The position numbers were made by a program, and so were the translations under genes. Under the pieces are notes generated by a model that ran no database searches, was not told where the DNA came from, and saw only the letters and a program-made list of their open reading frames with translations. From an uncultured Opitutaceae bacterium (GTDB lineage: Bacteria; Verrucomicrobiota; Verrucomicrobiia; Opitutales; Opitutaceae), in assembly GCA_903929355.1 (NCBI GenBank), contig CAIYUN010000081.1, positions 62,001 to 126,000 on the forward strand: a stretch of DNA of 64,000 nucleotides, in the 5' to 3' direction. Positions 1 through 64,000 of this stretch are shown here, in pieces (the first letter of the stretch is position 1; each line of letters begins with the position of its first letter).

Positions 1-612
1 ATTGACCGTGACCTCGCCGTCCGGGTGGTCGTCCTCCACGGCGAGGTTGAAATCAATGTCCCAGCCCTTGTCCGTGCGGATCGAGGTCCCGTTCCACGTC
101 CCGATGTAGCGCGAGCGCAGGATGTCGGCCGCGACCATGCCGGTGAGGGCGACATTGGTCCCCACGCTTCCCTGGGTGAAATAGCTCGCCAGGAGCGACG
201 GGTCGTCGCTGTTGCCCACCAGGCCCGTGAACTTCACCGGCCCCTTGAAGGTCGGCTTGTCGGCCGCGAGCATCAGCCCCGGCAGGCCCGTCACCTGCGC
301 GTTGACGATGGTGATCGGCCGGCCGTTGCGCGGCGTGATGACCAGCGGCGCGTCGGTCGAGCCGTAGAGCACGTCGCCGGGCTGGTAGGTCGCATAAGGG
401 AAGAGGATGGCTGTGCCCAGCCACATGCTGGGCACAAACGAAACCTCGATGTAGCGGTCCATCAGCGTGCGACCGATGCGGCCGAAGCCGCTCGTGATGA
501 TGTCGCTCCATTTTTCCACCAGCGTCGCGGTGATGTCGCCATCGGAGAAAAAGGCGGCGCTCGCATAGGCGACCTGGCCGGGGCCTTTGATGAGGAGAGT
601 GCGGTTGATCAT
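1..612 (-). CDS. Phage tail tube-like protein, 3' part outside window
   Basis: The frame starts at ATG 612 (MINRTLLIKGPG) and is still open at base 1, giving 204 codons. The visible part is beta-rich, with alternating hydrophobic residues, segments such as PLVITPRNGRPITIVNAQVTG, and a run of acidic residues near the cut end. This pattern and the position after the head and head-tail genes suit a major tail or tail tube protein. It is the most downstream visible gene of the leftward late operon. The 52-nt gap before it carries a heptamer array instead of a Shine-Dalgarno sequence. The family call comes from remembered similarity and gene order and is tentative. Confidence 0.45.
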   Translation of the reverse strand, partial: MINRTLLIKGPGQVAYASAAFFSDGDITATLVEKWSDIITSGFGRIGRTLMDRYIEVSFVPSMWLGTAILFPYATYQPGDVLYGSTDAPLVITPRNGRPITIVNAQVTGLPGLMLAADKPTFKGPVKFTGLVGNSDDPSLLASYFTQGSVGTNVALTGMVAADILRSRYIGTWNGTSIRTDKGWDIDFNLAVEDDHPDGEVTVN

Positions 613-627
613 GATGTTTTAGAAATG

Positions 628-659
628 CCGTGCTTGGTTCGTGGTGCTTGGTTCGTGGG
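628..659 (-). repeat. Heptamer array, GAACCAA/GCACCAC type
   Basis: About four 7-nt units read, on the minus (sense) strand, as alternating GAACCAA and GCACCAC variants. The array fills the gap between the stop of the 665-1012 gene and the start at 612. It belongs to the same family as the arrays at 1013, 11270, 19288 and 21393. Confidence 0.7.
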
Positions 660-664
660 TGGGT

Positions 665-1012
665 TCAGCCGGCGGTCTTGGCGGCCGGCGCGGCCTTGGC
701 GGCCTGGCGCTTCGCGCCCTCGGCCTGGTCGTAGGTGTCGCGTTCGGCCGGCGTCATGGCCTGGTAAAGGCGCTGCCGGGCGGCGGCATCCTTCGCGGGG
801 TCGGGCGAAACGAAGAGCGCGGCGGCCTGGTCGGCCGAGACCGTCGCAATATGGGCGCGATTGATGCCGAAGAGGTCGGTCGTGCCGGACTCCTCGCCGG
901 GTTGCTGGTAGCCGACCGTGCGGCCGTTGCGGGGATGCTTGTCGTCCTCGAAGGCGTAGGGCGTGCAGTGGACGGCGGTCTTCTCGTTAAAGGTTGGTGC
1001 GGGAATGTTCAT
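665..1012 (-). CDS. Small phage protein with Ala/Lys-rich tail, function unknown
   Basis: This 115-residue protein starts at ATG 1012 (MNIPAPTFNEKTAVH). A longer in-frame ORF exists upstream, but it overlaps two better-supported genes. The middle is rich in charged residues (KDAAARQRLYQAMTPAERD) and the C-terminus is AKRQAAKAAPAAKTAG. It sits just upstream of the tail tube-like gene, where many tailed phages encode tail assembly proteins, but no family motif was recognised. The upstream gap is CA-rich with no Shine-Dalgarno sequence. Confidence 0.6.
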   Translation of the reverse strand: MNIPAPTFNEKTAVHCTPYAFEDDKHPRNGRTVGYQQPGEESGTTDLFGINRAHIATVSADQAAALFVSPDPAKDAAARQRLYQAMTPAERDTYDQAEGAKRQAAKAAPAAKTAG

Positions 1013-1034
1013 GGTGGTGGTGCGTGGTTCGTGG
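1013..1034 (-). repeat. Short heptamer array abutting a start codon
   Basis: On the sense (minus) strand, CACGAACCACGCACCACCACC runs directly into the ATG at 1012. It contains about three 7-nt units of the GAACCAC/GCACCAC type and fills the gap after the gene ending at 1042. Confidence 0.55.
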
Positions 1035-1041
1035 TGGAAAA

Positions 1042-1527
1042 TCAGGTGCCCTTGAGGCTCAGGCCGCAGGACGTGTGGAAGACATGGTGGTAGATGCGGC
1101 GCTCGGGATGACGCACGGGCTGCACCGGGTTGGCGTCGGCGTAGAACGGGTTGACGGTCGCTCCGGCCACCTGCACCTGCGTGCTCAGGAGGACCAGCGG
1201 GATGCGCTCGTTGAGGGCATACACGTTCAGTTCGCCCTCGTTGAGACGCGGGTGCTCGCTCGCCTCGATGCGGATTTCGAGGTCCTCGATGAACAGCTCC
1301 GCGCCGCCGATGTTGTTGTTGTATTTTTTGACGACCGGCGGAAAGACGACGACGCACCGCTTCAGGCCCTCGCTGGCGCGCAGGATTTCCGTCAGCACCG
1401 TGCCCGGCCGCTCCTCCATGATCTCCGTGCCCGCGAGCCAGGGCGACGCGGCGAGCAGGCGCGTGACGGCCTGTTGCAATGGAAGGAACAGCGAGGAGTC
1501 GCCGCAGTCCTGGAGGTCGGCGTTCAA
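1042..1527 (-). CDS. Phage head-tail or tail completion protein
   Basis: This 161-residue protein starts at ATG 1527 (MNADLQDCGDSS) and overlaps the end of the upstream gene by 4 nt. It has an N-terminal helical stretch, a central strand (RCVVVFPPVVKKYNNN) and a C-terminal half with HHVFHTSCGL. It lies between a gpG-like morphogenesis protein and the tail genes, where tail terminator or neck proteins usually occur. It may correspond to the Mu gp37/gp38 region, but I cannot align it with confidence. Confidence 0.55.
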   Translation of the reverse strand: MNADLQDCGDSSLFLPLQQAVTRLLAASPWLAGTEIMEERPGTVLTEILRASEGLKRCVVVFPPVVKKYNNNIGGAELFIEDLEIRIEASEHPRLNEGELNVYALNERIPLVLLSTQVQVAGATVNPFYADANPVQPVRHPERRIYHHVFHTSCGLSLKGT

Positions 1528-2150
1528 TTGGCACCTCCCCGGCCGGCGTCGCGCATGAGCACGTCGCCGATGGCCGCGACCGCCGCGCCCGTGATCTCCT
1601 CGGCCTTCGGCAACACCGTGGGATCGGGCTCCTGGTTGACCTCGCGCACGAGCCAGAAGAACACCCCGCCGCCGAGCGTCTCGCCCTTATGTGAACCGCG
1701 CCGGCCGCCGAGGCTCGACTGCTCGTTTTGGACCAACGCGGCGAGACCCTCGCGGAAAAACACAAAATGCAGGTCGCTGAACTCGCCCGCCCGGTGGCCA
1801 TAGGCTTCCTCGCGTGCCGGGATGGTGAGCCATTGTTTCCCCGAGCCGTTCGCCCCGGCGACGATGGGACCGCCGAAATAGCGCTGCGCGATCCCGATCT
1901 GGTTGACCGACACGATGGCCTTGGTGCCGACGACATCGGAATGCACGCTCCGCGAGCCCTGGAAGTAGAAGTGACGGCCGCCGTCCACATGCCGCTCCTC
2001 ATCCAACGCAACCAGGTGATCGCGCACGACGATGGCCGCCGCGCGCCCGGCGACCGGCAGCAACCGCGCCGGCTCGGCCGCAACGCGCAGCCGGACGATC
2101 TCAGGGACCGCGCCGTCCGTGATGTTGACATGAATCCCCGGCCCGCTCAC
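1524..2150 (-). CDS. Phage virion morphogenesis protein (Mu gpG-like)
   Basis: This 208-residue protein has the block IGIAQRYFGGPIVAG followed by LTIPAREEAYGHRAGEF. That block is typical of gpG/virion morphogenesis and tail-completion proteins, where QR-x-GG and LTIPA...A.G.RA.E are conserved. It likely acts at head-tail joining. It follows the gpF-like gene in the same order as Mu (F then G), with 4-nt overlaps on both sides that indicate translational coupling. Confidence 0.65.
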   Translation of the reverse strand: MSGPGIHVNITDGAVPEIVRLRVAAEPARLLPVAGRAAAIVVRDHLVALDEERHVDGGRHFYFQGSRSVHSDVVGTKAIVSVNQIGIAQRYFGGPIVAGANGSGKQWLTIPAREEAYGHRAGEFSDLHFVFFREGLAALVQNEQSSLGGRRGSHKGETLGGGVFFWLVREVNQEPDPTVLPKAEEITGAAVAAIGDVLMRDAGRGGAN

Positions 2151-2986
2151 GAGGCACCTCCGTCGTCAAGGAATTGGAGCACGCCATGCACGAATTTCCC
2201 GAGTCCGCTGTCCGTGATGGCCTCGCGCAGCCATTCCTGGCGCAATTCGGGTGTGCCGGCGAGGTCGGCGTTGAAATCCACTTTGCGCGGAAACAGCGTC
2301 GTGCTCGGCTCCAGCAGCCCGAGCTGCTCGGCCTCGGCGCGGTCCACGTCGCGCACGTCCATGCCCGAGTTGAAGGCAAATGGCGGCCACGGGTTGTCGA
2401 GGCCGTCTGGGAACAGCGCCGAGCTGCCCAGCTTTTCCCACACCGGGTCAGTCTTCAGCGCGACCATGCGGTCGCCGATGAATTCCCCGCCGGCCGCCTC
2501 CCACCGTTCCGCCCAGTCGCGTTCGGCCGGCACGCCGCCCTTGGGCACCAGCGCGCGGTAAAGCTCCTGCGCCGGCCATTGGTCGAGCACGTCCTCCTGG
2601 TTGCCCTGGGCAAACCAGCCGAAGCCCTGCGCGGTCTGCGCGTTGGTCTCGATGATGAGGTTGAGCCTCCGGTCGCTGCCGAGGTCTTGCAAACCCCCTG
2701 CATGGTCGGGATCGGGCACATAACCCATATCCCGCAGGATGTTTTTCAGGCCGAGCCGCACCGTGGCCTGGTCGCTCTGCCCCTTGAGCAGTTCACCAGT
2801 GCCGTCCCGGATGCCGGCCAGGAATTTGAGGTTCGACACTGTGGCCGACATCCATGCGCGGCGCTTAATGTCCGGCGCGAGCTGCCGCAGAGCGGCGCTG
2901 TCTCCCGTGGTGGGCAGCAAGGATTTCACATCGGCCGCGTCGAGCGCCTCGTGAAACGGCATTGGCTTGGTGAACGAGTCACTCAT
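2147..2986 (-). CDS. Phage minor head/morphogenesis protein (Mu gpF-like C-terminal type)
   Basis: This 279-residue protein carries FNSGMDVRDVDRAEAEQLGL near residues 200-220, similar to the C-terminal segment of phage head morphogenesis proteins. It also has several Trp-rich amphipathic stretches. The N-terminal half (residues 30-110) is helical and polar. It starts at ATG 2986, overlaps the upstream gene by 4 nt and is coupled to the gpG-like gene downstream. It appears shorter than full gpF, so it could be the C-terminal portion of a split protein. Confidence 0.55.
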   Translation of the reverse strand: MSDSFTKPMPFHEALDAADVKSLLPTTGDSAALRQLAPDIKRRAWMSATVSNLKFLAGIRDGTGELLKGQSDQATVRLGLKNILRDMGYVPDPDHAGGLQDLGSDRRLNLIIETNAQTAQGFGWFAQGNQEDVLDQWPAQELYRALVPKGGVPAERDWAERWEAAGGEFIGDRMVALKTDPVWEKLGSSALFPDGLDNPWPPFAFNSGMDVRDVDRAEAEQLGLLEPSTTLFPRKVDFNADLAGTPELRQEWLREAITDSGLGKFVHGVLQFLDDGGAS

Positions 2987-3297
2987 GTTGCGTCCTCCCG
3001 CTGGGTTTGAAACTTGCTGTGTAGCCAGCTGAACGCCATGCCATCGCGATTATGACCATCCCCGTTGCCACATTTCAGGATGTTGATTGGACGAACGCCG
3101 TTATTGTCCCAATCGTTTTGGCGGTATTCGTCGGGATACCGCTCGCCCTTTATTCCGGGTTGGTTGGTTACCGCCTCGCTAGGTTCCAAGAACTTAAGAC
3201 CACAGCTATCCAGGAGCTTCTGCGCCTGCCAGATAAGACGCACCCTGACGCCACCGGCCTTGTATTGGACAGAGGAATCATCGACGGCGGTGCTCAT
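2983..3297 (-). CDS. Small phage protein, function unknown
   Basis: The start chosen is ATG 3297 (MSTAVDDSSVQYKAGG), which lies 3 nt after the preceding stop; a start further upstream would overlap that gene by about 100 nt. The 104-residue product has a polar, Asn/Asp/Gly-rich C-terminus (DWDNNGVRPINILKCGNGDG). No family was recognised. Its position between the gp36-like and gpF-like genes suggests a head or neck component. Confidence 0.6.
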   Translation of the reverse strand: MSTAVDDSSVQYKAGGVRVRLIWQAQKLLDSCGLKFLEPSEAVTNQPGIKGERYPDEYRQNDWDNNGVRPINILKCGNGDGHNRDGMAFSWLHSKFQTQREDAT

Positions 3298-3299
3298 GG

Positions 3300-3740
3300 T
3301 CAGTCGGTCCCCCATAGTTTGTGCGCTGAGCCAAAGTAGCCGGTCGGCGGTCCGTCCTGCGTGGTGGGCGCGACCGGCGTAACCGGAGCGTCCACCGGCC
3401 ATTCGCCCTCCTTCAACTGGTTGAGGCGCGTCTGGTAGGTCTTTTCGTCGATCCCCTCATCGTCGGTGAGCTTGATCTGGAGGCGCTTTTTCAGCGAGCG
3501 CACGATCTTGAGAACACAGAGGTTGGCGAGGTTGGGCGCGATGGTGCCGGCTGTGCTGTCCACCTGGTTGGCGTTGCGGAAGCCGATGCACGAACGCACC
3601 TCGTTGACGACGGCCGTGATGAGCGCCGGCACCGGATCGGGCTGGCCCAGCGCGGTGGCCCGGCGCGACGCCGCCTCCACAATGTCCTTGTGGCCGGCGT
3701 TGAGCAGGTCGGCGGTGGTGAGGGTTTGCCAGGCGGGCAT
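3300..3740 (-). CDS. Mu gp36-like protein (DUF1320 type), head completion
   Basis: This 146-residue protein begins with a DUF1320-like pattern: a short N-terminal helix (WQTLTTADLLNAG), then a helical core with VPALITAVVNEVRSCIG and a conserved-looking LCVLKIVRSLKKRL. The Mu gp36 family sits directly downstream of the capsid gene, as here. The C-terminus is Pro/Thr-rich. The 87-nt gap from the capsid gene contains a strong inverted repeat. Confidence 0.6.
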   Translation of the reverse strand: MPAWQTLTTADLLNAGHKDIVEAASRRATALGQPDPVPALITAVVNEVRSCIGFRNANQVDSTAGTIAPNLANLCVLKIVRSLKKRLQIKLTDDEGIDEKTYQTRLNQLKEGEWPVDAPVTPVAPTTQDGPPTGYFGSAHKLWGTD

Positions 3741-3781
3741 GGAGGGAGAGGGCTGGAGGTGAATTCGCGGCGGGTTCTAAA

Positions 3782-3810
3782 CAGCCCTGCGCCGCAGGCG
3801 CGCAGGGCTG
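3782..3810 (-). terminator. Hairpin downstream of the capsid gene
   Basis: CAGCCCTGCGC and GCGCAGGGCTG form a perfect 11-bp stem around a 7-nt loop, 18 nt after the capsid stop codon. Only a TTTAG follows on the minus strand, so this is at most a weak or attenuating terminator. It could also stabilise the capsid mRNA. Confidence 0.5.
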
Positions 3811-3827
3811 GAAGAATCCACGCGCGC

Positions 3828-5729
3828 TCAGGCCGACGTGATGCGCTGGAGGCTGGCCGCGTTGCCGACCGCCACGCCGAACATGAAGGCGATGCGCCAG
3901 TTGGCGGTGCCGTGGTTGTGGTCGACGTATTGGACGAGCTGCACCGTGAACCCGGTGTCGGGGTTGGTGACGACGGACACGTTGCCGTTGCTCGCGCCGG
4001 GGAGCACGGTCGTGTAATCGTTCGGCACGCGCACGGCCATCGCCATGGCATCGGGCGTGAAGGCCGCGCCGCCCAGGTTGCCGGTGCCCGGCAGGTTGAC
4101 CGCCTGCTGCACATCAAACCCGGCGACGGGCGGCAGCATGTAGTCGGTCAGCATCTCGGGCTTTTGGAAGGCCGCGAGGCTGACGAGCGAGGCGTCCTGG
4201 GAGAGCTGCCCGAAGTAGGTCGGGTTGAGCAGGCAGGTGCGACGGGCGGCCGCGACGGACCGCCCGAACAGGGCCTCGGCCACTGTGATGAGCGTGGGCC
4301 GGCCGAAGCCGGCCGAGGCCTGCACGGTGCCGTTGGCGTAGTTGCCCACGGTGATGAGCGCGTAGAGCGCGTCCACCAGGCTCTTGCCGAGCGAATAGTG
4401 GCAGCCCTCGACCTGCTCGCCGAATAGATCGCGCGCGGTGCTCGCGAGATCGTTCGCCGTGTATTTGATTTGCACGGCATTGTGGTTGTTGATCACGACC
4501 GGCACATCGGTGTCGGTGACGTCGGAGGCGGCGTAGCCGTTGACCGGGTCATAGGCCGTGACCGCCGGGATGGCGCGCAGGCGCGTCTTGATCGTCTGCC
4601 CGTAGGCGGCGTTCTCCTCGGTGAAGTTCGTGCTGATGTTTTTCAACACCGGGAACGTGAGCTTGAGCAGCGCGAGGGAGCGCTGGGTGACGAGGTCGCC
4701 CGCCAGCTCGCCCAGGGCGTTGGCCGCCAGGATCGGGCCGAGGGCGAAGCCGGGCTTGAAGAGCGGCTCGATCTCCTTGGCATAGATCGCGGCGCGCTCC
4801 TTGGGCGTGCGCGCGGCCTTGTAGCCCTTGAGCACGTTGTTGAGGCCCTCCTTGGCCTGGATGTGGCCGCCGGTGGACGTGACCACCTGCGTGATCGTGC
4901 CGTCGGGCAACGCGGCGAGCAGCTCGGCGTGCGAGGGGTCAGCCTCGATAAGCCCGCGCCACTTGGCCTGGATGGTCTCGTCCTTGGGCGGGAGCGCGCC
5001 GCGCGCGACGGCGGCGGCCACCTTGGCGGAGGCGTCGGCCTTGCGGCGTTCGGTCTCCTTGGCTTTGAGCGTCAGCAGTTCCTGCTGCTGCGCGGTCTCC
5101 CTGGCTTTGAGCGTTTGCAGTTCGGTCTGCAACGCGGCATTGGCGGCGGCCGCTTCGGCGGCCTTTTTCTCTTCGTCGGTCATGGTCGTGGTGGTTGGGT
5201 TGTGGTTGGGCGGCGTGGCCGCCGAAGATTGTTCCTTGGCCCACAGCGGGGCCTGGGCGCGGAAAGCAGGGGCGTTGACGAGGCCGCCCTGGTTGAGCGG
5301 CGCACCGATGACCCGTGCGGGCACGGCGTCGTCCACATGGAAGGCCGGCGAGAAGGAGCGGTAGTCCTTGCCGAGCACGGCCGCCGCGCCCGAGGCGCTC
5401 CAGTCCACCTTCGCATAAACGCCGGCCGGCTTGTCGGCCGCGCCCGGCTCCCAGCGGTAGGCGGCGGGCCAGGCGCTGGCCTTGGTGTCGTCGTGGTCAA
5501 AGTCGAAGTAGGGCTTCTGCGGGCCGGCCGCCAGGTGCGCCGTGAGCGCGGCCTGGAGCGCGGCGGCCGTGTCAGGTCCGACCTTCACGGATTTGGTGAT
5601 GGGCTTCCCGGCCTGCGACGCGTTGATCGTGTGCGTGCCGGCGGGAAAGACCATGATCTCGGCGGGTGCGGCCGTGACATCGGCGAGCGCGACGGGCATG
5701 AGGCGGGCGAGGAGCGGGGAGGTTTTCAT
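3828..5729 (-). CDS. Fused prohead protease, scaffold and major capsid protein
   Basis: This single 633-residue frame joins what Mu encodes as gpI and gpT. Residues 1-160 resemble the Mu I protease: YFDFDHDD (His79) and YRSFSPAF (Ser125/Ser127) are in the expected order, followed by a GAPLNQGG loop. Residues 184-245 form an Ala/Glu/Lys coiled coil typical of a scaffold. Residues 330-633 are capsid-like (FPVLKNISTNFTEENAAYG, then FTVQLVQYVDHNHG near the end). An internal ATG at 5183 (MTDEEKKA) could give a separate scaffold start as in Mu, but only a CA-rich leader precedes it. The start at 5729 overlaps the portal stop by 4 nt. Confidence 0.8.
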   Translation of the reverse strand: MKTSPLLARLMPVALADVTAAPAEIMVFPAGTHTINASQAGKPITKSVKVGPDTAAALQAALTAHLAAGPQKPYFDFDHDDTKASAWPAAYRWEPGAADKPAGVYAKVDWSASGAAAVLGKDYRSFSPAFHVDDAVPARVIGAPLNQGGLVNAPAFRAQAPLWAKEQSSAATPPNHNPTTTTMTDEEKKAAEAAAANAALQTELQTLKARETAQQQELLTLKAKETERRKADASAKVAAAVARGALPPKDETIQAKWRGLIEADPSHAELLAALPDGTITQVVTSTGGHIQAKEGLNNVLKGYKAARTPKERAAIYAKEIEPLFKPGFALGPILAANALGELAGDLVTQRSLALLKLTFPVLKNISTNFTEENAAYGQTIKTRLRAIPAVTAYDPVNGYAASDVTDTDVPVVINNHNAVQIKYTANDLASTARDLFGEQVEGCHYSLGKSLVDALYALITVGNYANGTVQASAGFGRPTLITVAEALFGRSVAAARRTCLLNPTYFGQLSQDASLVSLAAFQKPEMLTDYMLPPVAGFDVQQAVNLPGTGNLGGAAFTPDAMAMAVRVPNDYTTVLPGASNGNVSVVTNPDTGFTVQLVQYVDHNHGTANWRIAFMFGVAVGNAASLQRITSA

Positions 5730-7432
5730 GGTGCGTTTTTGGTTTTCTCGGCGGTGGCCGTGGCAAAACCGCTCACGACCGAAGGCCCGATGACATTGGC
5801 GAGGACCGCTGCGGCGGCCGGCGTGTGCGAGAGCAGGCCGGCGGCGAGCGTCGGCAGGTCGCTGTGGAACTGCTTGAGCGCCGCGAGCTGCTCGGCTGGG
5901 TCGGCGATGGCTTCGATCTTCGCCAGGCGGTTGAGGATCGGCCCGAGGGCCTTTTTATCGACGGCCCCGAGCTGCGCTGCCGCGCGAGCGGTGAAGGCGA
6001 GCACATTGGACTCGTGGTCAGGATCGGCGAAGGCCGCCTTGGCCTGCACTGCCGGCTCCCCGCCGGCCGGAGCTTCACCCGGCGCACCGCCGCCGGGAGG
6101 CGCATCGCCCGGCGCGGGCGTGCCAGGTCGGCCGGTCAACGTGGGCTCGCCGTCCACCGGCTGCGGAATGCCATGGCGGTCGTAGAACCAGGCACGCGGC
6201 AGCTCGACCCCGGCCGCGAGGAAAATCTGGTCGCGCTGTGCCATCTTCAGCTCGTCGGCCTCGTCGTCCACGTCGCCCGCGATGGTCGGCGGCTCGGTGA
6301 GGTCGCCGAAGTTGGCCCGGAGCACGGCGGGCACGAGCTGGTAGTTGAGCAGGTCGGAGCACCATTGCGTCGCCGCCTCCAGCCGGTCGGCGCGCACGCC
6401 GCCCTGGAGCTTGCTCGCGCCCGAGCCCAGGCCGCCCGCGTGCGCGCCGCCCGAGAGCTCCTGGCCGAGGATGAGGAGGTCGCACGCCTTGTCGGCCATC
6501 TCCTGGATCATCACCTGCGGGTTGCCGTGGGCGTTCTGCGACGCCTCCTTGAACTCCAGCTTCGTGCCGTCGGGAAACGCCCCGTAGCCGCTCGCGCCCA
6601 TCGCGGCCAGCATGTCGCGGAGCTGCGCGCCGAGGTTGGGCTGGTTCTTGTCAAACGTGGCCCAGCGGAACGGGACGCCGAAAATCTGCGCGTTGGAGAG
6701 CAGCCACTCCCAGCCAAACGTGATGCCCACCCAATACGGGGCGAGCGCGCGGAGGACGGCCGTCGCGCCCGGAGCGCCCGTGCGAGCCTGCCAGATGCCC
6801 ACCAGGAAGTGGTCAGGCGGGAAAGGCTGCCAGCCAGTCGCGGTCTCAAGGAGACCCAGCTCGGTGCCGTCGGCGTTCCAGCCGTAGCGTTGGCGAGCGA
6901 GCACATGGGAGCAGCGCGGCAGGACGCCCCCCGGCGTCTGGTTCCAATGCACCTCCAGCGCCGAGATGCCTTTGCCGTAGGCGTCCAGGGCGTGGAACAG
7001 CGTGTCCTCAAACCCCAGCTCCATCGTGCCGGGGCGCGGCCACCACTGGCGCAGCGCCTGGTCCACCGCGGCCGAGCGGTCCATGGCGCTCTGGGTGGGC
7101 TTCGCCCCGCGCTCGGCGTAGGGCGAGACGGCGTAGGTCGCGCGCGAGGCGGCCCGGCGCAGCTCGGCAAGGTTTTTGGCGAGGCGCGGCCAGGTGTCCT
7201 CCATGAGGGCGAACATGTCCCACTGGTAGTTCAGGCTCCCGTAGGCGGCCTGCTCCAGGATGCTCCGCACCTCTGACGGCGACATCCGCCGGTGCGCGAA
7301 GAAGCCGCCCGTCTGAAAATCAAAGGCGGTGGCCGGCGCGGAGGCGACATCGCCGGCCGGCAGCAGGGCGCGAACGGCCTGGCGGGCCAGCTGGCCGGCG
7401 CGGGCGACACGGGCGAGGATGGGCGCGCTCAT
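5726..7432 (-). CDS. Phage portal protein (Mu gp29-like, DUF935)
   Basis: The start at ATG 7432 gives 568 residues; GTG at 7438 is an alternative. It resembles DUF935 portals: FDFQTGGFF at the N-terminus, LMEDTWPRLAKNLAELRRA near residues 80-100, FGWEWLLSNAQIFGVPFRW around residue 235, and DLLILGQELSGGAHAGG. A Pro/Gly/Ala-rich linker at about residues 430-475 leads to a helical tail. Terminase, portal and capsid lie in the canonical Mu order. Confidence 0.85.
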   Translation of the reverse strand: MSAPILARVARAGQLARQAVRALLPAGDVASAPATAFDFQTGGFFAHRRMSPSEVRSILEQAAYGSLNYQWDMFALMEDTWPRLAKNLAELRRAASRATYAVSPYAERGAKPTQSAMDRSAAVDQALRQWWPRPGTMELGFEDTLFHALDAYGKGISALEVHWNQTPGGVLPRCSHVLARQRYGWNADGTELGLLETATGWQPFPPDHFLVGIWQARTGAPGATAVLRALAPYWVGITFGWEWLLSNAQIFGVPFRWATFDKNQPNLGAQLRDMLAAMGASGYGAFPDGTKLEFKEASQNAHGNPQVMIQEMADKACDLLILGQELSGGAHAGGLGSGASKLQGGVRADRLEAATQWCSDLLNYQLVPAVLRANFGDLTEPPTIAGDVDDEADELKMAQRDQIFLAAGVELPRAWFYDRHGIPQPVDGEPTLTGRPGTPAPGDAPPGGGAPGEAPAGGEPAVQAKAAFADPDHESNVLAFTARAAAQLGAVDKKALGPILNRLAKIEAIADPAEQLAALKQFHSDLPTLAAGLLSHTPAAAAVLANVIGPSVVSGFATATAEKTKNAP

Positions 7433-7484
7433 GGGCACACCCCCTGAATATTTTCAATACGGGTCTTCTGGCTGTCCGCGCCGA

Positions 7485-7509
7485 TGCCTTGCAAGGGCCT
7501 TGCAAGGCA
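7485..7509. repeat. Perfect 12-bp inverted repeat between terminase and portal genes
   Basis: TGCCTTGCAAGG and CCTTGCAAGGCA are separated by one base. Each arm contains the palindrome CCTTGCAAGG, so the site is also a direct repeat of a palindrome. It lies in the only long gap (7433-7580) of the head gene block. A regulator-binding site, a transcription boundary or a packaging-related site are all possible. Confidence 0.6.
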
Positions 7510-7580
7510 AAGAATCGCCCGGTCGGGCCGCTTTTGCGGGTGGAGATAGCCAAAATGGCTTAAAAGCGAAAGAAACGGGG

Positions 7581-9011
7581 TCATTGGAGGGTCAGGGTTG
7601 GGCGGGAAAACATCGCTCCGGCCGGCTGGCCGAGCCGGACGGCGGCGAGATCGGCGGCGGTGAAGCAGCCGCTGCCGGTCTTCCCGGCGGCATGGGTGGC
7701 CAGGGCGAGCGCGGTGCAGCGGTCGCTGTGGCCCTCGGACGTGCGCGGGGCGGCGTAGTTGTATTCCCCGTTGCGGACGATCTGCTGCATCGCGTGCAGG
7801 TCCTCGCGGACGGCGGTCGAGATCGGCACCCGCAGCTTGGTGGGCGACTCGAACGCCCGCCGCAGCTTGGGGAAGATGTCCCGCTTGAACTTGGTCGTGA
7901 AAGTGCAGAGCTCGATCTTGCCGAACTCATGCTTCTCCGGGTCCCAGCGCCCAAACCCGGCCGCCGGCTTGACCAGGTGGTCGCCGAGGCCGATGCCCGG
8001 CCCCGTGTAGTCGAACGCCACCCGGCTCGCCCGCCGGATGCGGTTGGCCAGGATCGCCTCCTGGTCCGGGGTCGAGACACCCTTGAGCACGAGCACCTCG
8101 CGCGTCCACAGCACGTCGCCGACCAGCTCCAGCGCCCAGCAGACGGTCGGATCGTTGGTCCGGCCAAAGTCGATGCCGAGGAACACCGGGTTGCCGCCGC
8201 GACCGTCCCACAGGGCGGGGTCGGCAAACTCCACCGCATCGGCGCTCTCGGCCAGAGCGATGATGTCGTAAGGCAGCAGCACGTTGCTGCTGTCCAGAAA
8301 CTGGCACTCATATTCCTGCGAAAAACCCTCCGGGTCGTCCATGCCCTCGCGGATTTGCTCAATGTCCAGCGGCAGGCCGGCGGCGATGGCGTCATGGATC
8401 GTGACGCGGTGGACCGCCCAGCTCATCTTCCGGCCCTCGCGTGGATTGAGCAGGTTCTCGTCCACGATCTTGAAGAAACGCCCGCTCTTGCCGTTGGGCG
8501 TCGAGATCACGCGCATCTTCTTTTCCCCGCCGCGCAGCGGGTTGGTGATGGACGGCAGGATCGCGCGCCAGGTGGCCTCGTCGTCCTCGAAGAAGGCAAA
8601 CTCCGTCAGCAGCACGTTGGCCGAGAAGCCGCGCACCGTGTCGGGCCGGCCCGGCACCGCGACGATGCGCGCCCCGTTGGGGAAGCTGATGCTCGACGCC
8701 TTGAGCAACGACTGCGGCCCGGCGAACCGTTCCAGCTCGGCGTCCACGGCCGCAAACTTGAGCGCCTCGGCCCACTCGGCGCATTTGGCGAGCGACTCGA
8801 TGCTCTGGCGCTCGGACGGCGCGGCGATCAGCCAGGTGGTCTTGGGCCGGAGCTGGCAGTCGGCCACAATCTCCTCGGCCGAGGAAAAATCCTTGCCGGT
8901 CTGGCGCGACCAGATGCCGGCCTTGAAGCGCGCGGCATCGTTCACCCAGGCGCGCTGGTAGGGCAGCAGCAGGTCGGCCGGCGTGGGGAGCTTTTTGCGC
9001 CGGTCGCTCAT
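7581..9011 (-). CDS. Terminase large subunit (Mu gp28-like)
   Basis: The 476-residue product has a Walker A-like IWSRQTGKDFSS (about 33-44), then VLLTEFAFFEDD (133-143) as Walker B, with Glu at the position usually taken by Asp. After ISTPNGKSGRFF comes the RNase H-like nuclease core, starting with LGIDFGRTNDP (Asp281). The ATPase and nuclease domains cover the whole length expected for Mu-type large terminases. It overlaps the small subunit gene by 4 nt. Confidence 0.88.
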   Translation of the reverse strand: MSDRRKKLPTPADLLLPYQRAWVNDAARFKAGIWSRQTGKDFSSAEEIVADCQLRPKTTWLIAAPSERQSIESLAKCAEWAEALKFAAVDAELERFAGPQSLLKASSISFPNGARIVAVPGRPDTVRGFSANVLLTEFAFFEDDEATWRAILPSITNPLRGGEKKMRVISTPNGKSGRFFKIVDENLLNPREGRKMSWAVHRVTIHDAIAAGLPLDIEQIREGMDDPEGFSQEYECQFLDSSNVLLPYDIIALAESADAVEFADPALWDGRGGNPVFLGIDFGRTNDPTVCWALELVGDVLWTREVLVLKGVSTPDQEAILANRIRRASRVAFDYTGPGIGLGDHLVKPAAGFGRWDPEKHEFGKIELCTFTTKFKRDIFPKLRRAFESPTKLRVPISTAVREDLHAMQQIVRNGEYNYAAPRTSEGHSDRCTALALATHAAGKTGSGCFTAADLAAVRLGQPAGAMFSRPTLTLQ

Positions 9012-9544
9012 GGCGTCATGCCGAAGATTTCCCGGTAGCGGGCCATCTTCTCGGCGTCGGTGAGGGTTGGGTTCTCGGTCGTGGCCTTGGCGGCGTCGCG
9101 CTCTTTTTCCGCGCGCTCCAGGAGCGCGATGCGGCGGTCGGTCTGGTCGAGGGCGCGACGCTTGATGTCCAACTTGGCGCTCTCGCCGATGATGCCGGCC
9201 AGCGTGGCCAGCTCGTCAATGTCGCCGTCCTTGGCGACCGCGCGCTCAAAGGCCCGTTGCTTGACCAGGGCGAGCGTGGCCTCGTCGAAGTCGCCGCCGC
9301 CCTCCTTGGCCTGCTGCGTCACCAACTCGGCAAACGCCCGCGCTTCGCCGGCCCGCATGAGGAAGCACTTCGTCGCGTAGAACCGCGACAGCGCGCCGAG
9401 GCTCGTGCTGACGTTGAAGTCCTCCTTGAGCCGCTTCTTGGCGTCGTCGTAGGAGACGTTCTCCTCCGTGAGCCAGCGGATCAGCATCTCGCGCTGGTTC
9501 GGCGGGAGCTGGTCGAGCTTGGAGTTGGAACGCGGCTTTTTCAT
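9008..9544 (-). CDS. Terminase small subunit (Mu gp27-like, DUF3486)
   Basis: This 178-residue protein starts at ATG 9544 (MKKPRSNSKLDQLP). It carries the DUF3486 pattern: a basic N-terminus, LDQLPPNQREMLIRWL, then a DNA-binding helical unit with VSTSLGALSRFYATK. The remainder is a long charged helix, likely for oligomerisation. It would recognise DNA and start packaging. It is translationally coupled to the large subunit. Confidence 0.75.
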   Translation of the reverse strand: MKKPRSNSKLDQLPPNQREMLIRWLTEENVSYDDAKKRLKEDFNVSTSLGALSRFYATKCFLMRAGEARAFAELVTQQAKEGGGDFDEATLALVKQRAFERAVAKDGDIDELATLAGIIGESAKLDIKRRALDQTDRRIALLERAEKERDAAKATTENPTLTDAEKMARYREIFGMTP

Positions 9545-9562
9545 GTCCGGTCGGAAAGAGTG

Positions 9563-9594
9563 GCCGGCACGCCGAACCCCTTCGGCGTGCCGGC
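9563..9594. repeat. Perfect 14-bp stem in the leader of the terminase genes
   Basis: GCCGGCACGCCGAA and TTCGGCGTGCCGGC flank a CCCC loop. The structure lies in the 118-nt gap upstream of the small terminase gene. No T-tract follows on either strand, so a classical terminator is unlikely. It could act as an mRNA leader structure or a binding site. Confidence 0.65.
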
Positions 9595-9662
9595 ACTGAT
9601 GACCCCAAGCTCCGCACGGCCGCCCGGCCGCGCGGAAAGTGTGTTGCATGGTCCGTGCATGA

Positions 9663-9926
9663 TCATTGCTTGAGCGCGGCCAGTCCGGCCTCGCGGATCA
9701 GCCACCGGTGCGCGGCGGCGTTATTCGGATCCATGTCGTCGGGCAGAAAATCCACCATGTCGTGGTCCTTGAGCCAGCCCAGGTGCTCGGCCAGGTCGGC
9801 CTCGGTGAGCGCCGGGCGCAGGCGGACGTTGACCTGGGTGAGGAGCTGCTCGCGCGGCAGGGCGAACTGCCGGCTGCGGGCCAGCTCGGCCAGGATGGTG
9901 CGGCGGATGATGAGCGGCGGCGTCAT
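9663..9926 (-). CDS. Small phage protein, possibly winged-helix
   Basis: This 87-residue protein starts at ATG 9926 (MTPPLIIRRTIL). The order of helices and LTEADLAEHLGWLKDHDMVDFL resemble a winged-helix fold. In Mu a small protein (gp26) occupies the same place before the terminase genes. It overlaps the upstream gene by 4 nt. The function is not recognised. Confidence 0.6.
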   Translation of the reverse strand: MTPPLIIRRTILAELARSRQFALPREQLLTQVNVRLRPALTEADLAEHLGWLKDHDMVDFLPDDMDPNNAAAHRWLIREAGLAALKQ

Positions 9927-10363
9927 AGCAGGCCCTTGGTGTTGCGCAGAACGGCGATGATTTCGTTCGGTAGGCTGTTCATGCGGTCGTGGAGGTGGAC
10001 CACGCGGTTCTCGCTGGCGGTGTTGTTGTCCACGAGTTGCTGGCGCACGCCGGCCAGCTCGGCGTCGAGCTTCTCGCGCAGGGCCACATCGGCAGCGGTG
10101 AGCGCGGCGATTTTCTCCTCCAACTCTGCCCGCTCGCGCTTGATGCGGCCGTGGACCTCCTTGAGGTCGTCCTCCGAGGCGCAGGGCTTGTGGGCCTTGA
10201 CCTCGAAGGGCTGCGGCGTGCGCTTGGCGTCGCCCCGGCCGGACAGGTGATGCCAGCACACCACCACCATGGTCACCCCGCCCGCGAGGTAGAACAACAC
10301 CTCCAGCCAGGAGGCGACGGCCGCAGGAGGCGGGGAAACTTGCGCGAGGGGAAGCATGGTCAT
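9923..10363 (-). CDS. Membrane-anchored coiled-coil phage protein (Mu gp25/DUF2730-like)
   Basis: The 146-residue protein has one transmembrane segment (about residues 19-38, WLEVLFYLAGGVTMVVVCW), then a basic stretch and a long coiled coil (ASEDDLKEVHGRIKRERAELEEKIAALTA and onward). Mu gp25 (DUF2730) has the same membrane-plus-helix layout and position. A spanin-like role in lysis is another possibility. Confidence 0.55.
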   Translation of the reverse strand: MTMLPLAQVSPPPAAVASWLEVLFYLAGGVTMVVVCWHHLSGRGDAKRTPQPFEVKAHKPCASEDDLKEVHGRIKRERAELEEKIAALTAADVALREKLDAELAGVRQQLVDNNTASENRVVHLHDRMNSLPNEIIAVLRNTKGLL

Positions 10364-10381
10364 TGCGGAGCGCGGAACAGG

Positions 10382-10702
10382 TCAGAGCTTGGCGGCGGCG
10401 GCCTGGGTGGCCTTCTCGGCCGCGACCGCCGCATGTGCGGCCGTCTGCTCGACCGTGCCGGCGACGGCCGACAGGTCGGTCTTCACTTCGGCGACGTCGG
10501 ATTTCACGTCATCGAGGCCGGCGTTCAGGTGGCCTTTGATCGCCCGCTCGGCGTCCGCGAGGTCGGAGCGCATGCGGTTCGCAAAATTCGTGAGGGCGTT
10601 CCCAAATGAGAAGGACGCGAAGTGGTGGCCGATGAGCGCGCCGGTCGCCAGGAGGACGAAGACCAGGAGGATGATTTCGAGGGGGGTGAAGGAGATGTTC
10701 AT
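10382..10702 (-). CDS. Single-pass membrane protein with amphipathic tail
   Basis: This 106-residue protein has a transmembrane helix at residues 9-30 (IILLVFVLLATGALIGHHF), then a helical region with heptad-like DDVKSDVAEVKTDLSAV and an Ala-rich end. It lies in the cluster of small membrane genes before the terminases, the usual place of lysis genes in Mu-like phages. The leader is C/A-rich (CAACCCAACCCACCC) with no Shine-Dalgarno sequence. Confidence 0.6.
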   Translation of the reverse strand: MNISFTPLEIILLVFVLLATGALIGHHFASFSFGNALTNFANRMRSDLADAERAIKGHLNAGLDDVKSDVAEVKTDLSAVAGTVEQTAAHAAVAAEKATQAAAAKL

Positions 10703-10771
10703 GATGGGTGGGTTGGGTTGCGGTTGTGCCGGGGCGGTGGCCCCGGCGTGTCTTGGTTGGACAAGTTGGGT

Positions 10772-11269
10772 TCAGGACTTCGCAGCCGGCGCGGTCGGGG
10801 CCGGCTTGCCGGGCGAGAATTTTTCCATCTGGCGCGAGCCGAACCACCACGCGATGGAGGTGGTCCCGGCCATGACGTATGCCTCTGTGATGTGTTGCTG
10901 CATGTCCGTGCTCACGCGCGGGAACATCCAAAACGAGTAGCCAATCAGCGCCGCCGTGAGCGTGGGCCGCCAGAGCGCGAGCACGCCGGCCGCAAACGGC
11001 GGGAGGTTGTTGATGTTCGCCGCCGACTGGCTAGCGACGAACGCCTGGTTCGCCCCTTGCTCAATCGTGACCTTGAGCTGGTCGGCCGACAGCTTTGCCT
11101 GGGCGTCGGACTGCGCGGCGATGCGTTGCAGCTCCAGCGCGCCCATGGCCTCGTCGTGCGAGAACTGGGCCTTCTGCTGGAAGATCGAGACGATGCCGGT
11201 GCCGATGCTGCCGAGGCAGCCTAGGATGCCGCCAGAGGCGGCGTTGCCGAGGAGGGAGACGATATCCAT
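10772..11269 (-). CDS. Holin, three-transmembrane-segment type
   Basis: The 165-residue protein has an N-terminal Gly-rich amphipathic segment, a polar helical region (residues 35-90), then two hydrophobic segments from about residue 91: AAGVLALWRPTLTAALIGYS and a second ending in SIAWWFGSRQM. The order of a polar domain, ALWRP plus membrane helix and a final WFG-R resembles the 3TM holin family used for release of phage and gene-transfer particles. The start at 11269 lies directly after a long heptamer array. Confidence 0.6.
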   Translation of the reverse strand: MDIVSLLGNAASGGILGCLGSIGTGIVSIFQQKAQFSHDEAMGALELQRIAAQSDAQAKLSADQLKVTIEQGANQAFVASQSAANINNLPPFAAGVLALWRPTLTAALIGYSFWMFPRVSTDMQQHITEAYVMAGTTSIAWWFGSRQMEKFSPGKPAPTAPAAKS

Positions 11270-11345
11270 GTGCGTGGTTCCTGGTGCTTGGTGCTTCGTT
11301 GCGTTGGGCGTTGAGCGTTCAATGTTGAACGTTGGGCGTTGCAGG
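11270..11345 (-). repeat. Composite heptamer array, about 11 units
   Basis: On the sense (minus) strand the array begins with CAACGCC/CAACGTT-type units and changes to GCACCAA/GAACCAC-type units, ending 1-2 nt before the ATG at 11269. The first part also encodes the last residues (ATPNVQH) and the TGA of the preceding gene. It is the longest array in the prophage and joins two unit types in one array. Confidence 0.75.
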
Positions 11346-11603
11346 CGGCTGCTCCGCCTGGGCGGCCTCGACGCGCTTGTTGAAATGGAGGAGCGCGATC
11401 AGCGGCGCGTTGGCCGCGCTGACAAATCCCGTGACCGAGCCGGGGAACTCCAGCATCTGCCGCGCGTGGATGGAGAGCGCCGCCCACACGATCATCGGCA
11501 GGAGGATGGAGAGCGGCACCACCGCGACGGCAATCAGCCGGGCTGAGGACGGGTTCTCGCCGTCGCCCATCGCGCGGCCGAGGAAGGTGAAAAGGGTCTT
11601 CAT
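11319..11603 (-). CDS. Small phage membrane protein, holin-like
   Basis: The 94-residue protein starts at ATG 11603, sharing one base with the preceding stop (TGATG). It has two hydrophobic stretches: ARLIAVAVVPLSILLPMIVW and a weaker GFVSAANAPLIALLHF. Its C-terminus and stop codon are written by the heptamer array, so the final residues may have been added secondarily. The context suggests a lysis or membrane role. Confidence 0.55.
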   Translation of the reverse strand: MKTLFTFLGRAMGDGENPSSARLIAVAVVPLSILLPMIVWAALSIHARQMLEFPGSVTGFVSAANAPLIALLHFNKRVEAAQAEQPPATPNVQH

Positions 11604-11872
11604 CAGAGGAGCCTCCCGTTGGGTTTGCGCACCGCGCCGCCGGCCTTGGCTTTGCGCCGTGCCAGGCGCTCCAGCCTGGTGGCCTTCAGGATGGCCTCGG
11701 CGAACTGCTCCCACATGAGCCGGGAGCCGCGCAGGGGCAGCACGTCGCCGCCCGCGTTCAGGAGCGGCACGACAAGGTCGCCGTTGCGCTGCACCTCCGG
11801 CGCGCGCCACGCGTGCAGGTTGGTGTGCGGCGGCGGGCAAGTTCTGGCGTGACTTTGGGCGGCGGGTGGCAT
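11603..11872 (-). CDS. Small basic phage protein, function unknown
   Basis: ATG 11872 gives 89 residues; GTG 11893 would add seven. The C-terminal half is a basic amphipathic helix (FAEAILKATRLERLARRKAKAG). It is the first gene after the terminator at 11972 and so probably opens the late operon. No family was recognised and no clear promoter was seen in 11873-11971. Confidence 0.45.
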   Translation of the reverse strand: MPPAAQSHARTCPPPHTNLHAWRAPEVQRNGDLVVPLLNAGGDVLPLRGSRLMWEQFAEAILKATRLERLARRKAKAGGAVRKPNGRLL

Positions 11873-11971
11873 TGCGTGCCACCATTCAACCACGCCTCAA
11901 GGAAACCAGTTAGCGCCCGGTTGTGTCCGTTGACTCCATTGCGGTTTTTTGCCCCCGTTCAAAGGTCCGGA

Positions 11972-12003
11972 CAAAAAAAGGCCCGAGCCGGTAAGGCTCG
12001 GGC
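11972..12003 (-). terminator. Rho-independent terminator, minus strand
   Basis: On the minus strand GCCCGAGCC-TTACC-GGCTCGGGC forms a perfect 9-bp GC-rich stem, followed by CTTTTTTTG. It closes the transcription unit containing the acyltransferase and the two membrane-protein genes and isolates them from the late operon. Confidence 0.9.
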
Positions 12004-12021
12004 GGTGAGGGTCAGTGCCGG

Positions 12022-12567
12022 TCAGCAGGGGAGGCCGCCGTTGATTGATCTGCTCTCGTTTGAGGCAGTGAACAATATGCGTGCCATGGTTCGAGTCCAA
12101 TACTTCCCTATCCCGCCAAAGACTGCTAACGGGAGAATCACCAATGCACCCAAAACAAGGAAAGCAGGGGAGTTTATGGCCAGGCAGCAAGCGAGGGAGC
12201 GGCTAACCCTTTGCGCGAGTTCATAAAGCTCGGGCCGGTTTTTCAAGGCGCTTTCCTCGACATGGAATGCTTCCTTGGCCTGGAGGTAGGAAGGAGTGCG
12301 GTCGGCAAGGAAAAGGTGGGCAATGTCGAGGCGATAAAGCACCGCGAGGGGCGTTGCGCAACGCGCGCGCAGGATTTTGAGCTCCGCGTCGTCCCTGCCA
12401 ATGCGTCCCGCCTTGACCATGAGTTCGAGACGGTCGCTGACGGCGAGAATTTCGTTCCTCATTTGCAGTAGGAGCGTGCGGCGGATCAACAGGCCGTAGA
12501 TCAAATAGGCCGGACCAACCACCGCGAAGGCGAAGAGGGCCCAATAGAGTATGTCTTTTTGAGTCAT
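12022..12567 (-). CDS. Membrane protein, function unknown (moron candidate)
   Basis: The 181-residue protein has an N-terminal transmembrane segment (residues 7-27, ILYWALFAFAVVGPAYLIYGLL), a helical cytoplasmic middle and a second hydrophobic segment near 140-165. It is coupled to the upstream membrane-protein gene by a 4-nt overlap and ends 19 nt before a strong terminator. It does not resemble Mu core genes and may be lysogen-expressed cargo. Confidence 0.6.
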   Translation of the reverse strand: MTQKDILYWALFAFAVVGPAYLIYGLLIRRTLLLQMRNEILAVSDRLELMVKAGRIGRDDAELKILRARCATPLAVLYRLDIAHLFLADRTPSYLQAKEAFHVEESALKNRPELYELAQRVSRSLACCLAINSPAFLVLGALVILPLAVFGGIGKYWTRTMARILFTASNESRSINGGLPC

Positions 12568-12947
12568 GGCTGGGAACTGTCGGAAAGAGGTAATTCCAGC
12601 TGGCCCTTGAGCGCAAGCTCCTTGACGCGCATAATCCGGTCCATTTCACGCTGGTGGCGCTTCTCCGAAGCAACAATCACCCCCCAGGCGGCAGTAAAAG
12701 TGAGACCGAACAATGACCAGCCAAGGAAGGCGAACTGCCGGGAGTCAATGAGCAGCTTGAGCACATCTTTGATGTCCTCAGGGGGCATTCTCCAGCAAAG
12801 AACGCCAATGATCAGGAAGAGCAAGAACGGCACTGTATTGCGGGTCGTAAACGCCGCAATGATGCACCGCTCGGTCGCCTTGATGGCAGCCGTGGTGACC
12901 TTGCCGTCAAACCAAGTGGGCGGGAATGGGCTCATCTTCAGATCCAA
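12564..12947 (-). CDS. Two-pass membrane protein, function unknown
   Basis: The 127-residue protein has hydrophobic segments at about 40-57 (TVPFLLFLIIGVLCW) and 72-92 (FAFLGWSLFGLTFTAAWGVIV), followed by a charged C-terminal helix (ASEKRHQREMDRIMRVKEL). ATG 12935 is an alternative start. It is coupled to the next membrane gene and shares its terminator. A holin/antiholin pair or membrane cargo are both possible. Confidence 0.6.
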   Translation of the reverse strand: MDLKMSPFPPTWFDGKVTTAAIKATERCIIAAFTTRNTVPFLLFLIIGVLCWRMPPEDIKDVLKLLIDSRQFAFLGWSLFGLTFTAAWGVIVASEKRHQREMDRIMRVKELALKGQLELPLSDSSQP

Positions 12948-13036
12948 AACCCTACGCCGCCGGTCCCAGCCCGCACCAGCCTTTATTTTGCAACCTCCGC
13001 CCCATCACCGTCCAGCGCCGGTGAGGGCGGCGGTCT

Positions 13037-14122
13037 TCATACCAACAGCGGCGGACTTGCCCGCGACAGGAACGGTTTTTCAAACACGCGGAAAAAGCCG
13101 TAGCCGACCGCGAAGCAGAGTACGACAATGATCAGCGCGCCAACGGCAGGCAGCGGTCCGCGCCAATAGCCGAAATGAACCACCCCGGCCGTGAACATGA
13201 GCACATGCGCGTGGCAAAGATAGACGCTGTAGCTGATCTCCCCCATCCAAACGAGTTTGGGCACTGATAGCGCTCGGCGCACGAATGAACGCGAGCCCGC
13301 GACAATCAGGGCAAAGAACGCCATCGCCCAGGAAAGATCGAAGCCAGGAGCCAGCCGGTCTACATCATGCGGGGCGAGGACCGCCAGACAGACGGTCGGG
13401 ATGGCCGCCACCAGGGCGAGAAACTCCAGGGGGCCAAGCGGCGTCCGCTCGGTCTCGTTCCAATTTGCGACGCACTGGGCCGCAAACATTCCGACCGCAA
13501 AGTCGAACGCACGGCCAAAAACGTTGTTCACGAGGTTGAAATCTGGCCCGGCATAATGGACCACAGCCCAGCGGTAAAGCGCGTTTCCCGCCGCCAGCAA
13601 CAGGAGGACCAAGCGCGGGTTGCCGCGCTTGAATGCCTGCACGAAAAGCGGGAAGAGCAGGTAGCATTGCGCCTCCAAGACAATGCTCCAAGTCTGCCCA
13701 AGGAGATTGTCCGTATAACCCGGCACGTTCGTCTGCAGCAGCACCGCGTGGATGCCGAGGGCGGTTAGGATGCCGGGCGTGTTCCACGCCAGCAAGGCGG
13801 CCAGGACGCAGGCGGCGTAGTAGGGGGGCAGAATCCTTCGCGCGCGACGCTTGGCATAATCCGCCAGACCGAGCTGGCGCTGTTCGCGGCCTGGACGAAC
13901 CAGCGGCCAATAAAGGCAGAAACCCGAGAGCACCAAGAAAAGGTTCACCCCGACGAAACCGATCAGGAGCGGGTTGGAGTTGAACCGCGCGATCCCAAAC
14001 GAAATTTTGAACGGGTAAAGATAGTCGATGTGGCAGAGAATCACCATCAGGCACGCCAAGCCGCGCAGCCCGTCGATGTAATCCAACCGAGACTGCGACC
14101 TCCTGCGATGGTTCAAAATCAT
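13037..14122 (-). CDS. Acyltransferase 3 family membrane protein (OafA-like)
   Basis: The start at ATG 14122 (MILNHRRRSQ) gives 361 residues and leaves 8 nt after the repressor stop; the longer frame would overlap it. Acyltransferase 3 features are clear: RLDYIDGLRGLACLMVILCHIDY near the N-terminus (the R-x10-H motif), then FLVLSGFCLYWP, KRRARRILPPYY, QTWSIVLEAQCYLLFPL, and about ten membrane helices. Such enzymes acetylate surface glycans and are common phage conversion genes. Its place next to the repressor fits expression in the lysogen. Confidence 0.85.
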   Translation of the reverse strand: MILNHRRRSQSRLDYIDGLRGLACLMVILCHIDYLYPFKISFGIARFNSNPLLIGFVGVNLFLVLSGFCLYWPLVRPGREQRQLGLADYAKRRARRILPPYYAACVLAALLAWNTPGILTALGIHAVLLQTNVPGYTDNLLGQTWSIVLEAQCYLLFPLFVQAFKRGNPRLVLLLLAAGNALYRWAVVHYAGPDFNLVNNVFGRAFDFAVGMFAAQCVANWNETERTPLGPLEFLALVAAIPTVCLAVLAPHDVDRLAPGFDLSWAMAFFALIVAGSRSFVRRALSVPKLVWMGEISYSVYLCHAHVLMFTAGVVHFGYWRGPLPAVGALIIVVLCFAVGYGFFRVFEKPFLSRASPPLLV

Positions 14123-14130
14123 GAGATCGC

Positions 14131-14901
14131 TTAAAAGTGCCGGCGAATCTGCTCCTCGACCGGCCAGCACCAGCGGTATTCGCCCTCGCGTAAATCGGTG
14201 GGAGGGTAGATGTCCGGGTTCAGGCTGGTCAGCCGGATGGTGCGCGGGTTGACGCGGTGGAAAAGCCGGAGGAGGATGCCGTCGTCGGCAAGCTTGACCA
14301 CGACTGGTCGGCCGTTGCGCGGAACGCGGCTCGGTGCGACAACGACCCGGTCGCCGGGCTTGTAGTCGGGCGTCATGCTCTCGCCCTCCACCGTCACGGC
14401 AAACGCCTTCGGGTCGCTGGAGGCGGTCACGATCTGCTCCTGTTCATGCTCGGGAATCTGCTCGTAGGTCCCGGCTTCCCCCGCGTGCGCCCAGGAGACC
14501 ACCCTGATTGCGCGGAGCTGCTCCGTCACCGGGATGATCCGGCCGTCTGGCCGGGGCAACACCCTGGCGGTCGGACCAGGCTCGGGCCTTTCCTCGGGTC
14601 TTGGCGAGGGGCGGTCCTTCAATATCCGCTCCGCCTCCTCGATTTCGTTGCGGTGGTTTGCGATAAACTCGTAATCCGCCGGGGTCTGCGGGTGGCCCAT
14701 GAAAATGAGCTGTTCGGAAAGGCCGAGGCGTTCGCTGATGCCCTTCCATTTTTCCCTGCGTGGGGCCGTTCCCATCTCCCAGCTCTTGGCGGTGGAAGGA
14801 GTTCCGCCTGCGAGCGCGGTCAGGGTCACACCCTGCTTGTCCCTCAACCACGTCAGACGAGTTGCGAGATTTGACGAAAAAATTGAAAATTTTGCTTGCA
14901 C
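14131..14901 (-). CDS. CI/LexA-like prophage repressor (HTH plus S24 peptidase)
   Basis: The 256-residue protein has an N-terminal helix-turn-helix (about 11-68), a Pro-rich linker (97-118) and a C-terminal S24 self-cleaving domain. The nucleophile is Ser175 in VEGESMTPDYKPGD and the likely general base is Lys203 in VVVKLADDG. The expected Ala-Gly cleavage bond is seen at WAHAGEAG (140-141). This architecture implies RecA-stimulated autocleavage and SOS induction, unlike the classical Mu c repressor. It diverges from the early operon across a 46-nt operator region and reads toward the acyltransferase. Confidence 0.88.
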   Translation of the reverse strand: MQAKFSIFSSNLATRLTWLRDKQGVTLTALAGGTPSTAKSWEMGTAPRREKWKGISERLGLSEQLIFMGHPQTPADYEFIANHRNEIEEAERILKDRPSPRPEERPEPGPTARVLPRPDGRIIPVTEQLRAIRVVSWAHAGEAGTYEQIPEHEQEQIVTASSDPKAFAVTVEGESMTPDYKPGDRVVVAPSRVPRNGRPVVVKLADDGILLRLFHRVNPRTIRLTSLNPDIYPPTDLREGEYRWCWPVEEQIRRHF

Positions 14902-14947
14902 GGTTGCGAGAACTTCGTAGTAAAGTTACGACATTGCAGCAAATCCC
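14861..14947. promoter_or_regulatory. Repressor/early operator-promoter region
   Basis: The 46 nt between the divergent repressor and Ner-like genes, plus the repressor 5' end, hold two direct copies of GTTGCGAG (14861 and 14903, 42 bp apart) and an inverted repeat TCGTA-N7-TACGA (14915-14931). A possible rightward promoter is TTGCAC (-35), 16 bp, TAGTAA (-10), overlapping both motifs. The spacing of about four helical turns suits cooperative binding. Confidence 0.5.
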
Positions 14948-15145
14948 ATGGGCAACAACAAGAAAAATTTTCACCCCCGCTCCGACCTGAAGGCGAAGAT
15001 CACCGCCGCCGGTCTCACTTACCAGGGCTTTGCCCGGCGGCACCGGCTCAATTTCCGCACGCTGTATTCGGTCCTTGGCGGCGCTCGCGCCGGCGGCCCG
15101 GTAGCCCGCCGCATCATCCAGAAGATCGAAGGAGGCGCGTCGTGA
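14948..15145 (+). CDS. Ner/Cro-like small DNA-binding regulator
   Basis: This 65-residue basic protein has a helix-turn-helix pattern: LKAKITAAGLTYQGFARRH, then RTLYSVLGG. It is the first gene of the rightward early operon and is divergent from the repressor, as Ner is in Mu. It probably down-regulates early and repressor transcription. The next gene's GTG overlaps its stop by 4 nt. Confidence 0.65.
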   Translation: MGNNKKNFHPRSDLKAKITAAGLTYQGFARRHRLNFRTLYSVLGGARAGGPVARRIIQKIEGGAS

Positions 15146-15357
15146 GCAACCACGAGAAAGCCATCACCGAACTGGTCCTCTCTGCGGTCGAGCCGATGCC
15201 GCTGGATCGGCGGGCTGACTTCTACGGCCATCTTGCGGCGTTGGTCAGCGACGACCAGCTGGTCGTCAACCTCGGCACGATGGCCGACGAGCTGCGCAAG
15301 GTCGCACACAGCCACCGCCAGCTCGTTTTGAACTTTCAACGGAGGACCGAGGGATGA
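15142..15357 (+). CDS. Small early phage protein, function unknown
   Basis: The protein starts at GTG 15142 with GGAGG 6 nt upstream and has 71 residues. It is helical and acidic (EPMPLDRRADFYGHLAALVSDDQLV). The overlap with the Ner-like gene implies co-translation. No family was recognised. Confidence 0.6.
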   Translation: MSNHEKAITELVLSAVEPMPLDRRADFYGHLAALVSDDQLVVNLGTMADELRKVAHSHRQLVLNFQRRTEG

Positions 15358-15369
15358 AGACACCCAAGG

Positions 15370-15795
15370 TCAATTCAGCCCAGGCGGCGTTGGGGGTGGC
15401 GGTTCCACCGTCGAGCCAGGGAACTTCTCCTCGGCGTGCGGCTTCACAAATCGTGCATAGAGCCAGTCAAGCCGCCCGACATCTCGCCAATACTCGATCA
15501 ACAGCTCACTTAAAAACTCTTGCAGCGGTTCCTCCGGCTCAATGGGGGCTGTCAGCATGTGCCCAGTGCAATACCATTGCGCGCACAACAGGCGCAGACA
15601 GAGCTCTAGCCGTACGGTGTCTGCAACGGGCGGCCAGACGAGAGTTGCGGCAAAGGCTCGGCACGCGGCGTCAGCCTGCTGGCTCCCGTCCTGATCCAAT
15701 GCAGCAAGCAATGCTGGCAGAGGGAGCGCCATCGGCGGTCCACCCAGCGCCGCGATCTCACGTTCAAAAAAAGGCAGGAGGTCTCCATGCGTCAT
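15370..15795 (-). CDS. Antisense-oriented ORF inside the early operon, function unknown
   Basis: The 141-residue protein (MTHGDLLPFFEREIAAL) has a balanced composition with Trp, Tyr and acidic residues (LCAQWYCTGHMLTAPIEPEEPLQEFLSELLIEYWRDVGRLDW). The competing plus-strand frame (15354-15926) is low-complexity and Arg/Ala/Pro-rich, as an antisense shadow would be. The gene therefore probably reads against the early operon. It could be a later insertion or a lysogen-expressed gene. No family was recognised. Confidence 0.5.
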   Translation of the reverse strand: MTHGDLLPFFEREIAALGGPPMALPLPALLAALDQDGSQQADAACRAFAATLVWPPVADTVRLELCLRLLCAQWYCTGHMLTAPIEPEEPLQEFLSELLIEYWRDVGRLDWLYARFVKPHAEEKFPGSTVEPPPPTPPGLN

Positions 15796-15922
15796 GCGCG
15801 CAGCCGAGCACGCCGGCCAAGGCCGCGCAAACCGAAAGGGCCGACCCTTTTTTTACCACGGTCAATCAGGGTTTGCCTGATCAGGCCATCGGCGAGACCG
15901 GAAAAAACGGAGGGGACAAAGC

Positions 15923-16255
15923 ATGAACGCCGAGCAGCTCACCTTTTTCGCGTCGCTGGATTTCCCCGGCCGCACGACGCTGATGCTCGGCGAGATCGCC
16001 GAGAAGCTGGGCTGCACCGTCCAGCACCTGCTCAACCAGGTTGAGGAGGGCGCGCTGGTCGCCCTCGACCTCAAGGGCGCGAAGGCGAACCGCCGGAACA
16101 TCAAGGTGCCGGTCGAGTGCTATCGGGATTTCATCATCCGCAAGCTCACCGGCCCGGTGTCCGTCAAGGCCGCCTTCTTGGAGACCCTGCCGCGCGCGAC
16201 CCTGGTGGAGTTGGTCCACGAATGCCAGCGCCTCCTGAAAGGAGCCCGGCCATGA
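15923..16255 (+). CDS. Early phage protein with HTH-like N-terminus
   Basis: The 110-residue protein has MLGEIAEKLGCTVQHLLNQVEEG at residues 21-43, a helix-turn-helix/MerR-like recognition pattern. After it comes a strand region (RRNIKVPVECYRDFIIRKL) and a C-terminal helix. It resembles small phage DNA-binding regulators that bind by an excisionase-like fold. It is coupled to the next small ORF by an ATGA overlap. Confidence 0.6.
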   Translation: MNAEQLTFFASLDFPGRTTLMLGEIAEKLGCTVQHLLNQVEEGALVALDLKGAKANRRNIKVPVECYRDFIIRKLTGPVSVKAAFLETLPRATLVELVHECQRLLKGARP

Positions 16256-16359
16256 GCACGCGCCCGAACTCTTTCCCGCCGGCCACGCCGGCAACGAAGT
16301 CACCACACGCCGCATCGCGGCCAAGCCGGAGTCACCGGCCGGCGGGAAACCCTCTCTAA
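16252..16359 (+). CDS. 35-residue small ORF in the early operon
   Basis: ATG 16252 overlaps the preceding stop (ATGA) and has AAAGGAG 7-13 nt upstream, one of the clearest Shine-Dalgarno sequences in the operon. The product is basic and Pro/Ser/Arg-rich with no hydrophobic core. It may be a genuine small protein or a coupling leader for the next gene, which starts 5 nt after its stop. Confidence 0.35.
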   Translation: MSTRPNSFPPATPATKSPHAASRPSRSHRPAGNPL

Positions 16360-16364
16360 AATCC

Positions 16365-17060
16365 ATGTCCAAAACCACTCACGCCCTCACCGTCCTCGCC
16401 GCACCCGAACTGGCCGTCGAGAAACCCAACCTCAAAAAACTCCAGGCCGCCGCCGTCGAGCAGTGCGCCGCCGTCGGCCAGATGGAGAGCAAGGCCGCGA
16501 TGGGCGCGGTCCTCGCCGGCATCACCCTTCACCGGGTAAAAGCCTCCATGCCCCACGGCAAATTCGGCCCGTGGGTCGAGTCAAATTCGCACTCCGGTGC
16601 GAATTTGAAACAGCGCCAGTGCAACTACTACATGCGCCTCGCCCAGGTTTTTCTGGAGAAGGCCCGCGTCCAGACGCCCGACCTCCTCGCGCTGCCCGGC
16701 GACCAGAATGCCCTGGCGGAGGGCGGCACCGCCGCCACCAAGCGGTTCATCGCCAAGCTCGGCACCTTTGTCGGCGACCTTTCCCTCACCGAGCTGCTCA
16801 TCAAGCACGGCATCAAAGGCGTGGGCCTCAAGACCGCGCTGGAGGCCGCCGAGGCCGATACCCCGCCCGCCGCCACGGCCGAGGACTATTTCACCGACGT
16901 CGCGGCCCGCCTCTACGGCTTCCGCGAGGTCGCCACCAACCGCGAGGCCCTCATGCGCCTCACCCCGCAGCAGCTCGACACCGTCCGCGAGGCCATCACC
17001 GACGCCCACGCCCAGTTCACCCGCTTCTACGACGAGGCACGCGGCACCAAGACCTCCTGA
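16365..17060 (+). CDS. DUF3102-like early phage protein
   Basis: The 231-residue protein has the pattern of DUF3102-type proteins: AGITLHRVKASMPHGKFGPWVES, then QRQCNYYMRLAQVF, where related proteins read F-G-x-W/F...QRxxxxYMRLA. Between these two blocks sits an extra segment (SNSHSGANLK) encoded by a perfect DNA hairpin. The second half is helical. A regulatory or ParB-like role is assumed from family context only. The stop codon lies in the first unit of a heptamer array. Confidence 0.6.
   Translation: MSKTTHALTVLAAPELAVEKPNLKKLQAAAVEQCAAVGQMESKAAMGAVLAGITLHRVKASMPHGKFGPWVESNSHSGANLKQRQCNYYMRLAQVFLEKARVQTPDLLALPGDQNALAEGGTAATKRFIAKLGTFVGDLSLTELLIKHGIKGVGLKTALEAAEADTPPAATAEDYFTDVAARLYGFREVATNREALMRLTPQQLDTVREAITDAHAQFTRFYDEARGTKTS
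16581..16608. repeat. Perfect 12-bp inverted repeat inside a coding region
   Basis: TCAAATTCGCAC and GTGCGAATTTGA flank a TCCG loop. It is AT-richer than its surroundings and interrupts a conserved-looking block of the DUF3102-like protein, encoding the extra residues NSHSGANLK in frame. It resembles a small inserted palindromic element. Confidence 0.75.
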
Positions 17061-17086
17061 CTCCTGGCTCCTGACTCCTGACTCCT
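17054..17086 (+). repeat. Heptamer array, CTCCTGA type
   Basis: The units are CTCCTGA, CTCCTGG, CTCCTGA, CTCCTGA and CTCCTT. The first contains the TGA stop of the DUF3102-like gene, and the array ends 8 nt before the transposase ATG, so it forms nearly the whole intergenic gap. Confidence 0.8.
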
Positions 17087-17094
17087 TCCAAAAA

Positions 17095-19284
17095 ATGAAC
17101 TCCGCCGACTCATCCGCCCTCACCACGACTGCGCCCGCCGTCCCGGCGGCGGTGGCGGCCGTGGTCCCGCTCGCCCACCACGAGGAGTTCCACAACCGCA
17201 CCACCGACGCCCAGCGCCAGCGGATCGCGCTCCTCCTCCAGATGTTCGACCTCATCCGGTCCAGCGATGCAGGCGTGGTGGCCTGCTGTCATCGGCTGGC
17301 AATGGAGCATCCCGGCCAGGGCTTCTCGGCCGGCAACATCAAGACGCTCTACTACGCCTACAAGAAAACCAAGGACTGGCGGGTCCTGGTCCCGCAATGG
17401 CGCGGACCGAGCGCGATGCCGGCCGAGTTTGTGGAAGAGTTCCGCCGCCGGACCGAGGCCAACAAGCGCAGCAACCCGGCCCGCGCGGTCATGCAGCAGA
17501 TCAAGGCCGACTGGGCCGCCGGCCAGTCCATCCCCGGCTATGGCACATGGCGCGAGTTTTTTGCCACGCAGTTTCCCGAGCGCGACATGCCGGAACGCTA
17601 CCCGCTCGGCTTCTTCCCCGGCGGCTGGTCGCAGTCCAACCTCTACACCAAGCAGAGCAGCAAGGCCGAGCGCGCGCTCGCCCGGCGCGGCTGGGCCGCC
17701 GCCAAGCCCTACCTGCCGCACGTCATCCGCGACACGTCCGGGCTGCGCTTCATGGAAGCGCTCGTGATCGACGACTTCGAGACCGACATCATCGTCCAGG
17801 CCCGCAACCCGCGCACCAGCCGCTACGAGCTCTGCACCTGCACCGGCCTGCTCGCGCTCGACATCGCCACCCGCCGCCGGGTCGGCTTCGGCCTCAAACC
17901 CCGCTTCAAAGACGAGGAGGGCAGCCGGCAGGCCATCACCCGCGCCGACGTGCAAGGCCTGCTGCATTCCATCTTCACCGAGTTCGGCCTGCCCCGCGAC
18001 TACGGCGTGACGATCCTCGCCGAGAACGCCGCCGCCGCGATCTCCAACGACGTGGCCGACATGCTCCAGGCGCTCCTGGGCATTCAGGTCGCCCGCACCG
18101 GCATGCTGGCCGACAAGGTGCTCGCCAACGGCTTCTGTCCGAAGGGTGGCAAGCCCTGGGAGAAGGGCTGGGTCGAGAGCACGTTTAACATCAAGCACAA
18201 CCACGCGGGCGCGTTCCCCGGTCAGAAGGGTGCGAGCTACGCCCTCAAGCCCGACGACCTGGAGGCGCGGCTCCTCTACGCCGAAAACCTCCTCGCCACC
18301 GAGGGCCTCGACGCCGCCACGCTGGACCAGCTCAAGACCGGCTTCTGGAAGTTTGACGACGCCCTCACCGCCTACCACCGCATCTTCGATTTCCTGGAGC
18401 GCCGCACCGCCCACAAGATGCAGGGCTTTCTTGAGGTGTGCGACTACGCCCGGCCCGATGGCAGCGGCCTGCTCACCGCCGACCAGGCGCAGCGCCTCAC
18501 CCGCGACGAGGTGCTCGCCCTGCAGCCGGTGCCGCGCAAGGAAAGCCCGCTGGAGCGGCACGCGCGGATCACGCAGGGCGTCGCCTTCGTCAAGCCCGCC
18601 GAGCACGCCCTCGCGCTCCTCCTCCTCACGCCCAAGCGGTGCAAGCTGGAGAACCACCGTATCACGTTCACCCACCTGGGCGACGGTTTCACCTTTGCCG
18701 ACGCCGACTCGCCGGTTCTCCGGCTGCCCGAGGGCACGGAGCTGCTCGGCTACTTCGATCCCGCCGCGCCCAACCGCCTCCACGTCACGTTGCCGGATGG
18801 CCGCTACGTCGGCCCGGTGCGCCGCCGGGGTGCGGTCGACATCCGCGACGCCGCCGCCATCGCAGCCGAGCGCGGCGAGGTCTCGCGCATCGTCACCGAG
18901 CTGGTGGTCAACAATGTCCGCGCCCGCGCCGCCAACGAAGACCAAGCCCTCGCGCTGATGAAAGCCGACAACGAGGCCAAGCTCGCCGCCCTCGGCCTCG
19001 CCGCGCCCGATCCCGACACCGGCAAGCGCCGCCACAGCCTCACCGCGCAGCTCGCCCACGCTACCCCCGGCGCGCAGCCCCGGCACGCCGCCGCCTGCGA
19101 CGGTCTGGCCACCGGCATCGCCCAGGCCACCCGCCAGGACGACGCCCGCAAGGCCGATGCAGCCGCCCTGCAACGCCGCGCCCGCCGCCTCACCGAGGCC
19201 GACGTAGCCGACTTCATGGGCGCTCCGGCCGCCGCCGATCCGGCCGCCCCCGCCAACGCCGACACCCTCGGCAGCTACCTCTGA
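17095..19284 (+). CDS. Mu-type DDE transposase (MuA-like)
   Basis: The start at ATG 17095 (MNSADSSALT) gives 729 residues. The N-terminal third holds helical DNA-binding subdomains. The catalytic core has Asp226 in EALVIDDFET, then TILAENAAAAI, and Glu361 in PWEKGWVESTF. The 84- and 51-residue spacings suit D-D-E, but the middle position is Glu310 (AEN) where Asp is usual. C-terminal parts include a beta barrel (residues 500-590) and a helical tail likely to contact the MuB-like ATPase. It is followed by the MuB-like gene, as in Mu. The longer in-frame ORF upstream is not used because it overlaps the previous gene. Confidence 0.88.
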   Translation: MNSADSSALTTTAPAVPAAVAAVVPLAHHEEFHNRTTDAQRQRIALLLQMFDLIRSSDAGVVACCHRLAMEHPGQGFSAGNIKTLYYAYKKTKDWRVLVPQWRGPSAMPAEFVEEFRRRTEANKRSNPARAVMQQIKADWAAGQSIPGYGTWREFFATQFPERDMPERYPLGFFPGGWSQSNLYTKQSSKAERALARRGWAAAKPYLPHVIRDTSGLRFMEALVIDDFETDIIVQARNPRTSRYELCTCTGLLALDIATRRRVGFGLKPRFKDEEGSRQAITRADVQGLLHSIFTEFGLPRDYGVTILAENAAAAISNDVADMLQALLGIQVARTGMLADKVLANGFCPKGGKPWEKGWVESTFNIKHNHAGAFPGQKGASYALKPDDLEARLLYAENLLATEGLDAATLDQLKTGFWKFDDALTAYHRIFDFLERRTAHKMQGFLEVCDYARPDGSGLLTADQAQRLTRDEVLALQPVPRKESPLERHARITQGVAFVKPAEHALALLLLTPKRCKLENHRITFTHLGDGFTFADADSPVLRLPEGTELLGYFDPAAPNRLHVTLPDGRYVGPVRRRGAVDIRDAAAIAAERGEVSRIVTELVVNNVRARAANEDQALALMKADNEAKLAALGLAAPDPDTGKRRHSLTAQLAHATPGAQPRHAAACDGLATGIAQATRQDDARKADAAALQRRARRLTEADVADFMGAPAAADPAAPANADTLGSYL

Positions 19285-19287
19285 CCC

Positions 19288-19319
19288 GAACCAAGCACCA
19301 AGAACTAAGAACCAAGAAC
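19288..19319 (+). repeat. Heptamer array, GAACCAA type
   Basis: The units GAACCAA, GCACCAA, GAACTAA, GAACCAA and GAAC lie between the transposase stop and the MuB-like start, in sense orientation. The rest of the gap is C/A-rich. Confidence 0.8.
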
Positions 19320-19336
19320 AACACCCCCACCGCCCA

Positions 19337-20419
19337 ATGAACCCGCCCGACCAAACCGTCATCCCGCACCCCAACTCCGCCGACGCCCTCAACGAGCGCC
19401 AGCTCAACCGCATCCCCGGCCACAAGGTCTTCGCCGCCACCGAGGCCCTGCCCGAGGACCAGCGCCTCGCCATCCGCCGCCTCCACGCCCACTACTACGA
19501 CAACCAGCTCTCGCTGGAAGGCGTCGGCAAGGAAGTCGGCTACGACGGCGGCACCCTCTCCAAGGTCTTCCACGGCCGCTACGAGGGCGACCTCGCCGCC
19601 GTGGTCAAGGCCATCACCCGATTCCTCCGGCTCACCGAGGAGCGCGCGACGGTGAAGGCCGCGCCCTACATCGAGACCGGCCTGTATCGCGACCTGGAGC
19701 AATGCTGCCAGGCGGCGCTGACCTACCAGAAGATCGTGATGATCTTCGGCGAAAGCCAGGTGGGGAAGACCGCCGCACTGCGCCACTACGCGGCCAAGCA
19801 CAACCACGGCGAGACGACGATGGTCGAGATGCCCGCCGGCGGCAGTCTCTCCCACTTCCAGGCCGCTCTGGCGGAGGCGCTGCGCATGAGCCCGCAATCG
19901 CGCGGCGAGATCATGTCGCGCAACATCATGGGCTGCCTCGGGCCGAACAACCTCCTGATCGTGGATGAGGTGCTCCGCGCGCTCCAGTCCCGCAGCTACG
20001 GCGGCAGCTCACTGAAGACCCTCGACTTCATCCGCGCCCTGCACGACCAGACCGGCTGCGGGATCGTGCTCTGCGGGACCAATATCTTCCGGGACACCAT
20101 GCGCGACCCGAAGCTGGTGAAGTTCCTGAACCAGTTCAACCGCCGCTGCCTGCTGCGCCGCCAATTGCCCGACGTTCCCGACGCCTCCGACCTCGCCGCC
20201 TTCGCCAAGCACTACCGGCTGGCCACGGCCGAAGGCGAGGCGCTGGCGCTCCAGAACAAGGTCGTCATCACCCACGGCCTCGGCGTGTGGCTCACCACGC
20301 TCCGCGCCGCTGCGAAGAAGGCCGCCAAGGAAGGCCGCCCCATGACCTGGGGCCACGTCATCCAGGCCAACGCCTTCTTCGCCCGCATGGAGATGGTCAA
20401 CGAAGGGAGGGCGGCATGA
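19337..20419 (+). CDS. MuB-like AAA ATPase, transposition target protein
   Basis: The 360-residue protein has an N-terminal helix-turn-helix (about 45-105, SLEGVGKEVGYDGGTLSKVF). It is followed by an ATPase with Walker A GESQVGKT (138-145), Walker B NLLIVDE (205-211) and a sensor-like IVLCGTNIF. The C-terminal helical lid ends in an Ala/Lys-rich region. MuB binds target DNA and stimulates MuA. The order after the transposase is canonical. The next gene overlaps by ATGA. Confidence 0.88.
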   Translation: MNPPDQTVIPHPNSADALNERQLNRIPGHKVFAATEALPEDQRLAIRRLHAHYYDNQLSLEGVGKEVGYDGGTLSKVFHGRYEGDLAAVVKAITRFLRLTEERATVKAAPYIETGLYRDLEQCCQAALTYQKIVMIFGESQVGKTAALRHYAAKHNHGETTMVEMPAGGSLSHFQAALAEALRMSPQSRGEIMSRNIMGCLGPNNLLIVDEVLRALQSRSYGGSSLKTLDFIRALHDQTGCGIVLCGTNIFRDTMRDPKLVKFLNQFNRRCLLRRQLPDVPDASDLAAFAKHYRLATAEGEALALQNKVVITHGLGVWLTTLRAAAKKAAKEGRPMTWGHVIQANAFFARMEMVNEGRAA

Positions 20420-20946
20420 AAACGCCCCTCACTCCCGAACAGATCGCGTGCCTCCGCGAGATCGGCACCGGGGCCGACATTTACAGCCCGGCGCTGGCCC
20501 GCATGGTCCGGGCGCTGTCGAAGGTCAAGCCGCCCTTGGTCGCCATCACCAAGCGGGCCGGCGTCTACACGACCATTGAAACGCTCCCCTATTTTGGGGC
20601 GCGTCTGACTTCCGCCGGGGTCATTGCGGCAGGGCTGCCCGTCTCGGTCATGGTCCGCGTTCGCTTCGTTGGCGGTGGCTACATCGCGCGGGCCGGTCGC
20701 GGTCGCTATGCCAAGATCGCCAGCTCCACCAACTGCGCCGGGGTCGCCGCGACCCACGCGGCCGTAAAGTTCTTCGCCCACAGCCTCGCTGCCATCATCG
20801 CCACCGAGGGCACCTGGGCGCACGGCACGGTCTTCCGTGCGGGCATCAACGTCGTCGGCACCCCGGCCTGGGACAAGGCCAACGTCGAAGCCCTGGCGAA
20901 AGGCGGCCTGCCCGCCGGAGCCTTGGCGAAGGAGGGTACCTCGTGA
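20416..20946 (+). CDS. Early phage protein, function unknown
   Basis: The 176-residue protein has an N-terminal helical segment (TPEQIACLREIGTG), central basic and aromatic parts and a C-terminal Ala-rich helix (CAGVAATHAAVKFFAHSLAAIIA). It is coupled to the MuB-like gene upstream and to the next gene through a GTGA overlap. No family was recognised. Confidence 0.55.
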   Translation: MKTPLTPEQIACLREIGTGADIYSPALARMVRALSKVKPPLVAITKRAGVYTTIETLPYFGARLTSAGVIAAGLPVSVMVRVRFVGGGYIARAGRGRYAKIASSTNCAGVAATHAAVKFFAHSLAAIIATEGTWAHGTVFRAGINVVGTPAWDKANVEALAKGGLPAGALAKEGTS

Positions 20947-21440
20947 AAGCCCCCCACGCCGTCCTCGTCCCGCTGACCAGCGGCAACGAGCTGATGATTG
21001 CCCACCGGCACACCGGCGGCTTGTTGCTCGCGCAACGCGCCCCGTTGCCCGGCGGTGGCGTCTCCATCCTCGCCCTCGGCGTGGTCGCCGCCGAGCACGT
21101 CGCGGAGTTCCGCGCCGCGCTCGGCGAGCCGGAGGAAATGGCCGTCGCAGAGACAACCATCATTGAGCGGCACGAAGACATGTCGCCCGAGGGCAAGCTC
21201 GGAATCTTTATCCAGAACGACGGCGACATCGTCGTGATCTGCAACGGCCGCGATATGTGGGGCGAGCCGACTCACGCCCAGGTTGAGTTTTGCACAATTG
21301 GCTCTGGCGGCGGCCGGTCGCCGAAAACTCGCCGCGCCTTGTGCGAACTGGCCCGCGCGATCATCGCCGACAACGCCGAGTGGCCCATCAGAGAACCAAG
21401 CTCCCCGCACCAAGAACCAAGCACGGTTTCACGCCCATGA
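20943..21440 (+). CDS. Early phage protein with repeat-encoded tail, function unknown
   Basis: It starts at GTG 20943 within a GTGA overlap and has 165 residues. Residues 1-130 form an alpha/beta-like domain (HAVLVPLTSGNELMIAHR; EMAVAETTIIERHED; GIFIQNDGDIVVICNGRDM). The C-terminal tail (EPSSPHQEPST) is encoded by a heptamer array and so may not be ancestral. The next gene overlaps by ATGA. Confidence 0.55.
   Translation: MKAPHAVLVPLTSGNELMIAHRHTGGLLLAQRAPLPGGGVSILALGVVAAEHVAEFRAALGEPEEMAVAETTIIERHEDMSPEGKLGIFIQNDGDIVVICNGRDMWGEPTHAQVEFCTIGSGGGRSPKTRRALCELARAIIADNAEWPIREPSSPHQEPSTVSRP
21393..21427 (+). repeat. Heptamer array covering a gene's 3' end
   Basis: The units GAACCAA, GCTCCCC, GCACCAA, GAACCAA and GCACGGT are in sense orientation and end 9 nt before the ATG at 21437. 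They encode the tail of the upstream protein in frame. Confidence 0.75.
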
Positions 21441-21658
21441 ACACGCTCCTCCACATCGCCGGCCGCTGGGCCGGTTGGCTGTCCGATACCTTCCGCGTCT
21501 TCATCGCGCTCCCGCTGGCGATGCTCCTGGTCGTCCTCGTCACCCTCGTTGCCGTGGCCTTCATCTACCTCTGGCGCGGTCGCTGGATCGTGTTGGCCGC
21601 CGGCCTCCTGGCCCTCGGCGTGTACACCCTCGACGGCTTCATGCTACTCGGCACCTGA
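21437..21658 (+). CDS. Small two-pass membrane protein
   Basis: The 73-residue protein has hydrophobic helices at about 22-46 (VFIALPLAMLLVVLVTLVAVAF) and 50-70 (IVLAAGLLALGVYTLDGF), separated by a basic WRGRW turn. It is coupled to the previous gene. A membrane role in superinfection exclusion or holin control is conceivable but unsupported. Confidence 0.6.
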   Translation: MNTLLHIAGRWAGWLSDTFRVFIALPLAMLLVVLVTLVAVAFIYLWRGRWIVLAAGLLALGVYTLDGFMLLGT

Positions 21659-21660
21659 CC

Positions 21661-21825
21661 ATGAAAACGCTCTCCCTCACCATCCTCATCACCGAGCCCG
21701 AGGCCGATCTTCTCGACTCGGCCGTCGCCACCGGCCTTTGGGGCACGTCCCAGGCCGAAGCCGCCGAGCGCCTGATCGCAGAAGGGCTGCGCCGACTCGA
21801 CGCCGTTCAGTCTGCCCAACTGTAA
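21661..21825 (+). CDS. Ribbon-helix-helix-like small protein
   Basis: The 54-residue protein begins with a strand (KTLSLTILITEPEADLLD) followed by two helices (VATGLWGTSQAEAAERLIAEGLRRL), the layout of small RHH or antitoxin-like proteins. It starts 2 nt after the preceding stop. No toxin partner was seen nearby. Confidence 0.55.
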   Translation: MKTLSLTILITEPEADLLDSAVATGLWGTSQAEAAERLIAEGLRRLDAVQSAQL

Positions 21826-21834
21826 CCGCGGCCC

Positions 21835-22071
21835 ATGAGCGCCCACCCTCACCTCGACGCGGCGTTGCAGCGCACGGACGGCGCGACCCTGGCCGTGACG
21901 TCCTTCGAGCGTGGGACCTTTGTCGCGACGCTCCACTTCCCGGCCCATCCCGCGAACGACCTCTACCTCAAAGGACCGAGCATCGAAAGCGTGCTCGACG
22001 AAATGGAGTTCACGCTCGCCAACCCCAACTTCCGGCGCACTCCGCCGGCACGTCCCGCCACAGGCACCTAG
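21835..22071 (+). CDS. Small early protein, function unknown
   Basis: The 78-residue protein has alternating strand residues (TFVATLHFPAHPANDLYLKG) and one helix (IESVLDEMEF). No family was recognised. The 107-nt gap to the Gam-like gene is C/A-rich before the next start. Confidence 0.5.
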   Translation: MSAHPHLDAALQRTDGATLAVTSFERGTFVATLHFPAHPANDLYLKGPSIESVLDEMEFTLANPNFRRTPPARPATGT

Positions 22072-22178
22072 GACGCCCGGCCGGGCGACACCGGCCTTTC
22101 GTGCTCGGTAAGCAGAGCGACAGCCGGGAGAGACCGGCACCAATTCTCAGAAACCTAAACCCAAATCCCACACCCGAC

Positions 22179-22700
22179 ATGTCCCGCATCCGCCTCACCA
22201 AACCCGTCATCTCCACCCGCGCCGACGCCGAAAAAGCCCTCGGGGAAATCGCCGCCCACACTGCGACCCTCAACGGCCTCAAGGCCCAGCTCGACGCCCA
22301 GCTCACCGCCGCGCGCCAGACGTTCGAGGGCCAAATCGACGTCCTCGGCAAATCCATCGAAGAAAAAAGCGGCCTCCTCCAGCAATGGGCCGAGGCCAAC
22401 CCGGAAGAGTTCGGCAAGGCCAAGTCCATCGAACTGCTCCACGGCCGCCTCGGCTTCCGCACCGGAATGCCCAAGCTCAAGACCCTCGCCGGCTGGACGT
22501 GGGACAAAGTCGTCGGCGCGCTCGACAGCGCATGGGTTCGCGTGAAGAGCGAAGCCGACAAGGAGGGAATGATCGCCGCCCACATACGCGGCGACCTGGA
22601 CGACGCCGACCTCCGCGCGGCCGGCGTCCGCGTGGTCCAGGATGAGTCCTTCTTCGTTGAGCCCAAGATGGAGGAACCCGCCGGGAGGATCGTCGCATGA
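22179..22700 (+). CDS. Gam-like DNA end-protection protein (host nuclease inhibitor)
   Basis: The 173-residue protein has two long N-terminal helices (residues 12-75) rich in Ala/Glu/Gln, then the Mu Gam-like core [23 protein letters not shown]. In Mu this family binds DNA ends and blocks RecBCD. Position in the early operon after the MuB-like gene agrees. It is coupled to the DnaA-like gene by an ATGA overlap. Confidence 0.8.
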
Positions 22701-23143
22701 ACGCCGTCATCAAACAAACCGGCGACCGCCTCCAGCGCGCCCAGGAATCATACCGCGTCGCCCGCGCCGAGCTGTGGGCCGCCCTGGCGGCCGACTCCTC
22801 CGCGCTGATCCCCGCCGACCTGCCGCCCGAAATCGCCGCCATCATCCACATCGTCGCGGCCGATGCCGGCCTCACTGAAGCGTCCCTCCTCGGCCAAGCC
22901 CGGCCCAACCATATCGCGCAACCGCGCCAGGTCGCGATGATGCTCACCCGCGCGCTCACTAAACATTCTCTGGAGACCATCGGCGTGGCCTTCGGCGGTC
23001 GCGACCACGGCACCGTGATCCACGCCCTCAAGGCCGTGCAATCCCGCCGCGAGCAAGAGCCGCGGTTCCCCGCGCGGCTGGAGTCGCTCCGCCGAAGCTG
23101 CCTCAAGGCCATCGCCAACCTCAAAGCGCCAGCCGCCGCCTGA
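22697..23143 (+). CDS. DnaA domain IV-like protein without ATPase domain
   Basis: The 148-residue protein contains [24 protein letters not shown], then [18 protein letters not shown]. This closely follows the DnaA signature (RPRQMAMAL..ELT..SL..IG..FGGRDHTTV.HA) that contacts DnaA boxes. The AAA+ domain and domains I-II are absent; only a short helical N-terminus precedes it. It may direct replication factors to phage or host DnaA-box sequences. It lies between Gam and the polymerase-like gene. Confidence 0.82.
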
Positions 23144-23145
23144 CC

Positions 23146-23730
23146 ATGTCCGCCGACCCCGACAAACCCCGCTGGCCCCGCGCCGACGCCCTCGCCGTCG
23201 CCAAGCGCCTGTCGGCCGCGCTCGCGCCCTATTGCGAACGCATCGAGATCGCCGGCAGCCTGCGCCGGGAGAAGCCCACGGTCGGCGACATCGAGCTGCT
23301 CTACATTCCCCGCGTCACCCAGGAGCCCGACCCAAACTCCCTCCTCGGCGACCTGCTCCCGGTCAACCAAGCCGACCGCGAGATCGCCATCCTCCAGCGC
23401 ACCGGCATCCTCGCCCGCCGCCTCAACTGCAAAGGCGCGGAAATGTTCGGCCCGCTGAACAAGCTGATGCTCCACCGCTACACCGAAATCCCGGTCGACC
23501 TCTTTGCGACGACCGAGGCCGCGTGGTTCAACTACCTCGTCTGCCGCACCGGCGGCGCGGATAACAACGTCGCGATCTGCGAGGCCGCCCGCGCGCGCGG
23601 CTACAAGTGGAACCCCTACGCCGAAGGCTTCACCAACCTCCGCAGCGGCCTCAGCCAGCCCATGCACTCGGAGGAGCATGTCTTCACCTTCGTCGGCCTC
23701 CCGTTCCTTCCGCCCAACCAACGCCAATAA
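23146..23730 (+). CDS. DNA polymerase beta-like (family X) nucleotidyltransferase
   Basis: The 194-residue protein has the palm motif IEIAGSLRREKPTVGDIELLYIP (about 32-54), where GS and DIE match the metal-binding pattern of family X. It also has a thumb-like region with WFNYLVCRTGGADNNVAICEAARARGYKWNP. The third catalytic Asp is probably in IPVDLF. It lacks the 8-kDa domain and the helix-hairpin-helix of full PolX and is about half that length. It may fill gaps left by transposition. Confidence 0.78.
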   Translation: MSADPDKPRWPRADALAVAKRLSAALAPYCERIEIAGSLRREKPTVGDIELLYIPRVTQEPDPNSLLGDLLPVNQADREIAILQRTGILARRLNCKGAEMFGPLNKLMLHRYTEIPVDLFATTEAAWFNYLVCRTGGADNNVAICEAARARGYKWNPYAEGFTNLRSGLSQPMHSEEHVFTFVGLPFLPPNQRQ

Positions 23731-23742
23731 CCGCACCCACCC

Positions 23743-24606
23743 ATGATTGCCACCCAACTGCTCCTCCACAGCGCCAATCCCGATGGTCAGGAAATCACCA
23801 CCTGGCTGCTCACATATCCCCGGATTATTCACGCCGAGTTTATGACTCACCGCGTGTTCTCCCGCAATGCCTCCTCCTCGCGCGCCATCCCGATCCAGAA
23901 GATGTGCGCGGCCGTCGAGGACAACCCGGCGCAGTTTGAATACTGGGGAGGCAACAAGGCCGGGATGCAGGCCGGCGCGGAACTCCAGGCCGACGAGCTG
24001 GCGCTCGCCCAGCACCGCTGGCTGCAAGGTGCCAAGGACGCGGTCAAACTCGCGCAGGCCCTCTCTGAATCCGGCCTGCACAAACAGAACGCCAACCGCG
24101 TGCTGGAGCCCTGGTCGCATATCACCGTCATCGCCACGGCCACCTCGCTGGGCAACTTCTTCGCTCTCCGCGCCCACCCGGCGGCACAACCGGAGTTTCA
24201 GACGCTGGCCTATCGGATGCTCTCGGCCTATCTGCATTCCGCGCCCGAAATCAAAGCCTGGGGCGAATGGCATATTCCCTTCGGCGACCGTATGCCTGCC
24301 GGCCTGAGCGAAGCGGACCGCATCCGGGTCGCCACCGCCCGTTGCGCTCGGACAAGCTACCTGACCTTCGACAACGAGATCGACGTGGCCAAGGACATCG
24401 CCCTGCACGACCAACTGGCCACGGCCGGGCACTGGTCGCCCTTCGAGCACTGTGCGCGGGCCGACGATGCCGGACACGACACGGGCAACTTCAAGGGCTG
24501 GCTGCCCTACCGCAAATGCTTCGGGACCGAAAACCGCCGCCTCACCCGCGAGGAGCTTTACCGCATCCTCTCCACCAAACCCGCCTGGCTGAAAATCGCT
24601 CCATGA
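23743..24606 (+). CDS. thyX: Flavin-dependent thymidylate synthase (ThyX-like)
   Basis: The 287-residue protein contains FMTHRVFSRNASSSRAIP (33-50), corresponding to the ThyX signature RHRxxSxNxxSxR, with Thr-His-Arg at its start. Downstream parts with HSPFEHC-like GHWSPFEHCAR support the family. The enzyme makes dTMP from dUMP using FAD and methylene-THF. In a phage it supplies thymidylate for replication. It is coupled to the small gene that follows (ATG inside the last codons). Confidence 0.82.
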   Translation: MIATQLLLHSANPDGQEITTWLLTYPRIIHAEFMTHRVFSRNASSSRAIPIQKMCAAVEDNPAQFEYWGGNKAGMQAGAELQADELALAQHRWLQGAKDAVKLAQALSESGLHKQNANRVLEPWSHITVIATATSLGNFFALRAHPAAQPEFQTLAYRMLSAYLHSAPEIKAWGEWHIPFGDRMPAGLSEADRIRVATARCARTSYLTFDNEIDVAKDIALHDQLATAGHWSPFEHCARADDAGHDTGNFKGWLPYRKCFGTENRRLTREELYRILSTKPAWLKIAP

Positions 24607-24809
24607 AAAAACCACGCCCCATCGGCACCGAGGCCCTCGTGTGCCAGGACATCGCATCGCGTCAGGCCCTCGGCATCGCCAAGTACGGCATGACCGTGGC
24701 GGCCAACCCACTGGAACTCAAAGCCTGGCTCAGGCACGCCTACGAGGAGTGTCTCGACCAAGCGGTCTACCTCCGCCGTGCCATCGAAGAGATCGACAAG
24801 GGCAAATGA
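24603..24809 (+). CDS. Small protein, possible dNTP pyrophosphohydrolase-like
   Basis: The 68-residue protein (QALGIAKYGMTVAANPLELKAWLRHAYEECLDQAVYLRRAIEEI) has the KYG...N...W..HAYEE..D...YL pattern seen in phage dATP/dGTP or MazG-like hydrolases, where Glu/Glu/Asp bind metal. It overlaps ThyX by 4 nt, which supports a nucleotide-pool role. It is short for the family and may cover only the core helices. Confidence 0.55.
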   Translation: MKKPRPIGTEALVCQDIASRQALGIAKYGMTVAANPLELKAWLRHAYEECLDQAVYLRRAIEEIDKGK

Positions 24810-25339
24810 CCGCCGCCCAAACATCGCTCTACTTCCGCGAGGTTGGCCTCTGGCGCAAAGCCCGGATCGCCGCCGGACTCGGCGCATCCGACAGCGACCG
24901 GCACACCCTGCACGCCCGCGCCCTGGGCTTTCACAAGTCGTCCAAGCACTTCACCAACCTCGACCTGGACAAGGTCCTCGGCGCGCTCCGAGCCATCAGC
25001 CGCCCGGCCGACCTCAATGCCCAGCTCCGCGTCGAGGCCAATGAGGACGAGCGCAAAGCCGCCGCCCTCGCCAAGTGCGAGGCCGCCTGCTACCAGCTCT
25101 ACTCCCTTGGCGACGACCGCCTTCGTTACCCCGAAAACCGCGAACGCTACACGGCCGGCGTCTGCCGCCGCATCAACTTCTGCGGCCCCGAGGACTGCAC
25201 CGCCGCCCAGCTCGCCAAGGTCCTCGGTGCCCTGGAGCGCAGCGTCCGGGTCGCCCGCGACCGCCAGGACCATGACGCCTCAAAGAAAGAGCCGGTCCCT
25301 GCCGCCGGCTCCTATTCCGCCGACGACCAACCCTGGTGA
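24806..25339 (+). CDS. Early phage protein, possibly Mu gp16-like
   Basis: The 177-residue protein starts at ATG 24806 (overlapping the previous TGA). The N-terminal half (WRKARIAAGLGASDSDRHTLHARALGF, then DLDKVLGALRAI) has the helical arrangement of the Mu gp16/DUF1018 type. A second similar unit follows (DCTAAQLAKVLGALERSV), suggesting an internal repeat. The function in those families is unclear. Confidence 0.5.
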   Translation: MTAAQTSLYFREVGLWRKARIAAGLGASDSDRHTLHARALGFHKSSKHFTNLDLDKVLGALRAISRPADLNAQLRVEANEDERKAAALAKCEAACYQLYSLGDDRLRYPENRERYTAGVCRRINFCGPEDCTAAQLAKVLGALERSVRVARDRQDHDASKKEPVPAAGSYSADDQPW

Positions 25340-25566
25340 CCATGACAACCAAGCTCGACAAGGCGGTCGCCAAATACCTGTTCGCCCTCGACTCCGACCG
25401 GCCCGATCCGAAGGACGAGCTGGCCGGCATGGCATGGCTCGACGGGCTCGACCGCGCGCGGTTCGAGCTGCTCGACCATCTCATCCGCCGGCCGCGCTAC
25501 CGGAACTTTGTGAGCAAGCACGCGTGGCTCAACGCGAACAACCCACACCGGCCGCCCTACGCGTGA
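25336..25566 (+). CDS. Small early protein, function unknown
   Basis: It begins at GTG 25336 in a GTGA overlap or at ATG 25342. The roughly 75-residue product is charged and helical (LAGMAWLDGLDRARFELLDHLIRR), with a Pro/Arg-rich end. It overlaps the next gene's GTG. Confidence 0.55.
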   Translation: MTMTTKLDKAVAKYLFALDSDRPDPKDELAGMAWLDGLDRARFELLDHLIRRPRYRNFVSKHAWLNANNPHRPPYA

Positions 25567-25940
25567 GCACCGCCCTCCAGACCGAGCCCGGCAGCGCGCC
25601 CACCGTCTCCACTGACGACGTTGAGCGCATCGTGACCGCCCTCAAGGCGTCCGACAAAGGCGCGCCTCTCACGGCCGGCCAGCTCGCGGTCTTCCTGTTC
25701 TCCGAGGACACCGAGGGCAACCGCCGCCGCGTCCGCCGGATCGCCAGCGCCGCGCGACCCCGGATCGTCAGCTTCCCCGGTAGCAACGGCTACGACCTCC
25801 TGGAGCGCTGCACCCAGGCCGAACTCAAACACGGCATCGCCGCGATCCGCCGCCAGGCTACGTCCATGTATTCGGACGTGGCCATCTACCAGGGGGCCTA
25901 CGACCGCCTCTATTCCACCGGCCAGTTGCCCCTGCTCTGA
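25563..25940 (+). CDS. Conserved phage protein, first gene of a two-gene module
   Basis: It starts at GTG 25563 and has 125 residues. It contains RRRVRRIASAARPRIVSFPG and GYDLLERCTQAELKHGIAAI, which align with RRIRRIASAAVPQVLSWPG and GYRLSTANTVPEIKHAIEAL of the 33264-33689 gene. This is a winged-helix-like, basic, probably DNA-binding protein. Here as there it is followed immediately by the W-x-GR protein. Confidence 0.65.
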   Translation: MSTALQTEPGSAPTVSTDDVERIVTALKASDKGAPLTAGQLAVFLFSEDTEGNRRRVRRIASAARPRIVSFPGSNGYDLLERCTQAELKHGIAAIRRQATSMYSDVAIYQGAYDRLYSTGQLPLL

Positions 25941-26530
25941 TGGACATCCTCGCCCAACACCTCGACAACCGCCGCGCGGAGGCCGCGCAACGCGCTCGCC
26001 ATGCCGAAGCATGGATGGCCCAGGGCGATCCCGCCGACCGGCTCCTCCGGTTCGACACCTGGGCACGGGCCAAGCTGGACGAGCTGCTCGACTTCACCTG
26101 GGCCGACACCAACCAGGTCCGCGCCCGCGAGCAATGCCGGATCGAACTGGAGCGCCTGGTGCTCGACCTGTGGCGGCGTGGTTGGATGCTCGACGGCCGC
26201 CGCCTGGCCCGCCACATCGAGGCGGCGCTGGCCGACGTGGCAGCGGCCCAGCGGGCCGGCCGGGTCAAGGAGTTCTGGCCCTTCTACGTCTCGGTGGTGC
26301 GCCGCTACGTGGGCACAAACGCCGAGGAAATCCAAGCCGAGGCCATGTCTGCCGGGTCACACGTCCAAGGGGCCTTAAACGCCCTCCTGTCGGCCGCCAC
26401 GGCCCGCTCCCAGGCCAAGCCACAGCCCACCCTCACCGAGCTGCTCGCCCAACGCCGCGCCGAACTCTCCGCCCGCCGCCGGACCTCCCAAGCCGCCGCC
26501 CCCGGCGCAGCCCAAGGCCAGCTCCTGTGA
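25940..26530 (+). CDS. Conserved phage protein, second gene of a two-gene module
   Basis: The 196-residue helical protein has LWRRGWMLDGRRLARHIEAAL and FWPFYVSVVRRYVGTNAEEI. The spacing of WL-x-GR, F-x-P-x-Y, YV/F-x-x-N and E-x-x-A agrees with the 32758-33267 protein. The C-terminus is Ala/Arg-rich. It is the last rightward gene and lies near the predicted right end of the prophage. Confidence 0.6.
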   Translation: MDILAQHLDNRRAEAAQRARHAEAWMAQGDPADRLLRFDTWARAKLDELLDFTWADTNQVRAREQCRIELERLVLDLWRRGWMLDGRRLARHIEAALADVAAAQRAGRVKEFWPFYVSVVRRYVGTNAEEIQAEAMSAGSHVQGALNALLSAATARSQAKPQPTLTELLAQRRAELSARRRTSQAAAPGAAQGQLL

Positions 26531-26535
26531 GAACT

Positions 26536-27015
26536 CTAAATGTGCTTTTGCCTCCCGATGCCGGGCGCATGGCAAAGGACGTTTTCCGAAGTAAGGTCTC
26601 CCGCTTTGTCTCCCAATAAGATTCTGCGCACGTCGATAGCCACCGTTGATGGGTTGGCTTGTTTGGAGGGATTTGCCATTGCTGGTCCCAGGTGCTTGTA
26701 GGTGTCTGCGGGAAGCCACATTGCCAGCTCCAAGGCCATTCGGTTCGCCTTTTCGTAATCTTGCGCCGGTGAGTCCGCCTTTAGCTGAGAGGCATGGGCC
26801 ATATACTCCGCGACCCTTGCCGCTTGTTCACGAACCTTCATTTGAAATTTGAACTCCTCTAGGCGCTTGTCGTATTCGTGATTGATGGAGCCTTCGAGGC
26901 GCGATTTAAGCCACGTTCCGATGGCAAACTGGAGTGCCGCAAGGGCCAGAACTCCTGACCCAAGCGCGGCCCAAAGTTGAAAAGTTAGTTCCGTGATGAC
27001 GTCTTCTGGCTTCAT
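26536..27015 (-). CDS. Membrane-anchored protein at the prophage right end
   Basis: The start at ATG 27015 (MKPEDVITELTF) gives 159 residues. One N-terminal transmembrane helix (about 11-34, WAALGSGVLALAALQFAIGTWL) is followed by a charged helix (INHEYDKRLEEFKFQMKVREQ) and a C-terminal domain with LELAMWLPADTYKHLGPAM. It is convergent with the early operon, so it is expressed separately, as cargo genes near Mu-like ends often are. The function is unknown. Confidence 0.6.
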   Translation of the reverse strand: MKPEDVITELTFQLWAALGSGVLALAALQFAIGTWLKSRLEGSINHEYDKRLEEFKFQMKVREQAARVAEYMAHASQLKADSPAQDYEKANRMALELAMWLPADTYKHLGPAMANPSKQANPSTVAIDVRRILLGDKAGDLTSENVLCHAPGIGRQKHI

Positions 27016-27311
27016 GGCAATTTGGTCCTTCCTGTCTTGTGGCTTGGGTTGCGGGATCGGTATCAGGCTGTGGATCGAAACCGGCCCCTGCAACGCCAAT
27101 GCAGGCCTGCCGCATGGCCCCGGTAACGTTCTTAAACCTTTCGGAATTCCGGGCTTTTGCCTGCTTTTGTTCTCGTCGGGCCGCTGCCGGTGCTTTTCCT
27201 TCCGTAAGTGCCTAACGGGCGCGCTGCTTCAGCTTGCTTTGCCTTCCTTCCACCCATTCTTAAACCCCACTGGAAACCTCATTGGCAAAGGAGGAATCTA
27301 TTGGCGTAGTA
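27016..27311. other. Probable right terminal region of the Mu-like prophage
   Basis: No gene is seen here. Two similar motifs, TTCTTAAACCTTTCGG near 27131 and TTCTTAAACCCCACTGG near 27260, lie about 129 bp apart in the same orientation and could be transposase end-binding sites. The host composite repeat begins at about 27312, which sets an outer limit for the phage end. The exact terminal dinucleotide and target duplication cannot be fixed without the left end. Confidence 0.45.
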
Positions 27312-27583
27312 GGATCCGTGGTTAAAATCCTGCCCGATTCCGTCCCTGATTTCCTGATTTCCAAATTAAATTCAAATCTGGAACTCAGGAACTCAGGCCG
27401 GACCAACCTCTCTGTCTTGGTCCTCCCTCCGTGCGCTCCGTGTTCTCCGTGTTAAAACTCCGATTCATGGCTTGTGAACGTATCCGTGTTGATCCGTGTC
27501 CATCCGTGGTTAAAATCCTGCCCGATTCCGTCCCTGATTTCCTGATTTCCAAATTTAATTTGAATCGGGAACCCAGCTCGGGC
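27312..27583. repeat. Composite intergenic repeat, copy A
   Basis: The block contains ATCCGTGGTTAAAATCC twice (27313 and 27503), CTGATTTCCTGATTTCC twice, GGAACTCAGGAACTCAGG, and CTCCGTGTTCTCCGTG with a 9-nt period. Its modules recur at 37087 and 43515. It runs from the prophage edge to the stop codon of the GT2 gene. Small ORFs within it are spurious. Confidence 0.75.
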
Positions 27584-28273
27584 TCATTTCGCGGCAAAAA
27601 CCTCGGCGGGAAAACGCCGGCGGCGGGTCAGCAGCCAGCGCACGCCAAGGAGATCGCGGAGACCGCGCAGGGCCCGTCCGGTCAGGGTATATTTGGACAC
27701 GCCATGCCGGCGGGGCCGGTGGCGGACCGGCACCTCGGCCACCGTGAGGCCGGCGTTTTGCAGCATGGCCGGGATGTAGCGGTGCATCCCGTCGAAGGGG
27801 ACGAGGAACCGCACCTGCTCGCGCCGCAGGGCCTTGAGTGAACAGCAGGTGTCGCGGACGCCATCGTGGAGCCAGGCCTGGCGGATGGCGTTGGCCACGG
27901 TCGACCCCAGCCGGCGGCGCCAGCCGTCGCAGCGGCCCAGTCGGAATCCACAGACGGCGTCGGCGCGGTCGAGGGCCGCGAGGAGGGCGGGGATGTCGGC
28001 CGGGTCGTTCTGACCGTCGCCGTCCAGCATCACGCAAATGTCGCCCTGCGCGCGAACCAACCCGGCATAAAGCGCGGCACTCTGGCCGCAGGTGCGCGCC
28101 AAGGCGACGACCACGACGCCGGGGGTGGCGGCGAGTCGGGCGCGGGTGCCGTCGGTGGAACCGTCGTCCACCGCCAGGATCTCCGCGTCGGGACAGACCG
28201 CCCGGACTTCGCGCAACACGTTGGAGACGTTGGCCTCCTCGTTGAGAAAGGGGATGATGACCGAGAGACGCAT
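27584..28273 (-). CDS. Family 2 glycosyltransferase (DPM1/polyprenyl-phosphate type)
   Basis: The start at ATG 28273 gives 229 residues. GT2 motifs are clear: SVIIPFLNEE at the N-terminus, AVDDGSTDGT (35-43), VMLDGDGQNDP (81-91, DxD-like) and the acceptor-loop RRHGVSKYTL. These suit dolichyl/polyprenyl-phosphate hexose synthases, which feed lipid-linked sugars to membrane GT-C enzymes. No C-terminal membrane helices are present. It diverges from the asparagine synthetase gene. The three TMTC-like proteins nearby are plausible users of its product. Confidence 0.85.
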   Translation of the reverse strand: MRLSVIIPFLNEEANVSNVLREVRAVCPDAEILAVDDGSTDGTRARLAATPGVVVVALARTCGQSAALYAGLVRAQGDICVMLDGDGQNDPADIPALLAALDRADAVCGFRLGRCDGWRRRLGSTVANAIRQAWLHDGVRDTCCSLKALRREQVRFLVPFDGMHRYIPAMLQNAGLTVAEVPVRHRPRRHGVSKYTLTGRALRGLRDLLGVRWLLTRRRRFPAEVFAAK

Positions 28274-28375
28274 GGGGGGCGGGCAGAATCGCGCAATGGC
28301 GGTGGTTTTCAAGCCTGTTGCCGAATTGCTTTGCCGGCCGGGGAGGGCGCGCCCCACGGTGGGCGTTTCCCCACC

Positions 28376-30265
28376 ATGTGCGGCATCGCAGGATTCACCA
28401 CGTTCGGCAAACTGGACCAAGATCCTGGGCGGGTGATCCGGGCCATGACGCAAGCGTTGGTGCACCGCGGGCCGGACGGGGTGGGGCAGCTGGTGGGTTC
28501 CGGGATCGCGCTGGGCCACCGGCGGCTGGCGATTCTCGATGCCGCCGGCGGCACGCAACCGATGACCGACCCGCAGCGCGGCCTGGACTTGGTCTACAAT
28601 GGGGAAATCTACAATCACCCGGAGCTGCGGCGCGGGCTCGAGGCGCGCGGCCAGGTCTTCACCACCCGGTCCGACACCGAGGTCCTGCTCCAAGCCCTGG
28701 CTTGGGACGGGGACGCGGCTCTCGCCCAACTGGACGGGATGTTCGCGTTCGCGTGCTGGGACCGCGGGCGGCGGCAGCTGCTGCTGGCTCGCGATCCGGC
28801 CGGAATCAAGCCGCTGCATTACTGCCAGGTCGGGCCGGATTTGATTTTCGCCTCGGAGCTCCCTGCCCTCTGGCAACATCCCCTGGTGTCCCGCCGCTTG
28901 GACCCCGCCGCAGTGGGCAAATACTTTTCCCTCGGGTTCGTGCCGGCGCCGCAGACCATGTTTGCGGGCGTCCACAAGCTGGAGCCGGGGGCGTGGCTGC
29001 GCTTTGACGCCCACGGACTGACCCAAGGCTTCTACCCGCAATCGCGTCCGGACGACGCGCCCGCCGCCCCGCCGGTTCTGGCCGGCCATGGCCAAGAGCT
29101 GCGGCGGTGCCTGAGCGACTCCGTCCGCCAACAACTGCGCGGTGACGTGCCGGCGGGGGTGCTGCTCTCGGGCGGGCTCGACTCGAGCCTGATCGCGGCG
29201 CTGGCGGCGCGGGAGTCGCCGGAGCGGCTGCGGACGTTTTCCATCGGCTTCGACACGCCCAGCTATGATGAATCGCGGCACGCCCGGCGGATGGCCGCGC
29301 ATCTCGGCACGGAGCATCACGAGCAAATCCTGACCGCCCGCGACGCGGCCGCGCTTTTTCCCGGTGCCATGGCGACGCTCGGCGAGCCCCTGGCCGACCC
29401 ATCCCTCGTGCCCACCTTCGCGCTCTGCGGGCTGGCGGCGCGGGAGGTCAAGGTCGTGCTCGGGGGCGACGGGGCGGACGAGCTGTTTCTGGGGTATCCG
29501 GCGTTTCCGCTGCACCGGGTGGCGCAGAGCCTCGCACTGGGTGCCCGGGCGGGACGCGGGCTGGAATGGCTGGCGCGGCGGCTGCCGGTTTCGCACCGTT
29601 ACACCGGGGCCGGATTCCTCCTGCGGCGTTTTGCGCAGGGGCTGGCGCTGCCGCCGCCAGCGCGGTTGATGCGGTGGCTGGGTTATTGCGACGAGGCCGA
29701 AAAAACCGCGCTGTTTTCCCCGGAACTACGCGCGCGCCTCGCCGGGACGGACGCCTTTGAGGATATCGGGCGGCTCCTCCGGCGCGGACCGGAAGGCGAA
29801 TACCAGCGGCTCGGGTATCTTTGCCGGCAGCTCTACCTGCAGGACGGCATCCTGGTGAAGCTGGACCGGGCGAGCATGGCGCATTCGCTCGAGGCGCGCG
29901 TGCCCTATCTGGGCCGCGAGGTGGTGGCCTGGGCCGACCGGCTCGACCCCGTCTGGAAACTGCGCGGACTTACGACCAAGTTCATCCTGAAGCAGGCGGC
30001 CGCCGGGCTGGTGCCCGACGAGATCATCCACCGCCGCAAAGCCGGCTTCATGATGCCGGTGGCAGCCTGGCTGGCCGGGGATTTACGGCCCATCGTGGAG
30101 GACCTGTGCGCGCCCGCCGCCGTGGCCGACACCGGTCTGTTTGACGCGGGCTTTGTGCAGCGGACGCTGGACGAGCATTTCCAACGTCGGCGGGATCACC
30201 GTAAGCTCATCTGGCCGCTGCTGGCCTTCATGGCGTGGTGGCGCCGATCCGGGGGCTTGCGGTAG
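28376..30265 (+). CDS. asnB: Asparagine synthetase, glutamine-hydrolysing (AsnB-like)
   Basis: The 629-residue protein has the N-terminal glutaminase domain starting at MCGIAGF (Cys2 nucleophile) with HRGPDG and YNGEIYNH. The synthetase domain carries the PP-loop VLLSGGLDSS, then LGGDGADELFLGYP and the HSLEARVPYL motif. Length and layout match amidotransferases found in polysaccharide clusters. These either make asparagine or amidate an exported sugar or lipid. Neighbouring glycosyltransferase genes favour the latter, but sequence alone cannot decide. Confidence 0.9.
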   Translation: MCGIAGFTTFGKLDQDPGRVIRAMTQALVHRGPDGVGQLVGSGIALGHRRLAILDAAGGTQPMTDPQRGLDLVYNGEIYNHPELRRGLEARGQVFTTRSDTEVLLQALAWDGDAALAQLDGMFAFACWDRGRRQLLLARDPAGIKPLHYCQVGPDLIFASELPALWQHPLVSRRLDPAAVGKYFSLGFVPAPQTMFAGVHKLEPGAWLRFDAHGLTQGFYPQSRPDDAPAAPPVLAGHGQELRRCLSDSVRQQLRGDVPAGVLLSGGLDSSLIAALAARESPERLRTFSIGFDTPSYDESRHARRMAAHLGTEHHEQILTARDAAALFPGAMATLGEPLADPSLVPTFALCGLAAREVKVVLGGDGADELFLGYPAFPLHRVAQSLALGARAGRGLEWLARRLPVSHRYTGAGFLLRRFAQGLALPPPARLMRWLGYCDEAEKTALFSPELRARLAGTDAFEDIGRLLRRGPEGEYQRLGYLCRQLYLQDGILVKLDRASMAHSLEARVPYLGREVVAWADRLDPVWKLRGLTTKFILKQAAAGLVPDEIIHRRKAGFMMPVAAWLAGDLRPIVEDLCAPAAVADTGLFDAGFVQRTLDEHFQRRRDHRKLIWPLLAFMAWWRRSGGLR

Positions 30266-30312
30266 GCGGCCTCGCTGAGGCCGGCCACAACCGATCCTCC
30301 GTGGTTTTCCGT

Positions 30313-30347
30313 TTCATAATTCATCCTTCTCCCTGCATCCTCTCTCC
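30313..30347 (+). repeat. Heptamer array, TTCATCC type, running into a start codon
   Basis: Five 7-nt units (TTCATAA, TTCATCC, TTCTCCC, TGCATCC, TCTCTCC) end exactly before the ATG at 30348. A second array of the same type precedes the aminopeptidase gene at 42349. Confidence 0.75.
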
Positions 30348-32531
30348 ATGTTCCGAACTCCCTGGCGGCAAAGCCTGTGCTGGTGGCTGCTGGCCGCGGC
30401 CGGGCTGCTTGCGGTCTATGCGCCGGCGCTGCATGGGGGCTTCGTCTGGGACGACGACGTGCACATCTCGGACAACGAGGCGCTGCGGTCGGGCCTCGGG
30501 CTGGCGCGGATCTGGTTTGAGCCCGGGGCGGTGTGCCAGTATTATCCGCTGAGTTTTTCGGCGTTCTGGCTGGAGTATCACCTGTGGGGGCTCGACCCTC
30601 TGGGGTATCATGTCGTCAACGTGCTACTGCACGCTGCCGTGGCGGTGCTGTTGTGGCAGGTGCTGAAGCGGCTGCGGGTGCCGGGGGCGGGGCTGGCCGC
30701 GGCGATTTTCGCCCTGCACCCGGTGATGGTGATGAGCGTGGCCTGGATGACGGAGTTGAAGAACACGCTGTCGGCCTCCCTCGCGCTCGGGGCGATCTGG
30801 GCGTATCTGCGGTTTGCGCGGGTGGGGGTGTATGCGGAGGTGGAGACATCAGACGTCAGACGTCAGAGGTCAGAGGTCAGGGGTCAGAAGCCAGAGGACC
30901 GAGGGCAGAGGGTGGAGTGGGGATTCTATCTGCTGGCGCTGGGGCTGTTTCAACTGGCGATGTTCGCCAAGACGGCGGTGAGCTTTGTACCGGTCACGCT
31001 GCTGCTGATCCTGTGGTGGCGACGACCGCGGTTGCGGTGGGCCGACTTCTGGCCGCTGCTGCCCATGCTGGCGATCATCGCGGTGATGGGCCGGATCACG
31101 GCCCAGGTGGAGCGGTCGACCGGGGCGATGGGCGCGGAGTTTGCCCAGACATTTCCGGAGCGGGTGCTGATTGCCGGACGCTCGTTCTGGTTCTATCTCG
31201 GCAAGCTGGTCTGGCCGACGCACCTCACGTTCATCTATCCGCGCTGGGACGTGGACGCAGTATCGGGACGGCAGTGGCTGTTTCCGCTGGCCGCAGGGTT
31301 GCTGATGGCCGGCCTGTGGCGGGCGCGGGGCTGGCTGGGGAAGGCGCCGCTCGTCGCCGCACTGCATTTCTTTCTCTGCACGTCGGCGCTGATCCTGGGT
31401 ATGTCGCTCTACATGACCCGCTACAGCTTCGTGGCCGACCACTGGCAGTATCTTGGCGCGATGGGGGCATGCGCGCTGGTGGGGGCCGCGCTGGCGCGGG
31501 GGCTGGCCAGGTTTGGCCGTGCCGCCGACCGGACGATCGCGGGGCTCCTCTTGCTGGGATTGGCGGGGGCGAGCTGGCGGCAGAGCCAGACGTTCGCCAA
31601 CGCGGAAACGCTCTGGCGGGCCACCTTGGATGAAAATCCCAACTGCGCCATGGCGTACGACAATCTTGGGGTGCTGCTGCTGCATACCGGCCGGTTTTCC
31701 GAGGCGGCCGGGGAATTTGTGCAGGCTCTGCGCCTTGCCCCGGGTAACGCCGCCGACCTGCACGACAAACTGGGAGCCACCCGGCTCCAGTTGCGCCACC
31801 CAACCGAGGCGGTGGTGGAGTTTGAGCAGGCGGTGCTCCTGCGCCCGGATGTTGCGGATTTTCATAACAATCTTGCGGGCGCGCAGGTTGCGCTGGGAGA
31901 TTTTGAGCCGGCCATCGAACAATATAAGACCGCCCTGCGCCTGCAGCCGGGCTCTGTGGCGGCCCAGGTCAATCTGGCGGCGACCTTGCTGGAGGCTCAC
32001 CGACCGGCCGAGGCGCTGCCGCATGCCGTCAGCGCGGTGGACCTTGAACCCGACGACCCAACGGTGCGATGCAATCTTGGCAACGTGCTGCGCGGCTTGG
32101 GGCGGACGGCAGATTCGATCCCGGAGTACAAGGAGGCGCTGCGGTTGCGGCCCGACTACCCCAAGGCGCACTTAAACCTGGGCTTGTCCCTGTTGGAACT
32201 GGGCCGCGGAGCCGAGGCGATGCCCGAGTTTGAGGCCGCGTTGCGGCTGGAACCAGACAATTTCTCCGCGCACAACAATCTGGGCCTGGCGCTGGCCCAG
32301 GCTGGCCGGATGACGGCGGCGACCGTTCAATTTGAGGCCGCGCTGCGCTTGCGGCCCGGGGCGGCGGCCACGCATTGCAACCTTGCCAAGGTGTATTTGC
32401 TGACCGCGCGGCCCTCCGAGGCGATCACCCAATTGGAGGAGGCGCTCCAGCTGCAGTCGGATTATCCGGAGGCCCGGGCGCTGTTGAGCCAGGCCCGGGG
32501 TGAACTGCCGGCTGGCGGGGTGACACCCTGA
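30348..32531 (+). CDS. TMTC-like membrane protein with TPR repeats, paralogue 1
   Basis: The 727-residue protein has an N-terminal multi-pass region (about 1-420) with WDDDVHIS after the first helix, as in GT-C/TMTC O-mannosyltransferases. Other parts are YYPLSFSAFWLEYHLWG, HPVMVMSVAWMTELKNTL and RYSFVADHWQYLG. Residues from about 430 form eight or nine TPR units. A charged linker between helices (about 165-190, QRSEVRGQKPEDRGQR) is encoded by a heptamer array. It probably glycosylates exported proteins with lipid-linked sugar. The start is preceded directly by a TTCATCC array. Confidence 0.75.
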   Translation: MFRTPWRQSLCWWLLAAAGLLAVYAPALHGGFVWDDDVHISDNEALRSGLGLARIWFEPGAVCQYYPLSFSAFWLEYHLWGLDPLGYHVVNVLLHAAVAVLLWQVLKRLRVPGAGLAAAIFALHPVMVMSVAWMTELKNTLSASLALGAIWAYLRFARVGVYAEVETSDVRRQRSEVRGQKPEDRGQRVEWGFYLLALGLFQLAMFAKTAVSFVPVTLLLILWWRRPRLRWADFWPLLPMLAIIAVMGRITAQVERSTGAMGAEFAQTFPERVLIAGRSFWFYLGKLVWPTHLTFIYPRWDVDAVSGRQWLFPLAAGLLMAGLWRARGWLGKAPLVAALHFFLCTSALILGMSLYMTRYSFVADHWQYLGAMGACALVGAALARGLARFGRAADRTIAGLLLLGLAGASWRQSQTFANAETLWRATLDENPNCAMAYDNLGVLLLHTGRFSEAAGEFVQALRLAPGNAADLHDKLGATRLQLRHPTEAVVEFEQAVLLRPDVADFHNNLAGAQVALGDFEPAIEQYKTALRLQPGSVAAQVNLAATLLEAHRPAEALPHAVSAVDLEPDDPTVRCNLGNVLRGLGRTADSIPEYKEALRLRPDYPKAHLNLGLSLLELGRGAEAMPEFEAALRLEPDNFSAHNNLGLALAQAGRMTAATVQFEAALRLRPGAAATHCNLAKVYLLTARPSEAITQLEEALQLQSDYPEARALLSQARGELPAGGVTP
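30848..30914 (+). repeat. In-frame heptamer array, GTCAGAG type
   Basis: About ten units of GTCAGAC/GTCAGAG/GCCAGAG type continue the frame of TPR paralogue 1 and encode its charged linker. The same point in paralogue 2 holds a longer array and in paralogue 3 a shorter one. Confidence 0.8.
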
Positions 32532-32757
32532 TGACGGGTGAGAACAGACAGAAGGTTTGAGTCACCCCGAAAAAGGCCGAGTCACCCCGAAAAACCCCGA
32601 ATCCTCAGAGGTGAATCGCGCGGAAAGGCCGGCAGAAACCGGCGTGGAGAGGTTTGGGACTCCAGGGGCACAAGACCCCCCGGATTGACAGAGGTTTGGG
32701 ACTCGTCGGCAGACTACTTGAGGGGTGCTTAAGGACACCTCAAGGACGGCTAAGGAA
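32532..32757. other. Repeat-rich gap at the left edge of the second phage island
   Basis: No gene is seen. GAGTCACCCCGAAAAA is present twice (about 32569 and 32589), GGTTTGGGACT twice (32651 and 32692, the second inside TTGACAGAGGTTTGGGACT). There is also an imperfect 28-bp palindrome (32717-32744) centred on CTTAAG with CTTGAGG and CCTCAAG arms. Similar TTGACAGAGGTTTGGGACT and CCTTAAGG motifs recur at 35456-35533, so these are probably regulatory or end sites of the island. Confidence 0.55.
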
Positions 32758-33267
32758 TCACCCGAAAGGCAGCTCTGGAGTGGAATCATGGCGGGGGGCA
32801 GCTTTCTTCCGGGCGCGCGGCTTGGCAAGCAGGCTGTGGGCGGCCGCCAGCACGTCGATGACCGCTTCCTCGGCCCGCACGGAGCTACCCTGCGCGGCGG
32901 TCGCGGCCGTGATCTTGCCCAGGGCGAGGCCAAAGGCGTTGCGGGCGGCCTTTCCTTCCTCACAGATCGCGTCGGAATTGTGGGCGAAGTGGTCCTGTAG
33001 GACCTTGAGGAGATAGCCGGGGAAATAGGCCGTGGCGGCCTGCGTGCCGTGCTTCTGGATGGCGTCCAACTTGCCCGAGATGGTGGCGAAGTAGCGGTTG
33101 GCGCTCCAAGTCACACCACGGCCGCGCAACCATGCGGCGGGCCAGGTGATGGCGTATTCCAACATCGCCCGGTCCTGAAAGAAGCGTTTCTCGGGAAGCC
33201 GGCCATAGAATCGGCGGCGGATGTCGGCCAGGATCGGGCCGAGGTCGATCTGGGTGGCCTCAGTCAT
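32758..33267 (-). CDS. Conserved phage protein, second gene of two-gene module
   Basis: The 169-residue protein has WPAAWLRGRGVTWSANRYF and AYFPGYLLKVLQDHFAHNSDAI, spaced like the corresponding parts of the 25940-26530 protein. The C-terminus is basic and ends ELPFG. It overlaps the upstream gene by 4 nt. It occupies the same module position as in the Mu-like prophage, which implies a common phage ancestry. Confidence 0.55.
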   Translation of the reverse strand: MTEATQIDLGPILADIRRRFYGRLPEKRFFQDRAMLEYAITWPAAWLRGRGVTWSANRYFATISGKLDAIQKHGTQAATAYFPGYLLKVLQDHFAHNSDAICEEGKAARNAFGLALGKITAATAAQGSSVRAEEAVIDVLAAAHSLLAKPRARKKAAPRHDSTPELPFG

Positions 33268-33689
33268 AGCAGAGCGGCCGGAAGTGGCGCAGCCGGGGCG
33301 CAGTCGCGGAGCCAGCGGTGGTAGGCCATCCGATAAACATTGGCCCGGCGGATCATGTCCTTGCCCTGGCTCTCCAGGGCTTCGATGGCGTGCTTGATCT
33401 CGGGGACCGTGTTGGCCGTCGACAGGCGATAGCCGGGCGAGCCGGGCCAGCTCAGGACTTGGGGGACGGCGGCGCTGGCGATCCGGCGGATGCGGCGCAG
33501 GTGTTTTTCGGTCACGATATTTTGGTCTTCAATCACATCAAACACGCCGCAGGCCAGGGCGAGCTGCTCGGCGGTCAGCCACTTTTCGGGGTGTGCCTGG
33601 AGGGCGCGGATCAGCAGCGCGACGGCATCGGGTGAAACCTCGGGTGACGGCAGCTTGAGGGCCAGCTCAGCTTGCGGAGCGTCAGTCAT
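33264..33689 (-). CDS. Conserved phage protein, first gene of two-gene module
   Basis: The 141-residue protein has EKHLRRIRRIASAAVPQVLSWPG and EIKHAIEALES, matching the 25563-25940 protein. The N-terminal region (EKWLTAEQLALACG) suggests a winged-helix fold. It starts 1 nt after the stop of the upstream gene and is coupled downstream. Confidence 0.6.
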   Translation of the reverse strand: MTDAPQAELALKLPSPEVSPDAVALLIRALQAHPEKWLTAEQLALACGVFDVIEDQNIVTEKHLRRIRRIASAAVPQVLSWPGSPGYRLSTANTVPEIKHAIEALESQGKDMIRRANVYRMAYHRWLRDCAPAAPLPAALL

Positions 33690-33690
33690 T

Positions 33691-34254
33691 TTAGAACGGC
33701 TCCTCGCCAGGGGCGTAGGCTATGCTGTGTTCAACTGAACACGGGGCCGGAATTGTGGCCGGAGTTTGGCTGGCCATGTCTTGGCCTTTTTTATCGAGCC
33801 GCTGGGCTGCCTGATGGCGGGTAGCGAAGGTCAAGTGACGCTTGCGGACTTCATCCGGGTTGAGCTTATCGAGCGGGCCGGCCTTGGCGCTGGCCGCGCC
33901 GGCGAAACGGTTTTTATCCCAGCGGTTTTTCTTGTCGCCGTATAATTCGCGCTCGTGCCAGTCGGCCTGTTGGGCACGGTTGAACGCGCGGTAGTCCTCC
34001 TGGCATTGCACCCAGCGGGCGCTGGCGTTCAGGTTGCCAGGGGCGGCGAGATGGATTAGGTGGGTGAAGAGCGCCGTGGTTTCGTCGTCACCAAAAGCGG
34101 GGTCGCTGGTGCCGGTGACTTGCGGGCCGCGCACCAGCTCCATGCAGCGCCGGACGATCTCCAGGCGCTTGGCCTTGTCGCCGCTCACCCAGCCGTTCGC
34201 GCGGCAGGCGGCCGGCCAGACCTGGGATTGTTCCTGGGTTTCCATCGCGGCCAT
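33691..34254 (-). CDS. Phage-derived protein, function unknown
   Basis: The start is ATG 34254 or ATG 34245 (METQEQSQVW). The roughly 185-residue protein has an N-terminal VWPAACRANGWVSGDKAKRLEIVRRCMELV and a basic, aromatic centre (DWHERELYGDKKNRWDKNRFAG). It leads the three-gene leftward operon of the second island. No family was recognised. Confidence 0.55.
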   Translation of the reverse strand: MAAMETQEQSQVWPAACRANGWVSGDKAKRLEIVRRCMELVRGPQVTGTSDPAFGDDETTALFTHLIHLAAPGNLNASARWVQCQEDYRAFNRAQQADWHERELYGDKKNRWDKNRFAGAASAKAGPLDKLNPDEVRKRHLTFATRHQAAQRLDKKGQDMASQTPATIPAPCSVEHSIAYAPGEEPF

Positions 34255-34294
34255 CGGCGCGCAGCGCGCCGATGGGGAGACATATCAAAACTGG

Positions 34295-34552
34295 ATGCCG
34301 ATCTTTGAGGCATTCGAGGCGGGTGCCTGGCTATTCTGGGTTCTCCCGGATGAGATTGTCATCGCCGAAATCCCAGAGGCGGCGGCCGTCGATGATGAGC
34401 GCCGGCTGCATCGCGACGATGGCCCGGCGTTCGTCTGGCTGTCCGACAAGCACCTGCGCGGCAGTCTGGTCGAGGAGTGGGCGCGCACCAAGGCTCCGCT
34501 CTTTTTTTCCGGCGGTGAATACACCGTGGCCCCGCTGGGCCGCCAGACCTGA
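34295..34552 (+). CDS. Short protein with RLHRDDGPA motif
   Basis: The 85-residue protein (MPIFEAFEAGAWLFWVLP) carries ERRLHRDDGPAFVWLSDK, a motif like the RLHxxDGPAxxW repeats of DUF6745-type proteins, usually present several times in longer proteins. The frame extends upstream without a start before overlapping the opposite gene, so this may be a truncated remnant. Whether it is expressed is uncertain. Confidence 0.4.
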   Translation: MPIFEAFEAGAWLFWVLPDEIVIAEIPEAAAVDDERRLHRDDGPAFVWLSDKHLRGSLVEEWARTKAPLFFSGGEYTVAPLGRQT

Positions 34553-34581
34553 GCCCGAATTTGTCTGAAACCACAACAACC

Positions 34582-34983
34582 ATGAAAAACAAAAAGACAC
34601 CAACCGGCCAGGGCGATGAATCATCGACCCGGCCCACCACCGAAGAACTGCTCGCGCGCCACGCCAAGGCTTGCGACCTCAAGCAACCCGTCGACCGATC
34701 CGTCATTGGGTCGTGCTTCCTGCGATGGGCGGAAATCGTCCTGAAACGCCCGATGAACATCCGCTTCGTCAGCACTGCTGATGAAGCCAAAAAAGCCGCG
34801 TGGGACGCGAGGGCCGCGAGGGACGCGAGGGACGCGAGGGACGCGAGGGCCGCGTGGGACGCGTGGGCCGCGAGGGCCGCGAGGGCCGCGTGGGACGCGT
34901 GGGCCGCGAGGGCCGCGAGGGCCGCGTGGGACGCGTGGGACGCGAGGGACGCGTGGGACGCGAGGGACGCGAGCCGGGCGTGA
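34582..34983 (+). CDS. Protein with 9-nt-repeat-encoded WDARAARDA tail
   Basis: The start at ATG 34582 follows a C/A-rich leader; TTG 34561 is an alternative. Residues 1-70 form a normal polar helical domain ([35 protein letters not shown]). From about residue 72 the protein is built of Ala-Trp-Asp/Ala-Arg-Asp triplets, predicted to be a long charged helix. Similar tails occur in other phage proteins. All frames of the repeat are open, so opposite-strand ORFs here are shadows. Confidence 0.5.
34798..34977 (+). repeat. Tandem 9-nt repeat, GCGAGGGAC/GCGTGGGAC
   Basis: About twenty 9-nt units vary at two positions (GCG-A/T-GGG-A/C-C). The period keeps three-codon steps, so unit gain or loss would not shift the frame. 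Confidence 0.85.
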
Positions 34984-35005
34984 TAGTGTGAGTTGGCACC
35001 GGGTT

Positions 35006-35411
35006 TCATTTGAGCGTCTTGAACGGCCGGCGCTCCCACTGGCGGCAGGCTGGCGCGTTGGGTTTGATGTCGGTCTCCGCGCCGTGCGTCCAGGCATGAT
35101 CCATGCGGGCGCATTTGCGGGTCGTCGGGCTGCTTCTTGGACTTGCGCTTGCGCGACGGGGTGTCGGCCAGCTCCTCGGCATCGGCAGCGGTTTCGGCGC
35201 GGCGTAAATCGATCAGGAGCCGGCGCAGCGACCGATTGGCCGCGAACCGCTCAATACGGGCGTAGACCTCGACCCTTTTCTCAGTGGAAATCTCGGTCAA
35301 GGCCAATGCCTCTGTCGCGGTGACGGCCGGGCGCGAAATTATCTCGCCATCAGGCTGGAAAGTATCTTGTTCAAGGTCCGCGAGAAAGTGGCGACCGAGG
35401 AGAGAATACAC
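35006..35411 (-). pseudogene. Probable frameshifted phage gene
   Basis: From ATG 35411 the frame reads sensibly ([54 protein letters not shown]). Near 35115 the protein-like signal passes to another frame ([28 protein letters not shown]) that stops at 35006, while the first frame runs on into the tandem repeat. A single frameshift would join both into about 134 residues. Two overlapping small genes are an alternative reading. Confidence 0.4.
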
Positions 35412-35541
35412 CCTGGCCGCGCCAACTCATGCCGGCGGACCTCATGTCAGTCTTTTTGACAGAGGTTTGGGACTTCTGGGGTGTCACCGGGGGTGATTTG
35501 ATGGCGGCTCAAGGTGGCCTTAAGGAGGGCTAAAGCGGCCG
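35412..35541. promoter_or_regulatory. Regulatory-looking gap of the second island
   Basis: TTGACAGAGGTTTGGGACT (about 35456) repeats the motif at 32685. GCTCAAGGTGGCCTTAAGG, centred on CCTTAAGG (35518), resembles the palindrome at 32717. No terminator T-tract was seen. Shared motifs 2.8 kb apart suggest a common regulator. Confidence 0.45.
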
Positions 35542-36588
35542 TCAGGGGAAGCTAAATGTCGGGGTGAGGGTGATCGGGACAAAGATGGTGTAGTTCAGGA
35601 ACATAGTGTCCTGCTGGCCGTCTGTGGCCACTTGATAGGCGTCTAGGGCGGCCGATCCGGCTGTGCCGGTGTCATAGGCCACCGGCCTGATCTCCAGTGG
35701 CACGGCAGGTCCCACGGCCGTCGCGCCTGGCACCGTGATCGCGTTGGCACCCCCTGCCGGCGTCACGGTGGCCGTTGCCATGCCCGCGCCAGTCCCGACG
35801 TTGAAATTGACGGGCGTGAGGGTCAGGGTTGGCCCTCCGGTGCCGTTGGTGGCGTCCACCGAGAAGCCCACCGCATAGCCGGCGGTGAAACAAGGGAGGT
35901 TTGGCACCGTCAACGGGTTGACCAGGCGCACCATGAAGCCGTCCCAGCCTTCGTTGCCGGTCAGCGGCTCGACCGAGCTGCGGCCGATGAGGATGCCGGC
36001 GTAGGTGTTGCTCGCGATGCCTTCACTGTCCGAGCCCGGCACCACCTCAGCCGCGCCTTGGATGGTGGTCTTGAAGGCAGCCCAAGTGCCGTTGGGCGGC
36101 GTATCGCCCTCGCCGTCGCGCTGGTAGTTGACCAGAGGCCCGCTGGTGGCGACGATGGTCGTCAGGAGTTGGAGGGCGTGGCGGCAGACATTGAAATAGT
36201 CCGCGTTGAGGAGGCCGGCTTGCATGAGGCTCTGTGCGGTGGTCCAGGTCACTCCGAGGTCGCTGGCGGCCTGCGTCAGCACACTGCCGCCCGTCCAGCC
36301 TGCGCCCGGCGCGACATATAAGCTGGCGATGGCGGTGATGGCGGCGTCGAGCATCTGCGCGGCAGATGCGCCTGCGCTGGCCGTGCCGGTCCAGAACACG
36401 CAGGCACCCTCCAGATTCGTCGCGGCGAGCGCCGCCTGGGCGGCCGTCACACCCCACGCGCCAGCGCCGTTGGCGTTGACGAGCCCGCACTGCGCGCGCT
36501 CGTGGTAGGCCGCCATCAGCTCCGCGAGCTGTGGCGCTGTCGGCCTCGTGCCGGCAGCCAGCGGGGCGGTGTATTTCACCCAGGCCAT
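35542..36588 (-). CDS. Phage structural-like protein, possibly tail
   Basis: The start at ATG 36588 (MAWVKYTAPLAAGTRP) gives 348 residues. The N-terminal half is helical and Ala-rich. The C-terminal half is beta-rich and Gly/Thr-rich (GGPTLTLTPVNFNVGTGAG; FLNYTIFVPITLTP), which suits a tail or fibre component. It starts 1 nt after the stop of the upstream gene. No family was recognised. Confidence 0.45.
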   Translation of the reverse strand: MAWVKYTAPLAAGTRPTAPQLAELMAAYHERAQCGLVNANGAGAWGVTAAQAALAATNLEGACVFWTGTASAGASAAQMLDAAITAIASLYVAPGAGWTGGSVLTQAASDLGVTWTTAQSLMQAGLLNADYFNVCRHALQLLTTIVATSGPLVNYQRDGEGDTPPNGTWAAFKTTIQGAAEVVPGSDSEGIASNTYAGILIGRSSVEPLTGNEGWDGFMVRLVNPLTVPNLPCFTAGYAVGFSVDATNGTGGPTLTLTPVNFNVGTGAGMATATVTPAGGANAITVPGATAVGPAVPLEIRPVAYDTGTAGSAALDAYQVATDGQQDTMFLNYTIFVPITLTPTFSFP

Positions 36589-36589
36589 G

Positions 36590-37090
36590 TCAGGGCGTGT
36601 AGGCTCCGACCTGCACGGCGTGGAGGAACCAGGTGCCGATGACCGAATTGGCCGTGAAGGCAAAATCAAACAGCGTGTTCGTCCCGGATGGTCCGCGCGG
36701 GTCCTGGCAGGTGACTTCCCCGATCATGCAGGGTGACTGGCCACTCTTGTAGAACAGGATTTTGTCGCCGCTCTTGGGGAAGCGCGAGGACGCGAGCGCG
36801 GCCGTGAGCGGGTAGATCGTGTTGACGGCCGCCTGCATGTCGCTGACGACCGGCACCGCGCCAGCCGGACTGAGCAACGCGGTGAACGTGCTGGGCGGGA
36901 TGTGGCCGCCCGCGCCTGCGGCCGGTGCCTTGTGGACCTTGCCCAGCGCCTGCTGGGTATCGCCCGTGCCGTTGCCGCTCAGTCCAGTGTTGCGCGCTCC
37001 GGCGTCGTCCACCGGCTTGCGCGTGCGGTTGGAACGCCAGTCCCAAAGGTCGAGTCGGCTTACACGGGCCACGCCGATCTGCCTCCGCAT
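36590..37090 (-). CDS. Phage-derived protein, 5' end replaced by repeat
   Basis: About 160 residues are visible (FPKSGDKILFYKSGQSPCMIGEV; FDFAFTANSVIGTWFLHAVQVG). The 5' end runs into the composite repeat that begins near 37087, and the only start there lies in repeat sequence (MRRQIGVARVSRLD). The original N-terminus may be lost. The body looks like a small virion or tail-associated domain. Confidence 0.4.
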   Translation of the reverse strand: MRRQIGVARVSRLDLWDWRSNRTRKPVDDAGARNTGLSGNGTGDTQQALGKVHKAPAAGAGGHIPPSTFTALLSPAGAVPVVSDMQAAVNTIYPLTAALASSRFPKSGDKILFYKSGQSPCMIGEVTCQDPRGPSGTNTLFDFAFTANSVIGTWFLHAVQVGAYTP

Positions 37091-37420
37091 CCGTGTTGAT
37101 TCGTGTCCATCCGTGGTTAAAAACTCCGCCTTCAGTTCCTGATTTCCTGATTTCCAAATTAAATTTGAATCTGGAACTCAGGAACTCAGGCCGGACCAAC
37201 CTCTCTGTCTTGGTCCTCCGTCCGTCCCCCGCCCCCTCTGTGTCCTCGGATTGTTCCCTCCGTGCGCTCCGTGTTCTCCGTGTTAAAACTCCGATTCATG
37301 GCTTGTGAACGTATCGGTGACCATCCGTGGTTAAAAACTCCGCCTTCCGTTCCTGATTTCCTGATTTCCAAATTAAATTTGAATCTGGAACTCAAGAACT
37401 CAGGTCGGACTCATTTCACT
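37087..37420. repeat. Composite intergenic repeat, copy B
   Basis: Two tandem half-copies hold ATCCGTGTTGATTCGTG or ACCATCCGTGG with GGTTAAAAACTCCG, CTGATTTCCTGATTTCC and GGAACTCAGGAACTCAGG. They are joined by CTCCGTGCGCTCCGTGTTCT. Order and wording match copy A at 27312. It starts where the second phage island ends. Confidence 0.75.
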
Positions 37421-37555
37421 TGGGCCCAAATTATTAGCCTGTCGCAGGTTGCTCGCAACCAACCCCTGTTGCCCACAGGGCAACGTCTGCGCACGGACGC
37501 AACCAGATGGTACTCTGGCATTGGCGACCGGGTCTGAAGGTGGTAAGAGAAGACC
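37421..37555. other. Leader region of TPR paralogue 2
   Basis: No gene is seen. Three short hairpins are present: GGTTGC-TC-GCAACC, TTGCCC-ACA-GGGCAA, and CCAGA ... TCTGG. No clear promoter was identified. Confidence 0.35.
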
Positions 37556-39769
37556 ATGTTCCGAACCCCTTGGCGGCAAAGTCTGTGCTGGTGGCTGGTG
37601 GCCGCCAGCGGGCTGCTCGTGGTTTACGGGCCGGCGCTGCACGGGGGTTTTTTATGGGATGACGACGTGCACATCTCGGCGAACGAGGCGCTGCGGTCAG
37701 GCCTCGGGCTGGCGCGGATCTGGTTCGAGCCCGGGGCGGTGTGCCAGTATTATCCGCTGAGTTTTTCGGCCTTCTGGCTGGAATACCACCTCTGGGGGCT
37801 CGATCCCCTCGGCTACCATGTCGTCAATGTGCTGCTGCACGCGGCCGTGGCGGTGCTGCTGTGGCAGGTGCTGCGGCGGCTGCGGGTGCCGGGGGCGGGG
37901 CTGGCCGCCGCAATCTTCGCGGTGCATCCGGTGATGGTGATGAGCGTGGCGTGGATGACAGAGTTGAAGAATACGCTGGCGGCGGCGCTGGCGCTGGGGG
38001 CGATCTGGGCGTATTTGCGGTTTGCGCGGGTGGGGGTTTACGGCCAGAGGCCAGAAGCCAGAGGTCAGACGTCAGAGGACAGAGGGCAGAGGCCGGAAGT
38101 CGGAGGCCAGAGGCCAGAGGACGGAGGGCAGAGGGTGGAGTGGGGATTCTATCTGCTGGCGCTGGGGTTGTTTCAGCTGGCGATGTTCGCAAAGACGGCG
38201 GTGAGCTTTGTGCCGGCGACGCTGCTGTTGATCCTGTGGTGGCAACGGCCGAGACTGCGGTGGGCCGACGTCTGGCCGCTGGCGCCCATGCTGGCCATTG
38301 TCATCGTGATGGGCCGGATCACCGCCCAGGTCGAAGGGCGGATGGGGGCGACAGGCCCGGCCTATGACCACTCGGTGGCGGAGCGGGTGCTGATCGCCGG
38401 GCGCTCGTTCTGGTTCTATCTCGGCAAGCTGGTCTGGCCGGCGCACCTCTCATTCATCTATCCGCGTTGGGACGTGGAGCCCACGGCGTGGTGGCAGTGG
38501 TCGTTTCCGGTGGCCGCCGGGTTGCTGATGGCGGGCCTCTGGCTGGTGCGGGGGCGACTGGGGAAGGCGCCGCTCGTCGCCAGCCTCTACTTTTTCCTCT
38601 GCACCTCGGCACTGATCCTGGGCCTGACGCTGGACTTCACCCGCTACAGCTTTGTTTCAGACCACTGGCAATATTTTGGGGCGCCGGCGATCTGCGCGCT
38701 GGCGGGGGCGGGTATTCAGTTCTTGGTGCTTCGTTCTTGGTGCTTCGTTCCCAGCCCTTGGACTTTTGGGAGGGGGTGGGTGGGGGCGGTGATGGCCGGA
38801 CTGTTGCTGATGGTCCTGGCCGGGGCGAGCTGGCGGCAAAGCCACCTCTTCGCCGACGAAGAAACCCTCTGGCGCGCGACCTTGAGGCAAAATCCGGAGA
38901 GCGACATGGCCTGCGACAACCTCGGGCTGCTGCTGCTTCGCACCGGCCGGATCCCCGAGGCGGTGTTTTGGTTCAAGGAGGAGGTGAGACTCCATCCGCG
39001 GGACGAGGCGGGCCCCCACAACAATCTGGGCACCGCCCTGCTTGAACTGGGCCGGATCCCCGAGGCGGCGGCGGAGTTCGAGGAGTCCATGCGCCTGAAT
39101 CCGAACTACGATGTGACCCACAACAACCTGGGCGATGTGCTGAACCTGCAGGGCCAGCCGGAGGCGGCCCTGGCGGAGTACCAAACGGCACTGCGCCTGA
39201 AGCCGGACCATGGGACCACCCTCGCCAATCTGGCGGGAACCCTGCTGGAGCTGAACCGTGCCCGCGAGGCGCTGACCGCAGCGACGCGGGCGGTGGTGCT
39301 GGCCCCCGACGAGCCGGTGGCACGGCACACCCTGGGCAAGGTGCTGCACGCGCTGGGCCGGAATGAGGAGGCGGTGCGGGCCGAGGCGGCGGCTTTGCAG
39401 CTGCGGCCGGATTACCCGGCCGCGCAGGTGAACCTGGCGGTGGATCTCATGTTATTGGGTCGGGGGGCCGAGGCCATGCCGCAGCTGGCGGCGGTGGTGC
39501 GGTTGCATCCGGATAATTTCGATGCGCACAACGACTACGGGCTGGCGCTGGCCATGGCCGGGAGGGGGCCGGAGGCCGCCCTCCAGTTTGAGGCGGCCCT
39601 GCGCCTGCGGCCCGACCGGGCCGCCACGCACACCGACCTGGGCAAGGTCTATCTGCTGACCGGCCGGAAAGCGGAGGCGGCCGCCCAGTTCAATGCGGCA
39701 CTACAGCTGCAGCCGGACAACGCCGAGGCGAGGGCCGGGTTGCAGCAGGCGCACGTTGGCGGAGAATGA
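37556..39769 (+). CDS. TMTC-like membrane protein with TPR repeats, paralogue 2
   Basis: The 737-residue protein is highly similar to the 30348 gene from the first residues (MFRTPWRQSLCWWL) through LWDDDVHIS, HPVMVMSVAWMTELKNTL and about nine C-terminal TPRs. The charged linker has four repeats of a 7-residue unit (GQRPEAR, GQTSEDR, GQRPEVG, GQRPEDG), encoded by a heptamer array. A second insertion (FLVLRSWCFVPS) in a later loop is also array-encoded. Near-identity of the N-terminal DNA with paralogue 1 indicates recent duplication, with the phage island now between them. Confidence 0.75.
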   Translation: MFRTPWRQSLCWWLVAASGLLVVYGPALHGGFLWDDDVHISANEALRSGLGLARIWFEPGAVCQYYPLSFSAFWLEYHLWGLDPLGYHVVNVLLHAAVAVLLWQVLRRLRVPGAGLAAAIFAVHPVMVMSVAWMTELKNTLAAALALGAIWAYLRFARVGVYGQRPEARGQTSEDRGQRPEVGGQRPEDGGQRVEWGFYLLALGLFQLAMFAKTAVSFVPATLLLILWWQRPRLRWADVWPLAPMLAIVIVMGRITAQVEGRMGATGPAYDHSVAERVLIAGRSFWFYLGKLVWPAHLSFIYPRWDVEPTAWWQWSFPVAAGLLMAGLWLVRGRLGKAPLVASLYFFLCTSALILGLTLDFTRYSFVSDHWQYFGAPAICALAGAGIQFLVLRSWCFVPSPWTFGRGWVGAVMAGLLLMVLAGASWRQSHLFADEETLWRATLRQNPESDMACDNLGLLLLRTGRIPEAVFWFKEEVRLHPRDEAGPHNNLGTALLELGRIPEAAAEFEESMRLNPNYDVTHNNLGDVLNLQGQPEAALAEYQTALRLKPDHGTTLANLAGTLLELNRAREALTAATRAVVLAPDEPVARHTLGKVLHALGRNEEAVRAEAAALQLRPDYPAAQVNLAVDLMLLGRGAEAMPQLAAVVRLHPDNFDAHNDYGLALAMAGRGPEAALQFEAALRLRPDRAATHTDLGKVYLLTGRKAEAAAQFNAALQLQPDNAEARAGLQQAHVGGE
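38044..38136 (+). repeat. In-frame heptamer array, GTCAGAG type, long form
   Basis: About thirteen units (GCCAGAG, GTCAGAC, GACAGAG and so on) encode the linker of TPR paralogue 2. Three 7-nt units equal seven codons, so the protein shows a 7-residue period. Confidence 0.85.
38719..38753 (+). repeat. In-frame heptamer array, GTTCTTG/GTGCTTC type
   Basis: The units GTTCTTG, GTGCTTC, GTTCTTG, GTGCTTC and GTTCCCA are the reverse complement of the GAACCAA arrays of the prophage. They are inserted in frame in a membrane-loop region of paralogue 2; paralogues 1 and 3 lack it. Confidence 0.85.
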
Positions 39770-40111
39770 GGTGCAGCAGATTTTTTATGGTTTAACGCCA
39801 AGGCGCGAAGGCGCGAAGGACGAACCAGTGGAGAAGGACTGCTGATTCACGCAGGAAGGGATGGGGAGACCACAAGGACGGGGACTTCGCCCATGACCTA
39901 CCCAAACAAAAACCTGCAACCACTTATGCATACTAATTTTCACTGATCGGATCCTCAGAATCAGTGTTCATCAGTGTCAATCAGTGTTGAAATCCGATCG
40001 TTGGAAAAGGTCACATCCAAGTGTTCCAAGAGTTGTTGGGCTATTCATAATCATTGGGTTGGAGTCATCCAAGAATCGGCACTGGGGTAGAAGGGGTGCA
40101 ACTGGAAGTGG
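39770..40111. other. Convergent gap with short-period arrays
   Basis: No gene is seen between two converging TPR genes. There is an 8-nt-period array near 39793-39822 (GGCGCGAAGGCGCGAAGG) and a roughly 10-nt-period array near 39958-39993 (CAGTGTTCATCAGTG, AATCAGTGTTGAAA). No clear terminator hairpin with a T-tract was found. Confidence 0.5.
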
Positions 40112-41998
40112 TCAGCGCGGGCCGGCGTCGTGGAGCGGCGAGCCGGCCTGATATAGTTTGAGCTGGGCCTGGAGGACGGCGACCATGCCGGGCTGGTGCT
40201 GGGTGTCGGCCAGTTCCGCCCCGCGTCGGGCGGTGGCGATGGCTTCGGGAAAACGGCCGGCTTCGGCATAGGCCGCCGCCAGGGTGCCCAGCACGATCGG
40301 ATTGTCCTCACCCGTGATCTGCACCGCCTTTGTGGCCAGCTCGACCGCCTTGGGGCCGTCGCGCTGCGAAGCCTGCGGCAAGGTGGCCAGCAACAACGCC
40401 AGGTTGTTCTGCGCCTGCCAGTAGTTGGGCCAGATTTGCAGGGCCTGTTGGTAGTGGGTGATCGCGTCGGTCACCCGGCCCTTTTGGACCAAGGCGATGG
40501 CCAGGTTGTAGTGGGCGTTTGCGTAATCGGGCTCGATTTGCAGGGCCTGCTGGAACTGGGCGATGGCCTCGTCTGTGCCGCCCTTTTGGAACAGGGCGGT
40601 GCCGAGGTCATTGCGGGCATCCACATCGTCGGGACTGATTTGCAGGGACTGCTGGAATTGGGCGATCGCTTCGTCCGGGCGAACTTGGTGCAGCAGGTCA
40701 ATGCCGAGGGTGTTATGCGCCCAGCCGGGATTTTGGGCCATCGCGGCCTGACAGAGGGCTTCCTCGCTGGCGAAGTCCCGGCTATGGCGCCAGGTGGCGC
40801 CCGCCAGCGCGAGCAGCAGCAGGCTGGCGAGGGTGGCGGCGGCGGGCCGGCCGAGCCAGGCCAGGCCACGGGCCAGGCCGGCCCCCGCCAGGGCGCACAT
40901 CCCCAAGGCCCCGAAATACTGCCAGTGGTCGGTGACGAAGCTGTAGCGGGTCATGTAGAGCGACATGCCCAGGATCAGCGCCGACGTGCAGAGAAAGAAA
41001 TGCAGCAAGGCGGCCAGAGGCGCCTTGCCCAGCCGCCCCCGCACCAGCCAGAGGCCCGCCATCAGCAACCCCGTGGCCAGCGGAAACAACCACTGCCACC
41101 ACGCCGCAGGATCCACGTGCCAACGCGGATAGATGAACGACAGGTTCGCCGGCCAGACCAGCTTGCCGAGGTAGAACCAAAACGAGCGCCCGGCGATCAG
41201 CACCCGCTCCGGGAAAGTCTGGGCAAACTCGGCCCCGGTGGCCCCCGACAGCCGTTCCACGCGGCCGGTGATCCGGCCCATCACGATGACAATGGCCAGC
41301 AGCGGCAGCAGCGGCCAGAGATCGGCCCACCGCAGGCGGGGCCGCCGCCACCACAGGATCAACAGCAGCGTCGCCGGCACAAAACTCACCGCCGTCTTGG
41401 CGAACATCGCCAGTTGAAACAGCCCCAGCGCCAGCAGATAGAATCCCCACTCCACCCTCTGCCCTCTGTCCTCTGGCATCTGGCCATAAACTCCCACCCG
41501 GGCAAACCGCAGATAGGCCCAGATCGCCCCCAGCGCCAGCGCCGCCGACAGCGTGTTTTTCAACTCTGTCATCCAAGCCACACTCATCACCATCACCGGA
41601 TGCAGGGCAAAAATCGCGGCGGCCAGCAGGGCGCCCGGCGCCCGCAGTCGGGCGAGCACTCGCCACAACAGCACGGCCACCGCCGCGTGCAGCAGGACGT
41701 TCACCACATGGTAGCCCAACGGATCCAAACCCCACAGATGATACTCCAGCCAGAAGACCGAGAAGGTCAGCGGATAATACTGGCAAGTCGCCCCCGGCAC
41801 GAGCCAGATTCGCTCCAGCCCCGGGTTGGAGCGCAGCGCTTCATTGGCCGAAATATGGGTGTCGTCGTCCCAGAGGAACCCGCCATGCAGCGCCGGCCCA
41901 TAGGCCGTAAGCAACACCGCCACGAAGGCCAACGCCACAACGATCGTCAGGCGCCACGAAGGCGGCGGCGGGGTGGAAGCGATCGGCGCGGGGTTCAT
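40112..41998 (-). CDS. TMTC-like membrane protein with TPR repeats, paralogue 3
   Basis: The start at ATG 41998 (MNPAPIASTPPPPSW) gives 628 residues; ATG 42043 is a longer option. The membrane part is strongly similar to paralogues 1 and 2 (LWDDDTHIS; YYPLTFSVFWLEYHLWG; RYSFVTDHWQYFG). The TPR part is shorter (five or six units, EAIAQFQQSLQISPDD pattern) and diverged. The charged linker is only GQMPEDRGQR, the shortest array form. It is convergent with paralogue 2. Confidence 0.75.
   Translation of the reverse strand: MNPAPIASTPPPPSWRLTIVVALAFVAVLLTAYGPALHGGFLWDDDTHISANEALRSNPGLERIWLVPGATCQYYPLTFSVFWLEYHLWGLDPLGYHVVNVLLHAAVAVLLWRVLARLRAPGALLAAAIFALHPVMVMSVAWMTELKNTLSAALALGAIWAYLRFARVGVYGQMPEDRGQRVEWGFYLLALGLFQLAMFAKTAVSFVPATLLLILWWRRPRLRWADLWPLLPLLAIVIVMGRITGRVERLSGATGAEFAQTFPERVLIAGRSFWFYLGKLVWPANLSFIYPRWHVDPAAWWQWLFPLATGLLMAGLWLVRGRLGKAPLAALLHFFLCTSALILGMSLYMTRYSFVTDHWQYFGALGMCALAGAGLARGLAWLGRPAAATLASLLLLALAGATWRHSRDFASEEALCQAAMAQNPGWAHNTLGIDLLHQVRPDEAIAQFQQSLQISPDDVDARNDLGTALFQKGGTDEAIAQFQQALQIEPDYANAHYNLAIALVQKGRVTDAITHYQQALQIWPNYWQAQNNLALLLATLPQASQRDGPKAVELATKAVQITGEDNPIVLGTLAAAYAEAGRFPEAIATARRGAELADTQHQPGMVAVLQAQLKLYQAGSPLHDAGPR
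41455..41486 (-). repeat. In-frame heptamer array, short form
   Basis: About four units on the sense strand (GCCAGAT, GCCAGAG, GACAGAG, GGCAGAG) encode the linker of TPR paralogue 3, at the same site as the longer arrays in its paralogues. Confidence 0.75.
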
Positions 41999-42106
41999 GC
42001 GGAGAGACCCATCCAATCCCCTCACTGATGTCTTGCCAGCCAAATTGCCCCGGCACCGGGCGGAATCAAACCTGGATTAAATCATATTCCGGCCGGGCAA
42101 TCGATC

Positions 42107-42184
42107 AACGCAAAGCCGCAAAGGTGCAAAGGCGCAGGGGAGAAGATTGGACTTCGCGCCTCTGCATCTTGGCGCCTTCGCGTT
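42107..42184. repeat. Inverted pair of 8-nt-period arrays
   Basis: The left arm AACGCAAAGCCGCAAAGG... and the right arm ...GGCGCCTTCGCGTT are imperfect reverse complements of about 30 nt, separated by about 17 nt. Each arm is itself an octamer array (GCAAAGGC/GCGCCTTC). Folding would give a long imperfect hairpin. It lies upstream of TPR paralogue 3 and the aminopeptidase, which diverge. Confidence 0.7.
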
Positions 42185-42300
42185 AATTCCATATCTGTCT
42201 ACCCTCCAGAACTTATGCCGTCAGGTTGACCATGAAGCCAGGAAAGGGGAGGGGACCAACTCTGGCAGGGATTTTTCCTGGTTTCCTGGCTTCCCCCTTT

Positions 42301-42342
42301 TTCATCCTTCATAATTCATCATTCGTCCTTCATCCTTCACTA
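42301..42342 (+). repeat. Heptamer array, TTCATCC type, before the aminopeptidase
   Basis: The units TTCATCC, TTCATAA, TTCATCA, TTCGTCC, TTCATCC and TTCACTA are followed by six bases and the ATG at 42349. It is the same unit type and placement as the array at 30313. Confidence 0.8.
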
Positions 42343-42348
42343 CCTCCC

Positions 42349-43467
42349 ATGCTCCTCGACCCCCGCTTCACCCAACTGGCCGGTGTGCTCACCGGTTTTT
42401 CCTGCGCGCTCCGGCCGGGCGAGCGCGTGTACATCGACGCCTACGACGTGCCGGACGCGATGGTGGTGGCGCTGATCCGCGCCGCGCGGGCGCGGGGGGC
42501 GCACCCGACCGTCGGCCTGCACCGCGCGCGGATCACCCGCGAGCTGGTGCTGGGGGCGGAGGAGGCGCAATACGCCCCGCTGGCCGCGGTCGAGCTCGCG
42601 CGGATGGAAAAAATGGACGCCTACATCGCTTTGCGCGGCTCCGACAACATCTTCGAGGCCTCCGACGTGCCGCCGGCCCGGGCCCAGGTGGTCGCGCGGC
42701 TGATGAAACCCGTCCAGGACCGCCGCGTGAACCGGACCAAGTGGGTCGTGACCCGCTGGCCCGCGCCGGCCATGGCGCAGCAGGCGGGGATGAGCACGGA
42801 GGCGTTTGAGGATTTCTATTTCCGGGTCTGCACGCTCGATTACGCGCGGATGAAGCCCGGCATGAACGCGCTGGTGGCGCTGATGAAAAAGACCGACCGC
42901 GTGCGCATCACTGGGCCCGGCACGGACCTGGCCTTTTCGATCAAGGGCATCGGGGCGGTGGCGTGCGGAGGATTGCGCAACATCCCTGATGGCGAGGTGT
43001 TTTCGTGTCCGGTGCGCGACAGTGTCGAGGGGGTGGTGCAGTACAATGCGCCGAGCGTGTATCTGGGGGCGGCGTTCGACCGGGTCCGGCTCGGCTTCAA
43101 GCGGGGCCGGGTGGTCGAGGCAACGTCAAGCAACCCCAAGCGGCTGAACGAGATACTGGACACCGACGAAGGGGCGCGTTTCATCGGCGAGTTCGCGCTG
43201 GGCTTCAACCCGCACATCCGGGAGCCGATGCGCGACATCCTGTTTGATGAAAAGATTGCCGGATCGTTTCATTTCACGCCCGGCCAGGCCTATGGCGAGG
43301 CCGATAACGGGAACCGCTCGGCGGTGCATTGGGACCTGGTGTGCATCCAGCGGCCCGAGCACGGCGGGGGCGAGATCTGGTTCGACGGCAAACTCATCCG
43401 CAAGGACGGCAGGTTCATACCGCCGGCGCTGCAAAAACTGAACCCGGAATACCTGCTGGGCGAGTGA
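42349..43467 (+). CDS. Aminopeptidase, family M29 (thermophilic aminopeptidase type)
   Basis: The 372-residue protein shows the M29 pattern: an N-terminal domain ([26 protein letters not shown]) and a metal-binding half with [15 protein letters not shown] (Glu), [10 protein letters not shown] (Glu), [17 protein letters not shown] (His, with downstream Tyr/Glu) and SAVHWDLV (His, Asp). It hydrolyses N-terminal residues of peptides using two metal ions in the cytoplasm. An upstream in-frame ATG (42232) is not used because the TTCATCC array falls inside that extension. Confidence 0.85.
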
Positions 43468-43514
43468 GGGTCCCCGGAGCAAAACGCCAAGCCGCAGGAA
43501 AACCCCCTTCACAG

Positions 43515-43985
43515 GGAACGTGTTGATCCGTGTAATCCGTGGTTAAAACCTCCGCCCTCCGTTCCAGATTTCTTGATTTCCCCAATCAATTCCGAATCTG
43601 GAACTCAGGAACTCAGGTCGGAACAATCATTTGTATTCGGACCAACCCTCTTGGCTGATGAGCGACCAGTTGCCCGTTTTGTGGTCGATCTACTTCCGTA
43701 TCCGTGTTGATCCGTGTAATCCGTGGTTAAAACTCGGCTCTCCGTTCCTGATTTCCTGATTTCCCCATTCAATTCCGAATCTGGAACTAAGGAACTCAGG
43801 TCGGACCAATCATTTGTATTCGGACCCAACCCCCTTGGCTGATGAGCGACCAGATGCCCGTTTTGTGGTCGATCTACTTCCGTATCCGTGATGGTCCGTG
43901 GTTAAATCCGATTGCCAAATCTTGGTTCACTGGTTCGCCCTCCTGCCTTTGCGCCTTCGCGCCTTCGCGTTAAATGCATGGAGCA
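43515..43985. repeat. Composite intergenic repeat, copy C, 184-bp tandem
   Basis: GTTGATCCGTGTAATCCGTGG begins near 43521 and again near 43705, and GTGGTCGATCTACTTCCGT at 43681 and 43865, giving a 184-bp period. Modules shared with copies A and B are CTGATTTCCTGATTTCC and GGAACTCAGGAACTCAGG. An 8-nt array (CTTTGCGCCTTCGCGCC) closes the region. No gene is supported here. Confidence 0.8.
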
Positions 43986-44000
43986 GCAGGGGCTGGCTTG

Positions 44001-44075
44001 CGGAAGTTTTTTCCGCTGGGTCATGCGCTTCGCAGCGCAAGCACGAAACGTGGGAGCGCAAGCGGAAAAAGTTCC
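44001..44075. promoter_or_regulatory. Inverted repeat upstream of the PATR gene
   Basis: GGAAGTTTTTTCCGCT and AAGCGGAAAAAGTTCC form an imperfect 16-bp inverted repeat around an inner GCGCT-TCGC-AGCGC hairpin. It lies about 200 nt before the giant gene. The T-rich arm could also act in termination. The following 200 nt contain no clear gene or consensus promoter. Confidence 0.4.
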
Positions 44076-44273
44076 ATTTTGTGAATAAAATTCGTCATTT
44101 AGGGGTTGCCAACCGTTTGCCAGAGGAGCATCCTCTGTCTCGGCTTTCTCCGCTTCTACCTCTAAAAATCCCCCATGTCCGCCCCAACGCGCCACGCTTT
44201 TGCATCGGCCAACCCTGCTGGCCCGAATGACTTAGGTGTTTGCCCGTTCCCAATTTCCAACCCCCGCTTTGTC

Positions 44274-47200
44274 ATGAAAACTCCCGTCGCACGCCCTCGT
44301 TTTCTGTCACTTTTTTTCCGGTCACTGGCCCCTCCTCCTGCGGGGCTCACCGCCATTGCTCTGTTCGCCGTTTTGTTCGCCGGCGCGGCGCGCGCCCAGA
44401 CCACGCTGCCCGGGTACATCGTGAAGGCCGGGACGGGCACGGACATCAGCCAGGCGGCGGCGTGGACGACGATCCCTGCGTTCGACGGCACCGATCAGGC
44501 CGCGTGGAACGGCACGGCGGGAGTGGGCGGCAGCACGGTGGACGTTGGCGGCGGCGTGTCTTTTCTGGGGTTGACCTTGTTCAGCGGCACGACCCAAAAC
44601 GTCACCATCAACGCTTTGACGGGTGGCACGCTCACGCTCGGTGGCTCCGGCATCATCATGTTGGGTGGCGCGTCGAACAATCTCACCATCAACAGCGCGG
44701 TCACCCTCGGGGCGAACCAGACTTGGTCGGTGGGCAGCGGCGATACTCTGACGGTCTCGGGCGCGTTGAGCGGTGCGTTCAACCTGAGCCAGGCGGGCGC
44801 GGGTACGCTGGTGCTGTCCGGGGCCAACAACATCGGCTATACGGGGCTCACCACGGTCACCGGTGGCACGCTGAGCATCAACTCGATCAGCAATCTCGCT
44901 GCGGCCCCCGCCTCGTTCACCGCCAATGAAATCACCCTGAACGGCGGGGCGCTCTCGACCAGCTTCTCGGCCACGAGCACGCTGGCGGCCAACACGGGCA
45001 TCACCCTGGGGGCCGGCGGCGGCACCCTCAGCATCAACACGAACCGGCTCACCATTCCCGCGGTCGATGTGATCAGCGGTACGGGCGCCCTCACCATCAC
45101 CGGCAACAGCACCCTGGATTTGCAGCAGCAGAACACCTACACCGGCGGCACGACGCTGGCGGCTGGACTGGGCATCGTGACGATTGTCGAGGCCACTTCC
45201 ACGACTGTCGCCGGCAGCCTCGTGAGCGGCGCCTTCGGCACCGGCACGGTGAACCTGGCCGGCGGCGGCCTGCGTTCCTCGACCGTCACCTCGAATTCCG
45301 TGGCCAACACGGTGGTGATCTCGGGCGACACCACCTTTGCCACGGGCGGCACCGACCAGCCCCTGACCTTCACCGGCCCTGTCACCCTGACTGGCGTCGC
45401 CGGCACCAACCGCGTGCTGACGGTCAACACCAACCCGGGCACGGTCGCCATCACCCTCACCGGGGTGATTGGCGACGGCGGGAATAACCTGGGCCTCACC
45501 AAGGCCGGCACCGGCCTGCTGGTGCTGCCGGGCCTGAACACCTATACCGGGGTGACGAGCATCAGCGGGGGCACGCTGAGCACGGGCGCGACGGGCACGT
45601 TGGCCAACGGTGGCACGGTCAGCTCCATCGGCAAATCGGCGAGCGGGGCGGGCAACCTGCAGCTCTTCGCGGGCGCGTTGCAATACCTGAGCAACGGCGC
45701 GGCCACCTCCACCGACCGTCTTTTCACGTTCGGTGCGGGTGCGGTCAGCCTTGACGCGTCGGGCACGAACGCCCTCACCTTTGCGAACACGGGCGCGCTG
45801 GCCTACACCGGCAGCGGCAACCGCACCCTCACCTTCACCGGCACGAACGCGGCGGCCAACGTTTTCACCCCGATCATCGCCAACGGGGCGGGCGGCACCA
45901 CCTCGCTGGTCAAGAACGGCGCGGGCGAGTGGGTGCTGGCGGGGTTGGACACCTATACGGGCGGCACCACCGTGACGGCGGGCACGCTCGTGCTGGGCTT
46001 GCCCAACGGGTTGGCGGCGGCGGGGCTGCTGACGGTCAACGGCGGCGCTTTTGACCTGGCGGGGAACGCGCAGACCTTCGTCGGCCTCTCCGGCACAGGC
46101 GGCACGGTGATCTCTTCGGCCGGCACACCGACCCTGACCATCAACAACCTCGCCCCGGCAATCACGACCTACAGCGGCGTGGTCGGCGGTTCGCTGGGCG
46201 TGACCATAAACGGGACGGGCACGCAGGCGCTGACCGGCGCGAACACCTACACCGGGCTGACCACAATCACCAGTGGCACGCTCACCACCGGCGCGGCCGG
46301 CACCACGGGCACGGGTGCCGTGGTGCTCAACGGCGGCGCATTGCAATTTCTCAATACCGCCGCGCGGACGACCAACGCGCAAATCACCCTGGGTACGGGC
46401 GGCATCATTGACGCCTCGGGCACCAGCCCGGTCAGCTTCACCAACACGGCGGCGCTGACGGTTCCGGGGACCAACTTGGCGGCCACGCTCACGCTCACCG
46501 GCGCGAGCGCCGGCGCGAACACCTTTGCCCCCATCATCGTGAACAACGGCACGGGCTTGGTTTCGTTGGTGAAGAACGGTGCGGGCCAGTGGGCGGTCAC
46601 GGGTTTGAACACCTATACCGGCCCGACGACCATCCTCACCGGCACCCTGAGCACCGGCGCGGCGGGCACGCTCGCCGTCGGGGGCCAGGCCAGCAGCATC
46701 GGCGCCTCCGCCAACACCGCCCCGGGGCTGGTGCTGAACGGCGGTGCGCTGCAATACGCCGGGAACGCGGCCGGGGTCACCGACCGCCTGTTCACCCTCG
46801 GTGCGGCGGGCGGCACGCTGGACGCCTCGGGCGGCGGCACGCTCACCTTTAACAATAATGCCGGGGCGGTCGCCTTTTCCTCGGCCAACTTCGCCGAAAC
46901 GCTCACGTTCAGCGGCGCAAACGCCGGCCTCAATACTTTTGCGCCGGTGCTCGGCAACAACGGCGCTGGCCTGACCGCGCTGACGAAGACCGGGGTGGGG
47001 GAGTGGGTCTTGGCGGCCGCGAACACCTACACCGGTGTGACCACGATCAGCCGCGGCACGCTGAGCACGGGTGCTAACGGCATATTTGCCAATGGCGGCA
47101 CGGCCAGCGCGATCGGTGCAGCGGGCAACGCGGCGACCAACATTGTGCTGAACGGCGGGGCCCTGCAATATGCCAACACCGGCGCGGCGGAGAGCACCGA

Positions 47201-50200
47201 CCGTCTCTTCACCCTCGGCGCGGCGGGCGGCACGATTGACGCCTCGGGCACCAACGTCATCACTTTCACCGGCAACGGCACCATTGTGGCTGGCGGCACC
47301 GACGCCCTCGCCTACGCCGGTATCGGCAGCCGCATCCTGACGCTTGCGGGCACGTCCGGGTCGGTCGCCACCCCCAATGTCTTTACCCCGATCATCGCCA
47401 ACGGCACCGGCGGCGCGACTTCTTTGGTGAAGTCCGGTGCCGGCACTTGGAAACTGACCGGGTTGAACACCTACACGGGTGGAACCACGATATCCCAAGG
47501 CACTCTCCTGCTCGGGTCGGCGGCCGCCCTGCCCAGCGTCGGCGCCTTGACGGTGGTGAACAGCGGCACGGTTTTTGATGTGGTGGGGACCAGCGTGACG
47601 GCGGGTGGGCTGTCCGACGGCCTCTTGGCCGGCGGCGTCAGCTCCAGCCTCGTGACCAATTCCTCCGGCACGGCGGCGATCTTGACGCTAAATCCGACGG
47701 CGGTCACCACCTTCAGCGGTGTGATCGGCGGGAACCTGGGTGTGACGGTGGGTGGACCCTCGCTTCAGGCGCTGACCGGCACCAACACCTATACCGGAGG
47801 CACGACGGTCAACGGCGGCACCTTGCTGCTGTATGGCGACAGCGGTCTGGGGGCGTCGGCCGGGAGCCTGACTTTGAACGGCGGCGGGTTGAACACCGTG
47901 GCGAGTTTCGCCGTGACGACGGGCCGGGGTATCACCCTGGGGGCCGGCGGCGGCACGTTTAACACTGCCATCGGGACCACCTTGGGCTATGGCGGTGTGA
48001 TCACCGGCAGCGGCGGCCTGACCGTTTCGGGCTCCGGTACCCTCGTCTTGAGCGGGGCCAACAACTACAACGGCATCACGACGCTCACGGCCGGCACGTT
48101 GAATATCTCGGCCGCGAACAACCTGGGCAGCAACGTCAGTGCGGCTGCGCTGACTCTAAACGGGGGCACTCTCGCTGCGACAGGGGCCGTGAACCTCGGC
48201 TCCACCCTCGGGATCACTCTGGCCGCGGCCAGCGTCATCGACCTCAGTTCGGGGACCTCGCTGGCGTATGGCGGCGTGATCACGGGCACCTTCGGGTTGA
48301 CCAAGGCGGACAGCGGCATTCTCACCCTGTCCGGCAACAGCACCTTTACGGGTGGCACGACCGTCACCGGCGGCACGCTGGTGCTCCAGGGCGTGAACAA
48401 CGTGCTCGTGGGGACGGGCAACCTGGCCATGACCAACCTCAGCGTGGTCAACCTGACCACCATCAGTCAGGCACTGGCCAATCTCACCGGTGTTTCGACC
48501 AACACGATCACCGGTAGCGGGACGCTGACGCTCAATCCGTCGTCGACCAGCACCTATGCCGGAGCTCTGAACGGCACCCTCAAAGTGGTCAAGAACGGCG
48601 TTAATGCCGAGGATTTGACCGGAGTCAGCAATTATAGCGGCACGACCACCATCAACGGCGGCACCTTGGGCATCAACAACGACGTCGCGCTCGGGACGGC
48701 GCCGGGCACGGCCACGGCCGGTAGTCTCACCCTGAACGGCGGCGCCCTGGCCACCTTGGGCTCCTTCACGTTGAGCTCCAATCGTGGCATCGCGCTGTCC
48801 GCCGCTGGCACGATTGACGTGGCGGGCGGAACCACGGTGAGCTACGGCGGCATCATCGCGAGTTCCGGCTCTTTTGGTCTGACGAAAACGAACTCCGGCA
48901 CGTTGGTGCTGACAGGTCCGAACACCTATGCTGGCGGCACGACCATCAACGGCGGCACCCTGGCGGTTTCCGCCGACAACGGGCTGGGCGCATCCGCGGC
49001 CCTGACTTTGGGTGGCGGCACCCTGGCGCTCATCGGCAACACGCCCTTCACCACCGCCCGGCCGGTGGCGCTGACCGTCGGCACGACCAGCACGATCGAT
49101 GTGCCCATCGGCATGGGCCTGACCGAAACCGCCGCCATCTCCGGCGCGGGCTCCCTCACCAAGGCGGACACCGGCACGCTGACCCTCTCATCGACGGGCA
49201 ACACCTACACCGGTCTCACGACCGTGAGCGGCGGGACGCTGGTGCTCGGGGCGAACAACGCGCTGCCGTCCGGGGGCAACCTGACCTTGAGCGGAACGGG
49301 CGTCGTGGACTTGGGCGCTTTCAGCCAGACCCTGGGCAACCTGACCGGCACGAGCACGACCTCCCAGGTGACGGCGAGCGCCGGCCCGAGCACCCTGACA
49401 CTCAATCCGACTCAGAACAGCACCTATGCCGGCCTGCTGACCAGCAACTTGGCCTTGGTCAAGGTCGGCCTCTTCACCGAGACGCTGAGTGGCGCGAGCA
49501 CTTATTCAGGTGGGGCGACGATCAACGCCGGCACCCTGAGCATCACCGTTGACGCCGCGCTGGGCGCCATTCCGGCGACGCCGACGGCGGGCAACCTGAC
49601 CCTGAACGGCGGCATTCTGTCGGCTCCGACCAGCGTGACGCTGAACGTCAACCGCGGGCTCGCCCTGGGCGCTTCCGGCGGCACCTTGGACGTTGCCAGC
49701 ACGTTTAATCTCTCCGTCAACGGCGTCATCGCCAACGGCACGGTCACCCCTGGAAACCTGAACAAGACGAGCGGCGGCACGTTGACGCTCGGGGGCTTGA
49801 ACACCTACACGGGGATCACGACCATCACGGGCGGCACGCTGAGCACGGGTGCCGCCGGCAGCCTCGCCACCAGCGGGGCCGCGAGCGCGAGCAGCCTTGG
49901 CCAGTCCGGCAATGCGGCGGCCAATCTGGTGTTGAATGGCGGCGCATTGCAATATGCCAACACCGGTGCGGCGGAGAGCACCGACCGGTTGTTCACGCTC
50001 GGCACCGGCGGCGGCACCCTCGACGCCTCGGGGGCGGCTGCGGTCACCTTCCTGGGTAATGGCGTCGGCGCGGCCAATGCGCTCGCCTACATCGGCACCG
50101 GCACCCGCCTCCTGACGTTGTCCGGGGCCAACACCGGGGCCAACAGCTTTGCCCCCATCATCGCGGACGGCACCGGTGGTGCGACGTCGCTGGTCAAGTC

Positions 50201-53200
50201 CGGGGTGGGTGAGTGGGTGCTCACGGGTGCGAACACCTACACGGGCGGTACGACGGTGAGTGCTGGCACCTTGGCGCTGGGCGCAAGCAACACCCTGCCC
50301 GCCAACCGTGACCTGACGCTGACCGGCGCCGGGGTGCTCGATCTGGTCACCTTCTCCCCGGTCGTGGGCAACCTCACTGGCGCGGCCACCACGCAGGTGA
50401 CGGCGAGTGCGGGACCGAGCACGCTCACGATCAACCCCGGCACCACCAGCACTTTTGCCGGCACCTTGGCGGGCAACCTTAAATTGGTGGTGGCGGGCAC
50501 GTCCACCGAGCTCCTGACCGGTACGAACACCTATCTCGGCACGACGACGGTCAACAGCGGCACCCTCGGGATCAACAGTGACAGCGCGCTGGGCACGGCG
50601 CCGGCCACCACCTCGGCCAGCAGCCTCACGCTGAACGGCGGCATCCTGGCCGCCACAGCCAACCTGACCCTGAACCCCAACCGCGGCATCACCCTTGGCG
50701 CCAGTGGCGGCACGTTGGATGTCATCGCCAACACGGGCCTGACCTTCGGCGGCAACATCGTCGGCAGCGGCAACCTGACCAAGCAGGACGCCGGCACCCT
50801 CTCGCTTTCGGGGACCAACACCTACTCCGGCACGACGACGGTGACCGGCGGCACGCTGAGCGTGGCAGCCGACTCTGCCCTTGGCACTGCTCCCCTCACG
50901 GTCTCGGCCAGTAGTCTCACGCTCAACGGCGGCGCGCTCGCCGTGACGGGCGGCGGCTTCCAACTGACGACCAACCGCGGCCTCACCCTGGGGGCGGCCG
51001 GCGGCACCGTTGACGTGGCCAGCGGCGGAATTTTGGGCTACAACGGGGCGATCACCGGGTCGGGGTCCCTGACAAAGACGGACGGAGGCCAATTGACCCT
51101 CGCCGGCGCCAACACCGCGACCGGCGGCACGAACGTGAGCGCCGGCACACTGGCGCTGGGCGCGAGCAACGCCCTGAGCACCGGGCCCATGGCAGTAACC
51201 GCCAGCGGCGTGGTCGATCTGGTCACCTTTAACCAAACGGTGGGCAGCCTGACCGGGCCGGCCTCCGCCCAGGTGACGGCGAGCGGTGGTGGGAGCAGTG
51301 TACTGACGGTCAACCCGACGGGGACCAACACCTTTGCCGGCACCATCGGTGGCGCCCTGAACCTCACGATCGGCGGCCCCGGCACGGAAGTGCTGACCGG
51401 CGCAAACTCTTATACGGGTGCCACGACGGTGACCGGCGGCACGCTCAGCATCGCCAGCGACTCCGCGCTCAGCAGCGCGCCGTCCGGGGTCACCGCCAAC
51501 AACATTGTTTTGAATGGCGGCGCGCTGGCGACAACCACGTCCCTGAGCCTGAACTCATTCCGCGGCATCACCCTGGGTGCGAGCGGCGGCACTCTGGATG
51601 TCGCGAACGGCACCACCCTGACTTACGCCGGGATCATCGCCGGTGCCAAGCTGATCAAGACGGACGGCGGCACCTTGGTCGTGGGGGCGAACAGCTACAA
51701 CGGGTCGACGACGGTGAACGGCGGCACGCTCAGCATCGCGGCGACCAGCGGGCTGGGCACGGCGCCCAGTCTCACGCTGAATGGCGGCACCCTGGCCACG
51801 ACGGGCAGCGTGACGCTCACGGCCTCCAATGGCGTCATCTTGAACTCGGGGAACGGCACCTTTGACGTTGCCCCTGGTTTTGTCCTCGCCATTGGCGGGG
51901 TCATTTCCGGCAGCGGGGCCCTGATCAAGAACGACGCCGGCCAGATGAATCTGTCGGGGGTGAACACCTTTGCGGGCTCGACGACGGTGAACGGCGGCAC
52001 GCTGGCGGTCGCGACCGCCGGCAACCTTGGGGCCAGCGCGCTCATCCTGAACGGCGGCGCCCTGTTGACTTCCGGCAATATCACCCTGGCCAGCACCGGC
52101 ATTACGCTTGGCACCGGCAACGGCATCATCGATGTCGGCGCCGGCACGGGCCTGACCTATAGCGGGGTGATTGGCGGCAGCGGGAGTCTCACGAAGGTGG
52201 ACACCGGCACGCTCACGCTTTCCGGGTTGAACACGTTCACCGGCACCACCGTCATCAGCCAGGGCGCGTTGGTGCTCGGCAACGGTTCGTCTCTGGCGAA
52301 CAGCATTCTCAACTACAACGGCGGCGGCACGCTGGTCTTCAACACCGGGCTGACGTCGGCGACGCTCGGCGGGCTGATGGGCAGTCAAAATCTGACGCTG
52401 GCCGCCACCGGCGGCGCCAGCCTCACCCTTTCGGTCAGCAACACCGTCAACGGCACCTACACGGGCGTCCTGGGCAACGGCACGAGCGGTGCCGCCGCCT
52501 TGGTCAAAACCAACACCGGCAAACTGACGCTGACGGGCGCCGACACCTTCACCGGTGGGACCACGGTCAACGGGGGCATTCTGAACGTGCAGAACAACAC
52601 CGCCCTCGGCACCGCCGCCGGCAGCACGACGGTCGCGAGCGGTGCGACCCTCCAAGTGCAGGGCGGCATCACGCCGACCACCGCCGGGCTTAACCTCAGT
52701 GGGGCCGGCGCAGCGGGCACCAGTGGCGCGCTGGAGAGCGCGGGTGGCAGCAACACCTACAGCAACCCCATCACTCTCGCTGCGGCGAGCACGATCGGGT
52801 CCGACCTTGGATCGACCCTGACCCTCAACAGCGCCACCGGCATCGCGGGCACCGGCTTTGCCCTGACCCTGGCCGGGGACGGACGGGGTGTCATCAGCAG
52901 CGTCATCAACACCTCCACCGCCGGCACGGTCACAATGATCGGCGGGGGCACGTGGACCCTGTCGGGCGTGAATACCTACACCGGCGGCACGACGATCACG
53001 GCCGGCACGTTGAGCATCAACCAGGATCTGAACCTCGGCACAACGGCCGGTGGGTTGACCATGGGCCCCGGCACTTTGGCCATCATCGGTAGCGCGCCGT
53101 TCAGCTCCGCGCGCACTTTGGCGCTGAATGTCAACACGACCAGCGTGATTGACGTGGCCGGCACGACCGGCCTGACCATGTCCGGTGCGATCAGCGGGGT

Positions 53201-56200
53201 CCCGAGCACCAACCTGACGAAGCAGGACTTGGGCACCCTGACGCTTTCGGGCACGACGAGCACCTTTTACGGTACGACCGTGATCGGCGCCGGCACGCTG
53301 GCCCTGTCCAACGCCACGGCGCTCGGCCTGCAGAACAGCACGCTGAACTACAACAACCAAGGCGGCGTGCTGAGCTTTGGCACCGGGGTGACCGCGGCGA
53401 GTTTGGGCGGGCTGACCGGTAATCAGACCTTGGTGCTGACGAGCTCCCCGACCCAGGGCGTGGCGCTGTCGGTCGGCAACAACGAGACCCTGACCTTCTC
53501 GACCGCCGCCCAGACGAACAACAATCAAAGCACGGTCACCATTTCCGCCGCGAACGCGGCCAATCTGATCGTCGGCATGACGGTGACGGGCAACAACATC
53601 GCCGGCGGCACCACCATCGCGGCGATCAACTACGGCACGGGGGCGATCACCCTGAATCAAATCGATTCGAACACGGTCAGCAGCGGCACCACCCTGACCT
53701 TTACGAGCGGCAACAGCACCTTCGCCGGCATCCTGAGCGACGGCGGACTAACTGCGGCCGGTTCGTTGAACAAGGTGGGCACCGCCACCTTGGTGCTGAC
53801 GGGCGCCAACACCTACACCGGCGGCACGACGGTCAGCGCCGGCTCGCTGAGCATCGCGGCAGACGGCGCGCTGGGCACGGCGCCGGTCTCGGCGGCGAAT
53901 AACATCAACTTTAATGGCGGCATCCTCGCGGTCACCGGCGGCGGTTTCACCTTGAACAGCACCCGCGGCATCACCCTGTCCGCGAGCCAAAATAGCTTCC
54001 TTGACCTCGCCAGCGGCAGCACCGTGTCCTACGGCGGCATTATCACCGGCAGCGGCAACCTGACCAAGCAGAACAGCGGAACATTGGTGCTGACGGGTGC
54101 AAGCAACACCACCGGCAGCATCACGGTCAGCGGCGGCATTCTTAGGCTTCAAAATGCCTCGGCCCTCGGCTCCGCAGCCACCATCAGCGTTTCCTCCGGC
54201 GCGGCGGTCCAGTTGCTGGGTGGCCTCTCGTATGCCTCTATGCCCTTGACCCTCACCGGCAACGGGGTCTCGTCCAACGGGGCGCTGGAGAACTTCAGCG
54301 GCAGCAATATCTACACCGGCCCGATCACATTGACGGGGAGTGCCGCAATCGGGGTGGACAGTGGCACCGTCTTGACGGTGAGCGGCGCCATCAGCGGCGC
54401 CAATGCGCTGACCAAGACGGGCAGCGGCACGCTCGTGCTGACGAGCGGGACCAGCGCCTACACGGGTGGAACGCTGATCACGAGCGGCAGTTTGAACGTG
54501 GCCTCCGACGCCAACTTGGGCGGGGCCGCCGGGGGCGTGACCTTGAACGGTGGCACCTTGGCCACCACGGCGAATATCACCACGGCGCGCGCGGTCTCCG
54601 TCTTTGGCGGCACCAACAGTGTCATTGACGTGGCACCTGCCACCAACCTCACGGCCAGCGGGATCTTCACCGGTGGCGGCGCACTGACCAAGACCGACAC
54701 CGGTACTCTCACCCTCTCCGGGGCCTTGAACACCTACAGTGGTGCGGTGGTGATCAGTGGCGGCACGTTGGCGCTGGCCAACAGTCTGGCGTTGCAGGAC
54801 GCGATTGTGAATTACAACGGCCAGGGCGGCAACCTGATTGTTGGCTCCGGGGTGACGGCCGTCACCCTGGGTGGCCTGACCGGTACCCAATCGGTGGCCT
54901 TGGTGAATGCCGGCGGTCAGGGCGTGGCGCTGTCGGTGGGCAACACCAACACCTTCACCATCAATACCAGCGCTCAGACGAACAACAACCAGAACACGCT
55001 GACCGTGGCCAGCACGGCGAACCTGGCGGTCGGCATGACGGTGACCGGCAACAACATCGCCAGTGGCACGACGATTGCGAGCATCGTGAACAGCACCGGT
55101 TTCACGCTGAGTCAGAACGATTCGAACACGGTGAGCAACAACATCACCCTGACCTTTGCCACGACCGGCAGCAGCACGTTGGCCAATTTCCTAAGTGACG
55201 GCGGCTCGGCGGTGCAAGGCTCACTGATCAAGGTCGGCACCGGCACGATCACGCTCTCCGGCGTGAACACCTACACCGGCAGCACCACCATCAACGCGGG
55301 CACCTTGTCCATCGGCGCCGAGAACAATCTTGGCAATGTCCCCAGCACGATCGTGGCGGCCAGCCTCGGGTTGAACGGCGGAGCGCTGGCGGTAACGGGC
55401 ACCGGCTTCACCTTGAGCAGCACCCGGGGCATCACCCTGGGTGCGAGTAACGGCATTATTGATGTGGGCAGCGGCGCGACGTTGAGTTATGCCGGGGTCA
55501 TCGCCGGTGTCGGCGCGCTGAACAAAACCGACACGGGCACGTTCGCCCCGACGGGCATCAACACCTACACCGGAATCACCACGATCACCGCCGGCACCCT
55601 CAGCATCCCGGCGGACAACGCCCTCGGCACGGCGCCCGGCTCGGTTGTGGCGACCGGCCTCACCCTGAACGCGGGCACGCTGGCCACCACGGCCAACTTC
55701 ACCCTCAATGCCAACCGCGGCATCACGCTTACGTCGGCCTCGAACTCGGGTGCCACGCTTGATGTGGCGGGCGGCACCAGTCTGACCTACAGCGGAATCA
55801 TCGCCGGCAGCGGCAACCTGATCAAGGCGGACTCTGGTACGCTTCTCCTGGGCGGGGTCAACACCTTCACGGGCACCCTGACCCTTTCGGGCGGCACCGT
55901 GACGTTCCTCAACAGCACGCCCGCGCTGGGTGGCCTGGGTGGCACCCAAGGCCTCGCGCTGACGACGTTCAATGGCACCTCGGTGGTGCTAAGCGTGGGC
56001 ACCGGCAACCAAAACAGCGCGTACGCCGGAGTCCTGAGCGACGGCACCACGCCGGGTGGCTCGCTGATCAAAACCAACACTGGCACGTTCTCGCTTTCGG
56101 GCGTCAACACCTACACGGGCACCACCACAATTTCCGGCGGCACTTTGAGCATCAACAGTGACAGCTCCCTGGGCACCGCACCCTTCACGGTCTCGGCCAG

Positions 56201-59200
56201 CAGCCTCACGATCAATGGCGGCGTTCTGGGCACCACGGCCAACCTCACGCTGAACAGCAACCGGGGGATTACCCTGGGTGCGAGCAACGGTACCATTGAT
56301 GTGGCCACCGGCACGACCCTGACCTATGGCGGCATCATTACCGGCACTGCGCTGACGAAGGCGGATTCCGGCACACTTTCGCTGTCTGGAGCCAACACCT
56401 ACACCGGTGCCACCAGTCTCAACAGTGGCACCTTGGTGGTGAGCCAGAACAACAATCTGGGCAGCGCGGCCAATATCAACCTGGCCGGTCTGGCGGGCGG
56501 GACTTTGGTCAAGGTGGGCACAGGCACGATCACGCTCGGAGGCGCGGACACCTTCGCCGGCACGACCATCGTCAACGGCGGCACATTGGTGGTGGGCACC
56601 GCCCTGGCGTTGCAAAACAGCACACTGAACTACAACGGCCAAGGTGGCGCGCTGGTCTTCGGCAACGGAGTCACGGCGGCAACCTTGGGCGGGTTGACCG
56701 GCACCCAGGGCCTGTCGCTGGTCAACGCCGGGGGTCAAGGGGTGGCGCTGACCGTGGGCAACACCACGGCCAACGTCATCAACACCACCGCCCAATCCAA
56801 CAACAACACCGCCACCGTGACGGTGTCCACCTTGAGCAGCTACGGTCTGGCGGTCGGCATGACGGTGACCGGCAACAACATCGCCGCCGGCACGATCATC
56901 ACCGCCATCAACAACAGCACCGGGGCCATCACGCTGAACCAAAACGACTCGAACACCGTCAGCAGCGGCATCGCTCTGACCTTTTATACCGGCAACAGCA
57001 GTTACGCCGGCATTCTGAGCGATGGCGGGGTTTCCGCCGCCGGCTCGCTGAACAAAGTGAGCACCACCACCTCCCTTACGCTGACTGGGGCCAACACCTA
57101 CACGGGCGGCACGACCGTCACCGCCGGCTCACTGAGCATCGCGGCTGACAGCGCGCTGGGCACCGCGCCGGCCTCGGCTGCGACTAATCTCACCCTGAAT
57201 GGCGGCATCCTGGCGGTCACGGGCAGCGGTTTCACCTTAAACAGCAACCGGGGCATCCTCCTGAACCCGGTGGCAGGCAGCATTCTTGACCTCGCCAGCG
57301 GCACCACGGTGACCTTCGGCGGCATCATCTCCGGCACCGGCAATCTGATCCTGCAGGACAAAGGAACGCTGGTACTGACGGGTGCCAGCAATACGACTGG
57401 CAGCATCACCGTCAGCAGCCCCAGCATTCTTCGACTCCAAAATGCCTCGGCCCTCGGCTCCGTGACCACGATCAGTGTCTCCTCCGGCGGGGCCGTTCAG
57501 TTGCAGGGCGGCCTCTCGTTTGTCTCGATGCCCTTGACCATCACCGGCACCGGGGTCTCATCCAACGGTGCGTTGGAGAACTTCAGCGGCAACAACATCT
57601 TCTCCGGTCCGATCACCCTGACCGGGAGCGCCGCGATCGGGGCGGACAGCGGCACGGTGTTGACGGTCAGCGGGGTCATCGGTGGCGCCAACCTGCTGAC
57701 CAAGACAGGAAGCGGGACCCTCGTGCTTACGAATGCGGCCAACACCTACACGGGTGGAACGGCGGTCACGACCGGCACGCTGAGCGTTGGCGCAGATGCG
57801 AACCTGGGAACGGGCGGGGTGACCACTCTCAACGGCGGCACGCTGGCCACCACGGCCAACATCTCCACGGCGCGCGCCATCTCAATCTTCGGCGGCACCG
57901 GCAGCACACTTGACGTGGCACCCGCCACCGGCCTGACCGCCACCGGGATCGTCACCGGCGGCGGCGCGCTGAACAAGGTGGACACCGGTACCCTCACGCT
58001 CTCGAATGCCACCAACAGCTATTCCGGCGTGGTGGCGATCAGCGGCGGCACTTTGGTGCTGACCAGCGGTACGGCATTGCAGGACGCCATCGTAAACTAC
58101 AACGGCCAGGGCGGTACCTTGGTCCTGGGCACCGGGGTGACTGCGGCTACGCTGGGCGGCCTGACCGGAACCCAATCTGTTGCCTTGGTGAATGCCGGCG
58201 GCCAGGGCGTGGCGCTGACGGTGGGCAACACCAACACCTTCACCATTAATACCAGCGCTCAGACTAACAACAACCAGAGCACGCTGACCGTGGCCAGCAC
58301 GGCCAACTTGGCGGTCGGCATGACAGTGACGGGCAACAACATCGCCAATGGCACAACCATTGCGAGCATCGTGAACAGCACCGGTTTCACGCTTAGCCAG
58401 AACGATTCGAACACGGTGAGCAACAACATCACCCTGACCTTTGCCACGACCGGCAGCAGCACGTTGGCCAACTTCCTGAGCGACGGCGGCACCGGGCCGA
58501 CGACGGGCTCGCTGATCAAGGCCGGCGGCGGCACCATCACCCTCTCGGGTGTGAACAGCTACCTGGGCACCACCACCATCAACGGCGGTACGCTGAGCAT
58601 CCTGTCAGACAGCAGCCTCGGCACCGCGCCCACCACGACGCTCGCCACGAGCCTGACGCTGAACGGCGGCAATCTCGCCGCCCGCAGCACCTTCACCTTG
58701 AACAGCGACCGTGGCATCACCCTCGGGGCCAATGCCGCGATCGATGTGGCGGGCAAGCAGACCGTGACCTATGGTGGTGTCATCACCGGTGCCTCCGGCT
58801 TGGCCAAGACCAACACCGGCAGCCTCGTGCTGACGGGGGTCAACACCTACACCGGTGTGACCACGGTGAGCGGTGGCACCCTGAGCATCCTCGCCGACAA
58901 CGGTTTGGGCACCGCGCCCGCCACGGTCGTTCCGACCGGCATCACGCTCGCCGGCGGCACACTGGCCACGGGGGCCAGCTTCAACCTGGGCAGTGTCCGC
59001 GGCATTACCCTTGGCACGGGCGGCGGCATCCTGGATGTGGCCCCGGGGACGGTACTGAACTACGGCGGCATCATCGCCGCCAGCACAACCTCGGCCGCCC
59101 TGACCAAGGCCGACGGTGGCACCCTCGTCCTCTCGGGCGTCAGCACCTACACCGGCGGCACCGCCGTCACGGGCGGCACGCTGGCGTTGACCGGAAACAA

Positions 59201-62200
59201 CGAGCTCGTTGCCACCGGCAGCGTGACCTTGAGCAACACGGGTGCCCTGAATCTCGGCAGTAACAACCAGACGGTGGGCAATCTCGTCGGCTCGTCCGCC
59301 ACGGTGGTGGTCGGCACCAGCGACACCCTGACCATCAGCAACACCGCGGCCAGCAACTTCGCCGGCTCAATCGGCGGCAGCGGCCTGAATCTGGTGGTGG
59401 CAGGCAGTGGCGGCGTCGAGACGCTCGCTGGCACCAACACCTATACAGGCACGACGACGCTCAATAGCGGCACCCTCGGGATCACCCTGCTGGCCATTGA
59501 AGGTGCGGGCGGCGGCACGCCGAGCGGCCTGGGCACTGCGGGCAACGCGCCCGGCAACCTCGTCCTCAACGGCGGCGCGCTGCAATATGCCGGTTCGACG
59601 GTCGCGAGCACCGACAAGCTGTTCACGCTGACCAGCCTGGGCGGCACCCTTGACGCCTCGGGCAGCGGCACCAATACCGTGACGTTCCTTGGCAACGGCG
59701 TCGGGGCCGCGAACGTTATCGCCTTGGCCGGCGCCGGTCCCCGCGTCCTCACGCTGGCCGGATCCAACACGGGATTGAACACCTTGAACCCGATCATCGC
59801 GGACTTCGGCGTCGGCAGTCCGACCACTCTGCTCAAGAGCGGGGTCGGCCAGTGGGTGCTGGCTGGGGCCAACACCTACACCGGGGTCACGACCATCAGC
59901 GGTGGCATTTTGAGCATCACGGCGAACAACGGGCTGGGCGCGGTCCCCGCCACGGTCTCGGTCAGCAGTCTCGTGCTGGCGGGCGGCACGCTCGGTTCGT
60001 CCGCCAGCTTCACCCTTTCACCCAACCGCGGGATCGCGCTGGGCACGGGTGGTGGCGGGATCAACGTGACGGCCGGCAACACGCTCACGTATGCGGGCGT
60101 CATTGCCGGCAGCACGGCGCTGACCAAGTCCGACTCCGGCGTCCTCGTGCTGGCCGGGGCCAACACCTACACGGGTGGAACTTCGGTGGGCGCGGGCACT
60201 TTGGCGCTCGGGGCCTCCAACACCCTGCCGACCACGGGCAGCGTGACCTTGAGCAACGCCGGCAACCTTGACCTCGCCGGCTTCAATCAGACCGTGGGCA
60301 ATCTCAACGGCGCGGCGACCAACCTCGTGACGTCGGGCGCCGGGGCGGCCACGCTGACGCTCAACCCTGCGGCTGCGAGCACCTATCTCGGCGTCATCGG
60401 CGGCAACCTGAGTGTCGTCAAGACCGGATCCCTGGCCCAGTCGCTGGGCGGAGCCGACACCTACACGGGTGTGACCACCATCCTCGCGGGTACGTTGAGC
60501 ACCGGTGCGACCGGGGCGCTGGACCTGGCCGGGGCGGCCGTGACCACCACGGTCGCGACCAACGCCACCACCGGGATCACGGTGGCGAGCAACACCGGGC
60601 TGGCCGTGGGCCAGTTGGTGACCGGGGCGGGGATCCCCGCCGGCACGACGATCACGGGGATCAACGGCACCACGGTGACGCTCAGCCTCGCGACCACGAC
60701 AACCTCCACGGGGGTCAGCGTGCAATTCGGCGGGGGCAGCCTCGGTATCGCCTCCAACGCGGCCTCCAGTCTGATCCTGAACGGCGGCGCGCTGCAAAAC
60801 GCCAGCACGGTGGCGGCGGCCAGCACGACGGATCGTCTGTTCACCCTCGGTTCGTCCGGCATCCTCGACGCCTCCGGCACGAGCAGCATCAGCTTCACGA
60901 ACACTGGCAGCATCGTCGCGCTGAACACCTCCGCGCGCACGCTCTCGCTGTCGGGCACCAACACCGGAGTGAACACGTTCAACCCGATCCTCGCCGACAG
61001 CACCGGTCTGACTTCGGTCACCAAGGCCGGGACCGGACAATGGGCGTTGACGGGCCTGAACACCTACACGGGTATCACCACCATCACCGGCGGCGGCACG
61101 CTGAGCACCGGCGCCACGGGGATCCTGGCCAACGTCGGGATCGCCAGCGCCTTCGGTGCGGCGGCCAACGGGGCCGGGGATTTGGTGCTGGACGCCAGCG
61201 CACTGCGCTACGCCAACACCGGCACGTCGGAAACGACCAACCGGCTTTTCAGTATCACGCAATTGGGCGGCACGCTCGACGCCTCGGGCTTCGGCAGCAT
61301 CAGCTTCACCTCGGCCGGCTCGGTGGGCTACATTGGCAATGGCGCGCGCGTCTTCACCCTCTCCGGCTCCAACTCGCTGGTGAACACGTTCAACCCCGTC
61401 ATCGGCGACGCCCCCGGCGGGACCGGCGTGGTCTCGCTGACCAAGGGCGGCACCGGGCTGTGGGCTCTGACCGGTCTCAACACCTACACGGGCGTCACCA
61501 CGGTCTCCGGTGGCACGCTCAGCACGGTCCTGCTGGCCAACGGCAGTCTGCCGAGCGTCCTGGGCCAGTCCAGCAATCTGGCGGCCAACTTGGTGCTGAA
61601 CGGCGGCACCCTGCAGTATGCCGGCACGGGCGCGGCGGCCAGCACGGACCGGTTGTTCTCCCTCGGCACCAACAGCAGCACCTTGGATGCCTCGGGCACG
61701 AACGCGGTCAGCTTCACGAACACCAATTCGATGGGCTTCACGGGCAGCGGCACGCGCACCCTCACGCTGACCGGCACGAACAGTGCGAACAACCTGCTCG
61801 CCACCCTCCTCAGCGACGGCACCGGCGGCGCGACCACCCTGCAGAAAACCGGCCTGGGCCAGTGGGTGGTCTCCGGTGCGAACACGTTTACGGGCGGCGC
61901 CACTTTGAGCGCCGGCATCCTCGCGGCGGGCGCTGGCAGCACGATTCTGGGCACCGGCACGGTGACCTTGTCCGGTGGCACCTTTGACATTGCGGGCTAT
62001 AACGTGACCATCGGCGGCCTCGCCGCCGCCGCGGCGACCTCGGGACTTGTGACCGACTCCGCCGGGCCGGCGACTTTGACGATCAACAACGGCAGCCAGC
62101 AGTATGCCGCCTTGATCAGCGGCCCGATCACCTTGATCAAGAGCGGGACGGGCACCCTGACGATTTCAGGCAACAACACCTACACGGGCGGCACCATCCT

Positions 62201-64000
62201 GAGCGGTGGCACCCTCTCCGTGGGCATCGCTGCCGGCGGCCCGAATTCCTATCTGGGCTCCGGGACGTTGACGGTCACGGGCGGCGTGTTGGACGCCACC
62301 GGTGGCCAGGCGCAGACGCTGACCACCTCGTTGGTGCTGGGCGGCAACTTCATCTTTCAGGGCGACAGCGGCATCACCGTCACCGGCAACGTCAGCCTGA
62401 CCGCCCCCACGAACATCACCATTAACAACCGCACCATCAGCCTCAGCGGGGTCATCAGCGGCAATCTCACGAACCCGATCAGCGTAACCTCCGGCGGCGG
62501 TCAGGCGCCGACCCTGGCGCTCGAGGGGGCGAACACCTACGCCGGCGGCACGATCCTCCAGAGCGGCACGCTCCAAATCAGCAATCCGCAGTCGCTGGGC
62601 ACCAGCACGCTCACGGTCAGCGGCGGCACCCTCGCCACCATCTCCTTCAGCAACGTGGTTCCCGCCAACAACACCCTGACCTTGGTGGGCAACAACCCCT
62701 TGGTTTTGGCGGGCAATCTGCTCTACACCTCCGGCTCCGGCTACAACCTCAACTATGGCAATGGCGCGATCACCCTCACCGGCAATCGCACGGTCGCGGC
62801 CAACACCGGCACCGTCACCCTCGGCGGAGCCATCACCGACAACGGGGCGGGCTTTGCGCTCACCGTCACCGGCAGCGCCACCTTGGCCCTCACCGGGAGC
62901 GGCAGCGCCTATAGCGGCGGCACCGCGCTGAACGGCGGCACGTTGATCCTGGGCAGCGGCACGGTCCTCGGCTCGGGCACGCTGACTTTCAGCGGCGGCG
63001 TTCTGGATGCCAACACCGCCATCGCCTTCACCAACAACAACAATGAGGCGTGGAACAACAGCTTCACGATCCAGGGCAGCAATCCGATCAACCTCGGCAC
63101 CGGCACCATCACGTTGGGCGGTAACCCGACCGTCACCGTGAACGGCAGCACCATCACCGTCGGCGGGACGATGACGGATGGTGCGAGCTCCTTCGGCTTC
63201 ACCAAGGCTGGCGCCGGCACCTTGGTGTTGAGCAACGCGGACCCCTTCAAGGGTGGCACGACCATCACGGGGGGCATCCTCGCCATCGGCAATGTCGGTG
63301 CCCTCGGCTCCGGCCAGTTGACCTTCAACGGGGGCGGCTTGGACGCGCTCGTGCCCAACCTGACGGTGACCAACTCCCAGAACTGGACGGGCAACTTCAC
63401 CTTCCTGGGCACCAACAGCGCCACCTTCAGCGGCCCGGCCGTGCTCAGCGCCGTCCGCACCGTGACCGTCGGGGGCACGATCAGCCAGAGCGGGACCCTC
63501 ACCCAGAGCGGTGCCATCGGCGGCGCGGGCGGTCTGACCGTGGTGGGCACCGGCCAGTTGGTGCTGACTGCGGCGAACTCCTTCACCGGCACGGTTTCGG
63601 CCAATGCGGCCAATGGCATTGGCGGAACGTTGACCCTCAACCTCGGCCTGAACCCGACCGGCGTGCTGCAGACGACCGACGCGCTGAGCCTGGGCGGCGG
63701 CACGTTCAATGTCGTGGGCGCGTCCACCGGCCTGTCCAGTCAGACCTTGAATGGCCCCTTCATCATCAGCGGTGGCACGGTGCAGGTCAACGGCAACGGC
63801 GGCGCCGGCACGACGCTGACCCTCGGCGGGGCCTGGACGGTCAACAGCGGCGGCACGGTGGGCTTCAACATCGCCAACGGTAACGCGACGATCATCGCGA
63901 GCAATCCGCCCTTCCTCACCAACGGCTACCTCAACTACGCCTCGGTGACGGATGTGAACGGCACGAGTTTTGCCACCATCAACAGCAGCAATCAGGTGGT
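44274..64000 (+). CDS. Giant autotransporter-associated beta-strand repeat (PATR) protein, 3' end outside window
   Basis: One frame runs from ATG 44274 (MKTPVARPRFLSLFF) to the window end without a stop, at least 6,575 residues. A signal peptide is clear: a hydrophobic AGLTAIALFAVLFAGAARA with likely cleavage after Ala41 (ARA-QTT). The rest consists of Gly/Thr/Asn/Ser-rich beta-helix repeats with the PATR core L-x-G-x-NTYTGGTTV-x-x-GTL, about 55 by eye, often followed by GALG and LTLNGG...RGITLG blocks. Such proteins are exported and usually end in an autotransporter barrel or anchoring domain, which would lie beyond the window. The last visible residues (YLNYASVTDVNGTSFATINSS) resemble a post-repeat region, so the end may be near. 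Adhesion or matrix roles are inferred. Confidence 0.92.
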   Translation, partial: MKTPVARPRFLSLFFRSLAPPPAGLTAIALFAVLFAGAARAQTTLPGYIVKAGTGTDISQAAAWTTIPAFDGTDQAAWNGTAGVGGSTVDVGGGVSFLGLTLFSGTTQNVTINALTGGTLTLGGSGIIMLGGASNNLTINSAVTLGANQTWSVGSGDTLTVSGALSGAFNLSQAGAGTLVLSGANNIGYTGLTTVTGGTLSINSISNLAAAPASFTANEITLNGGALSTSFSATSTLAANTGITLGAGGGTLSINTNRLTIPAVDVISGTGALTITGNSTLDLQQQNTYTGGTTLAAGLGIVTIVEATSTTVAGSLVSGAFGTGTVNLAGGGLRSSTVTSNSVANTVVISGDTTFATGGTDQPLTFTGPVTLTGVAGTNRVLTVNTNPGTVAITLTGVIGDGGNNLGLTKAGTGLLVLPGLNTYTGVTSISGGTLSTGATGTLANGGTVSSIGKSASGAGNLQLFAGALQYLSNGAATSTDRLFTFGAGAVSLDASGTNALTFANTGALAYTGSGNRTLTFTGTNAAANVFTPIIANGAGGTTSLVKNGAGEWVLAGLDTYTGGTTVTAGTLVLGLPNGLAAAGLLTVNGGAFDLAGNAQTFVGLSGTGGTVISSAGTPTLTINNLAPAITTYSGVVGGSLGVTINGTGTQALTGANTYTGLTTITSGTLTTGAAGTTGTGAVVLNGGALQFLNTAARTTNAQITLGTGGIIDASGTSPVSFTNTAALTVPGTNLAATLTLTGASAGANTFAPIIVNNGTGLVSLVKNGAGQWAVTGLNTYTGPTTILTGTLSTGAAGTLAVGGQASSIGASANTAPGLVLNGGALQYAGNAAGVTDRLFTLGAAGGTLDASGGGTLTFNNNAGAVAFSSANFAETLTFSGANAGLNTFAPVLGNNGAGLTALTKTGVGEWVLAAANTYTGVTTISRGTLSTGANGIFANGGTASAIGAAGNAATNIVLNGGALQYANTGAAESTDRLFTLGAAGGTIDASGTNVITFTGNGTIVAGGTDALAYAGIGSRILTLAGTSGSVATPNVFTPIIANGTGGATSLVKSGAGTWKLTGLNTYTGGTTISQGTLLLGSAAALPSVGALTVVNSGTVFDVVGTSVTAGGLSDGLLAGGVSSSLVTNSSGTAAILTLNPTAVTTFSGVIGGNLGVTVGGPSLQALTGTNTYTGGTTVNGGTLLLYGDSGLGASAGSLTLNGGGLNTVASFAVTTGRGITLGAGGGTFNTAIGTTLGYGGVITGSGGLTVSGSGTLVLSGANNYNGITTLTAGTLNISAANNLGSNVSAAALTLNGGTLAATGAVNLGSTLGITLAAASVIDLSSGTSLAYGGVITGTFGLTKADSGILTLSGNSTFTGGTTVTGGTLVLQGVNNVLVGTGNLAMTNLSVVNLTTISQALANLTGVSTNTITGSGTLTLNPSSTSTYAGALNGTLKVVKNGVNAEDLTGVSNYSGTTTINGGTLGINNDVALGTAPGTATAGSLTLNGGALATLGSFTLSSNRGIALSAAGTIDVAGGTTVSYGGIIASSGSFGLTKTNSGTLVLTGPNTYAGGTTINGGTLAVSADNGLGASAALTLGGGTLALIGNTPFTTARPVALTVGTTSTIDVPIGMGLTETAAISGAGSLTKADTGTLTLSSTGNTYTGLTTVSGGTLVLGANNALPSGGNLTLSGTGVVDLGAFSQTLGNLTGTSTTSQVTASAGPSTLTLNPTQNSTYAGLLTSNLALVKVGLFTETLSGASTYSGGATINAGTLSITVDAALGAIPATPTAGNLTLNGGILSAPTSVTLNVNRGLALGASGGTLDVASTFNLSVNGVIANGTVTPGNLNKTSGGTLTLGGLNTYTGITTITGGTLSTGAAGSLATSGAASASSLGQSGNAAANLVLNGGALQYANTGAAESTDRLFTLGTGGGTLDASGAAAVTFLGNGVGAANALAYIGTGTRLLTLSGANTGANSFAPIIADGTGGATSLVKSGVGEWVLTGANTYTGGTTVSAGTLALGASNTLPANRDLTLTGAGVLDLVTFSPVVGNLTGAATTQVTASAGPSTLTINPGTTSTFAGTLAGNLKLVVAGTSTELLTGTNTYLGTTTVNSGTLGINSDSALGTAPATTSASSLTLNGGILAATANLTLNPNRGITLGASGGTLDVIANTGLTFGGNIVGSGNLTKQDAGTLSLSGTNTYSGTTTVTGGTLSVAADSALGTAPLTVSASSLTLNGGALAVTGGGFQLTTNRGLTLGAAGGTVDVASGGILGYNGAITGSGSLTKTDGGQLTLAGANTATGGTNVSAGTLALGASNALSTGPMAVTASGVVDLVTFNQTVGSLTGPASAQVTASGGGSSVLTVNPTGTNTFAGTIGGALNLTIGGPGTEVLTGANSYTGATTVTGGTLSIASDSALSSAPSGVTANNIVLNGGALATTTSLSLNSFRGITLGASGGTLDVANGTTLTYAGIIAGAKLIKTDGGTLVVGANSYNGSTTVNGGTLSIAATSGLGTAPSLTLNGGTLATTGSVTLTASNGVILNSGNGTFDVAPGFVLAIGGVISGSGALIKNDAGQMNLSGVNTFAGSTTVNGGTLAVATAGNLGASALILNGGALLTSGNITLASTGITLGTGNGIIDVGAGTGLTYSGVIGGSGSLTKVDTGTLTLSGLNTFTGTTVISQGALVLGNGSSLANSILNYNGGGTLVFNTGLTSATLGGLMGSQNLTLAATGGASLTLSVSNTVNGTYTGVLGNGTSGAAALVKTNTGKLTLTGADTFTGGTTVNGGILNVQNNTALGTAAGSTTVASGATLQVQGGITPTTAGLNLSGAGAAGTSGALESAGGSNTYSNPITLAAASTIGSDLGSTLTLNSATGIAGTGFALTLAGDGRGVISSVINTSTAGTVTMIGGGTWTLSGVNTYTGGTTITAGTLSINQDLNLGTTAGGLTMGPGTLAIIGSAPFSSARTLALNVNTTSVIDVAGTTGLTMSGAISGVPSTNLTKQDLGTLTLSGTTSTFYGTTVIGAGTLALSNATALGLQNSTLNYNNQGGVLSFGTGVTAASLGGLTGNQTLVLTSSPTQGVALSVGNNETLTFSTAAQTNNNQSTVTISAANAANLIVGMTVTGNNIAGGTTIAAINYGTGAITLNQIDSNTVSSGTTLTFTSGNSTFAGILSDGGLTAAGSLNKVGTATLVLTGANTYTGGTTVSAGSLSIAADGALGTAPVSAANNINFNGGILAVTGGGFTLNSTRGITLSASQNSFLDLASGSTVSYGGIITGSGNLTKQNSGTLVLTGASNTTGSITVSGGILRLQNASALGSAATISVSSGAAVQLLGGLSYASMPLTLTGNGVSSNGALENFSGSNIYTGPITLTGSAAIGVDSGTVLTVSGAISGANALTKTGSGTLVLTSGTSAYTGGTLITSGSLNVASDANLGGAAGGVTLNGGTLATTANITTARAVSVFGGTNSVIDVAPATNLTASGIFTGGGALTKTDTGTLTLSGALNTYSGAVVISGGTLALANSLALQDAIVNYNGQGGNLIVGSGVTAVTLGGLTGTQSVALVNAGGQGVALSVGNTNTFTINTSAQTNNNQNTLTVASTANLAVGMTVTGNNIASGTTIASIVNSTGFTLSQNDSNTVSNNITLTFATTGSSTLANFLSDGGSAVQGSLIKVGTGTITLSGVNTYTGSTTINAGTLSIGAENNLGNVPSTIVAASLGLNGGALAVTGTGFTLSSTRGITLGASNGIIDVGSGATLSYAGVIAGVGALNKTDTGTFAPTGINTYTGITTITAGTLSIPADNALGTAPGSVVATGLTLNAGTLATTANFTLNANRGITLTSASNSGATLDVAGGTSLTYSGIIAGSGNLIKADSGTLLLGGVNTFTGTLTLSGGTVTFLNSTPALGGLGGTQGLALTTFNGTSVVLSVGTGNQNSAYAGVLSDGTTPGGSLIKTNTGTFSLSGVNTYTGTTTISGGTLSINSDSSLGTAPFTVSASSLTINGGVLGTTANLTLNSNRGITLGASNGTIDVATGTTLTYGGIITGTALTKADSGTLSLSGANTYTGATSLNSGTLVVSQNNNLGSAANINLAGLAGGTLVKVGTGTITLGGADTFAGTTIVNGGTLVVGTALALQNSTLNYNGQGGALVFGNGVTAATLGGLTGTQGLSLVNAGGQGVALTVGNTTANVINTTAQSNNNTATVTVSTLSSYGLAVGMTVTGNNIAAGTIITAINNSTGAITLNQNDSNTVSSGIALTFYTGNSSYAGILSDGGVSAAGSLNKVSTTTSLTLTGANTYTGGTTVTAGSLSIAADSALGTAPASAATNLTLNGGILAVTGSGFTLNSNRGILLNPVAGSILDLASGTTVTFGGIISGTGNLILQDKGTLVLTGASNTTGSITVSSPSILRLQNASALGSVTTISVSSGGAVQLQGGLSFVSMPLTITGTGVSSNGALENFSGNNIFSGPITLTGSAAIGADSGTVLTVSGVIGGANLLTKTGSGTLVLTNAANTYTGGTAVTTGTLSVGADANLGTGGVTTLNGGTLATTANISTARAISIFGGTGSTLDVAPATGLTATGIVTGGGALNKVDTGTLTLSNATNSYSGVVAISGGTLVLTSGTALQDAIVNYNGQGGTLVLGTGVTAATLGGLTGTQSVALVNAGGQGVALTVGNTNTFTINTSAQTNNNQSTLTVASTANLAVGMTVTGNNIANGTTIASIVNSTGFTLSQNDSNTVSNNITLTFATTGSSTLANFLSDGGTGPTTGSLIKAGGGTITLSGVNSYLGTTTINGGTLSILSDSSLGTAPTTTLATSLTLNGGNLAARSTFTLNSDRGITLGANAAIDVAGKQTVTYGGVITGASGLAKTNTGSLVLTGVNTYTGVTTVSGGTLSILADNGLGTAPATVVPTGITLAGGTLATGASFNLGSVRGITLGTGGGILDVAPGTVLNYGGIIAASTTSAALTKADGGTLVLSGVSTYTGGTAVTGGTLALTGNNELVATGSVTLSNTGALNLGSNNQTVGNLVGSSATVVVGTSDTLTISNTAASNFAGSIGGSGLNLVVAGSGGVETLAGTNTYTGTTTLNSGTLGITLLAIEGAGGGTPSGLGTAGNAPGNLVLNGGALQYAGSTVASTDKLFTLTSLGGTLDASGSGTNTVTFLGNGVGAANVIALAGAGPRVLTLAGSNTGLNTLNPIIADFGVGSPTTLLKSGVGQWVLAGANTYTGVTTISGGILSITANNGLGAVPATVSVSSLVLAGGTLGSSASFTLSPNRGIALGTGGGGINVTAGNTLTYAGVIAGSTALTKSDSGVLVLAGANTYTGGTSVGAGTLALGASNTLPTTGSVTLSNAGNLDLAGFNQTVGNLNGAATNLVTSGAGAATLTLNPAAASTYLGVIGGNLSVVKTGSLAQSLGGADTYTGVTTILAGTLSTGATGALDLAGAAVTTTVATNATTGITVASNTGLAVGQLVTGAGIPAGTTITGINGTTVTLSLATTTTSTGVSVQFGGGSLGIASNAASSLILNGGALQNASTVAAASTTDRLFTLGSSGILDASGTSSISFTNTGSIVALNTSARTLSLSGTNTGVNTFNPILADSTGLTSVTKAGTGQWALTGLNTYTGITTITGGGTLSTGATGILANVGIASAFGAAANGAGDLVLDASALRYANTGTSETTNRLFSITQLGGTLDASGFGSISFTSAGSVGYIGNGARVFTLSGSNSLVNTFNPVIGDAPGGTGVVSLTKGGTGLWALTGLNTYTGVTTVSGGTLSTVLLANGSLPSVLGQSSNLAANLVLNGGTLQYAGTGAAASTDRLFSLGTNSSTLDASGTNAVSFTNTNSMGFTGSGTRTLTLTGTNSANNLLATLLSDGTGGATTLQKTGLGQWVVSGANTFTGGATLSAGILAAGAGSTILGTGTVTLSGGTFDIAGYNVTIGGLAAAAATSGLVTDSAGPATLTINNGSQQYAALISGPITLIKSGTGTLTISGNNTYTGGTILSGGTLSVGIAAGGPNSYLGSGTLTVTGGVLDATGGQAQTLTTSLVLGGNFIFQGDSGITVTGNVSLTAPTNITINNRTISLSGVISGNLTNPISVTSGGGQAPTLALEGANTYAGGTILQSGTLQISNPQSLGTSTLTVSGGTLATISFSNVVPANNTLTLVGNNPLVLAGNLLYTSGSGYNLNYGNGAITLTGNRTVAANTGTVTLGGAITDNGAGFALTVTGSATLALTGSGSAYSGGTALNGGTLILGSGTVLGSGTLTFSGGVLDANTAIAFTNNNNEAWNNSFTIQGSNPINLGTGTITLGGNPTVTVNGSTITVGGTMTDGASSFGFTKAGAGTLVLSNADPFKGGTTITGGILAIGNVGALGSGQLTFNGGGLDALVPNLTVTNSQNWTGNFTFLGTNSATFSGPAVLSAVRTVTVGGTISQSGTLTQSGAIGGAGGLTVVGTGQLVLTAANSFTGTVSANAANGIGGTLTLNLGLNPTGVLQTTDALSLGGGTFNVVGASTGLSSQTLNGPFIISGGTVQVNGNGGAGTTLTLGGAWTVNSGGTVGFNIANGNATIIASNPPFLTNGYLNYASVTDVNGTSFATINSSNQV
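53260..59100 (+). repeat. Tandem duplication inside the PATR gene, period 3,285 nt
   Basis: Markers recur at a constant offset: GCCAACACCTACAC at 53806 and 57091, and CGCTCAGAC at 54971 and 58256, both 3,285 nt apart (1,095 codons). An earlier marker (AACAGCAC at about 53334 and 56616) is offset by 3,282, one codon less. The 54920-55190 and 58200-58480 stretches are nearly identical in DNA. The second copy fades into divergence near 59,000. Confidence 0.85.
53506..58460 (+). repeat. VGMTVTGNNIA module, four closely related copies
   Basis: A module of about 65 residues (AQTNNNQ...; VGMTVTGNNIAxGTTI; LxQxDSNTVS) lies at about 53506, 54973, 56791 and 58258, between PATR units. A diverged fifth copy (LAVGQLVTGAGIPAGTTITG) is near 60600. 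Copies are inserted in frame between the strand carrying GVALSVGN and NSTFAGILSDGG. Confidence 0.75.

Follow-up and report, generated by a model that had tools for sequence, protein, structure and literature searches.

The three TPR membrane proteins encoded in the DNA that we analyzed carry arrays of degenerate heptamers, in frame, in the same loop. These arrays probably go back to one array in an ancestral loop whose number of units changed later, an instance of a process that acts across the genome and is near-neutral within genes. The window, that is, the whole stretch analyzed, is 64,000 nt of an uncultured Opitutaceae bacterium of the Verrucomicrobiota (assembly GCA_903929355.1, contig CAIYUN010000081.1, positions 62,001-126,000 of the forward strand). 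Its genome, G000, is a 3.8-Mb draft assembly in 91 contigs. For the membrane domain of the paralogues, Pfam and NCBIfam name TPR, and the 50 Foldseek matches listed are TPR or other helical-repeat proteins; this domain may resemble GT-C/TMTC proteins. Other heptamer arrays are also present in the window (Table 1). A structured RNA was considered and dropped, as the window contains no Rfam family at gathering score.

Table 1. Paralogues and repeat arrays, in window coordinates.
Feature	Position	Strand	Basis
Paralogue 1 (P0001), multi-helix membrane protein, TPRs C-terminal	30348-32531	+	TPR family matches
Array 1, in frame, 26 aa, nine in-register CRGANGN-type units, left edge 16 nt out of register	30834-30911	+	
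Paralogue 2 (P0002)	37556-39769	+	AlphaFold model
Array 2, in frame, 31 aa, thirteen units	38042-38134	+	
Second heptamer array in paralogue 2, other sequence, GTTCTTGGTGCTTC repeated	38714-38755	+	
Paralogue 3 (P0003), start may be ATG at 41998	40112-42043	-	own gene caller
Array 3, in frame, 10 aa, four units	41456-41485	-	
Other heptamer array, CTCCTGA	17054-17086	+	
Other heptamer array, GAACCAA	19288-19319	+	
Other heptamer array, TTCATCC (other strand GGATGAA)	42301-42339	+	
14-bp repeat GTGCTTGGTTCGTG, possibly two heptamers	630-658	+	

An earlier note on this DNA had placed heptamer arrays at one in-frame loop of the three paralogues, with loops of 26, 31, and 10 residues between RVGVY and VEWGFYLL, and both statements are confirmed by the DNA. 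The lag-7 identities of arrays 1, 2, and 3 are 0.79, 0.78, and 0.77, and no stretch as good, at any of the three widths, turned up in a chance control of 2 Mb generated by a Markov-3 model of the window. That the linkers are encoded by heptamers throughout holds for the in-register units (9, 13, and 4, counted by eye in phase CAGANGN), but not for the leftmost 16 nt of array 1. Arrays 2 and 3 do differ by 63 nt, that is, nine heptamers, as claimed. However, array 1 differs from array 3 by 48 nt and from array 2 by 15 nt, neither of which is divisible by 7, and what is conserved is thus the reading frame. All three arrays are direct heptamers, 30-93 nt in length, with imperfect units and without perfect amino acid tandem repeats. 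While the number of units varies, the right edge and the flanks are common to all three. This common edge suggests that one array was inherited and later gained and lost units, and a single ancestral event is most likely. Identity to paralogue 2 is 69% and 63% for the other two proteins, which implies a long time to diverge. The suggestion that the arrays expand or contract is supported on an evolutionary scale. The second array of paralogue 2 was not seen in the matching stretch of paralogues 1 and 3.

In an AlphaFold model of paralogue 2, the array loop is predicted to be disordered (pLDDT 47-51, residues 161-190), and the order of the helices together with the charge of the loop would place it on the cytoplasmic side. 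We aligned 34 homologous loops and examined the DNA of 19. Loop length varies among homologues as well, and a single one of the 19 loops has a heptamer array (MAG L069), in the opposite orientation, so that the proposed check for array absence in orthologues gave a mixed answer. Taken together, a loop of variable length, predicted to be disordered and probably cytoplasmic, makes surface variation unlikely; antigenic variation was set aside on the same grounds and because such arrays occur genome-wide. The reading as a membrane protein with a region of variable length is partly supported but too narrow, since unrelated housekeeping genes also hold in-frame arrays.

Period 7 stands out in array density: lag 7 yields 75.9 arrays per Mb and lag 14 yields 60.9, while the remaining lags from 4 to 15 yield 1.2-16.2. 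In a 0.80-Mb sample of the genome there are 88 period-7 arrays, of which 60 are intergenic, 24 lie in predicted coding sequences (CDS), and 4 at edges. These counts rest on 651 approximate calls by our own gene caller, whose design partly ensures that CDS arrays are read through without a stop. With 85% of the sample coding by the same caller, this distribution reveals a non-coding bias. The genes concerned include those for PurL, MetH, GcvP, DnaE, and AlaRS. Judged from the encoded peptides, at least 6 of these 24 arrays are located close to the end of a protein rather than in an inner loop (L150; two in L151, 5381-6643; L157, 9047; L218; the last of L229; also L220, 7624).

In the whole genome there are 34 occurrences of the string GTCAGAGGTCAGAG and 0 of its reversed control, and the arrays are thus not special to the TPR family. 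A three-unit search allowing up to 3 mismatches gave 534 matches against 33 in the reversed control, GNCAGAN three times over gave 193 against 16 in G000, and a search with TGCGGAN gave 102 against 0. The genome G010, listed as 100% complete, gave 105 matches and its control 0. Low counts mean little in G194, G331, and G277 for GNCAGAN, or in G205, G272, and G292 for TGCGGAN, where the control exceeds the real matches. Among five genomes of the same genus, three have one GTCAGAGGTCAGAG and two have none, with G002 also having one control match.

MetH has 16 extra residues relative to PDB 9ssp and PurL 18 relative to 1t3t, in both cases at the heptamer array. Relative to 4lgl, GcvP shows no net insertion, its heptamer-encoded stretches being about as long as the loops of the homologue, and from this alignment they look replaced rather than added. 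No insertion is visible in DnaE, where the array falls within a stretch unaligned in both proteins compared, or in AlaRS, where it lies outside the aligned part. Across relatives, the arrays in the TPR, PurL, and MetH loops are not conserved: the PurL loop is short or holds other repeats (of 10 bp, not 7 bp, in G009), and the MetH loop holds other repeats or none. The single-contig relative G007 does have such arrays inside both PurL and MetH.

The commonest unit is C-R-G-A-N-G-N, a consensus that has no GGG tract. In two genera, positions 1, 3, 4, and 6 are nearly constant and position 5 is free, a contrast sharpened both by fitting the phase to the core and by the detection limit on total mismatches. 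Position 7 is variable too, while position 2 is A or G (0.84 and 0.15 in G000; 0.49 and 0.48 in G010). Within arrays, positions 2 and 7 are correlated between neighboring units but the fifth base is not, again in two genera, and in this genome's arrays it is unlike in 56% of 285 adjacent pairs. Simple slippage does not predict this missing correlation. Position 5 also differs between arrays in G000 (0.561 vs. 0.625 when shuffled over all arrays, with 4 of 1000 shuffles as low), but not in G010 (323 of 1000). Several unit families coexist in the genome. By eye, several share the layout x-R-G-A-N-K-x, outside which fall CAAGNAC, TTGGNTA, and several arrays of other genomes.

Our preferred explanation is that one degenerate array would have been inserted, or have grown, in a disordered and tolerant loop of the protein ancestral to all three paralogues, and that its unit number would have been altered later, the frame being preserved by purifying selection acting on the remainder of the protein. 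The process at work would be genome-wide, yielding dispersed arrays that belong to several sequence families; these lie mainly between genes, and some are in frame within loops or at the ends of ordinary and essential proteins. In-gene arrays are most likely near-neutral. As for mechanism, we lean tentatively, at slightly less than an even chance, towards local generation by slippage-like growth combined with a position-specific process that varies base 5, over copy-and-paste. The recurrence of one unit type at so many sites is left unaccounted for by this explanation.

Under copy-and-paste, the arrays would be arms or bodies of small non-autonomous mobile elements similar to RPEs or MITEs and able to enter genes in frame, consistent with the extra in-frame residues in conserved genes. 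We compared flanks of 60 bp, starting 10 bp outside each array. Flank matches of at least 14 bp were limited to the three paralogues mutually, one nearby pair of loci (42 bp), and one match of 15 bp; the remaining five strings in common are the heptamers themselves. Strings of at least 28 bp are shared by 6 of 1225 between-locus array pairs, within the 5-16 given by five unit-level Markov simulations trained on the same arrays as tested, and most arrays are thus not recent copies of each other. The longest such string, 39 bp, does exceed the simulated 33-35 bp. Same-family neighbors within 400 bp in the G000 sample show an apparent excess of (+,-) pairs, 13 against 3 (-,+), 10 (-,-), and 3 (+,+). 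However, each family's sign was assigned arbitrarily, two of the 13 are TPR arrays whose partners at 31041 and 38264 look like chance matches in coding sequence, and G010 has 4 (+,-), 2 (-,+), and 4 (+,+). Overall, copying of this kind appears unlikely. So, to a slightly greater degree, does a role as putative protein- or RNA-binding sites, with in-gene copies as spill-over: the near-constant positions, which would be recognized, and the intergenic majority fit, but the several unit families within a single genome and the lack of conservation at the TPR, PurL, and MetH loops do not.

It is improbable that an active process in Verrucomicrobiota writes degenerate heptamers de novo under a fixed grammar, here most commonly C-R-G-A-N-G-N, with base 5 redrawn for each unit and no array being copied, and that the same tolerant loops are filled in each related lineage independently by heptamers of its own genome. 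If true, this would need a templated or position-mutagenic polymerase; it is made less probable by the base-5 make-up differing between G000 arrays and by the one locus pair exceeding the simulations. The heptamer families do not all share one layout, which also speaks against it. A contingency locus, where two out of three heptamer gains or losses would change the frame so that the membrane proteins are turned on or off, or where an exposed part would vary, would suit the unequal array lengths, a single heptamer being enough to shift the frame. We consider it very improbable, for units are imperfect genome-wide as in arrays 1-3, which should slow slippage, with no near-perfect tract; similar arrays sit in the genes for PurL, MetH, DnaE, and AlaRS, where on/off switching would be costly; and the TPR loop is probably cytoplasmic. 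An assembly or binning artefact, conceivable in a 91-contig draft, is scarcely credible given the arrays in single-contig G007 and the clean control of G010.

Among the matches listed in the open-access literature on heptamer and in-frame repeats, there was no paper on these arrays. Our best reading is that they resemble both the GGGANTN arrays of Xanthomonas and the RPEs of Rickettsia, and are members of neither. According to PMC4692102, Xanthomonas (GGGANTN)n arrays conserve positions 1-4 and 6 and vary at 5 and 7, a unit close to C-R-G-A-N-G-N, and Nostoc has GGGGA(C/T)T. Both share with our arrays the period of 7, genome-wide spread, heterogeneous units, and non-coding bias. Their function is given there as unknown, one hypothesis cited ties slippage to the contact size of the polymerase, and heptamers are described as over-represented among bacterial repeats (a 2007 study among those cited), in a role left unexplained. 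In contrast to Xanthomonas as described there, our arrays have no GGG tract in the unit consensus, and so no G-tract of the kind able to form a quadruplex, A or G at position 2, several unit families within a single genome, and many in-frame copies inside housekeeping genes, and come from another phylum. RPEs (PMC2229807) likewise fuse in frame into genes for conserved proteins (here MetH and PurL) and also lie between genes, and the one fusion tested was neutral or slightly detrimental. However, they are 105-146 bp long with terminal inverted repeats and stem-loops, whereas ours are direct heptamers mostly without shared flanks. The TAACTGA repeats of Beggiatoaceae, Cyanobacteria, and Bacteroidetes are also dispersed direct heptamers, patchy across phyla and sometimes in ORFs. 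They differ (PMC4679880) in that a single heptamer is involved, which usually lies immediately upstream of start codons; heptamers related to it are rarely or never repeated, and its copies in ORFs are mostly at protein ends. Borg tandem repeats also occur inside and between genes, and the in-gene ones often make disordered stretches and are common in extracellular or membrane proteins (PMC9879509); they are, however, described as perfect amino acid repeats under very strong selection, ours being degenerate 7-bp units.

The sampled genome is one in which period 7 dominates, genes for essential enzymes hold in-frame arrays, and orthologous loops can be compared empty and filled. The absence of neighbor memory at the fifth position is a concrete constraint on any mechanism. 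For annotators, our results suggest that a peptide encoded by heptamers, for instance SAIRNPQS or GQRSEVR, can be an insertion rather than a domain.

The linkers of the three paralogous TPR proteins were described in the earlier note as 26, 31 and 10 residues long (paralogues 1, 2 and 3) and encoded by heptamers, and the sequence confirms both points, together with the 63-nt difference, i.e. nine heptamers, between paralogues 2 and 3. The frame is kept, as proposed, but a gap that is a multiple of seven holds for this pair only. The other pairs differ by 48 nt and 15 nt, which are not heptamer multiples, and what is kept is therefore the reading frame. On inspection of the DNA in the phase CAGANGN, array 1 consists of an irregular 16-nt edge followed by nine units, while arrays 2 and 3 consist of GGC followed by thirteen and four units, respectively. 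All three end on the right with CAGAGGA, CNGAGGG, CAGAGGG, and the block CAGAGGA-CNGAGGG-CAGAGGS is present twice in paralogue 2. As read from the sequence, this shared end and block repeat fit one inherited array in which units were later gained or lost. In 2 Mb of a Markov-3 control (random sequence trained on the window), no window had a lag-7 identity, i.e. with a period of 7 bp, equal to that of arrays 1-3.

Each of these proteins has a hydrophobic multi-helix part and C-terminal TPRs. In the AlphaFold model of paralogue 2, pLDDT averages 91 but is 51, 50 and 47 across residues 161-190, which correspond to the array. From loop charge and helix order, we infer that this loop is on the cytoplasmic side. 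This analysis found no evidence supporting a function of their own for the TPR arrays. Loop length varies among 34 homologous ORFs aligned with the paralogues. The expectation of arrays in homologous loops was borne out in one of the 19 loops whose DNA was inspected, those of the homologues with longer loops, namely in a named Verrucomicrobia MAG (L069), and not in the other 18. Since its orientation is opposite to that of the TPR arrays, the simplest view is that the L069 array arose independently in this loop. A lag-7 scan of the 20 named loci detected two arrays, this one and one outside the ORF (L077). The relatives that carry names are mostly MAGs, from Verrucomicrobia and other phyla. 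No array was seen in the loop of a more distant homologue in the same genome (L012) or of a same-genus homologue (L039, in G003).

Heptamers are abundant across the window's own genome, G000, in which GTCAGAGGTCAGAG has 34 sites (reversed control, 0) and a three-unit search allowing up to three mismatches gave 534 overlapping windows versus 33 in the control. In a 0.80-Mb sample, partly picked from contigs with matches, lag 7 yielded 75.9 arrays per Mb and lag 14 yielded 60.9, with the remaining lags between 4 and 15 at 1.2-16.2; the Markov-3 control gave 1.2 per Mb at every lag, the yield expected from one all-N locus (L143), whose contribution is also inside the real values. At a slightly looser threshold and with N excluded, 88 arrays were retained. 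Their unit families, two of which the same array may score in, include CRGANGN (51 arrays, 328 units), CGGANTG (15 arrays), CAAGNAC (6), TTGGNTA-like (6) and GGATTTT-like (5). Same-family neighbours less than 400 bp apart were oriented (+,-) in 13 cases, two of them doubtful, (-,+) in 3, (-,-) in 10 and (+,+) in 3, counted irrespective of gene orientation and with arbitrary family signs.

By a home-made gene caller, which assigned 85% of the sample as coding, 60 arrays are intergenic, 24 lie within CDS and 4 at edges. The 24 fall in 20 predicted genes, one of which matched no Pfam family. Besides paralogues 1-3, family or PDB matches identify AlaRS, DnaE, PurL, MetH, GcvP, an RsmB/F-type methylase, QueG, threonylcarbamoyladenylate synthase, LpxK, NAD kinase, an M48 peptidase, a GT41-type protein, a tRNA U5 methyltransferase-type protein, a MuiA-family protein, a two-domain glycosyl/glycerophosphotransferase and a WD40 protein. 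Several CDS arrays sit close to a protein end. At the heptamer array, MetH has 16 additional residues relative to 9ssp and PurL 18 relative to 1t3t; GcvP shows no net insert relative to 4lgl. In DnaE the array falls in a segment left unaligned in both proteins compared, and in AlaRS it falls beyond the aligned region.

Coordinates of arrays and other features
Locus	Position	Strand	Feature
Window	30348..32531	+	Paralogue 1
Window	37556..39769	+	Paralogue 2
Window	40112..42043	-	Paralogue 3
Window	34795-34973		9-bp unit array (CGCGAGGGA), ~20 copies, most plausibly inside ORF 34561-34983, in which case it would encode Ala/Asp/Arg/Trp repeats
Window	43519-43900		Direct repeat of 184 bp, 2.1 copies, containing CGTGTTGATCCGTGTAATCCGTGG-like sequence; a similar stretch lies near 37100-37400 (about 37085-37410)
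Window	44373-63998	+	Single open frame of ~19.6 kb reaching the window end (home-made gene caller), a giant protein
L069	695-739		Array in the TPR loop
L077	11654-11683		Array outside the ORF
L150	13741-13811		Array apparently coding the hydrophobic part of an N-terminal signal-like segment, MuiA-family protein
L151	5452-5539		Neighbouring same-family arrays
L155	13944-14054		Neighbouring same-family arrays
L157	8650-8774		Neighbouring same-family arrays
L157	8650-9079		Two inverted heptamer-array pairs immediately upstream of and into the WD40 gene (CDS 9024-9761), which may be interrupted because the DNA upstream is WD40-like by eye
L158	4722 and 10586		Array loci ~6 kb apart with a common 42-bp non-heptamer flank; perhaps a small duplicated element
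L276	2722-2841		Period-10 repeat in the PurL loop of G009

Among relatives, GTCAGAGGTCAGAG is present in 8 of 57 genomes, G000 counted, with one copy in three of the five same-genus genomes and none in two. The pattern GNCAGAN x3 (193 matches in G000; control, 16) occurs in 71/288 genomes and 52/152 genera of the phylum, and TGCGGAN x3 (102 matches; control, 0) in 24/288 and 21/152. G010, from another genus of the family, has 105 matches to GNCAGAN x3 (control, 0) and 50.9 lag-7 arrays per Mb of sample; its hexamer (lag-6) arrays, at 68.8 per Mb, are at least as frequent. Lag 7 was the highest in the same-genus sample (21.2 arrays per Mb). A survey of 20 genomes of the phylum, covering 0.4 Mb picked in part from contigs with matches, gave 22.5 per Mb at lag 14, 17.5 at lag 7 and 0-5 at the others.

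The PurL loop, compared in G000 and 12 relatives, carries inserts of at least 10 residues beyond the short form in 5/13 sequences, made of GCAATCC units in G000, degenerate and weak AATCCAA-like units in G004 (same genus), CTCCTGA units in G006, CTCAGCT and AGCCCAG units in G007, and a 10-bp repeat in place of heptamers in G009. The loop of G010 exceeds the short form by a few residues, and 7/13 sequences have the short form itself. In MetH (13 genes in 14 rows, G007 being entered twice), the loop has CTCCGCA units in G000, a longer CTCAGCT-unit insert in G007 and a short extension in G002; 10/13 genes are empty. Since the repeats differ between relatives, these are tolerant loops that have been filled repeatedly, by unrelated repeats.

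Comparison of adjacent, unfiltered units in CRGANGN arrays (50 arrays and 285 pairs in G000; 20 and 166 in G010) gave differences at positions 1-7 of 0.02, 0.17, 0.01, 0.04, 0.56, 0.10 and 0.28 in G000, and 0.00, 0.37, 0.01, 0.02, 0.64, 0.04 and 0.19 in G010. At positions 7 and 2, neighbours are more alike than within-array shuffles, which were as low in 0 and 0 of 1000 in G000, and in 0 and 10 of 1000 in G010. Position 5 is unchanged by such shuffling (0.561 observed versus 0.544 in G000; 0.639 versus 0.643 in G010). Neighbour copying is therefore visible at some unit positions, not at position 5. Shuffling across all arrays raises position 5 to 0.625 in G000 (as low in 4/1000), and base-5 make-up therefore differs somewhat among its arrays; in G010 there was no rise (as low in 323/1000). 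A similar unit layout characterizes the GGGANTN arrays of Xanthomonas, as described in PMC4692102.

The arrays may arise by local growth, the favoured origin, which would account for the register, for the resemblance of neighbouring units at positions 2 and 7, and for the near-absence of flanks common to different loci. Strings of at least 28 bp are shared by 6/1225 array pairs, no excess over simulations trained on the same arrays (5-16), and the longest, 39 bp, is above the simulated 33-35 bp. Local growth does not account for base 5 or for finding one unit type again at so many sites; a degenerate template or position-specific mutation may be involved. Within genes, selection would purge those arrays that break frame or structure.
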